A DNA stretch of 64,000 nucleotides, taken from Microbacterium murale. GTDB taxonomy: Bacteria; Actinomycetota; Actinomycetes; Actinomycetales; Microbacteriaceae. Both the position numbers and the translations under genes were made by a program. The DNA is taken from contig NZ_BMCM01000003.1 of the NCBI RefSeq assembly GCF_014635185.1, positions 62,001-126,000 of the forward strand, given 5' to 3'. Under the pieces are notes generated by a model, which saw only the letters and a program-made list of their open reading frames with translations, was not told the origin of the DNA and ran no database searches. Shown here in pieces: positions 1 to 64,000 of the stretch. Within the stretch, counting starts at the first letter, position 1. Every line of letters begins with the position of its first letter.

Positions 1-1
1 C

Positions 2-1000
2 ACCGCCATCCAAACCGAGGCAGAGAATCTACGGGGACTACTGGCATCCCGATCCGTGCGATACGACGATCTGAAATCGGCACTCGTTCCAACGCGGGAC
101 GGTCGCCAGGTGGTTTTCCTTTACGACTGGCTCGACGATCCCTCGCTCAACTACGCAGTCGCGTTTGCGAAGCTCTATCTGCCTCACCTCCGTAAGACGC
201 TGAGAACCAGCATGCTTCACGGCGACTTGCACGACTTCGGCGGTCCGATCCCGATACAAAGCTTGGACAATGAACTCGTGCGATCAGGGCCCGGGGCGCT
301 GAACTGGCGAACTCACTACGCCGTGTACTTCACGAATCTTCGAGACGATGACGTCACTACACTGCACGAGGCCTTAGTCGAAGTGCCGCGTTATCGCGGT
401 TACATCGACGTGTCCCGGGAAGGTCCTGTACGCGACTACCTCGACCGCACAGTCGCCCATGAATGGGTGATGACAGATGACAAGATTCTGCTCGATCACG
501 GCGGCGACGAACCATACGTTTCAGACCAGGATCCAGTTGGATTCGATCTGCAGGCTTTCGGCTATCAGGTGGTGAGCGTGATCGACTTCTATTTCGCTGC
601 CTTCTTGTCGTACAAAATCGAGGCGCAGGACGCCTTCCAGGCGTCCGAGGATCGTGATCTAACATTGGCGGCGGCCACGGGCGCGTGGCTTGACGTTGAC
701 GCCGCCTCGGTTGTTGTGCCACCGGAAAAGCTTGTGAAGTACCTCTTACGCGATGAGGGCAAGCTTCGGTTGATGACGAGCATCGGGTTGCAAGATGTCA
801 CGGCTGACGAACTCGCGAAGATCATCAAAGCGAAGATGTCGCAGAGCTACCTGTACGACTTCCGGGATGCCCCCGATGGAGCGTCAGTGTTCGCCGTCTC
901 TGCTGAGTTCGAGAAGGTCGACGGTGGAAGCGTTCGTCGGCTGTTGGCCCTCAAATATGACAAGGGAGCGGATGCGATCAGCCTCGTCAGCATGTACTGA
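2..1000 (+). CDS. Hypothetical protein of the mobile element, 5' end outside window
   Basis: I do not recognise this protein. The frame is open to the first bases of the window, reading TAIQTEAENLRGLL before the first internal start (GTG at 56), so the gene almost certainly begins to the left and about 332 residues are visible. The product looks soluble: no signal peptide, no membrane segment, mixed charged sequence, with a lysine-rich stretch (AKIIKAKMSQSYLYDF) near residue 280. It is the only plus-strand gene of the element and converges on the PIN-like gene, 80 bases away. Being next to other unknown cargo genes suggests an accessory (possibly defence) role, but no motif supports a function. 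If the GTG at 56 were used the protein would have 314 residues. Confidence 0.6.
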   Translation, partial: TAIQTEAENLRGLLASRSVRYDDLKSALVPTRDGRQVVFLYDWLDDPSLNYAVAFAKLYLPHLRKTLRTSMLHGDLHDFGGPIPIQSLDNELVRSGPGALNWRTHYAVYFTNLRDDDVTTLHEALVEVPRYRGYIDVSREGPVRDYLDRTVAHEWVMTDDKILLDHGGDEPYVSDQDPVGFDLQAFGYQVVSVIDFYFAAFLSYKIEAQDAFQASEDRDLTLAAATGAWLDVDAASVVVPPEKLVKYLLRDEGKLRLMTSIGLQDVTADELAKIIKAKMSQSYLYDFRDAPDGASVFAVSAEFEKVDGGSVRRLLALKYDKGADAISLVSMY

Positions 1001-1080
1001 ATCTGTGCTGATCTCGGACCGTCGTGTGGGGGTGAACTATGGCGTCGGGGTCCGTCGCACGGCTGGCCAACAACTTAGCT

Positions 1081-2325
1081 TCAGTCTGATGCTTGCCGTT
1101 CGTCGCTCTGAAACTCTGGCTTAGAAGTAGTCCTGGTTCCATCTTCGTCCAGCATTCGCACGACGTATCCCGCCGTCCGCTCAGCGTGGGTCAGCGGTCT
1201 TGGAGGCGTCAGGGTGAAGCTCACCCCAGGTGCGACTTGAATCCATCCCGTAGGGTCCTCAGCAATCGAGGAAGCGGTGTCGATCAGCGCTGGGAGCAGG
1301 GTGAGCAAGTCTTCCAGTCGGCTAATGACCGCCGATCCGTAGCGGTCGGGCGCCTTCGTCCTGTTCACCAAGGCTGCAGCATCCTTGTCTGCGACCACAA
1401 CGTCGCAATAGGGAATCGCGATGCTCAGCGCATCAATATCGCGGAGCATGTTCCAGCTCCAGCTTCTGTGTGAGTCACGAACGATCTCCAGCTTCAGCTC
1501 GGCGGCAATGCGCAATGTCGGGACACGTTCTACGAATGAGACGATTCGCTGGCGTGACTTGACTCCGTCTGCGACCGGACTGATTGCGGACAGCGAAAGG
1601 CGATACTCATGGAACAACGAGATCAAAAGATCGAGGTACTCATGGCTGAGTTCACGAGCCAACAGCCATACGCGGAGCTCGGTTCGAGATGGACGCGGAT
1701 GCTCGAGCAGTCGCTCTTCTAGTAGCTCCTCCCACGCGAGGCGGTTCCCCTCAGCTGTCTCGTGAGCGCGGGGAGGTCGATAACCGTACTCGGCAAGAAG
1801 CGGCAGATCTTCGTCCGCCGGCCCGGCCAACATCTCAGTCTCCGCGTACTGATTGATGTGACGTAACCACACCGGGTCAACTGATGACACAACCCGACCG
1901 GTCTGGTCGAGTGCGCGAAGGAACGCGTGCTTGCCTCGAAACGCCCAACTGACACCAATCCCCAGGGGATTTGTCTTCTTGGGGCGGAAGGTCGGTCGTC
2001 CGACTGTTTCGTGGAGTGCAACAAGGAGCTGCTGGCGGACGAGGTCGTTCTGCCGACGCAACGTCCGCATCTGGCTCACTGTGGCCATGATGGTGGCGAG
2101 ATCGCGTCGTTGGCGCGGATCAGCGATCCTCAGCGTCTCTTCGTAGTGAGTAGCAGAAAGCGGAAAGACAACGCCCGCCGCGCTCGCTTCGCGGATCGCC
2201 TCCAATACCTTGACGTCGGCTGCTACGCGCGGGCGCCCCGCGGCGGCCAGAGCCATACGAATCCACACCCACTGATCGAGATAGACAGTCGGGCGTTCTG
2301 TCCGCGCTTGGTTCGAGGTCGACAC
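1081..2325 (-). CDS. Large PIN-like domain protein, element cargo
   Basis: 414 residues. The N-terminus (VYLDQWVWIRM, D17) resembles the first strand and acidic residue of PIN ribonuclease domains. A second acidic site follows in SATHYEETLR (E62/E63). The C-terminal part has a DIDAL segment (about 296-300) and CDVVVADKD (D313), matching the third and fourth acidic positions of PIN folds. About 230 mostly helical residues separate the halves, far more than in the 130-residue VapC toxins, so this would be a PIN-like domain with a large insertion. Function is inferred: an RNase or effector. The start is GTG at 2325, placed exactly 6 nt after CAGAAT, a -10-like hexamer. A decayed antitoxin-like gene lies 104 bases upstream on the same strand. 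The PIN assignment rests on motifs only. Confidence 0.6.
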   Translation of the reverse strand: MSTSNQARTERPTVYLDQWVWIRMALAAAGRPRVAADVKVLEAIREASAAGVVFPLSATHYEETLRIADPRQRRDLATIMATVSQMRTLRRQNDLVRQQLLVALHETVGRPTFRPKKTNPLGIGVSWAFRGKHAFLRALDQTGRVVSSVDPVWLRHINQYAETEMLAGPADEDLPLLAEYGYRPPRAHETAEGNRLAWEELLEERLLEHPRPSRTELRVWLLARELSHEYLDLLISLFHEYRLSLSAISPVADGVKSRQRIVSFVERVPTLRIAAELKLEIVRDSHRSWSWNMLRDIDALSIAIPYCDVVVADKDAAALVNRTKAPDRYGSAVISRLEDLLTLLPALIDTASSIAEDPTGWIQVAPGVSFTLTPPRPLTHAERTAGYVVRMLDEDGTRTTSKPEFQSDERQASD

Positions 2326-2331
2326 GGTTAC

Positions 2332-2337
2332 ATTCTG
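2332..2337 (-). promoter_or_regulatory. -10-like hexamer CAGAAT before PIN-like gene
   Basis: CAGAAT on the minus strand is followed by 6 nt and then the GTG at 2325, the same geometry as the leaderless promoters elsewhere in the window. The first base departs from TAnnnT, so the support is modest. Confidence 0.35.
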
Positions 2338-2428
2338 CGGGGGACCACAGACACAAGACCGATCGTGCCACGATTCTGTCTAGCTTCGATGCGTTCGATG
2401 CTCGGGCACTAGCGAAATGAATCGGGGT

Positions 2429-2675
2429 CTAAGCCGAGACGGCGGCGATTGCGGACACGGGCTTAACAGATCCGGCGTTCGTGCGTTCATAGATGACTTG
2501 CGCAATGGTGAGACCCTCGATCGCGCGAAGTAGCGCCGCGTACAGCTCAGATGGACGCCGGCGCCTTCCGGGCGCCGACACGTACCAAATACGAGCGGCT
2601 CTGCAAGTCGTCCCTCAGCACGGAATCGACGGAGCACTTGGGGTAGCGCATCTCGGGCACCAAAGGCGTCGACAT
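2429..2675 (-). pseudogene. Decayed Phd/YefM-like antitoxin (two frameshifts)
   Basis: No single open frame covers this stretch, but two frames on the minus strand join into one recognisable small protein. The first reads VDAFGARDALPQVLRRF then RAEGRLAEPLVFGTCRRPEG, and the second reads ELYAALLRAIEGLTIAQV then IYERTNAGSV before a TAG at 2429-2431. This is the shape of actinobacterial Phd/YefM-type antitoxins (RFRAEG..AEPLVFG..RRPE....ELY..LL.AIED). Restoring one base near 2548-2552 joins the halves. A second lost base near 2667-2672 would connect the frame to the ATG at 2675, which has a good GGAGG just upstream. The result would be about 83 residues. It lies between the metallophosphoesterase and the PIN-like gene, same strand. 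The family call is from memory of the motif; sequencing error is the alternative. Confidence 0.5.
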
Positions 2676-2764
2676 GCCTCCGTCCTGGCTCGTTTTGGTG
2701 AATATTGAGTATCGGACTGGCCGGAGCTGATGATGGCTCGTGGAGCTATCGGATGCTGTCGCGA

Positions 2765-3580
2765 TCAGCGCCAGCCGCGAATGTCGGCTAGAGGCAGTAT
2801 CTCGAATGACAGGGTAGCCATGTCGAGCACTCCGGCATTCCCGGCGAACGTGTCCCGATCGAGGCTGACAACGCTTCGGCCGTCATCGCGCTCAAGATCA
2901 CCGAATACGTGCATGTGACCGTGCATGTGCAGGTGGGGGAGCGCCGCGTCGGCCACGCGCTGTACTCGCTCTCGCTGGGCAGCAGATATGGCCAACGCCT
3001 CGGGAGGAAACTCGTGCGGGTTGTTCATCAGCAGCCTCTGCACCTCCGGTACCGCGGCTGTCGGCGACTCGTGCGTGAGCATGAGGTCGGCCGGGCCTCC
3101 CGTAATTGCGGCGGCCTCCATCCGTTCCGTGATGAGTTCCTCTTCGAACCAGTCCTTACCCGCGGTGCGAAAAGCCTTGTCGACGCTGGACGCGCCGCCG
3201 AGCGATAGCACCTCGCGTCCGGCGATCTTGAAACGAAACGGCCGGGAGAGGAGCCACACGACTTCGCTGACTCTGATCGCCATCCCGGGGGCGTTCTCCT
3301 GGGCCGCGGTGATGTGATCCCACTCTTCGTGGTTACCGAGCGTGACGAGCACTCGCTCAATGCCTGCGCGCTTCGACCAGTAGTCAACAGGATGCGTGCC
3401 GAGATGGCCGTGGTCGAAGCCGTAATCTCCAAGCTGAAGGATTGTGCGCAGCGATGGGGCATGTCGACGCATCGCTGGCAGCAGCGTCTGGATCCATCCC
3501 GCGTTGCCGTGGAGGTCGCCGACGACCCACACGCGCTTATCAGGGAGGTCGAATGTGTCGGCCGTCTCATGGATCTGCAT
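2765..3580 (-). CDS. Calcineurin-like metallophosphoesterase
   Basis: 271 residues carrying the full metallophosphoesterase metal-binding series: GDLHGN (21-26), GDYG (51-54), GNHE (82-85), LTHESP (about 168) and HMHGHMH near residue 220. These bind two metal ions, so a phosphoester hydrolase acting on nucleotides, nucleic-acid ends or phosphoproteins is expected; the substrate cannot be told. No signal peptide, hence cytoplasmic. The sequence is close in style to phage- and element-borne phosphoesterases. It lies between the mobilization module and the decayed antitoxin, same strand. The start is ATG at 3580; no strong ribosome-binding site is seen, only GATGAGTAG just before it. Confidence 0.85.
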   Translation of the reverse strand: MQIHETADTFDLPDKRVWVVGDLHGNAGWIQTLLPAMRRHAPSLRTILQLGDYGFDHGHLGTHPVDYWSKRAGIERVLVTLGNHEEWDHITAAQENAPGMAIRVSEVVWLLSRPFRFKIAGREVLSLGGASSVDKAFRTAGKDWFEEELITERMEAAAITGGPADLMLTHESPTAAVPEVQRLLMNNPHEFPPEALAISAAQRERVQRVADAALPHLHMHGHMHVFGDLERDDGRSVVSLDRDTFAGNAGVLDMATLSFEILPLADIRGWR

Positions 3581-3865
3581 CTACTCATCATGCCCATGAG
3601 TACGGACATCCGGCGGGGTGTCAAAAACACAGCATGAAACTGGAATGTCGCCGAAATTCGTGGGCGCCGCGTGGCCATATTATGGTCGGCGGCCGTTCAT
3701 CGCTTGCGCGAAAATAGATGCTCTGTCCGCGTAGTGGCCACACGGGGACTAGAAAATGACCGGTTGAGGGGCACTTTCTGGACCTGGTCGCTCGAGTCCT
3801 CTCAGAGGGAGCGCACTGACCACGATATGGACACTCGAAGGCCCCTTTTCGCCCACCGCACAGCG
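3581..3865. other. Non-coding gap between cargo and mobilization module
   Basis: 285 bases separate the metallophosphoesterase start from the relaxase stop. I see no coherent reading frame, RNA gene or strong repeat. It probably holds the promoter of the metallophosphoesterase and the terminator of the relaxase operon, but neither is clear. Confidence 0.4.
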
Positions 3866-5254
3866 CTAGTCGCCGACCCCTCTTTGTTTTTCGGGCCCGG
3901 GAAGCGCCGCCTCATCGAAGAGTTCGGGGAACCGCAGCCGCAACGGGCGAGGCCTGGGGGAGACCGCCCCAATCTCATCGGCGACAGTCTTCGTCCGTGC
4001 TGATCGCTCTTGCGCTACGTCGTGCGGAGCTTCCTCGAGCGACGTGGTCTCGGGTTCTGGATCGGGATCGGCGATCCGCGGCTGAGCTGTTTGAAGCTCA
4101 GACAGTCCGACTGTGCCCGGGACGGCAGAAGCCTTGCTGGGCGCGTGAGCCTCGACATCCGTCATCGCCTCGTCGTTCGACAGGGCCGCAGCCACCAGGC
4201 GCTGAGCGGCGGCACTTGCCTCCTGTGCCGCCTCGTCCAGAGCGATCCGCATACGATCCTTGGGGGACAGCCGGCGTTCAGTTGTGGTCTTCTGTGGCAA
4301 GGACACTTTCACCGCGTTGTTGCGAACGAACGTCGCCTCAACTTCGTCCATCTCGAAGGCCGTGCCGAGCGTGGTGCATCTGCGGCGATCGCTGGCCGTC
4401 GGTTCAGCGAGGGTACCGTCGGGCTCTTCGCGCAGCATCCCGTAGGAGATGCCCCGCCCACCCTTACCTCGCTGCTCGATATTCACCCCGCGGGTTCTTC
4501 CAATCTCGACGAAGCTGTCCCAGTCAACAGCGGCAGAGTCCGCCATAGTCTGCTCGATGCTGGACTTGAGCATCGTCAAGCTGAATGGCTCCTTCCGCCG
4601 GGTGCCGCCGAAATCGTCGATCAGCTCGCATTCGGCCACCCAGTGGACGTAGCGGTGGTACTCCCGCAGCTCGCTGCTTTGGACGGAGTCGGCTCCGCGC
4701 AGTGCGCTTGGCTCGCCGCGTTCCCGGCGTTCGGTGGCGTCGCTGAAGACCTTCTTGAGGTCTTCACGCTGCTCGAAACCCTGCTCTTCGAGCATGCGTT
4801 CGTGAGCTTCCACCAGCCGTGCGTGGCTGATGATGCTGCTATTGAGGCTGCGGCCTGTGCGTGTCTCGACAGAATTCACGACTAGGTGGTTGTGGACGCA
4901 GCCAGCACGTCCGTCTCTCTGCGTGACGACGAGCACGTGTCGCCCGGGGAAGCGATCTTCGGCGAGGGCTCTGCCGAGCTTCTGAGCGGTCATCCAGGCA
5001 TCGGGATCGTCGGGATCCAGTTCGTCTTTCGCGAAGCTCTGGATGACGTGATACGCCTGTACGAAAGCGCCCTGTTTGTCCTTTCCCCATTTCTTCCGCA
5101 CATCACGCATCTGGTGCTGAGCCACGGACACGAGCAGTCCGCCGACGCCGGACGCCATGACGTAGCGCTCGTCCCGCTGGTCTGGCTTGTCTTCGAGCGC
5201 GTAGCTGATCAGCGCGTCCGCAGATCGGGTCGAGCTCGCCACCACCACAGGCAC
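3866..5254 (-). CDS. Relaxase / mobilization nuclease
   Basis: 462 residues from GTG 5254. A relaxase nicks oriT and pilots the strand during conjugative transfer. The N-terminal domain (about 1-200) matches the Relaxase/Mobilization nuclease family: ALISYALEDK with a candidate catalytic tyrosine (Y18), AYHVIQSF (H69), and the metal-binding histidine triad HVLVVTQRDG and CVHNHLVVNSV (H106, H121, H123). The C-terminal third is charged and low in complexity, as usual for these proteins. A longer frame reaches 5461 but overlaps the MobC-like gene; GTG 5254 starts right after that gene's TAA and lies about 10 nt after GAGGG, so the two are translationally coupled. No coupling protein or type IV secretion gene is in the window, so transfer would rely on a helper. 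Confidence 0.87.
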   Translation of the reverse strand: MPVVVASSTRSADALISYALEDKPDQRDERYVMASGVGGLLVSVAQHQMRDVRKKWGKDKQGAFVQAYHVIQSFAKDELDPDDPDAWMTAQKLGRALAEDRFPGRHVLVVTQRDGRAGCVHNHLVVNSVETRTGRSLNSSIISHARLVEAHERMLEEQGFEQREDLKKVFSDATERRERGEPSALRGADSVQSSELREYHRYVHWVAECELIDDFGGTRRKEPFSLTMLKSSIEQTMADSAAVDWDSFVEIGRTRGVNIEQRGKGGRGISYGMLREEPDGTLAEPTASDRRRCTTLGTAFEMDEVEATFVRNNAVKVSLPQKTTTERRLSPKDRMRIALDEAAQEASAAAQRLVAAALSNDEAMTDVEAHAPSKASAVPGTVGLSELQTAQPRIADPDPEPETTSLEEAPHDVAQERSARTKTVADEIGAVSPRPRPLRLRFPELFDEAALPGPEKQRGVGD

Positions 5255-5255
5255 G

Positions 5256-5774
5256 TTAGGCCGACCCTCGGGGTGGAAGTCCGTGCCCGGCGAGGACTGC
5301 GATCCGATGCTCGATATCGTCTGGCACAGCGCGCAGCTCGACGACTGCCTGCAGTGCCTCGGACAGCTCGCTCTGCGTGACCAGATCGCCACTGTTGATC
5401 CGCTTCGCGATCTGATTGAGGTTGCCGCCGATGCGCGCAATGTGGTTGCGCATAGGGGCAAGTTCGTAGCCGAGCCGGTCTGAGATCGCAGCCAGGCTCC
5501 AGGAGCTCGAAGAGGTGGCGTCCCGATCGATCAACAGCGCCCGGGCTTCCGCGTCCTCCACGGCGGGCTTGTCTGTTATGAGGAGCCGAAGAGCTTCGGA
5601 GAAGGTGACCTCTTCGAGGTCGCGTCCGGAGGATGTAGCCAACGCTCGCCGCACGTCTTCGACGGCTCGTTCCTCGTCGTCGCTGAACCGCAATGTGCGG
5701 CGCTTCGCGAAGTTGACGGCCTTCTTCCTCGACCGACGTGGCGGCGCTTCGCTTGCCTCGTTGGTCCTCGTCAT
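5256..5774 (-). CDS. MobC-like mobilization accessory protein
   Basis: 172 residues from ATG 5774, which is preceded by AAGGGGA at 8 nt; the frame continues upstream to 5984 but that part runs through the inverted repeat and lacks coding character. The N-terminus is basic (RRSRKKAVNFAKRR). The middle (FSDDEERAVEDVRR) looks like a ribbon-helix-helix type DNA-binding segment. The C-terminal part, PMRNHIARIGGNLNQIAKRI, carries the hallmark of MobC relaxosome proteins (a G-x-N-L-N-Q-I-A core). Such proteins bind oriT and assist the relaxase encoded immediately downstream, two bases away. The possible oriT lies just upstream of its start, the usual arrangement. Confidence 0.8.
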   Translation of the reverse strand: MTRTNEASEAPPRRSRKKAVNFAKRRTLRFSDDEERAVEDVRRALATSSGRDLEEVTFSEALRLLITDKPAVEDAEARALLIDRDATSSSSWSLAAISDRLGYELAPMRNHIARIGGNLNQIAKRINSGDLVTQSELSEALQAVVELRAVPDDIEHRIAVLAGHGLPPRGSA

Positions 5775-5795
5775 CAGTCCGTCCCCTTCGCTCGG

Positions 5796-5860
5796 TTCTT
5801 TGTGCAGTCTGGGCCTCTGCTTCCCCGCTCCGCGAGGGTGGTCCCAGACTACACAAAGAA
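5796..5860. other. Candidate oriT: 18-bp imperfect inverted repeat
   Basis: TTCTTTGTGCAGTCTGGG at 5796-5813 is matched by CCCAGACTACACAAAGAA at 5843-5860, an inverted repeat with one mismatch in 18 around a 29-nt spacer. It lies 22 nt upstream of the MobC-like start, in the non-coding gap (5775-6076) of the mobilization module, which is where oriT is normally found. I could not identify a nic site by comparison with known families. It could alternatively be an operator for the mob operon. Confidence 0.55.
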
Positions 5861-6076
5861 CGGCGAGCAGTTTATCCGTCGGACATATCGCGTCGCTCAT
5901 GTCTTCGGATACTTCTCGGTCAGGCCTCCGTCCCGACACCCGGTGAAGGCTCTCGCCTTCCCCCACCTGTGGTGGGTCCCCCATCGAAAACGAAAGAACC
6001 CTCCAGCGCCCTGAAGGCGGCGGGAGAGTTCTCTTCGTGCGCTGACGCGAGCTGATAGATCGCTGAGTCAGCCTTG

Positions 6077-6493
6077 TCAGCCGGCGCGCTGAAGCGCAGC
6101 CAACTGACCGGCCGAAGCCGGTGCGAACCGCTGGTCGTTCGCGGCCTCGGCGTGCGCAACAGCACCGTCGGGACCGCGCCCGCTGTCCGATGGCTCGTAC
6201 GTCGTTCGATACGACTCCGTGACCGCCAACAGGGCTGAGACTGCCTCGATCAAACGCGCGCTTCGTTTGACCTCATCCTTGTCTGTGGCGACCTCATATG
6301 CGCCGTTTTTGCCTTCGCGGCTGATCGGTCGCTCAGGCTTCAGGTCGAGCAACTCGTAGAGCTGCTCGACGGCGTCGCAACGGGCGAACGCGGCGACCTT
6401 CATCGCATCGTTCACGCTCTTGTCATGCGCCGCCTGCTCAGCGGCCAGCTCGGCGATCTGAGCAGCGCGGATCTGGCTACGTGTTCTTTTCAT
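6077..6493 (-). CDS. Hypothetical element protein, helical
   Basis: 138 residues, unrecognised. The N-terminal 50 residues (RAAQIAELAAEQAAHD and following) are alanine- and glutamate-rich and probably form a long helix or coiled coil. The middle contains QLYELLDLKPERPISREG and a polar stretch, the C-terminus is disordered. No membrane segment. ATG 6493 has a strong AAGGAGAT 6 nt upstream, so translation is well supported. It sits between the primase-helicase and the possible oriT on the same strand, so it may act in replication or in relaxosome assembly; that is only positional inference. Confidence 0.65.
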   Translation of the reverse strand: MKRTRSQIRAAQIAELAAEQAAHDKSVNDAMKVAAFARCDAVEQLYELLDLKPERPISREGKNGAYEVATDKDEVKRSARLIEAVSALLAVTESYRTTYEPSDSGRGPDGAVAHAEAANDQRFAPASAGQLAALQRAG

Positions 6494-6560
6494 AGGGATC
6501 TCCTTCCGTCAGGTTTTCAGGGCAGCCCCGTCGGGCGGGGCTCGGTTTGGAAGCCTGGAT

Positions 6561-8600
6561 CTATGCGGCGAGCCCGACGTAGTCCGACACGGCTTCGTCT
6601 TCATCGACCGCCGCTTGGGCGGCAAGAAGAGCGCGGTCGAGGTTGACCGAACGCGCGTAAATCGCTTGCGCGTAGGTGCGGCCAGGATGCGAACAACCTC
6701 CGCAGCCCGTGCCCATGCGTCGAACATGAGCGTGATCATCCAGGTGAGCGGGATCAGTCACGCCATCATCCACTTCTGCGCGACGCTTCCAGAGCGCCAG
6801 ATCCTCGGCGTACAGCTTCTTGACGACAGCGAGGCGGTCTTCCGGCGTCGTAGCGAGCGAGTTCGAGAACTGCAACGAGGTAGAGGTCGTGGCCGACATC
6901 GCCGCGCGGTCTCGGAAGATCACGTTGCGGTACTGCTTTCCCTTTTCGACATTGAGCCACTTGTACCTGTCGAGTCCGTACTGCTCGATGAGTTCTCCGT
7001 CGCCGGACACGTGAACCGAGGCCTTCTTCGGCTTGCCCTGACCGAGATCCAGCCATTCTCCAGCGTCGTCGAAGACGGCAGCGCGGATGCTCTTGTCGAA
7101 AGTGGCGCGATCGGTGATCAACCCGTTTGGTTTGTTCTGCGCGAACCATGCCTTGTACATCTCCCAGAGCAGCTCAAGAGGAAGTAGATCCCGCTCGAAG
7201 AGGTCCTTGTGCTGGTCCCAGAACATGCGCGGAACATCGTTCGTCGCCTTCGCCTCGCGCAGTACGCTGCGCGTGGACGCGGTCTCGGTGAAGCCGGTGA
7301 AGTTCATCTCCAGCGCCCGCCGCAGCACGTACTCGAGGACGTCGCTTCGGTGGATGTAGTCATCGCGGATGTACGTTCGCTCGATGCCGCCGAAGTGCGC
7401 GAGCATCGGGATGAAGAGCCAGCGTCGCCACATACTCTCCCCGTGGTCACCCAAACGGGGAAGGGCATTGAGGCAGTGCACTTGAGTACCGACAAAGATC
7501 ATGTTGTATGGGGCGACGTACTTGGGGTTGATTAGGAGCGGGTCGCGTGTCGCGAGCAGCTTCAGCGTCTCGCCGTTCTTGATGAAGTCGTTCGTTGCGT
7601 TCTCGTCGGAAACGACAAGGGACTTGCCTGCGATGGCCGGGAGGAAGGCGTCTTGCCCGAGCTTTGCAATCGTCGTGCTGAGTGTATTCGCCACACCCGC
7701 GACATTCATCAGCCACTGAATCACCGTGCCCTTGCCATTATTTCCGCGCGGACTGTAGAGACCCACGATCTTGTTGGTCCGAACATTCGGCTGAACGACG
7801 GCCGCGAACAACTGCCACATAATCAACTCAATTCCATCGTCACCCGCGGCGAACTCTCGAATGGCGCTGTCCACGTCCCAGTCAATTCCGTCGTCCTCGT
7901 TATGGATCGTCGGGTTCACCGCATCGGCGACGTAAGCGACCGGGATACGAGTCAAGAACACCCGATCAGACGAGAAAGCGTGCAAGGCACCCGTAGGGCG
8001 ATGAAAGTCCCCGTTGCCGACCGCAGTCCACTCGTTTCCCGAGACAGCTTGGATCGAGGGAGCAAAAGCCCTTAGAGAAGCCGTCACGTCTCTAAGGAAT
8101 GAGCTGCTTCCTCGTGCATATTCGAAGACGAGCGAAGCGATCGCGTCGTCACTGCGCATGTAGATTCCGCGGTCATGCAAATAGATGACTAGGGGATCGG
8201 TGTCGCTCCGTCCTCCGGAGCCATCACGGGCAGTGACCAATAGAGCGACATGGTGCAGGCGGCAGAGCACCTGTGCAACCTGAATGGCGGTGAGGCTTAT
8301 CAGAAGCGGAAGCTTTTCGCCCCTATCTCGGCCGGAGTTCGCGATGCGGAGCTCCGCATTGACAGCACGCAGCAGTTCGCTCTCCACCTGAAAGGGATGA
8401 GGTCGATTGTCGGGGTCGAGATCTGCGAGATATTGCGTGGTGATTCCGCGAATGATCGAGTTCTGCGTCCCAAGAATCGTTGGCATCGCGGGAGCCATGA
8501 GGTTAAGATTGGTGTCAGCGCCGCCAAACGCTTCGGGATCCGCTCCACCTTCGGTGGGGCGGATTTTTCGTTCCGCCATAAGTCCGTCGCTCTCCGTCAC
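6561..8600 (-). CDS. D5/P4-type primase-helicase of the element
   Basis: 679 residues from GTG 8600, which overlaps the stop of the HTH gene (GTGA) and is preceded by GAAGGGAA; an in-frame ATG at 8579 is the alternative. The C-terminal half is a superfamily 3 type AAA+ helicase: Walker A YSPRGNNGKGT (residues 282-292), Walker B-like SLVVSDENA (D332, E333), then LLATRDPL, NMIFVGTQ and WRRWLFIP typical of the phage/plasmid DNA primase (P4) C-terminal family. The N-terminal 250 residues lack the classical Toprim or AEP motifs that I could recognise. Such proteins replicate excised satellite and plasmid-like elements. The GGGTGAT repeat region about 600 bases away is the natural candidate for its origin. 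Confidence 0.85.
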   Translation of the reverse strand: MTESDGLMAERKIRPTEGGADPEAFGGADTNLNLMAPAMPTILGTQNSIIRGITTQYLADLDPDNRPHPFQVESELLRAVNAELRIANSGRDRGEKLPLLISLTAIQVAQVLCRLHHVALLVTARDGSGGRSDTDPLVIYLHDRGIYMRSDDAIASLVFEYARGSSSFLRDVTASLRAFAPSIQAVSGNEWTAVGNGDFHRPTGALHAFSSDRVFLTRIPVAYVADAVNPTIHNEDDGIDWDVDSAIREFAAGDDGIELIMWQLFAAVVQPNVRTNKIVGLYSPRGNNGKGTVIQWLMNVAGVANTLSTTIAKLGQDAFLPAIAGKSLVVSDENATNDFIKNGETLKLLATRDPLLINPKYVAPYNMIFVGTQVHCLNALPRLGDHGESMWRRWLFIPMLAHFGGIERTYIRDDYIHRSDVLEYVLRRALEMNFTGFTETASTRSVLREAKATNDVPRMFWDQHKDLFERDLLPLELLWEMYKAWFAQNKPNGLITDRATFDKSIRAAVFDDAGEWLDLGQGKPKKASVHVSGDGELIEQYGLDRYKWLNVEKGKQYRNVIFRDRAAMSATTSTSLQFSNSLATTPEDRLAVVKKLYAEDLALWKRRAEVDDGVTDPAHLDDHAHVRRMGTGCGGCSHPGRTYAQAIYARSVNLDRALLAAQAAVDEDEAVSDYVGLAA

Positions 8601-8965
8601 GCAACCATTCCCTTCAGGCGTGCGGCGATACGAGCACATTGCTCGTCGCTCAGCGGGCCGGAGGACGCGAGCACGCGGTTCACGGCTACTTCGAGCTCAG
8701 CTATCAGCGCAGACGGAGCGTCGGCCTGACTCTTGCGAGTTGCGAGCGGCTCTAGCGCCGAGCGTCGAACGTAGTACTTGGAACCAATGCGGGTGTGGGG
8801 GAGCGATCCGTCCTTCACGCGTCGCCGGATCGTGTGAACAGAACCGAAGCGGCGCGCACCCTGGGCGTTGCGGATCTCGGAAGCCTCGTAGATATCGAGA
8901 AGCTCATCCGTCGTCGTGGTCGTGGTCGTGCGGTCAGGTGGGGTATCAGTGAGAATACTGGGCAT
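8597..8965 (-). CDS. Excisionase-like helix-turn-helix protein
   Basis: 122 residues from ATG 8965, with GAGGT 7 nt upstream; an upstream TTG at 8995 would run through the dyad and is less likely. The core RRFGSVHTIRRRVKDG, then SLPHTRIGSKYYVRRSALE, is the winged-helix 'HTH_17/excisionase' signature: a helix reading DNA, then a short beta wing and a helix. A run of seven threonines precedes it. Proteins of this type act as recombination directionality factors or repressors. It is the first gene of a coupled pair with the primase-helicase (GTGA overlap) and begins next to the dyad at 8976-8993, so it may control its own promoter. Whether it directs excision by the serine recombinase cannot be told from sequence. 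Confidence 0.75.
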   Translation of the reverse strand: MPSILTDTPPDRTTTTTTTDELLDIYEASEIRNAQGARRFGSVHTIRRRVKDGSLPHTRIGSKYYVRRSALEPLATRKSQADAPSALIAELEVAVNRVLASSGPLSDEQCARIAARLKGMVA

Positions 8966-8975
8966 AGTCAACCTC

Positions 8976-8993
8976 GAAAGTGTCGTTACTTTC
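8976..8993. promoter_or_regulatory. Dyad GAAAGT-N6-ACTTTC, likely operator
   Basis: A perfect 6+6 inverted repeat around a 6-nt spacer lies 10 bases before the start codon of the HTH protein. Its position fits an operator for the HTH-primase operon, perhaps bound by the HTH protein itself. A role in termination is unlikely, as the stem is short and spaced. Confidence 0.45.
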
Positions 8994-9232
8994 AAGGGAC
9001 CGAATCGCCGAACCTATTACCGGTTGCACTGGCGGCCGTGCACCGACGGTGCGCGTCCTCTTGTCGAACTGCGTCGTGATGTTTCCAGTGCACTTCGCGT
9101 TGTTCTTGCCCTTATTTCATTTGGGCCGTAGTGAAGTTAGCACAGTCTGAGTACGCAGATCAACTATCTCGCTCAGCCAGACATTGGAAAGGCGGGAGAT
9201 GTGGCCTGGGCATTGCTGACCATCGGCTTTAG

Positions 9233-9488
9233 GGTGATGAAGAGCCGCGAGCGGGTGATGATCGGGATCACCCGGTCCATCCGCGCGATTGCACGGAACA
9301 AGGTGCATGGGTGACGGGTGATGGCGGCCGCGAACACTCTAAAGCGATCGCGTTGCTTCGCCCCAACGACTTTCTTTAACTTTTACCGTCACCTTTATCA
9401 CCCGCTCTTAGATTCGGCGGAATTTCGGGACAAAATCGGGTGACGGTGCGGGTGATGATCGGGTGATGGACGCAGGAGCCGTCACCCG
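9233..9488. repeat. GGGTGAT repeat cluster, candidate replication origin
   Basis: About ten copies of GGTGA or its complement TCACC lie within roughly 250 bp, on both strands, near 9233, 9253, 9268, 9309, 9316, 9389, 9398, 9438, 9451, 9461 and 9481. The longest match is a perfect 16-bp direct repeat, GCGGGTGATGATCGGG, at 9251-9266 and 9448-9463. An A/T-rich patch (CTTTCTTTAACTTTTACC, about 9370-9387) lies between them. Clustered short repeats with an A/T-rich segment beside a replicative helicase gene resemble an iteron origin. The cluster also abuts the recombinase stop, so accessory recombination sites are the alternative. The rest of the gap 8994-9502 shows no gene. Confidence 0.5.
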
Positions 9489-9502
9489 CACCGGGTCGGT
9501 CA

Positions 9503-11011
9503 CTACTTCGAGGACCAGGACACAGCCACGCGCCGCATTGCCCAAGCGCTTTCCGTGAAGACTTTGCCTGTGGCTGGATCGATCCCACGCCTCCCCTGAT
9601 CCGCGCGATCGATCGTGAGCCGCAAGCCGAGATCGCTGATGATCCGTCGCTTCGCGAGCACAGGCAATGCCCGCCATCGATCGGGAATCGACTCAGCCAT
9701 TCGCAGATCGCTCAGCGGCGACGACGTTCGCATCGCCTCGAGCCTTGCCCCCGTGCGCTCGAGTCGCGATGTCAGATCTTCGAGCTTTTCGCGTGCTTTG
9801 GCGCGGGGGAGGAGGCCGTCCGCGAGCAAGTCGGTGACGTCCTCTCGGCGACGGTGGAGATCGGCGATCTCTTCCTCAAGGGGTGTGGCGTCATCGCTGT
9901 CCCGAAGCGCGTGCACAATGCGATCATCGTGCAGACGAGCGAGTACGACTCCTTCCACCAAGGACTCAACGTGCGTCGCACGGATCGACACGCAGTATTT
10001 CTCGAAGCACACGTACGTTGCGTGCCGGATCAGCTTTCCATCAGGCCCTGAGACGGGAAGTCTGTGTCTTCCTGATTCTGCGGCGCCTGTCCGTGTCGTC
10101 TTGTAGTTCGCGTGGGTGTATATCGGTCCGCCGCATACGCCACACGTGAGCATGCCTGAGAGCAAGTGCTTCGGTGAGACTGCCCAGGACCGCTTGCGCT
10201 TCCGGTTGAGTTTGAGCTGCCGGAACTCGTGCCACATCTGCTCGTCGATGATCGGTTGCCACTGGGGCAACCTTCCCTCGGGGAGATCGACCTCTTCGCC
10301 CTTGTGTACGACGACGCCGGCGTATCGAGGATTCTCGAGCAGGCGTTGAACACGTGAGCCACTCCATAGCTCGTTCTTTATCGGCCGCCACTCCGAGATC
10401 TGGAAGCGACGGGCCAAGCGATTCCATGTTGCCGCAATCGCCCGATAGCTTGTGCCTCGGAGCACACGACGATAACCGTCGCGAATGAGCTTCGCTTCAA
10501 GCTCGATCGGTTCGATCCGCCCCGTAACGCGCTGGTACCCGTATGGCCTATTAGAGAACTGCCAGTTGCCGTACTCAGCTGCTTGACGATTGGCGGCTCT
10601 CTGGCGGAGTGCCTTCTGTTCGGTCTCGTACTGAGACCACGCGGCGACCGTCCGTGCGACGGCTCTTCCAGCAGGAGTAGCGAGTTCGAGGGTGCCAGCG
10701 GTCACCATGTGCACCGGTATCTCGAGAGCGATCACTCTCTCGAGATCACTCGTCAGGCGCAGGAGCCGATCTTGATGCCAAGCAATGATTACACGAGGCC
10801 GCGAAGCAAGCATCGCTTCGAACTCGGGGCGTGACACCCCGCTCGTGGCCGAGACGTCATTATCGACGTACACGTGCTCGACTGTCAGCCCTATCCGGGC
10901 AGCTAGATCACGACAGTCACGCTCCTGGCGTTCGACACCGAGTTCGTCACCGCTGCGATCCTGCGACAGCCGGGCGTAAATCACGCAGGTTCCTTGAGCA
11001 AGTTTTGCCAT
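9503..11011 (-). CDS. Large serine recombinase (integrase of the element)
   Basis: 502 residues from ATG 11011; the open frame runs on upstream through dprA and xerC sequence and is not coding there. The N-terminal resolvase domain begins VIYARLSQDRSGDELG with the catalytic serine at S16, followed by the usual arginine motif (WHQDRLLRL). The recombinase domain follows (RDGYRRVLRGTSYRAIAATW), then a zinc ribbon with cysteines in LTCGVCGGPI and YVCFEKYC, and a coiled coil near residues 390-440 (EEEIADLHRRREDVTDLL, EKLEDLTSRLERTGARLEAM). This is the full set of a phiC31/TP901-type integrase. It lies at the extreme right end of the element, 21 bases from the resumed dprA frame, as expected for the enzyme that inserted the element. 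The start has only a weak upstream CAGGT. Confidence 0.93.
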   Translation of the reverse strand: MAKLAQGTCVIYARLSQDRSGDELGVERQERDCRDLAARIGLTVEHVYVDNDVSATSGVSRPEFEAMLASRPRVIIAWHQDRLLRLTSDLERVIALEIPVHMVTAGTLELATPAGRAVARTVAAWSQYETEQKALRQRAANRQAAEYGNWQFSNRPYGYQRVTGRIEPIELEAKLIRDGYRRVLRGTSYRAIAATWNRLARRFQISEWRPIKNELWSGSRVQRLLENPRYAGVVVHKGEEVDLPEGRLPQWQPIIDEQMWHEFRQLKLNRKRKRSWAVSPKHLLSGMLTCGVCGGPIYTHANYKTTRTGAAESGRHRLPVSGPDGKLIRHATYVCFEKYCVSIRATHVESLVEGVVLARLHDDRIVHALRDSDDATPLEEEIADLHRRREDVTDLLADGLLPRAKAREKLEDLTSRLERTGARLEAMRTSSPLSDLRMAESIPDRWRALPVLAKRRIISDLGLRLTIDRADQGRRGIDPATGKVFTESAWAMRRVAVSWSSK

Positions 11012-11047
11012 ACCTGAAGGATATACAAGTAGACACCTGCAGGGCAC
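11012..11047. other. Element-chromosome junction (att site, inferred)
   Basis: The recombinase gene starts at 11011 on the minus strand, and the dprA frame resumes on the plus strand at 11033 after a TAG at 11030-11032. The reading there is T-P-A-G-H-A, where DprA proteins have N-T-A-G-H-A, so the crossover should lie in or next to ACACCTGCAGGGCAC (11033-11047). The exact core needs the other junction, which is outside the window. Confidence 0.55.
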
Positions 11048-11413
11048 GCGGCCGCGCTCGGACGGCCGCTGGGCTCGGTGCCGGGGCCCGTGACATCCGC
11101 CGCGTCTGCCGGCTGCCATCGGCTGCTGCGTGAATACGACGCGCGTTGCGTCACCAGCACTGCAGAGGTGCGAGAGCTGCTCGGCCTCGACGCGAACCTC
11201 AACGGCGGTCGCGTTGGGGGAGACGGTGCGCGCATCGACCCCGACCAGACCCGTCTCCTCGATGCGATGAGCACCCGGACCGCACGCTCGTCCGTTGAAC
11301 TCGCCCGGATCGCCGGGCTGTCGGAAGAACGCGTCCGTGCACTGCTTGGCCTGCTGTCGTTGGATGAGCGCGTGCGGAGCGATGACGCGGGGTGGCGCCT
11401 CGCCGTCGCATGA
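11033..11413 (+). pseudogene. dprA: dprA 3' fragment, cut off by the element
   Basis: DprA loads RecA on incoming single-stranded DNA during natural transformation. Here only the C-terminal part remains: AGHAAALGRPLGSVPGPV, then TSAASAGCHRLLREYDA, is the end of the Rossmann fold, and DPDQTRLLDAMSTRTARS with ELARIAGLSEERVRALL is the winged-helix domain at the C-terminus. The frame is closed upstream by TAG at 11030, directly at the serine-recombinase end of the element, so about two thirds of the gene (including the Rossmann N-terminus) is missing here. An internal GTG at 11078 could start a 111-residue peptide, but no ribosome-binding site supports it. The neighbour xerC downstream is the normal actinobacterial partner of dprA. 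Confidence 0.85.
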
Positions 11414-11497
11414 ACTCTTCCGGAGCTCAGCGCCGGGCTCTGGGCGCGCCCCGGCGAGGCGCGGCACGCCTGCGGCCGTGACGGGCATGCTGGTTTC

Positions 11498-12400
11498 ATG
11501 GATCTGAACGCCGCCGCGGACGCGTTCACTGCGCATCTCACTCAGGTGCGCAGGTTGTCGCCCGCGACTGTACGGGCGTACCGATCGGATCTGCATGATC
11601 TCTCGGCTGCCGTCGGGGAGAGCTCGCTCGCCGACGTCGATCTCGAGACGTTGCGCGACTGGCTCTGGCGCGCCACCCAACGCGGCGACGCACGCGCCAC
11701 GCTGGCCAGACGAGCTGCGGCCGCACGCTCCTTCTTCGCGTGGGCGAAGGACGAGGAGTTGATCGGTCTGGATCCGAGTCTGCGGCTGATCGCGCCGAAA
11801 CGCGGCCGCACGCTTCCTGCTGTCGCCTCGAAGGACGGCATGCGCGATCTCCTCGACGCGCGTCGGGCGACGGCAGCGGATGGAGACCCCATCCATCTCC
11901 GGGATCATGCGATCCTCGAACTGCTGTACGGCTCCGGCATGCGGGTCTCGGAACTCTGCGGCATCGACGTCGACGATCTGGACCTCGATCGTGCCACTGT
12001 CCGGGTACTCGGCAAAGGATCCAAGGAGCGAGTCGTGCCGTACGGCGTACCCGCACGCGATGCACTCGGCGCGTACCTGACGCGGGGTCGCTCCGTGCTG
12101 ATCGCCCGTGCCGAACGAACTGCGCCCGCTGTGTTCCTCGGCGCACGCGGCGCGCGCCTCGGGCCTCGCGCGGTGTACACGCTGGTCGCGCACGCGCTGG
12201 GACCGATCATCGGCGCCGATGCCGTCGGCCCGCACGCACTGCGGCATTCGGCCGCGACGCACCTGCTCGACGGGGGCGCGGATCTGCGAGCAGTGCAGGA
12301 GATCCTCGGGCACGCGAGCCTGGGAACGACGCAGATCTATACGCACGTCTCTTCAGAGCGACTCACAGCGACCTACCGACTCGCGCACCCACGAGCCTGA
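11498..12400 (+). CDS. xerC: Tyrosine recombinase XerC
   Basis: 300 residues. Chromosome-dimer resolution enzyme acting at dif with XerD. The N-terminal SAM-like domain (about 5-90) is followed by the catalytic domain with R149 (GSGMRVSEL), K173 (LGKGSKERVV), H246 and R249 (PHALRHSAATH), H272 (GHASLGTTQ) and the nucleophile Y281 (IYTHVS). All six catalytic positions are present. The gene lies 84 bases after the dprA remnant, the chromosomal order seen in many actinobacteria, so it belongs to the host and not to the element. Its 3' end overlaps the convergent M23 peptidase gene by 38 bases. Confidence 0.93.
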   Translation: MDLNAAADAFTAHLTQVRRLSPATVRAYRSDLHDLSAAVGESSLADVDLETLRDWLWRATQRGDARATLARRAAAARSFFAWAKDEELIGLDPSLRLIAPKRGRTLPAVASKDGMRDLLDARRATAADGDPIHLRDHAILELLYGSGMRVSELCGIDVDDLDLDRATVRVLGKGSKERVVPYGVPARDALGAYLTRGRSVLIARAERTAPAVFLGARGARLGPRAVYTLVAHALGPIIGADAVGPHALRHSAATHLLDGGADLRAVQEILGHASLGTTQIYTHVSSERLTATYRLAHPRA

Positions 12401-12968
12401 GCACTTCCGGCGTACCGGTTCCGCCGAGGGAGACGCCGGTGACAGGCGCGCAGCAGGGCAGGAGGATCGCGCGCGGCACTTCGCCGAACATCAGCATGGG
12501 GTTGATGTACACATCGTCGTAGCGGACGCCGAGGTGCAGCTCGGCGGCCGGCGTGTGACCGCCGAGCGCGACCGTGCCGATCTCCTGACCCGCCGCGACC
12601 ACCGCGCCCGGTGACAGCGTCGACTCCAGTGGCTCGAACGTCGTCACGAGCCCGTCACCGTGATCGATCGTGAGCAGCGGCCGATCCACGACCACTCCGC
12701 GGAACGCCACGACGCCGTCTGCCGGCGCACGCACGACGGTGCCGACCGGTGCCGACATGTCGATCCCGCGATGGCCGGGACCGTAATCGTGCGCGGGCGC
12801 GCGGAACGGCGTCGTCACCGTGCGCGCCCCGTCGACGGGCCAGGTCCATGGCGGGTCCGGCGTCGGCGGCACGACGGCGGCTCCGGGCAGCATGACGAGC
12901 AACAACAGGAACGCGATCGCTCGTGGCACAGTCAAAGGCGACCGATCGCGACTGCTCTGGGTTCGCAT
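12363..12968 (-). CDS. Secreted M23-family peptidase-like protein
   Basis: 201 residues from ATG 12968; the longer frame to 13226 lies in the rpsB leader and is not coding. A signal peptide or anchor (IAFLLLLVMLPGAAVV, about 19-33) leads to an LytM/M23 fold: HRGIDMSAPVGTVVRAPADG with metal ligands H66 and D70, and ELHLGVR carrying H145. In active M23 enzymes the latter motif is HxH; here the first histidine is glutamate (E143), as in several actinobacterial relatives. A cell-wall endopeptidase or a non-catalytic, regulatory LytM protein are both possible. Two adjacent cysteines lie near the C-terminus (LLPCCAP). The gene is convergent with xerC and divergent from rpsB. Confidence 0.8.
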   Translation of the reverse strand: MRTQSSRDRSPLTVPRAIAFLLLLVMLPGAAVVPPTPDPPWTWPVDGARTVTTPFRAPAHDYGPGHRGIDMSAPVGTVVRAPADGVVAFRGVVVDRPLLTIDHGDGLVTTFEPLESTLSPGAVVAAGQEIGTVALGGHTPAAELHLGVRYDDVYINPMLMFGEVPRAILLPCCAPVTGVSLGGTGTPEVLRLVGARVGRSL

Positions 12969-13077
12969 CGGACCATCTTGGTGCCCGCGTGAGTGACGTG
13001 CGGCGGGAAACCCGCGTCCAGGGGACAACACCGGGGGAACGCGACCTGTGCAGAGCGATCGATGGCGACTGATCCTG

Positions 13078-13083
13078 TACACT
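13078..13083 (+). promoter_or_regulatory. Possible rpsB -10 element TACACT
   Basis: TGTACACTGG contains an extended -10-like TACACT, which would start a leader of about 190 nt before rpsB. No convincing -35 hexamer precedes it. The gap 12969-13281 holds no gene; this and the hairpin at 13218 are all I see in it. Confidence 0.35.
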
Positions 13084-13217
13084 GGAGGTCGCACCTCGAA
13101 TATCGGGGTGACTACGCGTGCCCAGAGCGACCGATGTCTGCGAAGACGAGATCGCGGCATCCACTCCCTCAGGTCCTTCTCGAAAGAGCGGGTGGGAGTG
13201 TGCCGGGCACCAGGCAT

Positions 13218-13235
13218 GCCGATCACCCGATCGGC
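13218..13235 (+). promoter_or_regulatory. Hairpin in the rpsB leader
   Basis: GCCGATC-ACCC-GATCGGC forms a perfect 7-bp stem 46 bases before the rpsB start. It could take part in feedback control by ribosomal protein S2, which is known in other bacteria, or merely stabilise the leader. Confidence 0.35.
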
Positions 13236-13281
13236 GACACAACCTCAACGGCGCTGAACGCGCCAGAACCAGGAGACGACC

Positions 13282-14238
13282 ATGGCTGTGGTCACCATCC
13301 GCCAGCTGCTCGACAGCGGCGTGCACTTCGGACACCAGACCCGTCGGTGGAACCCGAAGGTCAAGCGCTTCATCCTCACCGAGCGCAGCGGCATCCACAT
13401 CATCGACCTCCAGCAGTCGCTGGGGTACATCGACAGCGCCTACGACTTCGTCAAGGAGACGGTCGCCCACGGCGGCACCATCCTCTTCGTCGGCACCAAG
13501 AAGCAGGCCCAGGAGATTCTGGCCGAGCAGGCCACTCGCGTGGGCCAGCCCTTCGTGAACCAGCGTTGGCTCGGCGGTCTCCTCACCAACTTCCAGACGA
13601 TCTCCAAGCGTCTGGCTCGCATGAAGGAGCTCGAGGAGCTCGACTACGAGGTTCCGGCCAACAGCGGCTTCACCAAGAAGGAACTGCTGCTCAAGAAGCG
13701 CGAGCTCGACAAGCTTCACAAGTCGCTCGGCGGTATCCGCAACCTGACCAAGACGCCGTCGGCTCTGTGGGTCATCGACGCGAAGCGTGAGCACCTCGCC
13801 ATCGACGAGGCCAAGAAGCTCGGCATCCCCGTGATCGGCATCCTCGACACGAACGCCGACCCGGATGACTTCCAGTACCCGATCCCCGGCAACGACGACG
13901 CGATCCGCTCCGTCTCGCTGCTGACCCGCATCATCGCCGACGCCGCGGCCGAGGGCCTGCAGCAGAAGCACAACCCCGAGTCGGGCGACGCAGAGCCGCT
14001 GGCCGAGTGGGAGAAGGAACTTCTCGAGACGCCGGCCGAAGGTGCCGAGGCTCCTGCTGCTGAGGCGACTGAGGCTGCCGCTGCTGAAGAGGCGCCTGCC
14101 GCCGAGGCGACCGAGGCTCCGGCTGACGAGGCTGCTGCTGAAGAGGCTCCGGCTGCCGAGGCTGCTGCTGAAGAGGCTCCCGCCGCCGAGGCGACTGAGG
14201 CTCCGGCCGAGGCAGCCGACGACGACGCCGCCAAGTAA
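13282..14238 (+). CDS. rpsB: 30S ribosomal protein S2
   Basis: 318 residues. S2 binds late to the 30S subunit and contacts S1 and the 16S platform. The conserved core (residues 1-235) is canonical: [20 protein letters not shown] at the N-terminus, [21 protein letters not shown] and the [11 protein letters not shown] region. About 70 extra C-terminal residues (positions 14035-14235) consist of imperfect repeats of the type APAAEATEA, alanine- and glutamate-rich and probably disordered; such tails occur in actinobacterial S2 but this one is long. ATG 13282 has AGGAG 7 nt upstream. It is followed at 41 bases by tsf, its usual partner. Confidence 0.98.
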
Positions 14239-14279
14239 TTCCGCGTACACACACATCACGAAGCAAGGAGCCACCACAC

Positions 14280-15107
14280 ATGGCCAACTTCACCATCGCT
14301 GACATCAAGGCGCTGCGCGAGCAGCTCGGCACCGGAATGGTCGACACGAAGAAGGCGCTCGAGGAAGCCGAAGGCGACCGCGAGAAGGCCGTCGAGATCC
14401 TCCGCCTCAAGGGTGCGAAGGGCAACGCGAAGCGCGCTGACCGTTCCACCAGCGAGGGCCTCGTCGTCGCACGTGAGCAGGACGGCAACGTGACGCTGAT
14501 CGAACTCGCGTGCGAGACCGACTTCGTCGCGAAGAACGAGCGCTTCATCGCGCTGGCCGACAAGGTCGCCGACGCTGCTGCCGCAGCCAAGGCGAACACG
14601 GTTGAAGACGCCCTCGCGGCATCTGCCGGCAGCCAGAGCGTCGGTGAGCTGATCTCGGACGAGGCAGCCATCATCGGCGAGAAGGTCGAACTGCGCCAGG
14701 TCCGCACAGTCTCCGGCGACTCCGTCGAGGTCTACCTGCACCGCACCAGCAAGGACCTGCCGCCGCAGATCGGCGTCGTCGTCGCCTACTCGGGTGACGA
14801 CGCGGCAACCGCGCGCAGCATCGCTCAACACATCTCGTTCGCCAATCCGTCGTACCTCGACCGGGATGCCGTCCCCGCCGAGGCCGTCGAGAAGGAGCGT
14901 GAGATCGTCACCGAGATCTCGCGCAACGAGGGCAAGCCAGAGGCTGCTCTGCCGAAGATCGTCGAAGGCCGCGTGTCTGCATTCATCAAGCAGGTCGCAC
15001 TGCTCGAGCAGGACTACGCCAAGGACAACAAGCTCTCGGTCGCCCAGGTCGCGAAGGATGCCGGTATCACCGTGACAGACTTCGCGCGCTTCAAGGTCGG
15101 CGCGTAG
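14280..15107 (+). CDS. tsf: Elongation factor Ts
   Basis: 275 residues. EF-Ts is the nucleotide exchange factor of EF-Tu. The N-terminal UBA-like domain ([20 protein letters not shown]) is followed by the EF-Tu-contacting motif [12 protein letters not shown] near residue 75-90 and by the two subdomains of the core. Length is normal for actinobacteria. AAGGAG lies 12 nt before ATG 14280. It forms an operon with rpsB and is closed by the strong terminator at 15115. Confidence 0.98.
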
Positions 15108-15114
15108 CAGCACG

Positions 15115-15150
15115 GAAGGGGTTCGGATCCATTGTGATCCGAACCCCTTC
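15115..15150 (+). terminator. Rho-independent terminator after tsf
   Basis: A perfect 15-bp stem, GAAGGGGTTCGGATC paired with GATCCGAACCCCTTC around a 6-nt loop, begins 7 bases after the tsf stop and is followed by TTC. It separates rpsB-tsf from pyrH. Confidence 0.9.
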
Positions 15151-15201
15151 TTCATGCCCAGAAGGCACTATCTTGAATCGGGACGAGAGGACCAACCACC
15201 C

Positions 15202-15918
15202 ATGACCGAACGCACAGGACGCCGTCGCGTCCTTCTCAAACTCTCCGGTGAGGCTTTCGGCGGCGGGCAGCTCGGGGTCAATCCCGACGTCGTCGGCCAG
15301 ATCGCCCGAGAGATCGCGGCGGCCGTCGACCAGGTCGAGATCGCGATCGTCGTCGGCGGTGGCAACTTCTTCCGCGGCGCGGAGCTGAGCCAGCGCGGCA
15401 TGGACCGTGGACGCGCTGACTACATGGGCATGCTCGGCACCGTCATGAACGCCCTCGCCCTGCAGGACTTCCTCGAGCAGGCCGGAGCCGCCACTCGAGT
15501 GCAGTCCGCCATCTCCATGACGCAGGTGGCCGAGCCGTACATTCCGCGCCGTGCCGAGCGGCACATGGAGAAGGGCCGCGTCGTGATCTTCGGGGCCGGC
15601 GCAGGGCTCCCGTACTTCTCGACCGACACGGTCGCAGCGCAGCGTGCCCTGGAGATCGGGGCCGATGAGGTGCTCGTGGCCAAGAACGGCGTGGACGCCA
15701 TCTACACCGCGGATCCCAACAAGGATGCGACCGCGACCCGTATCGAGCAGGTCACCTATCGCGATGCGCTGCAGCGCGGACTCAGGGTCGTCGACTCGAC
15801 GGCGTTCAGCCTCTGCATGGACAACAACATGGACATGCGCGTGTTCGGCATGGAGCCTGCGGGTAACGTCACCCGCGCACTCCTCGGCGAGCCGATCGGC
15901 ACGCGCGTCTCCGCCTGA
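15202..15918 (+). CDS. pyrH: UMP kinase
   Basis: 238 residues from ATG 15202, preceded by GAGAGG; a frame open from 15154 includes the terminator flank and is rejected. PyrH phosphorylates UMP to UDP in pyrimidine synthesis. The amino-acid-kinase fold shows [11 protein letters not shown] (phosphate-binding K), [25 protein letters not shown], the nucleotide-binding [13 protein letters not shown] loop and [12 protein letters not shown]. All are typical. It lies between tsf and frr as in most actinobacteria, with its own transcription unit after the tsf terminator. Confidence 0.97.
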
Positions 15919-15952
15919 GGCGCGCCACGCGGGGCACGCGCACGTGCCCGGA

Positions 15953-15958
15953 TAGAAT
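15953..15958 (+). promoter_or_regulatory. -10-like TAGAAT upstream of frr
   Basis: TAGAAT lies about 46 bases before the frr start in the 86-base gap after pyrH, implying a separate frr promoter with a leader of about 40 nt. No clear -35 hexamer is seen. Confidence 0.45.
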
Positions 15959-16004
15959 TACACGAACACCACGTTGCTGGAACACCCCGACGATAGGAGT
16001 CACC

Positions 16005-16559
16005 GTGATCGCGGATGTCCTCGCTGAAACCACTTCCCGAATGACGCGTGCCGTCGAAGCCGCCAAAGAGGACTTCGCCACCGTTCGCACCGGCCGGGCC
16101 AACCCGCAGATGTTCCAGAAGGTGATGGTGGACTATTACGGTTCACCCACACCCCTCGCACAGCTCGCGTCGATGGCGAACCCTGAAGCACGTTCGCTCG
16201 TGATCACGCCGTACGACAAGTCGGCGCTGAAGGCCATCGAACAGGCCATCCGCGACATGCCGAACCTGGGCGCGAACCCCACGAACGACGGCAACATCGT
16301 GCGCGTGACCATGCCCGAACTGACGGCCGAGCGCCGCAAGGAGTACGTCAAGCTCGTGCGCACGAAGGGCGAGGACGCGAAGGTGCACCTCCGCGGCATC
16401 CGTCGCAAGTCCAAGGACGAGCTCGACGCGCTCAAGAGCGACGTCGGTGAAGACGAGATCTCACGTGGCGAGAAGGAACTCGACGCGATCACGCGCCAGC
16501 ACGTCGACCTCATCGACGACGCTCTCAAGCGCAAAGAGACAGAGCTGCTCGAGGTATAA
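16005..16559 (+). CDS. frr: Ribosome recycling factor
   Basis: 184 residues, full length. RRF splits post-termination ribosomes with EF-G. The domain I helix ([20 protein letters not shown]), the [12 protein letters not shown] segment and the [20 protein letters not shown] region leading to [15 protein letters not shown] are all canonical. GTG 16005 has AGGAG at 6 nt. Six bases separate it from cdsA, so they form one unit. Confidence 0.98.
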
Positions 16560-16565
16560 CCCAGG

Positions 16566-17669
16566 ATGAGCGACGCAGCCGGCTCTGCCGACGAGCAACG
16601 CCCGCTGACGCGGCGCGAAGCGCGTGACGGAGCCACCCCGGAAGTCGACCTCCCCGTCGTGGACGAGGGGTCCATTCCGCCGCGTCCGCCGCTGCCCGTG
16701 GGGTCTGCGCATCCTGTCGATCCGGCCGCAGCCATGCGAGAACAGCTGCGCCAGGCCAGGGGAGATTTCGAGACTCACGTGACTCAGGCCAGGGAGCATC
16801 TCGATCAGGCGAATGAGCGGATAAAGGCGCGCACGGGTCGCGACCTGATCCTTGCGATCCTGGTCGGTCTGGGGTTCGGGGCGATCCTGCTGGCCTCGCT
16901 GATCTTCATCAAAGAGCTGTTCGTGCCGATCGCCCTGGCGATCGCGGTGCTCGGGATATTCGAGCTGGCACGGGCGCTGAGCGCTGCGGGTCGCCGGATC
17001 GACCTCGTCCCGCAGATCATCGCGGGTGTCGCACTGGTGCTCGCCGGCTATTTCGCGCCGCCGTGGCTCATCTGGGTCGCCCTGCTCGTTGCCGTCGTGT
17101 TCGTCGTCGTGTGGCGCCTTGTCACCCAGATGATGTCGAAGGATGGACGCACATACGGCGACGTGCTCACCGACGCCATCGTGAGCGGCTTCGTCCAGGT
17201 GTACGTGCCCTTCCTGACGGCCGTCGCTCTGCTCCTGCTCGCCCAGGAAGGCGGACAGTGGTGGGTGCTCGCGTTCGTCGCGATCGCCGTCGCATCCGAC
17301 ACGGGCGCCTATGCGGCCGGACTCGCCTTCGGCACGCATCCGATGGCGCCGCGCATCAGCCCGAAGAAGACCTGGGAAGGATTCGCCGGCGCTGTGGTCG
17401 CCGCCGTCGCGGCAGGCGTGCTCCTCGCGATCTTCCTGCTCAATCTGCCGTGGTGGGCTGGCGTGATCTTCGGCGTCGCCATTCTGCTCACCGCGACTCT
17501 GGGCGATCTCGGCGAGTCGATGATCAAGCGCGACATGGGCATCAAGGACATGAGCTCATGGCTCCCCGGCCACGGAGGACTCCTCGATCGATTGGACAGC
17601 ATCCTGCCCTCGACGATTCCGGCGCTGAGTCTGTACTTCCTCCTTTCGCCATGGGCGACGCTTCCATGA
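16566..17669 (+). CDS. cdsA: Phosphatidate cytidylyltransferase
   Basis: 367 residues. Makes CDP-diacylglycerol from phosphatidic acid and CTP for phospholipid synthesis in the membrane. An N-terminal cytoplasmic extension of about 95 residues (proline-rich, then a helical QARGDFETHVTQAREH segment) precedes seven to eight membrane helices. The family signature is complete: ISPKKTWEGFAGAV and, near the C-terminus, GDLGESMIKRDMGIKD followed by LPGHGGLLDRLDS. Position after frr is the classic arrangement. Its stop overlaps the start of the next gene (ATGA). Confidence 0.96.
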   Translation: MSDAAGSADEQRPLTRREARDGATPEVDLPVVDEGSIPPRPPLPVGSAHPVDPAAAMREQLRQARGDFETHVTQAREHLDQANERIKARTGRDLILAILVGLGFGAILLASLIFIKELFVPIALAIAVLGIFELARALSAAGRRIDLVPQIIAGVALVLAGYFAPPWLIWVALLVAVVFVVVWRLVTQMMSKDGRTYGDVLTDAIVSGFVQVYVPFLTAVALLLLAQEGGQWWVLAFVAIAVASDTGAYAAGLAFGTHPMAPRISPKKTWEGFAGAVVAAVAAGVLLAIFLLNLPWWAGVIFGVAILLTATLGDLGESMIKRDMGIKDMSSWLPGHGGLLDRLDSILPSTIPALSLYFLLSPWATLP

Positions 17670-18256
17670 CTTCGGATACGGTGAACGGTGTGACTGAGAT
17701 CGACGACGACGAGACGACTCCCGCCTTCCGACTGGCGAGTGGTCGCGAGCGTGGATACCACCGCGTCGCGGTGGACACGTTCTTGGCAGCGGCCCGTGAC
17801 AGCTTCGAGGACGACACCGACGATCTGTTTGCCGCCGACGTGCGCGTCGCATCCTTCCCGCTCGTCAAGGGCGGGTACGACATCGGTGAGGTCGATGCCG
17901 CTCTCGGGCGTGTGGAGGATGCGCTTGCCGCGCGGCAGCGGGAGCGCGTCGTGCGCGCCGACGGGGCGGAGGCGTGGGTCGACCACGCGCGCTCGGATGC
18001 GCAGCTCATACTCGACCACCTGGCGCGCAGCCGCCGGCACAAGTTCGCACGTACAGGTTTTCTGTCGTTCGGGTACCGCGTCGACGAGGTCGATCACGTC
18101 GCGGCGAGGATCGTACGGTACCTGCGCGACGGTGATGAGCTGTCGGTCGAACAACTGCGATCGGCCGCGTTCCGGATGCAGCGCGGCGGCTACCGCGAAG
18201 AGCAGGTCGATGCGCTGATGGATGCCACGATCGATGTGATCCTCGCGGTTCGCTGA
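17666..18256 (+). CDS. DivIVA-repeat protein
   Basis: 196 residues from ATG 17666, which overlaps the cdsA stop; GTG 17681 and 17690 are possible later starts. The sequence contains three copies of a DivIVA-like helix motif: FPLVKGGYDIGEVDAALGRV (about 55-75), FLSFGYRVDEVDHVAARIV (about 132-150) and FRMQRGGYREEQVDALMDA (about 170-190). DivIVA/Wag31 proteins mark curved membrane at poles and recruit wall-synthesis enzymes; these isolated repeats, without the long coiled coil, are found in many actinobacterial proteins of unknown role. Coupling to cdsA hints at a link with membrane or envelope growth, but this is inferred. Confidence 0.75.
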   Translation: MTSDTVNGVTEIDDDETTPAFRLASGRERGYHRVAVDTFLAAARDSFEDDTDDLFAADVRVASFPLVKGGYDIGEVDAALGRVEDALAARQRERVVRADGAEAWVDHARSDAQLILDHLARSRRHKFARTGFLSFGYRVDEVDHVAARIVRYLRDGDELSVEQLRSAAFRMQRGGYREEQVDALMDATIDVILAVR

Positions 18257-18301
18257 GCAGCCTCGCCGGGCATTCGGATGGAGGTCTCAGGCGTGGCTGG
18301 T

Positions 18302-18307
18302 TACACT
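18302..18307 (+). promoter_or_regulatory. -10-like TACACT before transglycosylase-like gene
   Basis: TACACT ends 9 nt before GTG 18317, so transcription would start at or just before the start codon. No Shine-Dalgarno sequence is present, which fits leaderless translation. Confidence 0.4.
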
Positions 18308-18316
18308 GAAGCTATT

Positions 18317-19015
18317 GTGACTTCCGGTACCGAGATCGATCCCGCCATCGCCAGCGATGCGCCGGTGAGAACCGCACCCAAGAAATCACCCGTGCGCAGT
18401 CCTCGTCGTTGGTCCCGCAGGCGTGGTGTCGTCGGGGGCTTCGCGGCGTTCGGCGTCGTCGCCTTCGCGGCCGCGATCGTCGCGCCGACCGGTATGGCGC
18501 TGGCGGATCCTCCGGTCGCAGACGTGCAGACGCCTTTCTCGCTCGCCGCCCAGGACACGCAGGATCTGACGGTCACGGCCGAGGGGGCCACCATCGCGCC
18601 CGTCGCCCGCGGCGCCTACGACGTCTATGTGACACCGAAACCCACGCCCACTCCCACGCCGGAACCAGAAGTCGCGTCGACCGATTCGGAGTCCTCGGAT
18701 TCCTCCGGAGGCGCCGGCCCGCTTTACTACACGGGCGGCGGAGCACCCGCGGAATGGATGGCCGCTGCAGGTATCGCATCCGGCGACTGGGGCTACGTCG
18801 ACTACATCGTCTCCAAGGAGAGCGGCTGGAACCCGAACGCCACGAACTCGTCGTCAGGCGCGTGCGGTCTCGTCCAGGCGCTGCCGTGCAGCAAGGTTCC
18901 CGGCAACGGGTATGACCCGGTCGACAATCTGCGTTGGGCGACCGGCTACGCGACAGGGCGGTACGGCAGCTGGGCCGGGGCTTACGAGTTCTGGATCAAC
19001 AACAACTGGTGGTAA
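18317..19015 (+). CDS. Secreted transglycosylase-like protein
   Basis: 232 residues from GTG 18317, chosen because of the -10-like TACACT just upstream; a start at 18278 is also open. A basic stretch (SPRRWSRRRG) precedes a membrane segment (GFAAFGVVAFAAAIVAPTGM) ending in MALADPP, a likely signal-peptidase site. A proline/threonine linker (PKPTPTPTPEPE) leads to a C-terminal goose-lysozyme-like domain: YIVSKESGWNPNATNSSSG with the catalytic glutamate at E168, then GLVQALP and WATGYATGRYGSW. This matches the transglycosylase SLT-like/resuscitation-type proteins of actinobacteria, which cleave peptidoglycan outside the cell. Confidence 0.82.
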   Translation: MTSGTEIDPAIASDAPVRTAPKKSPVRSPRRWSRRRGVVGGFAAFGVVAFAAAIVAPTGMALADPPVADVQTPFSLAAQDTQDLTVTAEGATIAPVARGAYDVYVTPKPTPTPTPEPEVASTDSESSDSSGGAGPLYYTGGGAPAEWMAAAGIASGDWGYVDYIVSKESGWNPNATNSSSGACGLVQALPCSKVPGNGYDPVDNLRWATGYATGRYGSWAGAYEFWINNNWW

Positions 19016-19024
19016 TGCTCGGAC

Positions 19025-19312
19025 ATGCCACGCTCGCACAGACGGCGCCAGGAGCGCCCTGACGCTGACGACTCCTTCGACCGGCTGCTTTCGGGCTGGA
19101 AACGCAGCGAGACGCGACAGGGCCGGGAATGGACTGTGCAACCGGTCTCGGCGCAGCAGGCGCAGAAGGAGTACATCTGCCCCGGATGCCGCGGCATGGT
19201 CGTCGTCGGCACCGCGCACCAGGTCGTATGGCGTGCCGATGGTGTGCTCGGCGATGCCGCCGACCTCGCCGCGCGGCGTCATTGGCACACACACTGCTGG
19301 AGGATGGCGTGA
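19025..19312 (+). CDS. Small zinc-ribbon-like actinobacterial protein
   Basis: 95 residues. The N-terminus is arginine-rich and basic; the C-terminal half carries YICPGCRGMVVVGTAHQVVW and HWHTHCWRMA, so two cysteines and a His/Cys cluster that could bind zinc. I know such proteins only as conserved actinobacterial unknowns, often labelled 'ATP/GTP-binding' without basis; no P-loop is present here. It starts 9 bases after the transglycosylase-like gene and its stop overlaps the start of the hydrolase (GTGA), so it is co-translated with that gene. Confidence 0.75.
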   Translation: MPRSHRRRQERPDADDSFDRLLSGWKRSETRQGREWTVQPVSAQQAQKEYICPGCRGMVVVGTAHQVVWRADGVLGDAADLAARRHWHTHCWRMA

Positions 19313-20025
19313 GCATGCAGATCCGCGGGCCGCTGGAGCTGCCGGCACTGCGCGAGGCGATCGAGCTGTCCACGGCGGACGAGTTGACGCTGGTGGGCGA
19401 GTTGGCGATCCCTGAGACCAACGCACCCGTCGCGACGCTGGTGACGCTGCACCCGCTCCCGACCGCCGGTGGGTTCATGGATTCGCACATCCTGCGCAAG
19501 GCCGCCGCGCGCCTCCCCGCTCTGGCAGATCTCGCCGTGCTGCGCTTCAACACCCGCGGCACGACGTCGCCACGTGGCACGAGTCAGGGGAAGTTCGACG
19601 GCGGCGAAGCCGAGCAGTTCGACGTGGCTGCGGCGATGGACTTCGTCCGTGAGAGGTCTCTGCCGCGTCCGTGGCTTCTGGGGTGGTCGTTCGGCACCGA
19701 GCTCGCGCTGAAGTACGGGCGCGAGCACGACGTGGAGGGCATCATCCTGCTCTCGCCCCCGTTGCACAGGGCGACTGCGGATGATGTCTCGGCGTGGGCG
19801 GGCGATGAGCGTCGGGTGATCGCGGTCATCCCCGAGTTCGACGACTATCTGCGCCCTGTGGAGGCGCGAGAGCGCTTCGCGTCGATCCCCGGCATCACGC
19901 TGATCGATGTCGAAGGCGGCAAACACCTGTGGGTCGGCGAGGCTCAGACACGTCGCGTGCTCACCGAGATCGTCGCCGTGGTGAACCCCGACGCGCTGCC
20001 GCTCCCGAACGAGTGGCCTGCCTAG
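19309..20025 (+). CDS. Alpha/beta hydrolase
   Basis: 238 residues from GTG 19309, which overlaps the preceding stop and follows GGAGG; ATG 19315 is the alternative. The fold is clear: VTLHPLPTAGG (oxyanion loop region), LRFNTRGTTSP, the nucleophile elbow GWSFGTELAL and a C-terminal histidine in EGGKHLWVG. It is close in style to the short-chain hydrolases of the CocE/dienelactone type. The substrate is unknown. No signal peptide, so cytoplasmic. It ends 1 base before the convergent AI-2E gene stop. Confidence 0.85.
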   Translation: MSMQIRGPLELPALREAIELSTADELTLVGELAIPETNAPVATLVTLHPLPTAGGFMDSHILRKAAARLPALADLAVLRFNTRGTTSPRGTSQGKFDGGEAEQFDVAAAMDFVRERSLPRPWLLGWSFGTELALKYGREHDVEGIILLSPPLHRATADDVSAWAGDERRVIAVIPEFDDYLRPVEARERFASIPGITLIDVEGGKHLWVGEAQTRRVLTEIVAVVNPDALPLPNEWPA

Positions 20026-20026
20026 A

Positions 20027-21079
20027 TCATCTCTCGTTCATGCGGGGGATGAGCACCTGGCGGTAGATGATCAGGATGCTCGCCGCGACCGGAATCGCGA
20101 TGAGTGCGCCGAGCAGCCCGAGCAGCGATCCACCGGCGAGCGCCGCCACGACGACGACCGCACCGGGAACCGAGACCGCGCGACTCATGATGCGCGGTGA
20201 GATGACGTAGGCCTCGATCTGCATGTAGATGAGGTAGTAGATGCCGGCCGCAATCGCCGTTGCGGGGGAGCCGACCCCCGGAATCAGGCACGCGAGCACG
20301 ATGAGCGTGGAGCCGGTGAGCGTTCCCACCAGCGGGATGAGCGAGAAGAAGAACGCGACCACCGCAAGCACAGCGGCGAAAGGGTGGCCGATGATGCTGA
20401 GGAAGATCGCGCTGAGCACACCGTTGATCACGCCGAGCGTGACCTGTCCCATGACGTAGTAGCCGACCGAGTCGGTGATCTGCTCGGCCAGGTCGACGAA
20501 GCGAGGGCGTCGGGATGCCGGAACCAGCTGATAGACGGAACGCTTCAACGACGGCGTCGATGCGGTCAGATAGATGGTCAGGATCAGCACGATGAAAGCA
20601 CCGAACAGGCCGGTGACGAGGTTGAGGCTCACGGCGATCACGCCGCCCGTGATGTCGCCCATGTTCGCAAGCAGCCAGTCCTGCGACTCGGTCAGGATGC
20701 GATCGATGTCCAATGCGGGGAACACCGCTCCCAGCCACTCCCGAAGGTCACCCCAGATGTCGTTGCTCGACTGGACGAGCTCGGTGATCTGCTCCACGAG
20801 CTGGCTCACCTGGTCGATGATGATCGGCAGGACGATGAGCACGATTCCGGCGAAGACGCCGAGCACGCCGAGGATCGTGACGATGACGGCGAGCCAACGT
20901 GGCAACCGGCGGCGCTCCAGGAAGGAGATGACCGGATCGAGTCCGAGGCTGATGAACAGCGCGGTGCCGACGTACAGCAGCACGGTGGAGAGCGATTGCA
21001 CGCTGCCGATGAGCAGGATGCCCAGTCCCACTCCGAGCGTCGCCACCAGGGCCGTACGGAACGGATTGTGAACCTTCAT
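20027..21079 (-). CDS. AI-2E family exporter-type membrane protein
   Basis: 350 residues with about eight membrane helices in the pattern of the AI-2E/PerM family: an N-terminal pair, a loop with VEQITELVQSSNDIW, and a C-terminal core including GGVIAVSLNLVTGLFGAF, GYYVMGQVTLGVINGVL, FSLIPLVGTLTGST and GLLGALIAIPVAASI. Family members export small molecules or act in Na+/H+ exchange; the specific substrate is not visible. ATG 21079 follows GAGGAGGG. It is divergently placed from the gene at 21257. Confidence 0.9.
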   Translation of the reverse strand: MKVHNPFRTALVATLGVGLGILLIGSVQSLSTVLLYVGTALFISLGLDPVISFLERRRLPRWLAVIVTILGVLGVFAGIVLIVLPIIIDQVSQLVEQITELVQSSNDIWGDLREWLGAVFPALDIDRILTESQDWLLANMGDITGGVIAVSLNLVTGLFGAFIVLILTIYLTASTPSLKRSVYQLVPASRRPRFVDLAEQITDSVGYYVMGQVTLGVINGVLSAIFLSIIGHPFAAVLAVVAFFFSLIPLVGTLTGSTLIVLACLIPGVGSPATAIAAGIYYLIYMQIEAYVISPRIMSRAVSVPGAVVVVAALAGGSLLGLLGALIAIPVAASILIIYRQVLIPRMNER

Positions 21080-21256
21080 GGGCCCTCCTCGACAAGACTG
21101 ATCTCAGGGTAGTCGGCAAGTGGCGGACGCGATCCGCGACGTGCCGGTCGGGAAGCGTTGTCGCCCCCTCGTAGTCAACACTCAGCCAGTTTCGATAGTC
21201 TGAAACGTCGAGCGGAGATCTGGGCGAGGCGCCTGGATCACGTAAGGAGACTTTTC

Positions 21257-23152
21257 GTGCGTTTCGTATGGGCCGTCGTGGCCTTCGTCCTGGCCACGCT
21301 TCTCATCGGAGCTGGCATCGCTCAGCGAACCATCTTCATGGGTCCATCGGCCCAGCAGACGGAGCTGAGTGTGGAGGAGCCCGCCCCCTACACGCTCGTG
21401 GACGGAGCGGTGCTCCGTGAGAATCCGGGGCAGCAGACGTTGCTGGTGCGCGGCGAGGGCGACATCTTCGTCGCCTATGGTCGCACCGCAGATCTGCAGG
21501 CCTGGCTCTCGGATGCCGAGTACAACGCCGTCGAGCTCGACTCGGACGGCGAGAGCGTGACGACTCTCGTCGAGCCCGAAGTCGCAGCGGGTGACGAGGG
21601 CGACGCCGCAGACGGCGACGCCGCCGAGGGTGACGCCGCAGAGCCGGAAGGCCGTAACCCTGCAGGTTCGGATCTCTGGCTCGATTCGTTCAGCGAGGCC
21701 GATCAGCTGATCACCGACATGCAGTTGCCGGCGGGTATGAGCGTTCTGATCGCGAAGGACGGCACCCAGGACGCTCCATCGGATGTCGTCGTCTCGTGGC
21801 CGCTCGATCGGTCCACACCATGGGTCGGACCGCTCATCGCCGCAGGCGGTGCTGTGCTGCTGTTCGGCCTCGTCATGTACGTGCTGGCGATCCGCCATCA
21901 GCGCAGGGGACGCGGTCCCCGCCGCAAGGGGCCCGGCCCGATGCCGGCCACCGAGCCGATCGACCTCGCCGTCGAGCCCGCACCCGTTCGTGAGGCGCTC
22001 GAGGCCAGCGGCGACGAAGAACCCGCAGCCGAGGGCGCGCCAGAGGAGAAGAGCGCGCCGAAGAGCGAGCGCCGTGCGCACCGCGTGCGCCGCCGGCTGC
22101 TGGTGCTTCCCGCGTTCGGAATCGCCGCGATGCTGTTCGCCGGTTGCTCCAGTGACACCTGGCCGCAGTTCGCAGACCCCTCGCCGACGCCGTCACCGAC
22201 GCAGACCGTCATCACTCCGGAGAATCAGAAGCCCCCGGCAGTCACAGAGGCTCAGGCCTCCCGGATCCTCAAGAGCATCGCTGGGACTCTTGAAGAGGCC
22301 GACGCGTCGCTCGACATCGACCTCGCCGGTACTCGTCTGGCCGGTGCCGCGCTGGCCGCGAGGAGCACCGACTACACGTTGCGCGCGACGCTCACCGACC
22401 GCGCACTGCCCGCCACCATCCCGACCGATGTCATCGAGGTCCTGCTGCCTCAGGCGACGGACGAGTGGCCGCGCACCGTCCTGGCGCTCAGCAAGAGCAA
22501 GAGCGACGACACTGTGCCACCGGTCATCCTCACCATGACGCAGGCCGATCCGTGGTCGAACTACAAGGTCGCCAACGTCGCCGAGATGCAGGCCTCGGCC
22601 GAGGTGCCGGAGCTCGCCCCCGCATGGCTGGGAACCAGCCTCATCACGGAGAACGCTTCCGCCTTCCTCGCACTCGCGCCCGACGAGCTCGCGACGGCAT
22701 TCGCAGATGTGGTGGACAGTGGCGAGAAGAGCGAATTCCGCTCGCTCTTCGATCCGGTGAGCATCACGCTGGCGGACTCCATCTCGGCGAGCCGCGCGGC
22801 CGTCACGAAGTCGCTCGTCGACAACGGTGCCGCCGAGACCTCGAGCACGGCATTCGACATCGTGGCGGCCGACCAGCCTCCCGTGGCCATGGCGACGCTG
22901 GACAGCGGAGCGATCGTGGCGGTGTCGATGGTCGACAGCGAGACGATCGCGCCGACGTCGACCGATGCGGTGATCAAGTTCGGGGAGAACCCCGAGGCCA
23001 AGACGCTCACGGGAGTCGAGGAGGCAGCCAAGGGCGTCGTCACCACCTACGGACTGCAACTGTTCTTCTCCGTGCCCGCCCAGGGCTCGTCGGAGCAGAT
23101 CCGCCTCCTCGCCGTGCACCAAGACATCCTCAACGTGGAAGTGATCCAATGA
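21257..23152 (+). CDS. Membrane protein with internal lipobox-like segment
   Basis: 631 residues from GTG 21257, preceded by AAGGAG at 8 nt; the frame is open from 21158 but a -10-like TAGTCT (21196-21201) makes that part leader. The protein has an N-terminal membrane helix (FVWAVVAFVLATLLIGAGIA), an extracytoplasmic acidic region, a second helix (PLIAAGGAVLLFGLVMYVL) and a third hydrophobic stretch, LLVLPAFGIAAMLFAGCSSD, that looks exactly like a lipoprotein signal with its cysteine at 297. The last 335 residues resemble a secreted domain. I do not recognise a named family, but similar proteins precede the thioredoxin gene in Microbacterium relatives. Its stop overlaps the next start (ATGA). 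Confidence 0.8.
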   Translation: MRFVWAVVAFVLATLLIGAGIAQRTIFMGPSAQQTELSVEEPAPYTLVDGAVLRENPGQQTLLVRGEGDIFVAYGRTADLQAWLSDAEYNAVELDSDGESVTTLVEPEVAAGDEGDAADGDAAEGDAAEPEGRNPAGSDLWLDSFSEADQLITDMQLPAGMSVLIAKDGTQDAPSDVVVSWPLDRSTPWVGPLIAAGGAVLLFGLVMYVLAIRHQRRGRGPRRKGPGPMPATEPIDLAVEPAPVREALEASGDEEPAAEGAPEEKSAPKSERRAHRVRRRLLVLPAFGIAAMLFAGCSSDTWPQFADPSPTPSPTQTVITPENQKPPAVTEAQASRILKSIAGTLEEADASLDIDLAGTRLAGAALAARSTDYTLRATLTDRALPATIPTDVIEVLLPQATDEWPRTVLALSKSKSDDTVPPVILTMTQADPWSNYKVANVAEMQASAEVPELAPAWLGTSLITENASAFLALAPDELATAFADVVDSGEKSEFRSLFDPVSITLADSISASRAAVTKSLVDNGAAETSSTAFDIVAADQPPVAMATLDSGAIVAVSMVDSETIAPTSTDAVIKFGENPEAKTLTGVEEAAKGVVTTYGLQLFFSVPAQGSSEQIRLLAVHQDILNVEVIQ

Positions 23153-24090
23153 GCGACATCTCACCAGCTGCCCTTCGTGGCGCCGTCGATCTCTCGAGCC
23201 TGCGCAATCGACCGACGGCTCCCGCCGACGCCTCGCCGGCACAGGCAGGTGCCCAGAGCCCACCCGCGGGTGGATTCATCGTCGATGTCACGGATGCCAC
23301 GTTCGGCCAGATCATGGAGCTATCGCGCACCGTGCCGATCGTCGTCGACCTGTGGGCAGAATGGTGCGGGCCCTGCAAGCAGCTGAGCCCGATCCTGGAG
23401 AAGGTCGTCACAGAGCTCGGTGGACGTGTCGTGCTCGCCAAGGTCGACGTGGATGCGAACCCGCAGCTCGCGCAGAGTTTCCGCGCACAGTCCATTCCGA
23501 TGGTCGTCGCACTGATCGCCGGGCAGCCGGTTCCGATGTTCACCGGTGCGGTTCCTGAGGAGCAGGTGCGTCAGGTGTTCGACCAGCTGCTGCAGGTGGC
23601 CGCCCAGAACGGCGTCACCGGTTCAGTGGCGGGCGCTGCCGACGATTCCGAGGGACCAGGCGCCGATGATGCGCAGGAGCCGCAGGAGGCTCCTCTGGCC
23701 CCTCTGCACGCCGAGGCGTTCGCGGCGATCGAGGCCGGGGACTTCCCGGCGGCTATCACCGCTTACGAGAAGGCGCTCGCGGAGAACCCGCGTGACGAGG
23801 ACGCTCGCGCGGGACTCGGCCAGGTGCGGCTGCTCGACCGCGTGCAGGGCCTCGATCTTCAGGAGGCGCGAGCCGCGGCAGCTGCTGCACCTCTCGACGT
23901 GCAGGCGCAGTTCGCCGTCGCCGACCTCGACATCTCCGGTGGTCATGTGGACGACGCGTTCGGGCGACTGCTCGATCTCTTCGCAGCGCTGCCGTCCGAT
24001 GAGCGCGCCCCCGTGCGGGAGCGCCTCGTCGAACTGTTCGGACTCATCGGCACCGGCGATGCTCGGGTGATCGCCGCGCGCAACCGCCTC

Positions 24091-24108
<18 letters not shown>
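23149..24108 (+). CDS. Thioredoxin-TPR protein (CnoX-like)
   Basis: 319 residues. A 40-residue polar N-terminus leads to a thioredoxin domain (about 43-150) with the redox motif EWCGPCK (C73, C76), the cis-proline loop SIPMVVAL and a C-terminal tetratricopeptide domain (about 185-319: HAEAFAAIEAGDFPAAITAY and AFGRLLDLFAALPSDER). This order is that of YbbN/CnoX, a holdase that protects proteins from oxidative damage in other bacteria. Cytoplasmic. It is coupled to the preceding membrane-protein gene by an ATGA overlap and overlaps the convergent glgB by 18 bases. Confidence 0.88.
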
Positions 24109-26285
<2,177 letters not shown>

Positions 26286-26289
<4 letters not shown>

Positions 26290-28400
26290 GACCGCTCCTT
26301 CACCTTGAGGATGTGCACCGGCTCGACGAAGGCGTCGAGTCTGACGAAGTTGTGATCGGACCAGGTCCAGACCGCGCCGGTGACGAGATCCTCGACCTCG
26401 TACTCGGTTCCGGGCTCGACACCCCACACGCGGGTGTCGAGATGCACGGTCGTCTCACGCACCGAGTGAGGATCGACGTTGACGACGACGATGATCGTGT
26501 CGGCGGAGCCGGTGCCGGTGAACGCGGCGTCGAGGCGCTTGGAGTACACCAGGATGCTGTCGTCGTCGCTCCAGTGCACCCTGAGGTTGCGCAACTGCCG
26601 CAGAGCCGGATGCGCTTCCCTGATCTCGTTCAGCCGCCGCAGGAACGGGGCGAGCGAATCACCGGCGGCCTCGGCAGCGGCGAAGTCGCGCAGCTTGTAC
26701 TCGTACTTCTCGTTGTCGATGTTCTCCTCGGAGCCTGGGCGTGCGACGTTCTCGTACAGTTCGAAGCCGGCGTACACCCCGTAGGTCGGCGCTGCCGTCG
26801 CGGCGATGGCTGCCCGGATGCGGTATGCCGCACGTCCGCCGAACTGCAGATATTCGGTGAGGATGTCGGGGGTGTTGACGAACAGGTTCGGACGCAGGAA
26901 GTCCGCGGTGTCCGTCGCGACCGCGGTGAGGAACTCCTCGAGCTCGCGCTTCGTGTTGCGCCAGGTGAAGTACGTGTAGCTCTGCTGGAAGCCCGCCGCG
27001 GCGAGGCCCCGCAGCGGGGCGGGGCGGGTGAACGCCTCAGCGAGGAAGACGACGTCGGGATGCGCCGCGGTCACACGGGCGATCAGCCACTCCCAGAATC
27101 GGAGCGGTTTGGTGTGCGGATTGTCCACGCGGAAGATCGAGACGCCCTGCGATACCCAGTGCTCGACGATGCGGAGCACCTCGGACGAGAGCCCGTCGGG
27201 GTCGCCGTCGAAGTTCAGCGGGTAGATGTCCTGATACTTCTTCGGCGGGTTCTCCGCGTATGCGATCGTCCCGTCCGGAAGGGTTGTGAACCACTCAGGG
27301 TGGGACGTGACCCATGGATGATCCGGCGATGCCTGCAATGCCAGGTCGAGAGCGACCTCAAGGCCGGCCTTCCGCGCCTCGCGCACGAAGAATCGGAAGT
27401 CTGCCAGGGTGCCGAGATCCGGATGCACTGCATCGTGGCCGCCCTCTGCGGCGCCGATCGCCCACGGTGAACCGGGGTCTGCGGGGGCGGCATCCAGCGT
27501 GTTGTTCGGTCCCTTGCGGTGCGTCCTGCCGATCGGGTGGATCGGCGGCAGATAGAGCACGTCGAAGCCCATCGCCGCGACGGCCGGAAGGCGCTTCGAC
27601 GCCGTGCGGAACGTGCCGCTCCTGATCGTGCCGTCGGCCTTGCGCCTCGCTCCCTCCGAGCGGGGGAAGAACTCGTACCACGCGCTGACGCCGGCGGTTG
27701 TCCGTTCGACGATCAGGGTCTGCTCGGCGGAGGCCGAGGTGAGCGACGCGAGCGGCCTGGCAGCGAACAGTGCGGCGAGGTCGGGATCAGTGGCGACCGA
27801 CAGAGCGGTGGTGGCATCCGCCCCGGTGAGCGTCGCGGCGACGGCTCTGAGGTGTGCGCGCTCGGCCGTGGGCCTGGCCTTCTCTGCGGCGGCGCGCGTG
27901 AACAGCTCCCGGCCGAGAGCTGCCATCACCTCCACGTCGATATCTGCGGCGATCTTGACCGCAGCGGCGTGGGCCCAGGTGGCGTGATCGTCTGCGAATG
28001 CCTCGAAGCGGTACAGCCAGCGTCCCTGCACATCGAGAGCGATCTCGGTGCTCCAGGAGTCGGTGCCGTCGTGGAGGGCTGTCAGGCGGTGCAGGCTCTC
28101 CTCGCCGTCCGGCGCGGTCAGCCGCACGTGAATGCCGATCCGGTCGTGACCCTCACGGAACGCGACGACCCGGAACGGCACCACCTCGCCGACGAACGCC
28201 TTGGCGGGGAATCCGCCCGGCGCGGCAGGGGTCGCATCTGCGAGCGGGATGCGCCCGGTCAGCGTATGGTCGGGGTGCGCCGGTGCGGCCTTCACCCCGG
28301 CGCGTGCCGTGACCTCTCGTTCATCTGCGGCGCGGGGCCGCAGGGGAATCTGTGCGGGGCTTCGAAGCGCCGCGGGACGATTGCCAGAACGTGCAGCCAC
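26286..28400 (-). CDS. glgE: Maltosyltransferase GlgE (maltose-1-phosphate)
   Basis: 704 residues from GTG 28400. Elongates alpha-1,4-glucan from maltose-1-phosphate. N-terminal beta domain (about 40-150, FVGEVVPFRVVAFREGHD), an all-helical dimer region, then the GH13 barrel: YLPPIHPIGRTHRKGPNN, the nucleophile in SIFRVDNPHTKPLRFWEW and the acid/base in VVFLAEAFTRP, all GlgE-typical. The start is set by TACATT ending exactly 6 nt upstream; a frame continues to 28436 without support. It is coupled to glgB by a 4-base overlap. The usual partners TreS and Pep2, which supply maltose-1-phosphate, are not in the window. Confidence 0.95.
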
Positions 28401-28406
28401 ACCCTG

Positions 28407-28412
28407 AATGTA
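28407..28412 (-). promoter_or_regulatory. Leaderless-type promoter of glgE (TACATT)
   Basis: TACATT lies 6 nt before GTG 28400 and no ribosome-binding site is present, so the glgE-glgB mRNA probably starts at the start codon. Confidence 0.5.
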
Positions 28413-28463
28413 CCGCGCCGCGCCGAGACTGGACACCCGCCGCCATGTCGTGTCCGGCGCGCG

Positions 28464-30533
28464 CTATTCGACGCGGAAGAGCCGCATGGATGTTCCCGGC
28501 GTCATGAGCACGTCGCCGGGCGCGAACGTCTCTGATTCCCCGCCGGGATGTTCGTCGGAACTCGACCACAGCGACACGAATCGACTCGCATTCTCGAGCG
28601 CGGGCAGCGTGATCTCGATGGGGGCCTCGATGCCGTGTACGACGAGCAGGATGCGATTGGCCGGTTCGTCCACTGGCGTGGATGCTGCGACGTACTGCAG
28701 CGTGCGGTTGCCAGGATCGGTCCACTGCTCCTGCTCCATGGTCTCGCCGTTCTGGTCGTACCAGTCCATGACGGAGGCATTGGGCGTGTGTTCGCCGAGA
28801 CGTGCGTAGCGGCTCGGCCTGAGAGCGGGGTTCTCACGGCGCAGCCTTGTGAGCGCCGAGACGTGGGCGCGGAGGTCCTTCTGCCAGTCCTCGTCGTCCC
28901 AGCTCAGCCAGGTGAGGTCAGAGTCCTGGGCATAGGCATTGTTGTTGCCGCCCTGCGTGCGTCCGCTCTCATCTCCCGCCGTCAGCATCGGGATACCGGC
29001 CGAGAGCAGCAGGGTGCCGAGCAGATTCCGCATGGCCTTGCGCCGTGCGGCCTGGACCGAGGGGTCGGCGGTGGGTCCCTCGATGCCATGATTGAACGAG
29101 CGGTTCGTGTCGGCACCGTCGCGGTTGTCCTCGCCGTTGGCCTCATTGTGCTTGACGTCGTACGTGACCAGATCACGCAGGGTGAAGCCGTCGTGCGCGG
29201 TGATGAAGTTCACGCTCGCGAGAGGTCCTCGATCTTCGCTGAAGGTGTTCGATGATCCGGCCAGTCGAGTCGCGAAGCCGCCGATCCCCACGGGTGCGGA
29301 TGCGCGGCGCGCGTAGTCGATGTCGCTGAGCCAAAAATTGCGCACGCGGTCGCGGTAGCGATCGTTCCACTCCAGCCAGCCCGCGGTGAAGTTGCCGGTC
29401 TGCCAGCCGCCGAGGCCGACATCCCATGGTTCGGCGATGAGCTTGACATCCTGCAGAGCCGGATCGTCGCGGATGGCGATGAGGAGCGGATGCTCCGGCG
29501 TGTACTCATGGTTCTCGTCGCGGCCGAGTGCGGCTGCCAGATCGAAGCGGAAGCCATCGATCTGCATCTCCTGCGCCCAGTACCGCAGAGAATCCAGCAC
29601 GAGCCGTGCTGCGGCATCCTTCGAGGTGTCGAGGGTGTTGCCGCAGCCGGTGGTGTCGACGTAGACGCCGTCGGGCTGCTGTCGGTAGTAGTTCGCGTTG
29701 TCGATGCCGCGCAGGCTCGAGCGCGGGCCGCCGATGCCCTCCTCCGATGTGTGGTTGTAGACGACATCGAGGATGACCTCTATGCCCGCCTCGTGCAGCA
29801 GCTTCACCATGCCCTTGAACTCGGCGAGCACTGCCTCTGGACCCTCCTTGCGAGCGTCGTCCGTGGCGTAGGCATTGTGCGGCGTGAAGAAGTTGAGGGT
29901 GTTGTAGCCCCAGTAGTTCGTGAGCCCGCGCTCGAGAAGACGCGGCTCCGGAACGAAGGCGTGCACGGGGAGGAGCTCTATCGCGGTGATACCGAGCGAA
30001 TGGAAGTACTCGATCATCGCCGGATGGGCGAGACCCGCGTAGGTGCCGTGAAGAGCAGGCGGGACGTCTGGCTGACGCTTCGTCACGCCCTTGAGGTGCG
30101 CCTCATAGATCACGGTGCGATCGAGTGGGATGCGGGGCTTATGCGAATCCGCCCAGTCGAAGCCGTCGACGATGACGACCGAGCGCCACTCCTCGTATCC
30201 GTCGCCTTGGGCAAGACCCTTGGCATAGGGATCGAGCAGCAGGGTCTCGGGATTGAACGTGTTGCCCGGACCGTGCGGACCTCCGACGCGGACGGCGTAC
30301 CTGGTTCCGGGCCGCAGCAGGTCGGTGGTGACCTCCCAGACGTCGTCAGTTCCACGCTCGAGGTCGACCTCGTCGGTGACCCAGTCGAGGTCGGTCTCGT
30401 CGAAGATCACGAGTTCGATCGAAGAGGCGTTCTGCGACCAGACGCGCAGGGTCGCGCCGTGCTCATGCAGTCGGACGCCGAGATTGTCGAGGGCAGCGCC
30501 GCCGGGCGCGGTGAAGTCTTGGGACTCGGGCAT
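28464..30533 (-). CDS. glgX: Glycogen debranching enzyme GlgX
   Basis: 689 residues. Hydrolyses alpha-1,6 links of limit dextrins during glycogen breakdown. N-terminal CBM48 (ATLRVWSQNASSIELVIFDE), then a GH13 barrel of the isoamylase type with DVVYNHTSEEG, the nucleophile in IDGFRFDLAAALGRD, the acid in LIAEPWDVGLGGWQ and FITAHDGFTLRDLVTYD. The start ATG 30533 has TAATGT 6 nt upstream and no ribosome-binding site. It lies 63 bases upstream of glgE on the same strand, so the degradation and synthesis genes are adjacent but have separate promoters. Confidence 0.95.
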   Translation of the reverse strand: MPESQDFTAPGGAALDNLGVRLHEHGATLRVWSQNASSIELVIFDETDLDWVTDEVDLERGTDDVWEVTTDLLRPGTRYAVRVGGPHGPGNTFNPETLLLDPYAKGLAQGDGYEEWRSVVIVDGFDWADSHKPRIPLDRTVIYEAHLKGVTKRQPDVPPALHGTYAGLAHPAMIEYFHSLGITAIELLPVHAFVPEPRLLERGLTNYWGYNTLNFFTPHNAYATDDARKEGPEAVLAEFKGMVKLLHEAGIEVILDVVYNHTSEEGIGGPRSSLRGIDNANYYRQQPDGVYVDTTGCGNTLDTSKDAAARLVLDSLRYWAQEMQIDGFRFDLAAALGRDENHEYTPEHPLLIAIRDDPALQDVKLIAEPWDVGLGGWQTGNFTAGWLEWNDRYRDRVRNFWLSDIDYARRASAPVGIGGFATRLAGSSNTFSEDRGPLASVNFITAHDGFTLRDLVTYDVKHNEANGEDNRDGADTNRSFNHGIEGPTADPSVQAARRKAMRNLLGTLLLSAGIPMLTAGDESGRTQGGNNNAYAQDSDLTWLSWDDEDWQKDLRAHVSALTRLRRENPALRPSRYARLGEHTPNASVMDWYDQNGETMEQEQWTDPGNRTLQYVAASTPVDEPANRILLVVHGIEAPIEITLPALENASRFVSLWSSSDEHPGGESETFAPGDVLMTPGTSMRLFRVE

Positions 30534-30539
30534 GAGTAC

Positions 30540-30545
30540 ACATTA
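30540..30545 (-). promoter_or_regulatory. Leaderless-type promoter of glgX (TAATGT)
   Basis: TAATGT is followed by 6 nt and ATG 30533, with no Shine-Dalgarno sequence. Confidence 0.5.
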
Positions 30546-30625
30546 GGCGGGATGTGTTGCAGTCTCATGACAGCGCGTACTCAGTTCCATGCGCCGTGTC
30601 GCGAGAAATGGGGGAGAGTTAAGGG

Positions 30626-31795
30626 ATGCGGTTCTATCTCGATCACGCGGCGACCACGCCGCTGCGCCCTGAGGCGCGCGACGCCTGGCTGGATGCCACG
30701 GAAGTCGTCGGCAACGCGTCGTCGACGCACGGCGCGGGCCAGGACGCCCGCCGCCTGCTCGAGGAATCACGTGAGCGGATCGCCGCCGTCCTCGGGAGCG
30801 ATCCGATCGAGGTCGTCCTCACCTCCGGGGGGACCGAATCGATCAACACCGCACTGCGCGGACTCTGGGCGGCTCGAGGGTCGGGTGCCGATGCCATCGT
30901 GCTGCCCGATGGCGAGCACCACGCGAGCATGGACACGGTCTCGGCTCTGGCGGCCGAGGGCGCCGCAGTGCGACGGGTGCCCCTTGATGGGACCGGGCGG
31001 ATCGAGATCACGGCGTTCACCGAGGCTCTCGGAGGTGCGGCGCTGGCGACGGCACTCGTCGCGAACAACGAGGTGGGCACGATCAACGATGCCGCGGCTC
31101 TCGCCGGCGCGGCGGCGACGGCTCGAGTGCCGCTGCACTTGGACGCAGTGGGAGCCCTCGGACATGTGGCGCTATCGTTCCGGAATCTCCGAGCGGATGC
31201 CGGCGCGGGAGTGGGCCTGGTCGCGATGAGCGTCGCGGGGCACAAGATCGGCGCACCGGTGGGCGTCGGTGCGCTCGTGGTCGCTCGTACGGCCAAGCTC
31301 ACCGGTCTGCTGCACGGAGGTGCGCAGCAACGAGGACTCCGCGCCGGAACTCAGGACGTTGCGGGAGCGGCGGCTTTCGCGGTCGCACTGGAGCGTGCCG
31401 AGGCGGAGCGCGAATCGGAGGCAGCGCGGCTCACGACGTTGCGGGATCGTCTGATCGACGGCATCCGCTCGGCTGTCCCGCCGGCCGAGCTTCTCGGCGA
31501 CCCGGTCGACCGCCTGCCGAACAACGTGCACGTGCTGTTCCCTGGAGCGGTGGGGGAGAGCCTGCTCTTCCTTCTCGATGTCGCGGGGGTCGCGGCATCC
31601 ACCGGCTCCGCCTGCCAGGCCGGGGTCGCCGAGCCCTCGCACGTCGTTATGGCGATGGGGCGCAGCGAGCAGGACGCCCGCAACGTGCTGCGGTTCACGC
31701 TGGGACGCACCTCGACGGACGCGGATGTCGACGCGGTGCTCGCCGCGATCGGCGATGCGTATGTGCGCGCATCCGGAAAACTGAGCGCTCACTGA
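30626..31795 (+). CDS. Cysteine desulfurase (NifS/IscS type)
   Basis: 389 residues. PLP enzyme that takes sulfur from cysteine to a persulfide. N-terminus FYLDHAATTPLRPEARDAWL, PLP lysine in SVAGHKIGAPVGVGAL and the flexible catalytic-cysteine loop STGSACQAGVAEPSHV; the arrangement is class I (IscS-like). It lies 34 bases upstream of mnmA, which needs a sulfur donor, so the likely role is tRNA thiolation and/or Fe-S assembly. ATG 30626 lacks a well-spaced ribosome-binding site, though GGGGGAGAG lies about 8 nt away. Confidence 0.93.
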   Translation: MRFYLDHAATTPLRPEARDAWLDATEVVGNASSTHGAGQDARRLLEESRERIAAVLGSDPIEVVLTSGGTESINTALRGLWAARGSGADAIVLPDGEHHASMDTVSALAAEGAAVRRVPLDGTGRIEITAFTEALGGAALATALVANNEVGTINDAAALAGAAATARVPLHLDAVGALGHVALSFRNLRADAGAGVGLVAMSVAGHKIGAPVGVGALVVARTAKLTGLLHGGAQQRGLRAGTQDVAGAAAFAVALERAEAERESEAARLTTLRDRLIDGIRSAVPPAELLGDPVDRLPNNVHVLFPGAVGESLLFLLDVAGVAASTGSACQAGVAEPSHVVMAMGRSEQDARNVLRFTLGRTSTDADVDAVLAAIGDAYVRASGKLSAH

Positions 31796-31817
31796 GCCTG
31801 TCGAAGCGTCACGCTCG

Positions 31818-31823
31818 TAGACT
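31818..31823 (+). promoter_or_regulatory. Leaderless-type promoter of mnmA (TAGACT)
   Basis: TAGACT, then exactly 6 nt, then ATG 31830; no ribosome-binding site is visible in between. Confidence 0.55.
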
Positions 31824-31829
31824 GGACCA

Positions 31830-32927
31830 ATGCGAATTCTTGCGGCCATGAGCGGTGGCGTGGACTCGGCCGTCGCGGCGGCACGCGCCGTCGAGGCAGG
31901 ACACGACGTCACCGGAGTGCACCTCGCCCTCTCCAGGGCCGGCGGCACGCTGCGCACCGGCAGCAGGGGATGCTGCACGATCGAGGACGCCATGGACGCG
32001 CGCAGGGCGTCCGACAAGCTCGGCATCCCGTTCTACGTCTGGGACTTCTCCGAGCGCTTCCGCGACGACGTGATCGATGACTTCGTCTCCGAGTACAAGG
32101 CGGGCCGCACGCCCAACCCGTGCATGCGCTGCAACGAGAAGATCAAGTTCGCCGCCCTTCTGGAGCGCGCGATCGAGCTCGGCTTCGATGCCGTCTGCAC
32201 CGGGCATTACGCGACGCTCGTCGACGGCGAAGGCGGTCTCGAGCTGCACCGGGCATCCGACAACGCGAAGGATCAGTCCTACGTGCTGGGTGTGCTCAAC
32301 GCCGAGCAGCTCGCGCACACGTACTTCCCACTGGGCACGACGCCCTCCAAGGCGATCGTGCGTGCCGAGGCGGCCGAGCGAGGTCTCAGCGTCGCGCAGA
32401 AGCCCGACAGCCACGACATCTGCTTCATCCCTGACGGCGACACACGCGGATGGCTGGCCGAGAAGGTCGGCGCCGAGCAAGGCGAGATCCTCGACCGCTC
32501 CGGTGCCGTCATCGGCTCCCATGAGGGCGCGCATGCATTCACCGTCGGACAGCGCAAGGGGCTGAAGCTCGGTGTGCCGGCGGCCGATGGCAAGCCGAGG
32601 TTCGTGCTCGAAGTCAGGCCGGTGTCGAACACGGTGGTGGTCGGGCCGAAGGAAGCCCTCGCGATCGGTGAGATATCGGGGGAGCGGTACTCGTGGGCCG
32701 GCGCTGCACCAGTCGACTCCTCCTTCGAGTGTCATGTGCAGATCCGTGCGCACTCCGAGCCTGTTCCCGCGCGCGCCACGGTGTCGGCCGCCGGAGTGGA
32801 TGTCGTGCCGGAAGTGCCCCTCGACGGCGTTGCTCCAGGGCAGACGGCAGTGCTCTACATCGGCACCCGCGTGCTCGGGCAGTTCACGATCGACAGGACG
32901 GTCTCGGCGGTTCCGGTCGACGCGTGA
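31830..32927 (+). CDS. mnmA: tRNA-specific 2-thiouridylase MnmA
   Basis: 365 residues. Thiolates U34 of tRNA-Lys, -Glu and -Gln. The ATP-pyrophosphatase loop [15 protein letters not shown] is at the N-terminus; the two catalytic cysteines lie in [12 protein letters not shown] and [18 protein letters not shown] and [10 protein letters not shown] are further family motifs, and the C-terminal beta domain (from about 275) is complete. The start follows TAGACT by 6 nt (leaderless). Sulfur would come from the cysteine desulfurase encoded just upstream. Confidence 0.96.
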
Positions 32928-32956
32928 GCGGAGCCTCGGATGTCGGCCCCCGCTCG

Positions 32957-35287
<2,331 letters not shown>

Positions 35288-35352
35288 CCCGAAACAGGAC
35301 CAACCGCACGAAACAGGGCGTGGCACAGCCGTTCCGAGCGGAAGGACCTGTC

Positions 35353-35628
35353 TCAGTTGGTCGCGCGGATCTCGAATCCTCCTGGCGACGCCGCCGGCAC
35401 GTCGGTCACCGTCACTTCGTCGACCTGCGCACCCGCCGGCCCCTGCTTCAGCGCGTCGAGGACGGCCTGCACGTCGGCGTCCGCCCCGTGCAACTCGGCT
35501 TCCACCGTCCCGTCGCGGCGGTTTCGCACCCAGCCCGTGACGGCGTGAGCCGCCGCCGCGTCCTGTGCGAACCACCGGTACCCGACTCCCTGTACACGCC
35601 CACGCGTGCTCGTTCGCACCGACCTCAT
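35353..35628 (-). CDS. acyP: Acylphosphatase
   Basis: 91 residues, normal length. Hydrolyses acyl phosphates. The signature GRVQGVGYRWFAQDAA holds the phosphate-binding arginine; GWVRNRRDGTVEAE holds the catalytic asparagine. ATG 35628 has CATCCT 6 nt upstream, weakly resembling the leaderless promoters of the region. Convergent with ligA (65 bases) and preceded by the SfnB-like gene, which ends 31 bases from its start on the other side of its promoter. Confidence 0.92.
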   Translation of the reverse strand: MRSVRTSTRGRVQGVGYRWFAQDAAAAHAVTGWVRNRRDGTVEAELHGADADVQAVLDALKQGPAGAQVDEVTVTDVPAASPGGFEIRATN

Positions 35629-35659
35629 GGTTCAAGGATGCCAGGCCGGACGGCTGAGG

Positions 35660-36904
35660 TCAGGTGTACCAGGAAGGCTGAGGAATCTGGTTCAGAAGCA
35701 CGTACTCGCCGACCTCGCGCTTCTTGTACGCGATCGGATCGTGCAGGCTGTGCGTGCGCAGGTTGCGCCAGAAGATGTCGAGTCCGACGGAGTTCGCGGT
35801 CGCCCGGGCGCCGGTGAGCTCGAACACCTTCGTCGCGACTTCGAGCCCGTCATCGACGATGCGCAGTTTGCCGGCGGCGATCCTGACCGCGATCTCGCCG
35901 CGGCGGCGCTCCGTCAGTTCTTCACGTTGCGCGTGCAGCACGGCGCTGATCTCGGCACCGGCCGCATCGAGCAGCGCCTCGTCCGCCCAGAGCTTGGACT
36001 GAAGGACGCCGTACCCCTCGAGCAGGTACCACTCCTCGCTCGCGTGCTCCTTGTCGTCGCCTCCGTACGGCCATGCACGCGTCGACGTCCTGGAGTAGGC
36101 GGACGCCGTCTCCAGCGCGCCTTCCGCGATGCCGAGGTAGAAGTTCGCGAACACGAGCTGGATGGTCGGTACGTTCAGCGTGTTGTACGTGAGCGGCTGG
36201 AAGACGCGATCGACGAAACCCGCCGCAGACGCCCAATCGACGCGCACATCGCGGATCTCGACCGATCCCGACTCGGTGAGGCGCTGGCCGAGATTGTCCC
36301 AGTCGCCGGCGAAGACGATCCCCGGCTGATCCGTCGGCACGATCGCGAACACGTGGGTCTCGGTGCCTTCCAGAACGCCTTCCAGGACCGTGAGGTCCGA
36401 GATCTGACCACCGGTCGAGAACGACTTGCGGCCGGAGAACACGAGCTCATCGCCGTCCTCGCGCACAGTCAAGTCGGAGTCGCGCGGATTGACCGCGCCG
36501 CCGAACAGCAGGTTCCCGCTCGTGTAGAGCTCCTCGACGGCGGCGATCTGGTCATCGGTGGCGACGAGTCGTGCGGCCCACGCCCAGAGGTAGTGGTAGC
36601 CGAGGACCTGACCGATGGAGCCGTCCCCGCGTGCCACGATGCGGATGACCTTGTACGCCGTATCCCAGGTCTGCTCCGCGCCGCCGTGTGCGCGGGGACC
36701 GAGTAGGGTCACCAGTCCTGCCTCCTTGAGCAGCCGCACCTCCGCATGCGGGGTGGCGTTCGCGCGATCACGTTCGACCGCATCCACGGCGAGGATGTCG
36801 GAGACCTCCTGCGCACGGACGAGCCATTCCGCGCCGTCCCGGGGCGATCGTGCGCCCCGCCAGCGGTCGGTGAGGCCTGTGGTGACTGATTCTGCAATGG
36901 TCAT
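35660..36904 (-). CDS. SfnB/DszC-like flavin-dependent acyl-CoA dehydrogenase-fold oxidoreductase
   Basis: 414 residues from ATG 36904 with AGGGA upstream; the open frame to 37282 is not coding. The acyl-CoA dehydrogenase fold is evident (helical N-terminus, beta domain with RKSFSTGGQISDLTV, C-terminal helices), but the active-site base region and the sequence FYLGIAEGALETASAY, RAWPYGG and SLHDPIAYKKREVGEYVL place it with FMNH2-dependent monooxygenases and sulfur-acquisition oxidoreductases (SfnB, DszC). Such enzymes attack organosulfur compounds. No flavin reductase or sulfonate transporter is adjacent, so the substrate is open. Confidence 0.85.
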   Translation of the reverse strand: MTIAESVTTGLTDRWRGARSPRDGAEWLVRAQEVSDILAVDAVERDRANATPHAEVRLLKEAGLVTLLGPRAHGGAEQTWDTAYKVIRIVARGDGSIGQVLGYHYLWAWAARLVATDDQIAAVEELYTSGNLLFGGAVNPRDSDLTVREDGDELVFSGRKSFSTGGQISDLTVLEGVLEGTETHVFAIVPTDQPGIVFAGDWDNLGQRLTESGSVEIRDVRVDWASAAGFVDRVFQPLTYNTLNVPTIQLVFANFYLGIAEGALETASAYSRTSTRAWPYGGDDKEHASEEWYLLEGYGVLQSKLWADEALLDAAGAEISAVLHAQREELTERRRGEIAVRIAAGKLRIVDDGLEVATKVFELTGARATANSVGLDIFWRNLRTHSLHDPIAYKKREVGEYVLLNQIPQPSWYT

Positions 36905-37084
36905 GTGCGTCCCTGTCTGGTTCGTCGGCGATGTCCTCGCTGATCCGTGACATGAGGCTATGCAGCAGGGCCCACCGCGAGCCGATCTGTTACCGCGAGT
37001 AATGCCGTGTGACGGCAGATGTCCGCGAACCGCGACAGGTCGTGAAGTGGCCGTCCGACCGCGCACAGATTCGGACCGGAAGCA

Positions 37085-37122
37085 CGAAACGCCGTGGGAA
37101 CGAGATGTTCCACGGCGTTTCG
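37085..37122 (-). terminator. Terminator after DEAD-box helicase gene
   Basis: CGAAACGCCGTGG paired with CCACGGCGTTTCG, extended by GAAC/GTTC with one bulged base, 39 bases past the stop of the helicase gene. No long T run follows. The gap 36905-37160 otherwise shows no gene. Confidence 0.7.
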
Positions 37123-37160
37123 GGCCCGGCATCCGAAGCTGTGCTCGGATCGGGAAGGGG

Positions 37161-38981
37161 TCAGTCCTTGTGGCGGGGCTTGCGGAACGGCTTGTCGTCG
37201 CGGGTGGGACGATCGCCGTACGAGGGCCGCTCGCGGCGCTCGTAGCCGCCGTCGCTGCCGCCGCGTCGTCCTGGGGCTCCACGGTCGGCCTTGATCTCGA
37301 TCAGACGACCGGAGATTCGGGTGTCCTTGAGCTTGTCGAGCACCGCGGGGCTCAGGTTCGCGGGCAGCTCCACGATCGAGAAGTCCGGGTTGATCTTGAT
37401 GCCGCCGAAGTCATCGCGGCCGAGACCGCCTTCATTGGCCAGCGCGCCGACGATCTGGCGCGGCTCGACGCGGTGACGGCGGCCGACCTCGATGCGATAC
37501 GGCGCGAAGTCGCTGCGACTGCGACGTTCTGTGCGTGGTCCCGTTCCCCGCTCAGGACGGTCGCCGGAGTCACGACGCGGACGGTTGTCGCGTTCCACAG
37601 CCGCGGTGAGCGGGTCGTTGGCCGGATCCAGCAGCAGCGGCGTCTTGCCCTGCGCGACGACGGCGAGTGCAGCGGCGACGTCACCCTCGGGCACATCGTG
37701 GTTGCGCACGTAGTGGGCGACGATGTCGCGGAACGCCTCGATGCGGGTGGTCTCTGCGAGGGCAGCGGTGATGCCGTCGTCGAAGCGAGCCAAACGCGTG
37801 GTGTTGACGTCATCCGTGCTCGGAAGCGTCATCTGCGTCGGCGCCTGGCGGGTCGCCTTCTCGATGCTCTTGAGCAGGTAGCGCTCTCGCGGCGTGATGA
37901 AGCTGATCGCGTCGCCGGTGCGACCGGCACGGCCGGTGCGCCCGATGCGGTGCGTGTACGACTCGGTGTCAGTGGGGATGTCGTAGTTGATGACGTGGCT
38001 GATGCGCTCCACGTCCAGACCACGCGCGGCGACGTCGGTGGCGACGAGGATGTCGAGCTTGCCGTCCTTGAGCTGGTTGACGCTGCGCTCCCGCTGCACC
38101 TGCGCCACGTCGCCGTTGATGGCAGCAGCGGAGTATCCGCGGGCACGCAGCTTCTCGGCCAGCGTCTCGGTCTCGTTCTTCGTGCGGACGAAGACGATCA
38201 TGCCGTCGAAGTTCTCGACCTCGAGGATGCGCGTGAGGGCGTCGACCTTCTGCTGGTACGAGACGACGAGGTAGCGCTGTGTGATGTTCTTGCTGGATGC
38301 TGTCTTCGACTTGACCGTGATCTCTTCGGCGTCGCGCAGGTACTTCTGGGCGAGGCGACGGATCTGCGGCGGCATGGTCGCCGAGAACAGGGCGACCTGC
38401 TTCTCGGCAGGCGTCTGCGCGAGGATCTGCTCGACATCTTCGGCGAAGCCCATCTTCAGCATCTCGTCGGCCTCGTCGAGCACCAGGTACTTCAGCGCGG
38501 AGAGGTCGAGGGTGCCCTTGGCGAGGTGATCCATGATGCGACCGGGTGTGCCGACGATGACATGCACACCGCGGCGCAGTGCGGAGAGCTGCACGCCGTA
38601 GCCCTGGCCGCCGTAGACGGGCAGCACGTGCACGCCCTTCATCTTCGCGGCGTACGACTCGAAGGCCTCACAGACCTGGAGTGCGAGCTCGCGGGTCGGC
38701 GCCAGCACGAGGGCCTGCGGCGTCTTCTGCGCGACGTCGAGGCGTTCGAGCACCGGCAGCGCGAATGCGGCGGTCTTGCCCGTTCCGGTCTGGGCCATGC
38801 CCACGACGTCGCGGCCGCCGAGAAGCGTCGGAATGGTGGCCGCCTGGATGGGCGATGGGGTCTCATATCCCAGGCCGCGGATGGCGGCGAGGACGGGTCC
38901 GGTGATGCCGAGTTCCTCGAATCCGGGGGTCGTGGGGGATTCGTCGGTGGGCTCGTTCAAATCTGCATCTTCAGGGGTCAC
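37161..38981 (-). CDS. DEAD-box RNA helicase (CsdA/DeaD type)
   Basis: 606 residues from GTG 38981, fixed by TACCTT 6 nt upstream; the frame continues to 39014. ATP-dependent RNA unwinding in ribosome assembly and mRNA turnover. Q motif FEELGITGPVL, motif I AQTGTGKTAAFALP, Ia PTRELALQV, II DEADEMLKMGF, III FSATMPP, VI HRIGRTGRAGR. After the helicase core come a DbpA-type RNA-binding domain (YRIEVGRRHRVEPRQIVGAL, KINPDFSIVELPANL) and a basic, arginine- and glycine-rich tail (YERRERPSYGDRPTRDD). This layout is that of cold-shock DeaD proteins. Confidence 0.95.
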   Translation of the reverse strand: MTPEDADLNEPTDESPTTPGFEELGITGPVLAAIRGLGYETPSPIQAATIPTLLGGRDVVGMAQTGTGKTAAFALPVLERLDVAQKTPQALVLAPTRELALQVCEAFESYAAKMKGVHVLPVYGGQGYGVQLSALRRGVHVIVGTPGRIMDHLAKGTLDLSALKYLVLDEADEMLKMGFAEDVEQILAQTPAEKQVALFSATMPPQIRRLAQKYLRDAEEITVKSKTASSKNITQRYLVVSYQQKVDALTRILEVENFDGMIVFVRTKNETETLAEKLRARGYSAAAINGDVAQVQRERSVNQLKDGKLDILVATDVAARGLDVERISHVINYDIPTDTESYTHRIGRTGRAGRTGDAISFITPRERYLLKSIEKATRQAPTQMTLPSTDDVNTTRLARFDDGITAALAETTRIEAFRDIVAHYVRNHDVPEGDVAAALAVVAQGKTPLLLDPANDPLTAAVERDNRPRRDSGDRPERGTGPRTERRSRSDFAPYRIEVGRRHRVEPRQIVGALANEGGLGRDDFGGIKINPDFSIVELPANLSPAVLDKLKDTRISGRLIEIKADRGAPGRRGGSDGGYERRERPSYGDRPTRDDKPFRKPRHKD

Positions 38982-38987
38982 TACCCA

Positions 38988-38993
38988 AAGGTA
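38988..38993 (-). promoter_or_regulatory. Leaderless-type promoter of DEAD-box helicase (TACCTT)
   Basis: TACCTT plus 6 nt before GTG 38981. It decides the start of the helicase against the longer open frame. Confidence 0.5.
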
Positions 38994-39030
38994 GCGCGTC
39001 GAGCCGCCGCGCACCTGTGAAGACGCGGCG

Positions 39031-40731
39031 TCAGCTGCCGTTCGTCAGCGATTCGAGCTTCTCCTTCACCTGACGACGCAGCACCTTGCCGATCAGCGAC
39101 TTCGGCAACTCGTCCACGACGAATATCCTGCGCGGCACCTTGTAGGCGGTCAGGATGCTGCGGGCGAACTGCCTGATCGCCTCCTCATCGAGCTCCGCGC
39201 CGGCATCCAGAACGATCGCGGCGACGACCTCCTCGCCGGAGTGATCGCTGTGCAGCCCGACGACGGCGGCATCCACCACGGATGGATGCTGCCGCAGCGC
39301 GTTCTCGACCTCGGTCGGCGCCACGTTGAAGCCGCCGGTGACGATGAGCTCCTTGATGCGGTCGACGATCCGTACGAATCCGGCGTCATCGATGGTCACG
39401 ACGTCTCCGGTGCGGTACCAGCCGTCGACGAAAGACTCCTCGGTGGCCTCCGGCTTGCCGTAGTACCCGCCGAACACCTGCGGACCGCGGACCACGAGCT
39501 CGCCGGGCGTGCCGGCTTCGACGTCCTGAGAAGGATTCTCGGGGTCGACGACGCGGCATTCGGTGCCGGGGAGCGGCAGCCCGACGCTTCCCGGCACGCG
39601 GTTGTCCGCCACAGGGTTCGCCATCAGGACGGGCGAGCACTCGCTGAGGCCGTATCCCTCGACGAGATAACCGCCGGTGGCCTCCTCGAACGGTACAACG
39701 AGCTCGTGCGGCAGAGCCATGGCCCCGGAGATCGCGACCTCCGTGCCCGCGAGCGAGATGCCCCTGGCCTCGGCGGCTTTCAGCAGACGCTCGGCGATCG
39801 GAGGCACCAGCGGCAGGAAGGTCGCCGGATGCTTCTTCACCACGTCGAGCACGAGGTCGGGATCGAACTTCGGGAACAGCACGAGACGCGCGCCCATCGA
39901 CATCGCGAACGTCAGGCACAGTGTGAGCCCGTAGGCGTGGAACATCGGCAGCACCGCGTACACGACACAGCCGCGACCGCGCTGGATCGAGGGCACCCAT
40001 GCCTGGGCCTGCGCGGCATTCGAGAGCAGGTTGCGGTGGGTCAGCGCCGCGCCCTTCGGCGTTCCGGTCGTACCAGAGGTGTACTGGATGATCGCGAGGT
40101 CGTCGGTGGCCGGCTTCGGATGCGACGCCGGCAACGGGGATGCGCCGACGATCTGCTTCCAGGCGATCGCGCCGCGCACCTTCTCGGTGAGGGCTGCTCG
40201 CGATTCCCGCGCCTTGGCGATTGGCAGCGTCAGCGCGATTCGCGTGAGCAGCGGCATCGCGGTGGTGACATCCACCGACACCAGTGACGTGACGGCGAGG
40301 TCTGCGGGGAACTCCTGCACGGTCCCCACGACCTTGCTCCACACGATCGCGTGCTTCGCGCCGTGATCCTCGAACTGTTTGCGCAGCTCGCGCGGCGTAT
40401 AGAGCGGATTGTGCTCCACGACCACTGCGCCGAGGCGCAGGACGGCGTAGAAGGCGATGATGTGCTGCGGACAGTTCGGGAGCACGATCGCGACCGGATC
40501 ACCGGCGCGAACGCCCAGATCGCGCAGGCCGGCAGCCGCCCGATCGATGGCGCTCTGCATGTCGGCGTATGTCGTCTCCTGTCCGAAGAACTGCAGGGCG
40601 ACAGCATCCGGATAGTCACGCGCGGATGCTGCGACGATGTCGATCAGCGAGCCGTCGACGGCAGGAAGGTCTTCCGGAACACCCTCGGCGTAGCTGGCGA
40701 CCCAGGGGCGAGGGGGATCGAACGTCGTCAT
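39031..40731 (-). CDS. fadD: Long-chain fatty-acid-CoA ligase
   Basis: 566 residues, typical. Activates fatty acids to acyl-CoA through an acyl-adenylate. AMP-binding P-loop IIQYTSGTTGTPKGAALTHR, GYGLSECSPV, YRTGDVVTIDDAGFVRIVDR and the C-terminal catalytic lysine loop LPKSLIGKVLRRQ are all present. The start ATG 40731 has TAGGCT 6 nt upstream. It is divergent from gatC; only 72 bases lie between the two start codons. It may cooperate with the two thioesterases further along in fatty-acid metabolism, but that is not shown. Confidence 0.94.
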   Translation of the reverse strand: MTTFDPPRPWVASYAEGVPEDLPAVDGSLIDIVAASARDYPDAVALQFFGQETTYADMQSAIDRAAAGLRDLGVRAGDPVAIVLPNCPQHIIAFYAVLRLGAVVVEHNPLYTPRELRKQFEDHGAKHAIVWSKVVGTVQEFPADLAVTSLVSVDVTTAMPLLTRIALTLPIAKARESRAALTEKVRGAIAWKQIVGASPLPASHPKPATDDLAIIQYTSGTTGTPKGAALTHRNLLSNAAQAQAWVPSIQRGRGCVVYAVLPMFHAYGLTLCLTFAMSMGARLVLFPKFDPDLVLDVVKKHPATFLPLVPPIAERLLKAAEARGISLAGTEVAISGAMALPHELVVPFEEATGGYLVEGYGLSECSPVLMANPVADNRVPGSVGLPLPGTECRVVDPENPSQDVEAGTPGELVVRGPQVFGGYYGKPEATEESFVDGWYRTGDVVTIDDAGFVRIVDRIKELIVTGGFNVAPTEVENALRQHPSVVDAAVVGLHSDHSGEEVVAAIVLDAGAELDEEAIRQFARSILTAYKVPRRIFVVDELPKSLIGKVLRRQVKEKLESLTNGS

Positions 40732-40737
40732 GTCGAC

Positions 40738-40743
40738 AGCCTA
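40738..40743 (-). promoter_or_regulatory. Leaderless-type promoter of fadD (TAGGCT)
   Basis: TAGGCT, 6 nt, then ATG 40731. It faces away from the gatC promoter at 40792. Confidence 0.5.
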
Positions 40744-40791
40744 TTCCGAGAGTGCGACGCGAGACGGAGCGGGGGCGTTGATGCGGCGAAC

Positions 40792-40797
40792 TAGACT
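40792..40797 (+). promoter_or_regulatory. Leaderless-type promoter of gatC (TAGACT)
   Basis: TAGACT plus 6 nt gives GTG 40804 as the start, rather than the GTG three bases earlier, and yields the normal GatC N-terminus MSEITPELV. Confidence 0.55.
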
Positions 40798-40803
40798 GAT
40801 GTG

Positions 40804-41103
40804 GTGTCTGAAATCACCCCTGAGCTCGTACGCCATCTCGGCGTGCTCGCACGTATCCAGCTGAACGACGACGAGGTGACGCGGCTCACGGGCCAGCTCG
40901 ACGCCATCGTCGACAACATCGCGAAGGTGTCGGAGGTGGCGACGTCCGATGTGGCGGCCACCAGCCATCCCATTCCGCTCGCGAACGTGTTCCGTGCCGA
41001 TGTGGTCGGCGAGACGCTGACCCACGAGCAGGTGCTGCAGAACGCACCGGATGCCGCGGACGGCCGTTTCCGCGTGACCGCGATCCTGGGGGAGGAGCAG
41101 TGA
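40804..41103 (+). CDS. gatC: Glu-tRNA(Gln)/Asp-tRNA(Asn) amidotransferase subunit C
   Basis: 99 residues. GatC wraps around GatA and GatB and stabilises the complex. The sequence [20 protein letters not shown] followed by [13 protein letters not shown] and [15 protein letters not shown] is canonical. First gene of the coupled gatCAB operon; its stop overlaps the gatA start (GTGA). Confidence 0.95.
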
Positions 41104-42617
41104 GTGATCTGATCCGACTGACAGCCGCCGAGCTCGCCGACAAGCTCACCGCCGGCGAGGTCTCCAGCCGCGAGGCCACGCAGGCGCACCTCGACCGGAT
41201 CGCCGCCGTCGACAGCGACGTGCATGCGTTCCTGCACGTGAACGACGGTGCCCTTGCCGCGGCCGACGCGGTCGACAGCGCCCGAGCAGCGGGAGAGAAG
41301 CTGCATCCGCTCGCCGGTGTGCCGCTTGCGATCAAGGACGTCCTCGTCACGACGGATCAGCCGACCACGAGCGGATCGAAGATCCTCGAGGGGTACATGT
41401 CGCCGTACGATGCGACCGTCGTCGCACGTGCACGCGCGGCCGGCCTCGTGCCGCTGGGCAAGACCAACATGGACGAGTTCGCGATGGGCTCTTCCACCGA
41501 GCACTCCGCATACGGCCCGACCCGTAACCCGTGGGACCTCGACCGGATCCCCGGCGGCTCAGGCGGCGGCTCCGCTGCTGCTGTCGCCGCCTTCGAAGCG
41601 CCACTGGCCCTCGGCTCGGACACCGGCGGATCGATCCGTCAGCCCGCACACGTCACCGGCACGGTCGGCATCAAGCCGACGTACGGCGGGGTCAGCCGTT
41701 ACGGCGCGATCGCCCTGGCATCGAGCCTCGATCAGGTCGGACCCGTCACCCGCACGGTGCTCGACTCCGGACTGCTGCATGACATCATCGGCGGTCACGA
41801 CCCGAAGGACTCCACCTCGCTCACCGACGCATGGCCGTCGTTCGCGGATGCCGCCCGAGAGGGTGCACGGGGCGACGTGCTCAAGGGACTGAAGGTCGGC
41901 GTCATCAAGGAGCTCCCCGATTCGGGTTTCCAGCCCGGAGTCGCAGCATCCTTCCGCGCATCGCTCGACCTGCTCGAGGCGAACGGCGCCGAGATCGTCG
42001 AGATCTCCACGCCGCACTTCGAATACGGCGTCGCGGCGTACTACCTGATCCTGCCCGCGGAGGCATCGAGCAACCTGGCGAAGTTCGACTCGGTGCGCTT
42101 CGGCCTGCGGGTCACTCCGGACGGCAACCCGACCGTGGAGGACGTCATGTCCGCCACTCGTGAGGCCGGCTTCGGCGACGAGGTCAAGCGCCGCATCATC
42201 CTCGGCACCTACGCTCTGTCGGCGGGTTACTACGACGAGTACTACGGCAGCGCTCAGAAGGTGCGCACGCTGATCCAGAAGGACTTCGACGACGCGTTCG
42301 CGCAGGTCGACGTCATCGCCACGCCGTCGGCGCCCACCACGGCGTTCAAGATCGGCGAGAAGATCGACGACCCGCTGCAGATGTACCTGAACGATGTCAC
42401 GACGATCCCGGCGAACCTCGCCGGTGTCCCCGGCATCTCGATCCCGTCCGGCCTCGCGGAGGAGGACGGCATGCCCGTCGGCATCCAGTTCCTCGCGCCG
42501 GCGCACGAAGACGCCCGGCTGTATCGCGTCGGTGCCGCTCTTGAGACCGCGCTCGTCGACTCGTGGGGAGCTCCGCTGCTCACCCGCGCACCCCAGCTCG
42601 CAGGAGGGACCCGCTGA
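41100..42617 (+). CDS. gatA: Glu-tRNA(Gln) amidotransferase subunit A
   Basis: 505 residues. Amidase subunit that releases ammonia from glutamine to amidate Glu-tRNA(Gln). The amidase signature is intact: [10 protein letters not shown] with the catalytic lysine, [30 protein letters not shown] with the cis-serine and [14 protein letters not shown] with the nucleophile serine. Starts at GTG 41100 overlapping gatC and ends in a TGATG overlap with gatB, so all three subunits are translated in a coupled fashion. Confidence 0.97.
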
Positions 42618-44149
42618 TGGCTGCCGCAGCAAAGCTGATGGACTTCGACAAGGCCCTCGAACTGTTCGAGCCGGTGCTCGGATTCGAAGTGCACGTCGAG
42701 CTCAACACGAACACGAAGATGTTCTCCGATGCGCCGAACCCGGCCAACGAGAAGTATCACGCCGCCGAGCCCAACACGCTCATCGCGCCGGTCGACCTCG
42801 GGCTCCCCGGCGCCATGCCCACGGTCAACGAGACCGCGATCCGTTCCTCGATCAGCCTCGGCCTCGCTCTGAACTGCTCGATCGCGGAGTCGAGCCGCTT
42901 CGCGCGGAAGAACTACTTCTACCCGGATCTCGGCAAGAACTACCAGATCTCGCAGTACGACGAGCCGATCGCGTACGACGGGTCCGTCGTGGTCGAGCTC
43001 GAGGACGGCACACTGGTCACGATTCCGATCGAGCGCGCGCACATGGAGGAGGATGCCGGAAAGCTCACCCACATGGGTGGCGCAACCGGTCGAATCCAGG
43101 GCGCCGAGTACTCGCTGGTCGACTACAACCGTGCGGGCGTTCCGCTGGTTGAGATCGTCACGAACATCATCTACGGAGCCGGTCACCGCGCTCCCGAGAT
43201 CGCGAAGGCGTATGTCGCGACGATCCGGGACATCGTGCGCAGCCTCGGAATCTCCGAAGCACGCCTCGAACGCGGCAACCTGCGCTGCGATGCCAACGTG
43301 TCGCTGCGCCCTCGCGTCGCCGAAGGCGAGGAGCCGGCACTGCTCGGCACCCGCACCGAGACGAAGAACGTCAACTCGATGCGCTCGGTCGAGCGCGCCG
43401 TGCGCCACGAGATCCAGCGTCAGGCGCAGATCCTCGCCGACGGCGGCACGATCATCCAGGAGACGCGTCACTGGCATGAGGACACCGGCACGACATCGCC
43501 GGGACGGCCGAAGTCGGACGCCGACGACTACCGCTACTTCCCCGAGCCCGATCTGCTGCCCGTGCAGCCGACCAGCGCGCTGATCGAGGAGCTGCGGGCC
43601 GAGCTGCCTGAGCAGCCCGTCGCGAGGCGCCGCCGGCTGAAGGCGGAGTGGAGCTTCACCGACCTGGAGTTCCAGGACGTCCGCAACGGCAACCTGATCG
43701 ACGAGGTCGAGGCGACCATCGCTGCGGGTGCCACACCGGCCGCCGCGCGAAAGTGGTGGACCGGTGAGATCTCCCGCCTCGCGAACTCCCAGGACAAGGA
43801 TGCCGCCGGCCTCATCGCTCCCGAGAACGTCGCCGCCCTGCAGAAGCTCATCGACGAGGGAACACTCACCGACAAGCTCGCCCGCCAGGTGCTCGAAGGG
43901 GTCATCGCCGGCGAGGGCACCCCGCAGGAGGTCGTCGACGGCCGCGGGCTGGCCGTCGTCTCGGACGACGGCGCGCTCATCGCTGCGATCGACGACGCCC
44001 TCGCGGCGCAGCCCGATGTCATGGCCAAGATCAAGGACGGCAAGGTACAGGCCGCAGGCGCGGTCATCGGCGCCGTCATGAAGGCGATGAAGGGCCAGGC
44101 AGATGCCGCCCGCGTGCGCGAGCTGATCCTGGAGCGTGCAGCGCAGTAG
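42617..44149 (+). CDS. gatB: Glu-tRNA(Gln) amidotransferase subunit B
   Basis: 510 residues from ATG 42617, which overlaps the gatA stop; an in-frame start at 42563 lies inside gatA. GatB binds the tRNA and phosphorylates Glu-tRNA(Gln). The catalytic cradle shows GFEVHVELNTNTKMFSDAPN, RKNYFYPDLGKNYQISQYDE and the DYNRAGVPLVEIVT signature; the C-terminal YqeY-like tail (from about 400) is complete. With GatA and GatC it implies that Gln-tRNA is made by the indirect route. The terminator at 44182 closes the operon. Confidence 0.97.
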   Translation: MAAAAKLMDFDKALELFEPVLGFEVHVELNTNTKMFSDAPNPANEKYHAAEPNTLIAPVDLGLPGAMPTVNETAIRSSISLGLALNCSIAESSRFARKNYFYPDLGKNYQISQYDEPIAYDGSVVVELEDGTLVTIPIERAHMEEDAGKLTHMGGATGRIQGAEYSLVDYNRAGVPLVEIVTNIIYGAGHRAPEIAKAYVATIRDIVRSLGISEARLERGNLRCDANVSLRPRVAEGEEPALLGTRTETKNVNSMRSVERAVRHEIQRQAQILADGGTIIQETRHWHEDTGTTSPGRPKSDADDYRYFPEPDLLPVQPTSALIEELRAELPEQPVARRRRLKAEWSFTDLEFQDVRNGNLIDEVEATIAAGATPAAARKWWTGEISRLANSQDKDAAGLIAPENVAALQKLIDEGTLTDKLARQVLEGVIAGEGTPQEVVDGRGLAVVSDDGALIAAIDDALAAQPDVMAKIKDGKVQAAGAVIGAVMKAMKGQADAARVRELILERAAQ

Positions 44150-44181
44150 GTCAGACCGCGACACTTCGGGGGTCGCGAGTA

Positions 44182-44220
44182 CGAATGTCGGACCGATTCG
44201 TCTGATCGGTCCGACATTCG
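44182..44220 (+). terminator. Terminator after gatCAB
   Basis: A perfect 16-bp stem, CGAATGTCGGACCGAT with ATCGGTCCGACATTCG, loop of 7, starting 33 bases after gatB. No T run follows, which is common in high-GC actinobacteria. Confidence 0.85.
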
Positions 44221-44277
44221 GCGTTTCGACCCCCAGACTGTCGAGCCGTTGTCGGTGGCTTCAGCGAGAATGGAACC

Positions 44278-45534
44278 ATGGGGCGCGGTGACGGACGAGG
44301 CAGGCTCGTCTCTCCTGACGGAGCGGACGACACCGGCACACGCATACTCCACGTCGACATGGATGCGTTCTACGCGGCCGTAGAGGTGATGGACGATCCG
44401 TCATTGCGCGGCCTGCCGATCATCATCGGAGCTCCGGACGGACGCTCGGTGGTCTCGAGCGCGTCGTACGAGGCGCGTCGGTACGGTGTGCGCGCCGCGA
44501 TGCCGGTGAGTCAGGCCATGCGCCTGTGCCCGACCGCGAAGATCGTCATGCCGCACTTCGACCGCTACCAGTCGGTGTCGCGTCAGGTGATGACGGTGTT
44601 CGAGTCGATCACGCCCCTGGTCGAGCCGCTTTCGGTCGACGAGGCGTTTCTCGACGTCCAGGGTGTCAGGCGGCTGTGGGGGAGCCCGGGGCAGATCGCG
44701 CGACTGGTCAGGGAGCGTGTGCAGGCCGAGGTCGGCATCAGCTGCAGCGTCGGAGTCGCTGCGACGAAGCACGTCGCGAAGATGGCATCGACGATCTCGA
44801 AACCGGATGGGATGCTGATCGTCGCAGCGGCAGACACCCTCGACTTCCTGGCGCCGCGGTCCGTGCGCACGATGTGGGGCGTGGGGCCGAAGGCCTCTGA
44901 TGCGTTGGAGGCACGAGGCATCCGCACGATCGGCGACATTCGCGACTCGCCCCAGGACATGCTCGACCGCGCCGTCGGTCAGGCGCTGGGTGCGCGCATC
45001 GCGCAGCTCGCACGAGGAGAGGACGCCAGGTCGGTCGAGACCGAACGGGTCGAGAAGAGCGTCGGGCACGAGGAGACGTTCGACGTCGACGTGAGCGATC
45101 GCGAGTTCCTCCGTGCTGAGCTGCTCAGACTCGCGGATCGCGTCGCGGTGCGTCTGCGGAAGGCCTCATGGGAGTGCACGACCGTCGCGATCAAGATCCG
45201 CTTCGACGACTTCACCACGTTGAGCCGCTCGCAGACCCTCTCTGAACCGACCTCGGTGGGGCAGAGGATCGGCGAGGCAGCGCAGAAGCTGTACGAGTCG
45301 ATCGACCGGCGTGACCCGGTGCGGCTGGTCGGAGTGCGCGCCGAGAAGCTGCGGCCGGCCGGGGGAGCGGCGTTCGCGCTGTGGGACGATGACGAGCACT
45401 GGCGCAAGGTCGAAGGTGCTCTCGATGACGCTCGCGCACGTTTCGGCAGCGCCACGATCACGCGTGCCAGGCACGTGGCGCGCGGCGATGGTCGCGGCGC
45501 CGTGAGACATCCGAAGGATCACGGCGTCGATTGA
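44278..45534 (+). CDS. dinB: DNA polymerase IV
   Basis: 418 residues. Y-family polymerase for lesion bypass. Palm motifs HVDMDAFYAAVEVMDDP and LSVDEAFLDVQGVRRLWG carry the metal-binding acids; the finger/thumb parts SASYEARRYGVRAAMP and GISCSVGVAATKHVAKMAS (K-M-A-S) and the little-finger domain (from about 250) are present. No C-terminal beta-clamp motif of the QL-F type is obvious. ATG 44278 has GAGAAT 6 nt upstream, close to the leaderless pattern; no LexA box is visible. Confidence 0.94.
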   Translation: MGRGDGRGRLVSPDGADDTGTRILHVDMDAFYAAVEVMDDPSLRGLPIIIGAPDGRSVVSSASYEARRYGVRAAMPVSQAMRLCPTAKIVMPHFDRYQSVSRQVMTVFESITPLVEPLSVDEAFLDVQGVRRLWGSPGQIARLVRERVQAEVGISCSVGVAATKHVAKMASTISKPDGMLIVAAADTLDFLAPRSVRTMWGVGPKASDALEARGIRTIGDIRDSPQDMLDRAVGQALGARIAQLARGEDARSVETERVEKSVGHEETFDVDVSDREFLRAELLRLADRVAVRLRKASWECTTVAIKIRFDDFTTLSRSQTLSEPTSVGQRIGEAAQKLYESIDRRDPVRLVGVRAEKLRPAGGAAFALWDDDEHWRKVEGALDDARARFGSATITRARHVARGDGRGAVRHPKDHGVD

Positions 45535-45559
45535 TCTCCCGAGCGGCCCGTCTGTCGAC

Positions 45560-45565
45560 TAGCGT
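45560..45565 (+). promoter_or_regulatory. Leaderless-type promoter (TAGCGT)
   Basis: TAGCGT plus 6 nt before ATG 45572. The intervening GGAG is only 2 nt from the ATG, too close for a normal ribosome-binding site. Confidence 0.4.
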
Positions 45566-45571
45566 GGAGTC

Positions 45572-45892
45572 ATGCCGAACATCGCACTGGACCTCGGAAA
45601 GCAAGTCGCCTCCTTCGGCGTGAAGAGCGCCTATGGGGAGCCCCAGGACGTCGATGGGGTGAGCATCACGCCGGTCGCCCTGACGTGGGCGGGCTTCGGC
45701 GGTGGCGCGGACCAGGAGGGCAACGGCGGCGGAGGCGGCGGAGGGGTCTCCATTCCCGTCGGCGTATACGTCCGTCGTGAAGAGGGGCTGCGCTTCGAGC
45801 CGAACCTGGTGGCTCTGCTGGCCGTGGCGATCCCGTTCGTGTGGGTCGCGGGCCGTGCGCTCTCGCGCGTGATCCGTGCCCTCAAGAAATGA
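45572..45892 (+). CDS. Small glycine-rich membrane protein (GerW/YtfJ-like)
   Basis: 106 residues. An N-terminal 40-residue part (VASFGVKSAYGEPQDVDGVS, VALTWAGFGGGAD) is followed by a run of seven glycines, a short beta segment (VSIPVGVYVRREEGLRFEP) and a C-terminal membrane helix (LVALLAVAIPFVWVAGRAL) with a basic end. The Gly-run and GVSIPVGVY parts recall the GerW/YtfJ family; the actinobacterial members have no known role and do not imply sporulation. Its 3' end overlaps the next gene by 17 bases. Confidence 0.7.
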   Translation: MPNIALDLGKQVASFGVKSAYGEPQDVDGVSITPVALTWAGFGGGADQEGNGGGGGGGVSIPVGVYVRREEGLRFEPNLVALLAVAIPFVWVAGRALSRVIRALKK

Positions 45893-46457
45893 CGACCCGG
45901 TCGCGCAGGCTCTTCAGCGCGCGGCTGTCAGCATCATCGACGCGATCGTCGCCGTCGAAGCATCCAATCCCGTCGTCCTGATCGATGGCCGGGCCGGGGC
46001 CGGTAAGACGACTCTGTCCCGCATGGTGGCCGCGAACTGGCCAGTGGCCGGTCGACCGCAGCTGATCGCGCTGGACTCGCTGTACCCAGGATGGGACGGG
46101 CTCGATGCCGGCGTCGAACGTGCCCTGCACGACATCCTGCGCCCGCACGCGCGCGGTCTGCTCAGCACGTGGCGCCGCTGGGACTGGGAACTGGAGACCG
46201 ACGCCGAAGCGCATGCGGTGACGCCTGCGCTCGGCGTCATCCTGGAAGGCTGCGGGGCCGTGAACCCCGCAACCGCGCGCCTCGCCGATGTCAGTGTGTG
46301 GGTGGAGTCTCCGGATGCTGCGCGCAAACGGCGCGCCCTCGACCGCGACGGGGACGGATTCCGTCCGTATTGGGACGGTTGGGCCGCCCAAGAAGAACGG
46401 CACCTGGAACGTGACGATCCTCGCGCGCTCGCGACGCTGCGGGTCACTGTTCCCTAG
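45876..46457 (+). CDS. P-loop NTPase, uridine-kinase-like
   Basis: 193 residues from GTG 45876. The P-loop VVLIDGRAGAGKTTLSRMV (about 33-51) is clear, followed by LIALDSLYPGWDGLD, a switch-like region, LGVILEGCGAVNP (Walker B-like) and a lid-type segment KRRALDRDGDGFRPYWDGW. This matches the uridine/pantothenate kinase-like ATP-binding proteins annotated in actinobacteria without known substrate. It overlaps the preceding membrane-protein gene by 17 bases, so the two are probably co-translated. A small-molecule kinase role is inferred. Confidence 0.82.
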   Translation: MPSRNDDPVAQALQRAAVSIIDAIVAVEASNPVVLIDGRAGAGKTTLSRMVAANWPVAGRPQLIALDSLYPGWDGLDAGVERALHDILRPHARGLLSTWRRWDWELETDAEAHAVTPALGVILEGCGAVNPATARLADVSVWVESPDAARKRRALDRDGDGFRPYWDGWAAQEERHLERDDPRALATLRVTVP

Positions 46458-46499
46458 GAAACACACCTGGTCATCCCTCGTCTGGTCGGCGTCGCCTGA

Positions 46500-46844
46500 T
46501 CAGTCGATGACCCCACCACTGTGCACGAGTCGTACCTCCACTCCACCGGCACCGCGAATGGCGGGGTTGGTACCGGCGATCGCGAGTGCGTCATCCCAGT
46601 TCTCCGCCTCCAGGATGTACACGCCGGCAACCACCTGCGCGGCATCCACGAACGGGCCGTCGGTTACTCCCTGCGAGCGGATCGAGCGTGCGCGGTCGCG
46701 AGGCGTGAATGCCCACGCCGCCTTCATCGCGCCGGATGCAGCGAGCTCGTCGCCGTGACCATTCGGCTCGGCCAGGTCATCCTCCGTCGCGTCGAGTGCG
46801 TGCGCGGAGTCGTCGGTGTAGATCAGGACTGCGTATTGCGGCAT
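46500..46844 (-). CDS. YCII-family protein
   Basis: 114 residues. The dimeric alpha-beta barrel of YciI-related proteins is recognisable: YAVLIYTDDSAHALDATEDD at the N-terminus, FTPRDRARSIR, TDGPFVDAAQVVAGVYILEA and the C-terminal WDDALAIAGTNPAIRGAGGV. In actinobacteria such proteins are often linked to ECF sigma factors, but none is adjacent here. Function unknown. ATG 46844 is preceded by GGAGAGACG. It stands alone between two oppositely organised blocks. Confidence 0.88.
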   Translation of the reverse strand: MPQYAVLIYTDDSAHALDATEDDLAEPNGHGDELAASGAMKAAWAFTPRDRARSIRSQGVTDGPFVDAAQVVAGVYILEAENWDDALAIAGTNPAIRGAGGVEVRLVHSGGVID

Positions 46845-46870
46845 CGTCTCTCCGTTCGTGATGACATGGA

Positions 46871-47371
46871 CTACAGGTCTTGCGCGTCGGCGAGGGCGAT
46901 GAGGCCGTCGAGGCGGAAGCCCAGCCAGTCGTAGACACCGAAGCGCGGGTCTTCCAGGTCGTGCTCATCGTCTTCCGCTGTGATGTCGAGGCGGGTGGCG
47001 ATCACGAGTCGGAGCGCAGTGAGCGTGCGCAGCCAGGAATCGAGATCGGATGCCGCGATCACGACATCCTGTCGGGCGAGAGCGTCGTCGTCGGCGAGAT
47101 CTTCGGCTGCCGTCGTGAGAAACGGTGTCAGCCCGTTTCGCACGACGGCGGCGTCGGCCGTTCGCCTGTCGAGAAGATCGTCGTGGGTGGCGGCTGCGAA
47201 CTCCGCGGATGCCTCGGCATCCTCGGGGTAGGGATCGGGCGTGAGCCGGACGAGCCCTGGATCAGGCTCGTCGTCGAAGCCGGCGAGGACGTCGGTGAAT
47301 TCCTCGACGAGCCCCGCCAGATGAATGCCTTCCACAACGGCGAGCGGGAGGCGGATCACAGCGTCGGTCAT
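46871..47371 (-). CDS. DUF2017 protein
   Basis: 166 residues from ATG 47371, which overlaps the clpS stop; a longer frame to 47764 overlaps clpS and is not used. The family is conserved in actinobacteria directly after clpS, as here. It is acidic and helical (EEFTDVLAGFDDEPDPGLVR; DDALARQDVVIAASDLDSWL; GFRLDGLIALADAQDL). The biochemical role is unknown; gene order suggests it works with ClpS or the Clp protease. Confidence 0.88.
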   Translation of the reverse strand: MTDAVIRLPLAVVEGIHLAGLVEEFTDVLAGFDDEPDPGLVRLTPDPYPEDAEASAEFAAATHDDLLDRRTADAAVVRNGLTPFLTTAAEDLADDDALARQDVVIAASDLDSWLRTLTALRLVIATRLDITAEDDEHDLEDPRFGVYDWLGFRLDGLIALADAQDL

Positions 47372-47664
47372 TGCGGAGCCTTCCGGACAGTCGCCCACAG
47401 GCCGTAGTCGTGCATGGCCTGTGCGTGCATCTCCATCGTCTCGCGGGGACCGGTGGCGACGATCGCGTGCCCGTCGTTGTGCACGGCGAGCATGAGCGTC
47501 CTCGCTCGATCTGCCGAGTAGCCGAAGTACGTCCGGAAGACGCGTGCGACGTAGCTCATCAGGTTCACCGGATCGTTCCAGACGACGACCTCCCACGGCT
47601 CCAGCGGAGCGGCCTGGAGGTCGGTGACCTCGCTGAGATCGGGCGTGGCTATCGGAGTGCTCAT
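47368..47664 (-). CDS. clpS: ATP-dependent Clp protease adaptor ClpS
   Basis: 98 residues from ATG 47664, which overlaps the stop of the zincin gene (ATGA); an ATG 6 bases earlier is the alternative. ClpS delivers N-degron substrates to ClpC/ClpA. The folded domain shows VVVWNDPVNLMSYVARVFRT (N-D binding-pocket residues), AHNDGHAIVA-like VHNDGHAIVATG and a C-terminal helix MHAQAMHDYGLWATV. Middle gene of the coupled zincin-clpS-DUF2017 operon. Confidence 0.95.
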   Translation of the reverse strand: MSTPIATPDLSEVTDLQAAPLEPWEVVVWNDPVNLMSYVARVFRTYFGYSADRARTLMLAVHNDGHAIVATGPRETMEMHAQAMHDYGLWATVRKAPQ

Positions 47665-48008
47665 GCCCATCCCATCTCGTGCAGCTGCGTGTCGTCGATG
47701 CCGAAGAAGTGCGCGATCTCGTGTACGAGGGTCGTGTGGACCTCTTCGCGGAGTTCCTCTTCATCCTCGCACTCGGCGAGATGCGATTCTCGGAACAGGA
47801 TGATGCGATCGGGCAACTCGCCCATCCCGTACTGGCCGCGCTCGGTCAGCGCGAGCCCGTCGTACATTCCGAGCAGATCGAGACTTCCGTCCTCCGGACG
47901 GTCTTCGACGACGAAGATCAGATTCTCCAGGCCGTCCACCATCTCGTCGGGCAGTCTGTCGAGCTCGTCGACGACGAGCTGTTCGAAGGTCGCGGCATCC
48001 ATTTCCAT
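47661..48008 (-). CDS. Zincin-like metallopeptidase
   Basis: 115 residues from ATG 48008; GTG 48011 is also possible, and both follow TAGGCT at 5-8 nt. The zinc motif HEIAHFFGIDD near the C-terminus, preceded by LREEVHTTLV, and RIILFRESH identify the small zincin_1 family (formerly DUF1025), a putative minimal metallopeptidase. The longer frame to 48083 overlaps the LysE gene and is rejected. First gene of the operon with clpS, which suggests a link to proteolysis. Confidence 0.88.
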   Translation of the reverse strand: MEMDAATFEQLVVDELDRLPDEMVDGLENLIFVVEDRPEDGSLDLLGMYDGLALTERGQYGMGELPDRIILFRESHLAECEDEEELREEVHTTLVHEIAHFFGIDDTQLHEMGWA

Positions 48009-48036
48009 CACCGACCAGCCTATGGCCCGGCCGGCG

Positions 48037-48666
48037 TCAGTGGACGAACAGCAGCAGCGCGGCGACGGCGAGGAACAGCACACCGAACACGGTGTTCAGG
48101 ATGCGCTGGCCACGTGCGGTGCGTGTGACACGTTGAAACGGTCGGGCGGCGGTCGCGAAGAATCCCCACATCACGGCGACGTCGACGATGATGACGGTCG
48201 TGATCAGGATCAGGTACTGGGGCAGGGCCGGCTGGTCGAGTCGGATGAACTGCGGGATGAACGCGAGGAAGAAGACGATCGCCTTCGGGTTGAGAAGATT
48301 CACCCAGAAGCCGCGTCTGATCATCGACCAGTGACTCTCCGGCAGCCGCGGACCATCGGCAGCCGCCTCGCCGGCACTGCGGACGCGCGTGAAGATCAGC
48401 CTTAGACCGAGGTACGCGAGATACGCGGCCCCCGCGTAGCGGATGATGTCGAACAGCAGGGGAGAGCGGGAGACGATGAGCCCCACGCCCGCCGCGACGA
48501 TGACGACATGCACGATCAATGCGAGCTGTTGGCCGATGATGCCCCACACCGAACGCCGCCAGCCCTCGGCGAGCGAGTTCGACATCGTGTTGATCGCGCC
48601 GGCCCCTGGAGTGAAGCTGATGACGACGGATGCCGCGAGCAGGGAGAGCCAGACCGTCAGAGACAC
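48037..48666 (-). CDS. LysE-family amino-acid exporter
   Basis: 209 residues. Six membrane helices with the family motif ISFTPGAGAINTMSNSLAEG at the N-terminus, then GIIGQQLALIVHVVIVAAGV, RYAGAAYLAYLGLRLIF, WVNLLNPKAIVFFLAFIPQF and a C-terminal TARGQRILNTVFGVLF helix. These proteins export amino acids, homoserine lactones or similar small molecules; substrate not predicted. GTG 48666 is exactly 6 nt after TAGGAT. Confidence 0.92.
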   Translation of the reverse strand: MSLTVWLSLLAASVVISFTPGAGAINTMSNSLAEGWRRSVWGIIGQQLALIVHVVIVAAGVGLIVSRSPLLFDIIRYAGAAYLAYLGLRLIFTRVRSAGEAAADGPRLPESHWSMIRRGFWVNLLNPKAIVFFLAFIPQFIRLDQPALPQYLILITTVIIVDVAVMWGFFATAARPFQRVTRTARGQRILNTVFGVLFLAVAALLLFVH

Positions 48667-48672
48667 CAGGCA

Positions 48673-48678
48673 ATCCTA
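48673..48678 (-). promoter_or_regulatory. Leaderless-type promoter of LysE gene (TAGGAT)
   Basis: TAGGAT plus 6 nt before GTG 48666; no ribosome-binding site. Confidence 0.5.
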
Positions 48679-48740
48679 TGGGCGCGGTCATGCGTGGATG
48701 TTCCAGGCACGACACCCGCGTGATTCCGAGCCGCGTGAGC

Positions 48741-50780
<2,040 letters not shown>

Positions 50781-50819
50781 GATCTCATCCTTCCGAAGGG
50801 CTCGATCAACCACAACCAG

Positions 50820-50835
50820 ATACCCCCAGGGGTAT
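50820..50835. promoter_or_regulatory. CsoR-like operator of copper ATPase gene
   Basis: ATACCCC-CA-GGGGTAT is a perfect 7+7 palindrome about 40 bases before the copper ATPase start. It matches the general TACCCC/GGGGTA form of CsoR-family copper operators. The regulator gene must lie elsewhere. Confidence 0.65.
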
Positions 50836-50858
50836 TCCCGAAGTTCGCCGCACGAAGA

Positions 50859-50886
50859 AGGGCCCGAGTCTCTCGACTCGGGCCCT
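50859..50886 (-). terminator. Terminator after tRNA-His
   Basis: A 12-bp perfect stem, AGGGCCCGAGTC with GACTCGGGCCCT, 4-nt loop, 7 bases downstream of the tRNA-His 3' end on the minus strand, with TCTTC following. Confidence 0.8.
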
Positions 50887-50893
50887 CATCTCT

Positions 50894-50969
50894 TGGGGTG
50901 GCTAACGGGGCTTGAACCCGCGACCCCCGCGACCACAACGCGGTGCTCTACCAACTGAGCTATAGCCAC
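50894..50969 (-). tRNA. tRNA-His (GTG)
   Basis: Cloverleaf on the minus strand: acceptor GTGGCTA/TAGCCAC, D arm GCTCAGTTGGTAGAGC, anticodon loop TTGTGGT (anticodon GTG), T arm GCGGGTTCAAGCCCCGT, and an encoded CCA at 50894-50896. The preceding base (50970) supplies the G at -1 opposite C73, which is specific to tRNA-His. Confidence 0.96.
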
Positions 50970-51005
50970 CATGTGCCGGCCGGAGCAGGCAACCAGACGA
51001 TTCTA

Positions 51006-51632
51006 TTACACGTCCGAGGTGAACGACGACACGGTGCGCTCAGAGATCGCTCGGGCCTCATCACTCGAAGGTCCTGGCTCTGCCACGAACACCGCTTCGC
51101 GGTAATACTGCATTTCGCGGATCGACTCGAGGATGTCTGCCAGCGCGCGATGTCCGCCATCTTTGGCCGGTGCCTGGAAGAACACGCGCGGGTACCAGCG
51201 GCGTGAGAGTTCCTTGATGCTGGAGACGTCGACGTTGCGGTAGTGCAGCCACTGATCGATCTGCGGCATGTACTTCGCCAGGAACATGCGATCGGTGCCG
51301 ATCGTGTTGCCCGCCAGGGGAGCCTTGCGCTCGAGTGGGACGAACCGTTTGATGTACTCGAGGGTCTGAGCCTCGGCATCCGCCAGCGAGACGCCGTCGG
51401 GAATCTCATTGATCAGACCTGACGACTCGTGCATCTTCGTGACGAAATCGTTCATGTTCGCCAATGCCGCGTCGGTCGGCTTGATGACGACCTGGAATCC
51501 CGCGTCGAGCGGTCGGAGCTCGAAGTCAGTGACGACGACGGCGATCTCGACGAGTTCATCCACCGAAAGATCGAGTCCCGTCATCTCGCAGTCGATCCAG
51601 ACGAGTCGATCATTTTCGGACGCAGATACCAT
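51006..51632 (-). CDS. orn: Oligoribonuclease
   Basis: 208 residues. Degrades 2-5 nt RNAs and pGpG. DEDDh exonuclease motifs: WIDCEMTGLDLSVDELVEIA (D, E), GNTIGTDRMFLAKYMPQ (D), RNVDVSSIKEL and GHRALADILESIREMQYY (H and D). Length is typical. ATG 51632 has TAGACT 6 nt upstream and no ribosome-binding site, so leaderless. It sits between two tRNA genes on the same strand. Confidence 0.96.
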   Translation of the reverse strand: MVSASENDRLVWIDCEMTGLDLSVDELVEIAVVVTDFELRPLDAGFQVVIKPTDAALANMNDFVTKMHESSGLINEIPDGVSLADAEAQTLEYIKRFVPLERKAPLAGNTIGTDRMFLAKYMPQIDQWLHYRNVDVSSIKELSRRWYPRVFFQAPAKDGGHRALADILESIREMQYYREAVFVAEPGPSSDEARAISERTVSSFTSDV

Positions 51633-51638
51633 GCGCTC

Positions 51639-51644
51639 AGTCTA
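51639..51644 (-). promoter_or_regulatory. Leaderless-type promoter of orn (TAGACT)
   Basis: TAGACT plus 6 nt before ATG 51632, in the 38-base gap after tRNA-Arg. Confidence 0.5.
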
Positions 51645-51670
51645 CTGAGGGCATGGACACTGCGATTCCT

Positions 51671-51745
51671 TGGTCCCCCAGGCACGATTCGAACGTGCGA
51701 CCGGCGACTTAGAAGATCGATGCTCTTCCGCTGAGCTACTGGGGG
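51671..51745 (-). tRNA. tRNA-Arg (TCT)
   Basis: Minus-strand cloverleaf: acceptor CCCCCAG/CTGGGGG, D arm GCTCAGCGGAAGAGC, anticodon loop CTTCTAA (anticodon TCT), T arm GCACGTTCGAATCGTGC, CCA encoded at 51671-51673. The outermost anticodon-stem pair is a T-C mismatch. The 3' end of the HNH gene runs 10 bases into its 5' end. Confidence 0.93.
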
Positions 51746-52263
51746 TCGACTTCTAGATTAGCGATACTTTGGCCCGGGGTACTCTCACTCGGCGACGGTT
51801 GGTTCTTTCGTCGAGCGCGCCACTCCCGCGCATATGCGTTGCGTCGCTGCCGACACGGTTCGCAGAGGCAACCTCTTCGTCCTTTCGACCCGCCACCATG
51901 TGGTGTGAGCGTTCGACGGGTCGGGGTGGCGGGGGCGATAGGTATGGGGATTCCCATTTTCAAGAGGTGTTTCCGGTGACCGGCGCGCTCCGAGGTGCGA
52001 CGACGGTGGCAATTGGCGCACACGACTTCGCATTTGGCGATCTCGCTCTGGATCAACGACCAGGAGCGGGTTGAAGCGCTTACGGCGCGAGATATTTCAA
52101 ACTTCTTGTCCGCACCTGGTAGGTGATCGAAGTCGAGGACTACGGGATCTGACTCGCCGCAGTCGGTGCACGAGTGAACGACGAGGTAGTCCATCATTCG
52201 TAAGAAGTTCAGATAACGGTGACGCGCCTGCATCGCCTTCAGACGTTCCCCCTTGCTGGGCAC
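51736..52263 (-). CDS. HNH endonuclease-like protein
   Basis: 175 residues. The HNH motif is CTDCGESDPVVLDFDHLPG...AKCEVVCANCHRRRT: two CxxC zinc pairs flank the catalytic DFDH and CANCH. A second cysteine pair and a strongly basic helix lie at the C-terminus (RRGCLCEPCRQRRNAYAREW, RARRKNQ), suggesting DNA binding. Free-standing HNH nucleases occur in mobile elements, restriction systems and repair; the role here is unknown. Its reading frame ends inside the tRNA-Arg gene. It starts (GTG 52263) 3 bases after the stop of the small gene upstream, so they form a pair. The segment is slightly less GC-rich than its neighbours. Confidence 0.78.
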   Translation of the reverse strand: MPSKGERLKAMQARHRYLNFLRMMDYLVVHSCTDCGESDPVVLDFDHLPGADKKFEISRAVSASTRSWSLIQSEIAKCEVVCANCHRRRTSERAGHRKHLLKMGIPIPIAPATPTRRTLTPHGGGSKGRRGCLCEPCRQRRNAYAREWRARRKNQPSPSESTPGQSIANLEVDPQ

Positions 52264-52266
52264 AGT

Positions 52267-52536
52267 TCACCCGTGGCGAAGCGCCTGTACCGCGTCGTCC
52301 GGTCGCCAGAATTCGCCCACGATGCGAAATGCGCCGGTCGCGAGATGCAGGCGCTCTGCGCGATATCGCAGTCCGAGCGGATCGGCGACGATGCGAAGGT
52401 GGCCGAGGATGCGGCCGGTGGTGTCTTGAACTCGCCACAGTTGTTCGGAGGCTCTGACGAGCTGCTCTCGTTTCGATTCGAGTTGCGGCGTGGCGTATCG
52501 CACCTCTGGCAGGTGCAGGATCTGTGTGTCGGACAT
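52267..52536 (-). CDS. Hypothetical protein paired with HNH gene
   Basis: 89 residues from ATG 52536, which has a strong AAGGAG at 6 nt. I do not recognise the family. The sequence (LHLPEVRYATPQLESKREQL, RVQDTTGRILGHLRIVADPL, GEFWRPDDAVQALRHG) suggests a short helix followed by a beta-rich domain. It lies directly upstream of the HNH gene and could be its partner or an immunity protein, but nothing in the sequence shows this. Divergent from ssb. Confidence 0.65.
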   Translation of the reverse strand: MSDTQILHLPEVRYATPQLESKREQLVRASEQLWRVQDTTGRILGHLRIVADPLGLRYRAERLHLATGAFRIVGEFWRPDDAVQALRHG

Positions 52537-52737
52537 CTGGTTCTCCTTCCGATTCGAACATATGACCGACCTCGGACATTGCGGTGACAGGAGCGGCAGC
52601 ATCCTTTCCTCCACTGATCAGGCTTTCGTCCCTTCTCTCCACCGAACGCGGGTTCTGCGCTGCGCACGATGCGCGCGAAGGGGCACTCTGGGGCGATCCG
52701 GGCGCGTCCCGGGCACTTGATGGAAGAGGAGATTGAC

Positions 52738-53262
52738 ATGAACGACAACGTGACGATCCTGGGGCGCGTCGGCGCTGACCCGAAACGAAGCGAGACCGCG
52801 AACGGCGTCGCGGTGGTGAACTTCCGCGTCGCCAGCCCGCAGCGCCGCTTCGACTCGAAGACGCAGACCTGGATCGAGACGGGCACGAACTGGTACAACG
52901 TCTCCGCGTTCCGTCAGCTGGCCGATCATGTGAAGGCGTCGCTGCACCAGGGCGATGGCGTCATCGTGACCGGGAAGCTGAAACTGCGCGAGTGGGAGAA
53001 CGCCGAACGCAAGGGGATGAGCGCCGACATCGACGCGGAGACCATCGGGCACGATCTGCGCTGGGGTGCCAGCGCCTTCGCGAAGGCGAGTCGTCCCTCG
53101 GCTGCTGTGCACGACTCTCCCGCGGTCGATGTCGACCTCGTGACTGGAGAGGTGCTCGGTGCCGAGCCTGATGCAGAAGTCGATGACGCCGACAGCCAGC
53201 ATGCGTCCTCGACGGAGCCGGCGATGGCGCACGTCGGCGGACAGTGGTCGACCGAGGATTGA
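52738..53262 (+). CDS. Single-stranded DNA-binding protein, tail-less
   Basis: 174 residues. OB fold of bacterial SSB: NVTILGRVGADPKRSETANG, VAVVNFRVASPQRRF, WYNVSAFRQLADHVKASLHQ and GDGVIVTGKLKLREWENAER. The usual acidic tip (DDDIPF-like) that recruits partner proteins is missing; the protein ends VGGQWSTED. It is therefore probably a secondary SSB, comparable to SsbB proteins used with transformation or recombination, and not the replicative SSB normally encoded beside rpsF/rpsR. ATG 52738 follows AGAGGAG. Confidence 0.88.
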   Translation: MNDNVTILGRVGADPKRSETANGVAVVNFRVASPQRRFDSKTQTWIETGTNWYNVSAFRQLADHVKASLHQGDGVIVTGKLKLREWENAERKGMSADIDAETIGHDLRWGASAFAKASRPSAAVHDSPAVDVDLVTGEVLGAEPDAEVDDADSQHASSTEPAMAHVGGQWSTED

Positions 53263-53333
53263 CGCAACCGGACAGTCGCACTGCCTGAGCGCCGTCGCAA
53301 CGCGGCGAGGCGGGGAGCACGACGGGACACCCT

Positions 53334-53339
53334 TAGAAT
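53334..53339 (+). promoter_or_regulatory. Leaderless-type promoter of lipoprotein gene (TAGAAT)
   Basis: TAGAAT plus 6 nt before GTG 53346; no ribosome-binding site. Confidence 0.5.
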
Positions 53340-53345
53340 CAGAGC

Positions 53346-53849
53346 GTGCCCCGTCGACTTCCCGCCGTCCGTCTGCGTGGCGCGACAGGAGCGGTGATCC
53401 TGATAGCGGGCCTCACGCTGGCGGGGTGCGCCCCTGAAGCGACCGAGACACCGACGACGAGTCCGTCGGCGAGCGTCGAGTCGACGCCATCAGCATCGGC
53501 GACCCCGGAAGGGCCGCTCCTCCAGCCGGATGGCTCCGCTGAGGACAACCTGCCGATCTTCTCCGCAGTCACCGAGCAGGTCTGGGCGTCGGAGAATCGC
53601 ACGTCAGGTCGCGCGTATGTCGACGCCCTGGTGGCAGCCGGGTTCGACAGGAACGCGATGCAGGTGACGCAGGATCTGACGACGGTCGGCAACCCGGTCG
53701 AGAGTCTGCAGTTCTCGGTCAGCTGGGCAGGCGAGGAGTGCCTCGTCGGTCAGGTCGGGCCGTCCACGGGGGAACCAGTCACCGTGGTCGTCGACCAACT
53801 CGCTGAGGGACGCTGCCTGGTCGGCAACACCCGCCCGATCGACTGGTGA
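53346..53849 (+). CDS. Secreted lipoprotein, DUF6993-like
   Basis: 167 residues. Signal peptide with basic start and hydrophobic core (GAVILIAGLTLAGC) ending in the lipobox LAGC (C28), so anchored outside the membrane by a lipidated cysteine. A Ser/Thr/Pro linker (about 29-58) leads to a small domain with LPIFSAVTEQVWASE, ALVAAGFDRNAMQVTQDLTT and one cysteine pair (EECLVGQ, GRCLVGN) that may form a disulfide. A Microbacteriaceae-specific family without known function, as far as I can tell. Confidence 0.82.
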   Translation: MPRRLPAVRLRGATGAVILIAGLTLAGCAPEATETPTTSPSASVESTPSASATPEGPLLQPDGSAEDNLPIFSAVTEQVWASENRTSGRAYVDALVAAGFDRNAMQVTQDLTTVGNPVESLQFSVSWAGEECLVGQVGPSTGEPVTVVVDQLAEGRCLVGNTRPIDW

Positions 53850-53861
53850 TCCTGAGCCGGT

Positions 53862-53867
53862 AGGCTG
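53862..53867 (+). promoter_or_regulatory. Possible ettA -10 element TAGGCT
   Basis: TAGGCT lies about 40 bases before the ettA start; unlike its neighbours ettA also has a ribosome-binding site (AAAAGGAG), so it would have a normal leader. Confidence 0.35.
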
Positions 53868-53907
53868 GAGTGTCGATCTTCGACGCCTACAAAAGGAGCG
53901 GTTCTCA

Positions 53908-55587
53908 GTGGCTGAGTACATCTACTCGATGGTTCGTGCGCGTAAGGCGGTGGGCGACAAGCTCATCCTCGATGACGTGACGATGTCATTCCTCCCCGGG
54001 GCGAAGATCGGCATGGTCGGCCCGAACGGTGCTGGTAAGTCGACGATCCTCAAGATCATGGCCGGCCTCGACCAGCCGTCGAACGGTGAAGCGAAGCTGT
54101 CACCCGGGTTCACCGTCGGCATCCTGATGCAGGAGCCGGTGCTCGATGAGACGAAGTCGGTGCTCGAGAACATCCAGGACGGCGTAGCCATCAAGCCGAA
54201 GCTCGACCGGTTCAACGAGATCTCCGCTCAGATGGCAGATCCTGATGCCGATTTCGACACGCTGCTCGCGGAGATGGGCGTGCTGCAGGAGGAGATCGAC
54301 GCGGCAGACGGCTGGGACCTCGACTCCCAGCTCGCCCAAGCCATGGATGCGCTGCGCACGCCCGATGGTGACGCTGCGATCGCGCCCCTGTCCGGCGGTG
54401 AGAAGCGCCGCGTGGCACTCGCCAAGCTCCTGCTGCAGAAGCCCGACCTGCTGCTCCTCGATGAGCCCACGAACCACCTCGACGCCGAGAGCGTTCTCTG
54501 GCTTGAGCAGCATCTGCAGGCCTACAAGGGTGCTGTCATCGCCATCACCCACGACCGGTACTTCCTCGACAACGTCGCCGAGTGGATCGCCGAGGTCGAC
54601 CGCGGCCGTCTGATCGGCTACGAGGGCAACTACTCCACGTACCTGGAGAAGAAGGGCGAGCGCCTCGCCATCCAGGGCAAGAAGGATGCCAAGCTCGCCA
54701 AGCGCCTGAAGGACGAGCTCGAATGGGTGCGCTCCAGCGCCAAGGGCCGCCAGACGAAGTCGAAGGCGCGTCTGGCCCGCTACGAGGAGATGGCGACAGA
54801 GGCGGAGCGCACCAGGAAACTCGACTTCGAGGAGATCCAGATCCCCGCGGGTCCGCGTCTCGGCAGTGTCGTCATCGAGGCGAAGAACCTCAAGAAGGGC
54901 TTCGGCGATCGCACGTTGATCGATGGGCTGAGCTTCAGCCTTCCGCCCAACGGCATCGTCGGCATCATCGGCGCCAACGGCGTGGGGAAGACCACGCTGT
55001 TCAAGACCATCGTCGGGCTCGAGCCTCTCGACAGCGGAGATCTCAAGATCGGTGAGACGGTCAAGATCAGCTACGTCGACCAGTCCCGCTCCAACATCGA
55101 CCCGGACAAGAACCTCTGGGAGGTCGTCTCCGACGGGCTCGACTTCATCACGGTCGGCAAGACGGAGATCCCCTCACGCGCCTACGTCTCGAAGTTCGGC
55201 TTCAAGGGACCGGACCAGCAGAAGAAGGCAGGCGTGCTCTCCGGTGGTGAGCGCAACCGTCTGAACCTCGCCCTGACCCTCAAGGAGGGCGGCAACCTGC
55301 TCCTCCTCGATGAGCCGACCAACGACCTGGACATCGAGACACTTGGTTCACTCGAGAACGCGCTTCTCGAGTTCCCCGGCTGCGCAGTGGTCATCACCCA
55401 CGACAGGTGGTTCCTCGACCGCATCGCGACGCACATCCTCGCGTACGAGGGCACGGACGAGAACCCGGCCCAGTGGCACTGGTTCGAGGGCAACTTCGAG
55501 GCGTACGAGAAGAACAAGATCGAGCGCCTCGGCCCGGACGCTGCCAACCCGCACCGCTCCACTCACCGCAAGCTGACGCGTGACTGA
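53908..55587 (+). CDS. ettA: ABC-F translation factor EttA
   Basis: 559 residues. ABC-F ATPase of the ribosome that gates the first elongation step according to the ATP/ADP ratio. Two nucleotide-binding domains: Walker A GPNGAGKST with LSGGEKRRVALAKLLL in the first, GANGVGKTTLFKT with LSGGERNRLNLALTL in the second; both Walker B regions read LLLLDEPTNHLD and LLLLDEPTNDLD. The interdomain linker (about 240-310, KKDAKLAKRLKDELEWVRSS) and the arm insert in domain 1 are EttA-like. Length is typical. GTG 53908 with AAAAGGAG. The stop overlaps the next start by 8 bases. Confidence 0.96.
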   Translation: MAEYIYSMVRARKAVGDKLILDDVTMSFLPGAKIGMVGPNGAGKSTILKIMAGLDQPSNGEAKLSPGFTVGILMQEPVLDETKSVLENIQDGVAIKPKLDRFNEISAQMADPDADFDTLLAEMGVLQEEIDAADGWDLDSQLAQAMDALRTPDGDAAIAPLSGGEKRRVALAKLLLQKPDLLLLDEPTNHLDAESVLWLEQHLQAYKGAVIAITHDRYFLDNVAEWIAEVDRGRLIGYEGNYSTYLEKKGERLAIQGKKDAKLAKRLKDELEWVRSSAKGRQTKSKARLARYEEMATEAERTRKLDFEEIQIPAGPRLGSVVIEAKNLKKGFGDRTLIDGLSFSLPPNGIVGIIGANGVGKTTLFKTIVGLEPLDSGDLKIGETVKISYVDQSRSNIDPDKNLWEVVSDGLDFITVGKTEIPSRAYVSKFGFKGPDQQKKAGVLSGGERNRLNLALTLKEGGNLLLLDEPTNDLDIETLGSLENALLEFPGCAVVITHDRWFLDRIATHILAYEGTDENPAQWHWFEGNFEAYEKNKIERLGPDAANPHRSTHRKLTRD

Positions 55588-56074
55588 CGTCCCGATCGGT
55601 GCCACGGCGAGGCTTCACGTCCCCATCCACCTGCGGTGGGGCGATCTCGACGCGTTCAATCACGTCAACAACACCTCGATGCTCAAGCTGCTCGAGGAGG
55701 CGCGCGTACGCGCCTTCTGGAAGGCCGAGGAGGGGGAGACGGCTCCGCCCACGGCCGTGCTCAATTCCGGCATCGAGGCGGGGACGCTGACGCTGATCGC
55801 GAGGCAGGAGATCGAGTACCTCGCACCGGTGCCGTATCAGCGGCGCCCCCTCGAGGTGCAGATGTGGTTCGGCAAACTCGGCGGGTCCAGTCTCGAGGTC
55901 TGCTACGAGGTGTACAACGACCCAGCGAACGAGACGCGCGTGCTGTACGCGCGCTCCACCGCCGTCATCGTGCTCGTGGACGCCGTGTCCGGGCGCCCCA
56001 CGCGCATCACGCCAGACATGCGTGAAGCCTGGACGCCGTACATCGGCGAGCCGATCACCTACGCGCACCGCTGA
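55580..56074 (+). CDS. Acyl-CoA thioesterase, 4HBT hot-dog type
   Basis: 164 residues. Single hot-dog domain with RWGDLDAFNHVNNTSMLKLL, in which the aspartate of DLDAFNHVN is the catalytic residue of 4-hydroxybenzoyl-CoA thioesterase-like enzymes, then ARQEIEYLAPVPYQRRPLEV and RSTAVIVLVD. Substrate is an acyl-CoA of unknown nature. It starts 8 bases inside ettA and is co-translated with it; the functional link, if any, is unclear. Confidence 0.9.
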   Translation: MTDVPIGATARLHVPIHLRWGDLDAFNHVNNTSMLKLLEEARVRAFWKAEEGETAPPTAVLNSGIEAGTLTLIARQEIEYLAPVPYQRRPLEVQMWFGKLGGSSLEVCYEVYNDPANETRVLYARSTAVIVLVDAVSGRPTRITPDMREAWTPYIGEPITYAHR

Positions 56075-56111
56075 CGTTCGCGCCGGCGGCATGACCAGCA
56101 GGTGGGTTCGA

Positions 56112-56996
56112 TCAGGCGGCCGGAACCCTGATCATGATCTCCTGCGTCACGCTCGCGGCCAGGACGCCGTCCTGCGTGTAGATACGTCCGGTGGCGAGTC
56201 CGCGGCCGCCGCGGGCGTTCGGCGACTCCTGCACGTACAGCAACCACTCGTCGACGCGCGCGGGGCGGTGCCACCACATCGCATGATCGAGGCTGGCCAC
56301 CTTGAGCCCGGGCGTCGCCCACGGCACGCCGTGGGCGCGCAGGATCGACTCCTGGATGCTCATGTCACTGAGATAGGCGAGCGCCGCCCGGTGAAGGCGG
56401 GGGTCCTCCGGCATCGGAGCGCGCATCCGCATCCACACCGCCTGCTGCGCCTTGCGTTCGCCGTCCGCCACAACATACAGCGGGGATTCGACGTGGCGCA
56501 TGTCCACCGGACGGTCCGTCAGCATCCGCAGTGCCTGCGGGTGCACGCCCTCCACGCGCTCTTCATCTGCCGGGATGTCATCCGGCGCGGGAATGCCCTC
56601 GGGCATCGGCTGCGCGTGCTCGACTCCCGGCGCCTCGTCCTGAAACGACGCGATCATCGAGAAGATCGGCACGCCGTTCTGGTAGGCCTGCGAACGTCGT
56701 GTGGAGAAGGAGCGACCGTCATGGATGCGGTCGACCGCGATCGTGAGCCCCTGTGTCGAGTCGCCGGGGCGGAGGAAGTAGCCGTGCATGGAATGCACCG
56801 CACGATCCTCCGGCATGGTGCGTTCGGCTGCGATGAGGGACTGACCGAGCACCTGGCCGCCGTAGATGCGTCCGGTGGGCATGTCGTGCGAGCGCCCGGT
56901 GAAGATGTCTTCCTCGGTGCGCGCCTGCGTCTCGTCGAGATCCAGCACCTCGAGCAGGTTGTCGACGGATGCCTGAGCCTGTGCCGCTGCGCTCAT
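56112..56996 (-). CDS. tesB: Acyl-CoA thioesterase II
   Basis: 294 residues, a double hot-dog protein of the TesB family that hydrolyses medium- and long-chain acyl-CoA. N-terminal domain: RIYGGQVLGQSLIAAERTMP and SMHGYFLRPGDSTQGLTIAV; C-terminal domain: RAALAYLSDMSIQESILRAH and VASLDHAMWWHRPARVDEWL, with the catalytic aspartate in SLDHAMWWH. ATG 56996 with GGGAGGAG at 5 nt. Convergent with the smaller thioesterase, 37 bases apart. Confidence 0.94.
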   Translation of the reverse strand: MSAAAQAQASVDNLLEVLDLDETQARTEEDIFTGRSHDMPTGRIYGGQVLGQSLIAAERTMPEDRAVHSMHGYFLRPGDSTQGLTIAVDRIHDGRSFSTRRSQAYQNGVPIFSMIASFQDEAPGVEHAQPMPEGIPAPDDIPADEERVEGVHPQALRMLTDRPVDMRHVESPLYVVADGERKAQQAVWMRMRAPMPEDPRLHRAALAYLSDMSIQESILRAHGVPWATPGLKVASLDHAMWWHRPARVDEWLLYVQESPNARGGRGLATGRIYTQDGVLAASVTQEIMIRVPAA

Positions 56997-57033
56997 AGCG
57001 CTCCTCCCTGCGACCGCACGGCCGCCTCGTTGG

Positions 57034-57039
57034 TAGTTT
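57034..57039 (+). promoter_or_regulatory. -10-like TAGTTT before 57047
   Basis: TAGTTT ends 7 nt before GTG 57047, close to the leaderless pattern of the region. Confidence 0.4.
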
Positions 57040-57046
57040 AGAACGC

Positions 57047-57712
57047 GTGCCCCCTCGTCTCGTTCTCTCCGATTCCGACACGGCCCGAGACGTTCTCACG
57101 TTCCTCGGCCGCGCGATGCAGGTCTCTGACGACGGCATCCGCCTCCAGGGCAGCAACGGCGTTCTCGCCTTGACGGCGTCTGCGCTGGCGCCCAAGGGGC
57201 TGTTCGATCAGACGCCGACGGTCCTCGCGATGCGGATCGTGCACGCCGACCCCGAACTGGAGTGCGACATCGTCGTCGACGAGCTCGCGCAGGATCAGGA
57301 CGAGCGGATGCTGACGCTGCCGGAGACCGGGCGGTCACCTGCCTGGGCGGGGGTGGCGCCGCCGCGCGGCGGTTGGGAGCCTGCCGGGGATCTCGATTCC
57401 GCGACGATCGCTCGACGTGCCCAGTGGGGGATATCCGCCGTCGCCCGCGGTGCGACCCCTGGCGCGGGTGAAGAGGCCGTCAGGGCGCTCAGGGCGGCGA
57501 TCTGGGGTGAGGCGGACGACGATCTCGGAGGTCTTGTGCGCGGCATCGCCTTCGCGGCGCACGCGTTCGGGTTCATCTCCGGCGAAGAGCAGATCCCGGT
57601 GACCACATCGGGACGATGGACACGCCTGGCATTCCGCCGCGGCCACGTGCTCGCCCGCGGCCCGATGGCCACCGGGTTGACCGCCGTCCGCAGCACGGGG
57701 ACGCAGAACTAG
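57047..57712 (+). CDS. Conserved actinobacterial hypothetical protein
   Basis: 221 residues, unrecognised beyond being typical of Microbacteriaceae. The N-terminal half (RLVLSDSDTARDVLTFLGRA; LQGSNGVLALTASALAPKGL; TPTVLAMRIVHADPELECDI) looks like a compact alpha/beta domain; the C-terminal half (WGISAVARGATPGAGEEAVR; GLVRGIAFAAHAFGFISGEE) is helical. No membrane segment, no catalytic motif. It ends 4 bases into the convergent FAD-dehydrogenase gene. Confidence 0.78.
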   Translation: MPPRLVLSDSDTARDVLTFLGRAMQVSDDGIRLQGSNGVLALTASALAPKGLFDQTPTVLAMRIVHADPELECDIVVDELAQDQDERMLTLPETGRSPAWAGVAPPRGGWEPAGDLDSATIARRAQWGISAVARGATPGAGEEAVRALRAAIWGEADDDLGGLVRGIAFAAHAFGFISGEEQIPVTTSGRWTRLAFRRGHVLARGPMATGLTAVRSTGTQN

Positions 57713-59373
57713 ATCGTCCGCGCCGCCGCCCGGCCGGCCTGCCGCCCCGAGAACAGGCACCCGCCGAGGAACGTGCCCTCCAGCGCTCGGTATCCGTGCA
57801 CGCCGCCGCCGCCGAATCCGCTCGCCTCGCCTGCCGAGTAGAGACCGGGGATGGCGGATCCGTCGGCCGCCAGAGCGCGTCCGTCGAGATCCGTCTCGAT
57901 CCCGCCGAGCGACTTGCGAGTGAGCACGTGCAGCTTCACCGCGATCATCGGCCCGGCGGAGGGATCCTGCAGCCGGTGCGGGCTCGCAGTGCGGATGAGC
58001 TTGTCCCCGCGGTAGGCACGCATGGATCGCAGCATCCCGATCTGCGCGTCCTTGGTGAAGTCGTTCCCGACCTCGCGGTCTCGGGCGATCACTTCGAGGC
58101 GCACGCGCTCCAGATCGAGCAGATCGTCCTCGTCGGCCCACTTCATCTGCTCGAGCAGCGAATCGAGGTCGTTCTCCACGATGAAGTCCTCACCTTCGTC
58201 GAGGAACGACTGCACAGGGCCGGTCGGTCCCTTCGCGAGTCGCGACTTCAGCAGCAGCGCGACGTCCTTGCCCGTGAGATCCGGGTTCTGCTCGCTGCCC
58301 GACAGCGCGAACTCCTTCTCGACGATCTGGCGTGACGTGACGAACCAGGAATGGTCGTGTCCGGTGGAGCGCAGGTGCTGCAGCGTGCCGAGCGTGTCGA
58401 AACCGGGAAACAGCGGCACAGGCAGGCGCTTGCCGGTCGCATCCAGCCAGAGCGACGATGGCCCTGGCAGGATTCGGATGCCGTGCGCCGGCCACACCGG
58501 ATCCCAGTTCTTGATCCCTTCGACGTAGTGCCACATCCGATCCCCGTTGATGAGGTGCGCGCCCGCAGTGGCCGAGACGGCGTGCATCGACCCGTCGACG
58601 TACGCGGGGACTCCCGTGAGCATGTGCTCAGGTGGAGTACCCAGCCGGTCCGGCCACGCCGCACGCACCAGGGCATGATTGCCGCCGATGCCGCCGGAGG
58701 ACACGATCGTCGCGCCGGCGGTGATCTCGAAGTCGCCGACGACCTCTCGTGACGTCGACACGCCCCGTGCGGCGGGGTCTTCGGCCAGTAAATGGCCCCT
58801 AGCCCCGACCACCGCGCCATCGGTGACGACCAGCTCGGTGACGCGATGGCGGGGGAGGATCGTGAGGGTGCCCGCTTCCTCTGCGCGATGCGCGGCATCC
58901 GCGAAGGGCGCGACGATGCCGGGACCGGTGCCCCAGGTGATGTGGAACCTCGGTACGGAGTTGCCCGGCCCGATCGCACCGTATCCACCGCGCTCCGCCC
59001 AGCCGACCACAGGGAAGAAACCGACGCCCCGTTCGCGCAGCCAGGCGCGCTTCTCGCCGGCCGCGAACTGCAGGTAGGCATCGGCCCATGCCCGAGGCCA
59101 GCGGTCCTCTTCGCGGTCGAAGCCCGCATTGCCGAACCAGTCCTGCGTGGCGAGCTCGAGGGAATCCTTGATGCCGAGCCGGCGCTGCTCCGGTGAGTCG
59201 ATCAGGAAGAGTCCGCCGAACGACCACCACGCCTGTCCGCCGAGGTTCGAGCGCGGCTCCTGATCGATGAGGATCACGCGCCTGCCGGCGGCCGTGGCCT
59301 CTGCGGCGGCGACAAGACCTGCCAACCCCCATCCGATCACGAGAACGTCTGCGGAAGGGGGCGTGGTGGTCAT
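57709..59373 (-). CDS. FAD-binding dehydrogenase, KSTD/fumarate-reductase-like
   Basis: 554 residues. N-terminal FAD-binding fold [20 protein letters not shown] with the glycine-rich motif, [19 protein letters not shown] and a C-terminal second FAD part [39 protein letters not shown]. The family is the FAD-dependent 'KSTD/FRD' flavoproteins that oxidise or reduce carbon-carbon bonds next to a carbonyl; this subtype is annotated as FAD-binding dehydrogenase with unknown substrate. Its start overlaps the globin stop (ATGA), and the globin start overlaps mscS likewise, so it is the last gene of a coupled trio. Confidence 0.9.
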
Positions 59374-59822
59374 GGGGTCTCCGTTGAATCCTGACTGCTG
59401 CTGCGGGTCTCGAGCGTCGATCGCCCCGCGGGTGCCGGACCGATGCCCGACGGCTCCATGGTGTTCACCATGGCATATGCGGCGCGCTCCAGGTAGTCCC
59501 AGAGCGTCGCGTCGTGCAGCGGCGGCAGTTGCACCTCGTCGAGCGACGTGCGCATGCAGCGGAGCCAGCGGTCGCGCGCGTCAGGATCGACGTGGAACGG
59601 CATATGACGCATCCGCAGACGTGGATGACCCCTCGTCTCGCTGTAAGTCGAAGGACCGCCCCAGTACTGCGCCAGGAAGAGTGTGAACCGCTCTGCGGCG
59701 GGCCCGAGATCCTCTTCGGGATACATCGGACGCAGCACGGCATCGAGGGCGACCTCACGGTAGAAGCCGTTGACGATCCTCTCGAACGTGGCATAGCCGC
59801 CGACCTCGTCGTAGAAACTCAT
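59370..59822 (-). CDS. Truncated haemoglobin, group II (GlbO-like)
   Basis: 150 residues. Group II truncated globin: [60 protein letters not shown] with the proximal histidine in RMRHMPFHV and the group-specific tryptophan in [12 protein letters not shown]. The last 30 residues are an extra polar tail. Roles in O2/NO binding and oxidative stress are known for the family. Coupled by 4-base overlaps to both mscS and the flavoprotein gene, so a redox pair of globin and flavoprotein is plausible. Confidence 0.93.
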
Positions 59823-60898
59823 GACTCGTCCTCAGGCTTGTTCTTCGATGCCGGCTTGGTGTCCTTCTTGCGCCAGATACCGCGAGAGACCGGCGGCACA
59901 CCGGTCACGGCGTTGGGCTTGGTGGTGGGCGGGTTCGCCCCGCGCACGCGCCGCGCGCCCTCCGGCCCGGTCGGGACGACGGATTCGAGGCTGGGGATCG
60001 CGAGCCCCATCTCCTCGATCGCGCTCTTGAGCCGCATGCGAAGCTCGCGAGCGACATCATCCTTCGCGTTCGCACGGGTCTTCAAGACGACACGGATGAC
60101 GAGGGCCTCACCGCTGATCGATTCGAGCCCCCACACCTCGGGCCGCTCAACGATGCGGGTGCGCCACTTGGGGTCCTTCGAGAGTCCCAGCGCGGCTTCC
60201 AGGAGCGCGGCCTCGACGTCTGGCACGACGGCGTCGACCGGTACGCCGAGATCGATGATCGCACGCGCCCAGCCCTGCGACATGTTCCCGATGCGCAGCA
60301 TCTCGCCGTTGCGGACGTACCAGAGCGTGCCGTTGACGTCGCGCACCTGGGTGACGCGCACGCTCACGTGCTCGACGACGCCGCTCGCGAGGCCGGTGTC
60401 GACGACGTCGCCGATGCCGATCTGATCCTCGGCGACGATGAACAGACCGTTCAGCACGTCCTTGACGATGTTCTGCGCTCCGAAGCCCAAGCCCGCACCG
60501 ATCGCGGCGGTGAGCAGAGTGAGGGAGCTGATGAGATCAGGGGCGATCACCGCCATCACCATCAGCAGCGTCACGATCACGACGGCGACGTTGATGATGT
60601 TGTGCAGGATGGTGCCGAGCGTGCGCGTGCGCTGGATCAGGCGCATGTCGGCGAGCGGGGACCGCTCGAGCGCCTGGGTGTCGTCGACGTTGGCCTTCGA
60701 CTTGGCCGTGTCGACGATGCGGTGCACCACCCTGCGCACGACGAATCGCAGCGCGAACCCGATCAGCAGTGCGACGGCGACGATGATCGCGATGGTGATC
60801 GCCTTGCCGCCGATCACCTTGAGAATCTCGAGGAACGACTCCCACACCTCGTTCGCCGTGTCCGGCGCGGAGTCGGTCTCGAAGGGAAGCATCAGCAC
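59819..60898 (-). CDS. MscS-family mechanosensitive channel
   Basis: 359 residues. Three membrane helices ([60 protein letters not shown], the pore helix with its AGLGFGAQ pattern), then the MscS beta domain [20 protein letters not shown] and alpha/beta C-terminal domain, ending in a basic proline-rich tail. Osmotic safety valve or small-solute channel. GTG 60898 lies 6 nt after TAGGAT; ATG 60892 with GGAGGG is the alternative start. First gene of the coupled operon with the globin and flavoprotein genes. Confidence 0.92.
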
Positions 60899-60904
60899 CC
60901 TCCG

Positions 60905-60910
60905 ATCCTA
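60905..60910 (-). promoter_or_regulatory. Leaderless-type promoter of mscS (TAGGAT)
   Basis: TAGGAT plus 6 nt before GTG 60898, although GGAGGG could also serve ATG 60892. Confidence 0.45.
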
Positions 60911-60971
60911 GCGATCGGGCCTCTGCAACGGCTGGACGACAGCGTGGCAGAGGCCCGATCGAAGAGGTGCG

Positions 60972-63539
60972 TCAGTTGTGTTCCTCGTCGACCTCGGCGT
61001 CGCGCGACTGCGCGGCCAGGGCGCGCTCGACGTCGGCGAGCCCTTCGCTGACGAGGCGACGCAGGGCAGGAGCCGCTTCGGTGTTCGCAGAGAGCCAGGC
61101 CCGGGTCGCGTCACGCAGTTCGGCGTTCGCCAGCGCCGTCGGGTACAGTCCGACGATGAGGTAGCTGGCGATCTGGTAGGTGCGCGACTCCCATACCGGG
61201 AGCAGCATGTCGAAGTAGTCCGGTACGAATTCGCCGAGTACCGCCGTGCTGTTCGGGTGCCCGAAGCCGAGCGCTGCGGAGCGCACGAGCGTGTTCGGCA
61301 GGCTGTCGTCGTCGATGAGCGAGGCCCACGCCGCACGCTTGTCCGCCTGGGTCGGCAGGGCAGCACGGGCCTGAGCGGCGAACTCTCCACCCTTGGAGGT
61401 GTTGTCCGCGGCGAGGGCGGCGTCGATGGATGCGGCATCCGTCGCGCCGATCGTGGCGAGACCGACGAGCAGCTGCCAGGAGAGGTCGGTGTCGATCTCG
61501 AGACCGGGGAGCGTCTCCTCACCTGAGCGCAGACGGCCCACGATGCCCGCGTGTTCGGCGTTCACGAGCGTGTTCGCGAAGGCCGTGACGAACTGCAGCT
61601 GGCTGTCGCTGCCCGCCTCCGCGCCGTGTGCGAGATCCCACAGGCCGTCGGCGATCTTCAGACGCGCCGCGTCACGTTCGGACGGTGCGACATACAGAGT
61701 CGCCGCAGTGCGCAGCTGCGCGAGCGTGGTGCGCACGGTCGTCGACTCGGACTCCTGCCCGATGTTGCGCAGCACGAGTTCGATGTAGTCGGATGCCGTG
61801 CTCTCGGCGTCGCGGGTCTGATCCCAGGCCGCACCCCAGACGAGTGAGCGTGCGAGGGGATCCGCGATCGCGCCGAGATGATCGATCGCGGTGGCCAGTG
61901 AGCGCTCGTCGAGCCGGATCTTCGCGTACGCGAGGTCGTTGTCGTTGAGCAGCACGAGGTCGGGTCGCCCCCGGCCCTGCAGCTCGGGAACCTCGGTCCG
62001 ATCGCCGTCGACGTCGATCTCGGCGTAATGCGTGCGAGTGAGGGCGCCGTCGATCAGGTCGTAGAAGCCGATGCCCAGGCGGTGCGGGCGGATCGTCGGG
62101 TAGTCGGCGGGTGCCGTCTGAGTGACGGCGAATCGCGTGATGACGCCGTCGGAGTCCTCGGCGATGACGGGGGAGAGCGTGTTCACGCCGGCGGTCTCGA
62201 GCCACTTCTTCGACCAGGTGCTGAGATCGCGGCCGCTGGTGGCCTCGAGCTCGGTGAGCAGGTCGGTCACCTCGGTGTTGCCCCACGCATGCTTCTGGAA
62301 GTACTGCCCGACACCGGCGAAGAACGCATCGATGCCGACCCAGGCCGCGAGCTGCTTGAGCACCGACCCTCCCTTGGCGTACGTGATGCCGTCGAAGTTG
62401 ACCTGCACGTCCTCGAGATCGTTGATCTCGGCGACGATCGGGTGCGTGGAGGGCAGCTGATCCTGGCGGTAGGCCCAGGTCTTCTCCATGGCGTTGAACG
62501 TGGTCCAGGCCTCGGTCCACTCGGTGGCCTCTGCCGTCGCGATGGTCGACGCCCACTCGGCGAACGACTCGTTCAGCCACAGGTCGTTCCACCACTTCAT
62601 GGTGACGAGGTCGCCGAACCACATGTGCGCGAGCTCGTGCAGGATCGTGACGACCCGGCGCTCCTTGACGGCATCCGTCACCTTGCTGCGGAAGACGTAG
62701 GTCTCGGTGAACGTGACGGCGCCCGCGTTCTCCATCGCACCCGCGTTGAATTCGGGCACGAACAGCTGGTCGTACTTCGCGAACGGGTACGGAACGCCGA
62801 ACTTCTCCTCGTAGTACGCGAAGCCCTCGCGGGTCTTGTCGAAGATGTAGTCGGCGTCGAGGTGCTGCCACAGGCTCTTGCGGCCGTAGACGCCGAGCGG
62901 GATGACGTCACCCGAGGCGCTGGTCAACTCGGAGAACGTGGACTCGTACGGCCCAGCGACGATGGCGGTGATGTACGAGGAGATGCGCGGCGTGGGCTCG
63001 AAGCCCCACGTCGCAGTCGCGTTCTCGTCGTGATTGATGGGCTCGGGTGTGGGGGAATTGGAGACCACCTTCCACGCCTCGGGCGCGGTGATCGTGAACT
63101 GGAACGTCGCCTTCAGATCCGGCTGCTCGAACACCGCGAAGACGCGGCGCGCGTCGGGCACCTCGAACTGCGAGTAGAGGTACACCTCACCGTCGACCGG
63201 ATCCACGAAGCGGTGCAGGCCTTCGCCGGTGTTGGTGTAGAGGCAGTCGGCGTCGACGACGAGGACGTTCTCCTCCTGCAGACCGGACAGCGCGATGCGC
63301 GAGTCGTCGAAGACCTCGCTGGGGTCGAGCTGCTCGCCGTTGAGCGAGATCTCACGCACATCCCGCGCGATCAGGTCGATGAAGGTGAAACTTCCAGGAG
63401 TCGCACGGAAGCGCACGACGCTGCGGGAACCGAAGACCTCTTCGCCCTTCGTCAGATCGAGCGAGATCCCGTAGGACTGCGTGTCGATGAGAGCGCGTCG
63501 CTCCTGAGCTTCGATTCGGGTGAGATTCTCTCCAGGCAC
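60972..63539 (-). CDS. pepN: Aminopeptidase N
   Basis: 855 residues from GTG 63539, preceded by GGGAG at 8 nt; the frame runs open to 63818, across the hemH start. M1-family zinc aminopeptidase. N-terminal beta domain ([20 protein letters not shown]), exopeptidase motif GAMEN in [18 protein letters not shown], the zinc motif [29 protein letters not shown] supplying the third ligand (E), and the transition-state tyrosine in [16 protein letters not shown]. The C-terminal helical ERAP1-like domain is complete. Cytoplasmic peptide turnover. Confidence 0.96.
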
Positions 63540-63663
63540 AGCTGATTCTCCCAGGGGTTCGGGGTCGGCACCGAGATCCGACGCGGCTGGCGCCGACGGC
63601 AACCATGACAGCCTACGCCAGGACCCGGGCGTTGTCGGCGCGCAGTGGTGGAAAGATGGAGGT

Positions 63664-64000
63664 GTGACTGCATCCGCTCCTGACGTCGTTCCCTTCGCAT
63701 CCGCCGCTGCCGCAGACGGCCCCGAGTTCGTCGAGACGCCGGTGGCGTACGACGCCCTGGTGCTGGCCAGCTTCGGTGGGCCGGAAGGGCAGGACGACGT
63801 GATCCCGTTCCTGCGCAACGTGACGAGAGGCCGCGGGATCCCGGACGAGCGGCTCGAAGAGGTGGCGCACCACTATCGACACTTCGGCGGAATCAGCCCC
63901 ATCAACGCGCAGAACCGTGAGCTCAAGGCCGCACTCGAGGCGGAGCTTGCCGGTCGCGGCATAGATCTTCCGGTCTACTGGGGCAACCGCAACTGGGAGC
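63664..64000 (+). CDS. hemH: Ferrochelatase, 3' end outside window
   Basis: About 112 residues are visible. After a 22-residue polar start ([20 protein letters not shown]) the protein reads [40 protein letters not shown] and [20 protein letters not shown], the canonical N-terminus of ferrochelatase/coproporphyrin ferrochelatase (SFGGPEG, GGISPIN). It inserts iron into the porphyrin in haem synthesis; Gram-positive actinobacteria use the coproporphyrin route (then called CpfC). GTG 63664 is preceded by AAAGAT at 6 nt and GGAGG at 2 nt. Divergent from pepN, 124 bases apart. Confidence 0.93.

Follow-up and report, generated by a model that had tools for sequence, protein, structure and literature searches.

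A putative mobilizable element with a large serine integrase interrupts dprA in Microbacterium murale, and relatives of its integrase often adjoin other transformation genes

We describe here a dprA gene of Microbacterium murale (genome G000) that is cut in two by a 49.2-kb element, the right end of which lies in the window, the whole 64,000-nucleotide stretch of DNA analysed (G000:C3:62001-126000). The 3' part of the gene occupies window positions 11039-11413 on the plus strand and comprises the C-terminal ~124 codons without a start codon, and the 5' part lies 38 kb to the left of the window at C3:23045-23850. A TAG at 11030-11032 closes the frame on the element side; DprA residues TPAGHAAALGRPLG... 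are encoded on the plus strand starting at 11033, the sequence downstream of the TAG being TPAGHAAALGRPLGSVPGPVTS... and the DprA frame remaining open until 11413. The initial annotation had recognised this TAG and the C-terminal third of DprA beyond it, had placed an element in the gene, and had suggested looking leftwards for the 5' fragment; all of this holds, and measured from one core to the other (C3:23846-73046) the element spans 49,196 bp, as against the 11 kb inside the window. The pentamer GGGCA is present at both element ends, at C3:23846-23850 and at C3:73042-73046 (the right core copy, attR, at window positions 11042-11046), as would be expected of a short shared core left by recombination between attP and attB, and a short core is usual for serine integrases. 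A direct repeat matching 11033-11047 had been anticipated, and a repeat is there, limited to these 5 bp. The insertion point is the glycine codon of the conserved DprA motif NTAGHAA.

The interrupted 5' ORF is 341 residues long, with its final residues encoded by element DNA, and it lacks the end of the Rossmann-fold domain and the C-terminal domain. Joining the two flanks yields an open, colinear 390-aa DprA that, when aligned with an intact relative, is 67% identical across 392 columns, and an empty site with one GGGCA is predicted to restore the dprA frame; uninterrupted dprA genes are present in relatives, as had been presumed. A genome-wide PF02481 profile search (E 0.001) finds a single locus (C3:23339-23854, model positions 5-177 of 212) and no second dprA, and the gene is thus interrupted without another copy. 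The initial annotation had named two findings that would speak against an insertion, a missing 5' fragment at the left end or an intact dprA elsewhere beside an old remnant, and neither was encountered, since the 5' fragment is in place and no other PF02481 match was found in the genome. We also considered an old, decayed copy of dprA, and the open joined frame speaks against it.

The integrase gene, at 9503-11011, is on the minus strand and begins at the end nearest the dprA 3' part. A large serine recombinase had been correctly placed here, but in the wrong orientation, and 11011 is the start of the gene and 9503 its end. The 502-aa product has the domain order of a large serine integrase, with a Resolvase domain (PF00239, residues 10-150, E 1e-18) followed by a Recombinase domain (PF07508, residues 172-265, E 1e-11). 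The zinc-ribbon has no Pfam match at 1e-3, and C290, C293, and C335 are invariant in a 17-row alignment that includes this integrase. Similar proteins are found in 77 of 398 family genomes at 1e-20, the M. murale genome included. Among the closest in the phage collection are the integrases of Streptomyces phages R4 and phiScoe3 (35-37% identity over 91-92%), which resemble the element's integrase but are phage-borne, unlike that of the dprA element.

From the right end inwards, the integrase is followed by genes for an excisionase-like helix-turn-helix (HTH) protein (8597-8965), a P4-family primase-helicase (6561-8600), a small conserved backbone protein without a Pfam match (6077-6493), a MobC-like mobilisation protein (5256-5774), and a relaxase of the MobA/VirD2 type (3866-5254), all on the minus strand. 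The HTH protein matches PF12728 (HTH_17, E 2.7e-6) and, below cut-off, TIGR01764, and it is a candidate recombination directionality factor. Relaxase, MobC, and primase-helicase genes had all been noted in the first reading of the sequence, and profile matches agree (PF03432, E 1.1e-17; PF05713, E 1.8e-6; TIGR01613, E 1.1e-37 and over cut-off, together with PF19263). The element therefore has site-specific integration with both ends defined and a relaxase of its own, and because no type IV secretion family is found among the 27 element proteins scanned (25 with Pfam and two with PADLOC only, the set being exclusive of the 990-aa ORF at C3:38670-41642 and smaller ORFs), it reads as an integrative mobilizable element (IME). 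A prophage was considered and rejected: no phage structural family occurs among the same 27 proteins, and the relaxase and MobC favour an IME. Integrase, relaxase, and MobC without a conjugation-channel gene are the composition of IMEs, as in the element proteins scanned; unlike IMEs generally, this one has a serine integrase with a site in dprA, and its mobilisation is read from the genes it carries.

The cargo to the left of the mobility genes includes a calcineurin-like phosphoesterase (2765-3580, minus strand; PF00149, E 1.1e-9), type I restriction-modification, nSTAND3, PDC-S11, a subtilase, a sigma factor, and a uracil-DNA-glycosylase-like protein. Two further cargo ORFs within the window are a minus-strand ORF at 1081-2256 with no Pfam or PADLOC match, and a plus-strand ORF at 1-1000 that continues left of the window, has 376 residues in all, and has no Pfam match. 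The restriction-modification genes encode HsdS and two consecutive HsdM pieces (PADLOC, with one piece also found by Pfam), and the ORF at C3:38670-41642 is R-like by eye. The nSTAND3 protein, with its Mrr-like domain, corresponds to PADLOC PDC-S73. Together, C3:27240-29516, 35504-36655, and 38670-44374 hold candidate defence cargo, namely nSTAND3 with Mrr-like domain (PDC-S73), PDC-S11, and type I restriction-modification with hsdM in two ORFs.

A search for other elements with this type of integrase in dprA, which the initial annotation had proposed, was successful: among the matches listed, the two closest other integrases (~59% identity) are in genomes G129 and G303, of two other genera, and both are at the same dprA codon with the same mobility genes. 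In both, the dprA 5' half ends at NTAG and the 3' half starts at AGHAA, with the halves 60.1 kb (G129) and 31.7 kb (G303) apart. The integrase, HTH protein, small protein, MobC, and relaxase are in the same order in all three of these elements with 51-71% identity; to the M. murale proteins the identities in G303 and G129 are 64-70% for the HTH protein, 51-63% for the small protein, and 69-71% for both MobC and the relaxase. Most of the cargo differs, although the primase-helicase is also present in G303 (48%), with no match in the G129 element, and the phosphoesterase has a 41% relative in G129. G129 also has a second DprA-like gene (L069, C1:2460657-2461622, 52% over residues 12-325), possibly a backup or carried by another element, and the interruption there may consequently not abolish function.

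There is a second site within dprA, 26-30 codons upstream of the first, at which the gene is split at RN|RLIAA in seven genomes with both halves found. Six of these (G288, G025, G245, G273, G328, and G345) have an integrase beside the dprA 3' half, and in G656 the integrase (36%) is beside the 5' half; the integrases at this site are 32-37% identical to that of the M. murale element. In one further genome, G398, the 5' half of dprA (L070, G398:C5:2161226-2161941) breaks off close to the second site; a search at E 10 recovered no 3' half, and the fragment may be what a lost or rearranged element left behind. Split dprA genes are present in at least nine of the 398 family genomes (G000, G129, G303, G025, G245, G273, G288, G328, and G345), a count drawn from genomes whose best E was weak and which had at least two matches, the splits then being confirmed, with G357 set aside as ambiguous and with G656 and G398 (from other draws) and the drafts G219 and G300 falling outside the count.

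Among the other transformation genes of the M. murale host, comEC (838 aa), tadA, tadC, a flp-like gene, and tadE look intact, and a TGA flagged in tadA is the end of its frame. However, comM, which is directly upstream of dprA, is also split, with its 3' part beginning at about C3:22560 and its 5' part at C5:12552-13586, adjoining a tyrosine recombinase gene and metal-resistance-type genes. The comM element is seen as C3:1-22555 and C5:1-12550, contains the tyrosine recombinase, operon ORFs, and arsenic/cation-type metal-resistance genes, and would be about 35 kb or more if both contig ends belong together. One of its proteins is a tyrosine recombinase by Pfam, and two further operon proteins have no convincing Pfam or NCBIfam match (a third, C3:19219-20562, lay outside the scan); plasmid relatives of its proteins, among those shown, are annotated 'hypothetical protein', and its layout may be Tn554-like. 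With dprA and comM both cut, two unrelated elements have hit two neighbouring genes. In other species both genes act on DNA after uptake, DprA handling the incoming DNA. The initial annotation had expected the insertion to impair or regulate DNA uptake itself, a step that precedes the action of DprA in model species.

We propose, with a probability of about 0.72 for the reading as a whole, that an IME has entered dprA at a cost to the host's transformation and to its own advantage. The element's integrase would have made the insertion, and while the element is integrated DprA function would be lost and incoming single strands would not be handed to RecA, such that host transformation would probably be lost through the split. 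The element would then be shielded from chromosomal curing, in which recombination with the DNA of kin that lack the element deletes it, excision by the integrase and its excisionase-like neighbour would restore dprA, and spread would proceed by mobilisation through another element's conjugation channel.

There are other readings of the locus to consider. The breakage of comM in the same genome would suit an old, fixed remnant, with the element immobile and dprA a pseudogene, because the pathway may already be dead; nonetheless the genes for integrase, relaxase, MobC, and primase retain open frames with conserved counterparts in the sister elements, and the joined dprA can be read through all 390 codons without interruption, and we find such a remnant very improbable. 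We also think it unlikely that dprA is under regulated integrity, with conditional excision restoring the gene and the insertion acting as a switch, not a block. The exact junctions, the open integrase frame, the conserved excisionase-like neighbour, and the open dprA given by the joined flanks are all as such a switch would have them, and comK in Listeria is a known case, but the assembly contains no excised copy and only the one split locus.

The relatives of the integrase place the proposed protection from curing in a wider setting. Among the best 29 other integrase loci in 398 family genomes, 23 adjoin a transformation gene (tadC 9, tadA 5, flp 4, dprA 3, comEC 1, and ssb 1, the last not being specific to transformation) and six have no assigned target. 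A further 27 new loci were recovered from 396 genomes of the order, and 21 of the 27 adjoin a transformation gene (tadA 10, comM 5, tadC 5, and a CpaB-like gene 1, with six unassigned), although this is not an independent draw, since the query, alignment A2, was built from pilus- and dprA-targeting integrases. The order count omits L091 (the M. murale locus itself) and L092 and L093 (repeats of L013 and L018). Targets were assigned from the gene next to the integrase start, no more than 300 bp away, and the opposite side was inspected for 19 loci; some of the loci left without a target (12 of 56 in both samples pooled) may therefore have one elsewhere. The weaker assignments are L030, L034, and L145, which are 287 bp from a tadA-like fragment, and L088, which is 263 bp from flp; L107 and L118 were assigned by eye, L107 being tadC. 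Pfam detects T2SSE, Competence, SSB, and ChlI in those target fragments that were searched, and the query proteins gave T2SSF and TadE, with no match for L115, L118, or the pilin, and matches below cut-off for L110, L111, and the CpaB-like gene. The clade includes records at flp in Agromyces salentinus, Microbacterium helvum, and two Microbacterium sp., and at tadC in two Cryobacterium sp. We also note a record named as the proteobacterium Stenotrophomonas maltophilia strain P13 (L084, contig_46) that has a Microbacteriaceae-like tad locus with a tadC-targeting integrase, and which is perhaps a contaminating contig.

A control set of 30 serine recombinase loci was drawn by domain score alone, and seven of the 30 adjoin transformation genes, five of these seven being already counted among the best 29. 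Seven control loci (L122, L124, L141, L143, L144, L145, and L146) coincide with loci of the integrase search, and L139 is without an integrase ORF. The preference is thus a property of the integrase clade, and serine recombinases in general show it less strongly. A chance estimate of the pathway bias, which assumed that sites are random and that pathway genes make up 13 kb of 3.4 Mb, was given no weight.

In the genomes tested, the assigned targets are not only adjacent to the integrases but are interrupted. A composite tadA-tadC-flp-comEC protein was used to search 14 genomes, and in 13 of the 13 tested for their assigned target that gene is split, its complementary halves lying ~5-16 kb from each other on a single contig with the integrase at one end. 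These are tadC in six (G106, G119, G109, G236, G120, and G223, the tail in G223 coming from a separate look at the locus), tadA in four (G173, G073, G667, and G446), flp in two (G077 and G239), and comEC in one (G122). In G109 (L014) both tadA and tadC are split. The genome outside the 13, G366 (L025), has its integrase beside ssb, and flp is split there too.

In a tree of 79 integrases, a quick tree with SH-aLRT support only and with long branches among the rows without an assigned target, the three integrases at the first dprA site form one clade (SH-aLRT 100) that is sister to four flp-targeting integrases. The two included from the second site (G288 and G025) form one clade that is placed elsewhere, and the dprA target requires two changes on the tree. 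The nine labels (eight targets plus unassigned, with L107 labelled 'other' in spite of its later reading as tadC) require 18 changes compared to a shuffled mean of 46.7, which indicates that targets are inherited, yet move between genes of one pathway. This bears on the possibility that the site is simply tolerated, in that dprA, comM, and the tad genes are dispensable, insertion is harmless, and blocking transformation gains nothing. Integrases tend to use conserved genes, dprA has matches in 388 of the 398 family genomes, and hosts in which it is split survive without it. Nonetheless, mere tolerance sits poorly with the movement of targets within a single pathway at most of the best other loci, with the small number of changes on the tree, and with two unrelated types of recombinase cutting the neighbouring comM and dprA, and we regard it as rather unlikely. 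Judged from these genomic patterns, the pathway-wide distribution appears to fit escape from deletion better. We further suggest, at even odds, that a clade of serine integrases in Actinobacteria evolved from gene to gene within one pathway, Tad/Flp-pilus transformation, with at least six genes (tadA, tadC, flp, comEC, comM, and dprA) as attachment sites, and that it is the pathway and not a sequence motif that is selected. Among earlier compilations, Mageeney 2020 reportedly lists yifB.

Competence genes were already known as serine-integrase targets, as the initial annotation had said. The main text of Durrant et al. 2022 (PMC10083194) describes large serine recombinase (LSR) targets as strongly enriched for DNA competence genes, with magnesium chelatase homologs, here read as ComM, the target of 12.4% of predicted site-specific LSRs; those elements are LSR-borne, as is the dprA element, and 'DprA' has no occurrence in that main text. 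Passages of PMC4774983 and PMC12637031 list insertions of mobile elements in comK, comYC, comFA, comM, comEC, radC, and ssbB, with escape from deletion by transformation as the proposed benefit, portions of PMC11472951 read comM insertion in the same way, and a phage in comGC is reported in part of PMC6008420. The text examined of Croucher et al. 2016 (PMC4774983) has no occurrence of 'actinobacteri', and neither there nor in the corresponding text of Kwun et al. 2025 is there a dprA or a Tad/Flp-pilus target. We found no paper giving dprA or Tad genes as attachment sites, in a search that stopped short of the supplement of Durrant 2022, which possibly lists both. Because that study already reports the enrichment for competence genes, we rate what is new here, the dprA and Tad target genes and the spread of one clade over a single pathway, as falling within a known kind.

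The dprA gene and the actinobacterial Tad/Flp-pilus genes join the competence genes that mobile elements are known to break. At least two lineages of integrase have converged on dprA, and a single pathway is covered by one wider clade. According to Angelov 2015 (PMC4322843), transformation of Micrococcus luteus requires Tad/Flp genes and comEC. The curing hypothesis becomes testable in a phylum with transformation genes known mainly from that organism, and a set of integrases with mapped sites is a further yield. If elements gain by blocking transformation, then their hosts must transform. Thus, if the clade is indeed selected by pathway, the Microbacteriaceae and the order to which they belong would be, or lately have been, widely transformable, and occupancy by integrases could be used as a genetic screen that reveals unrecognised competence genes.
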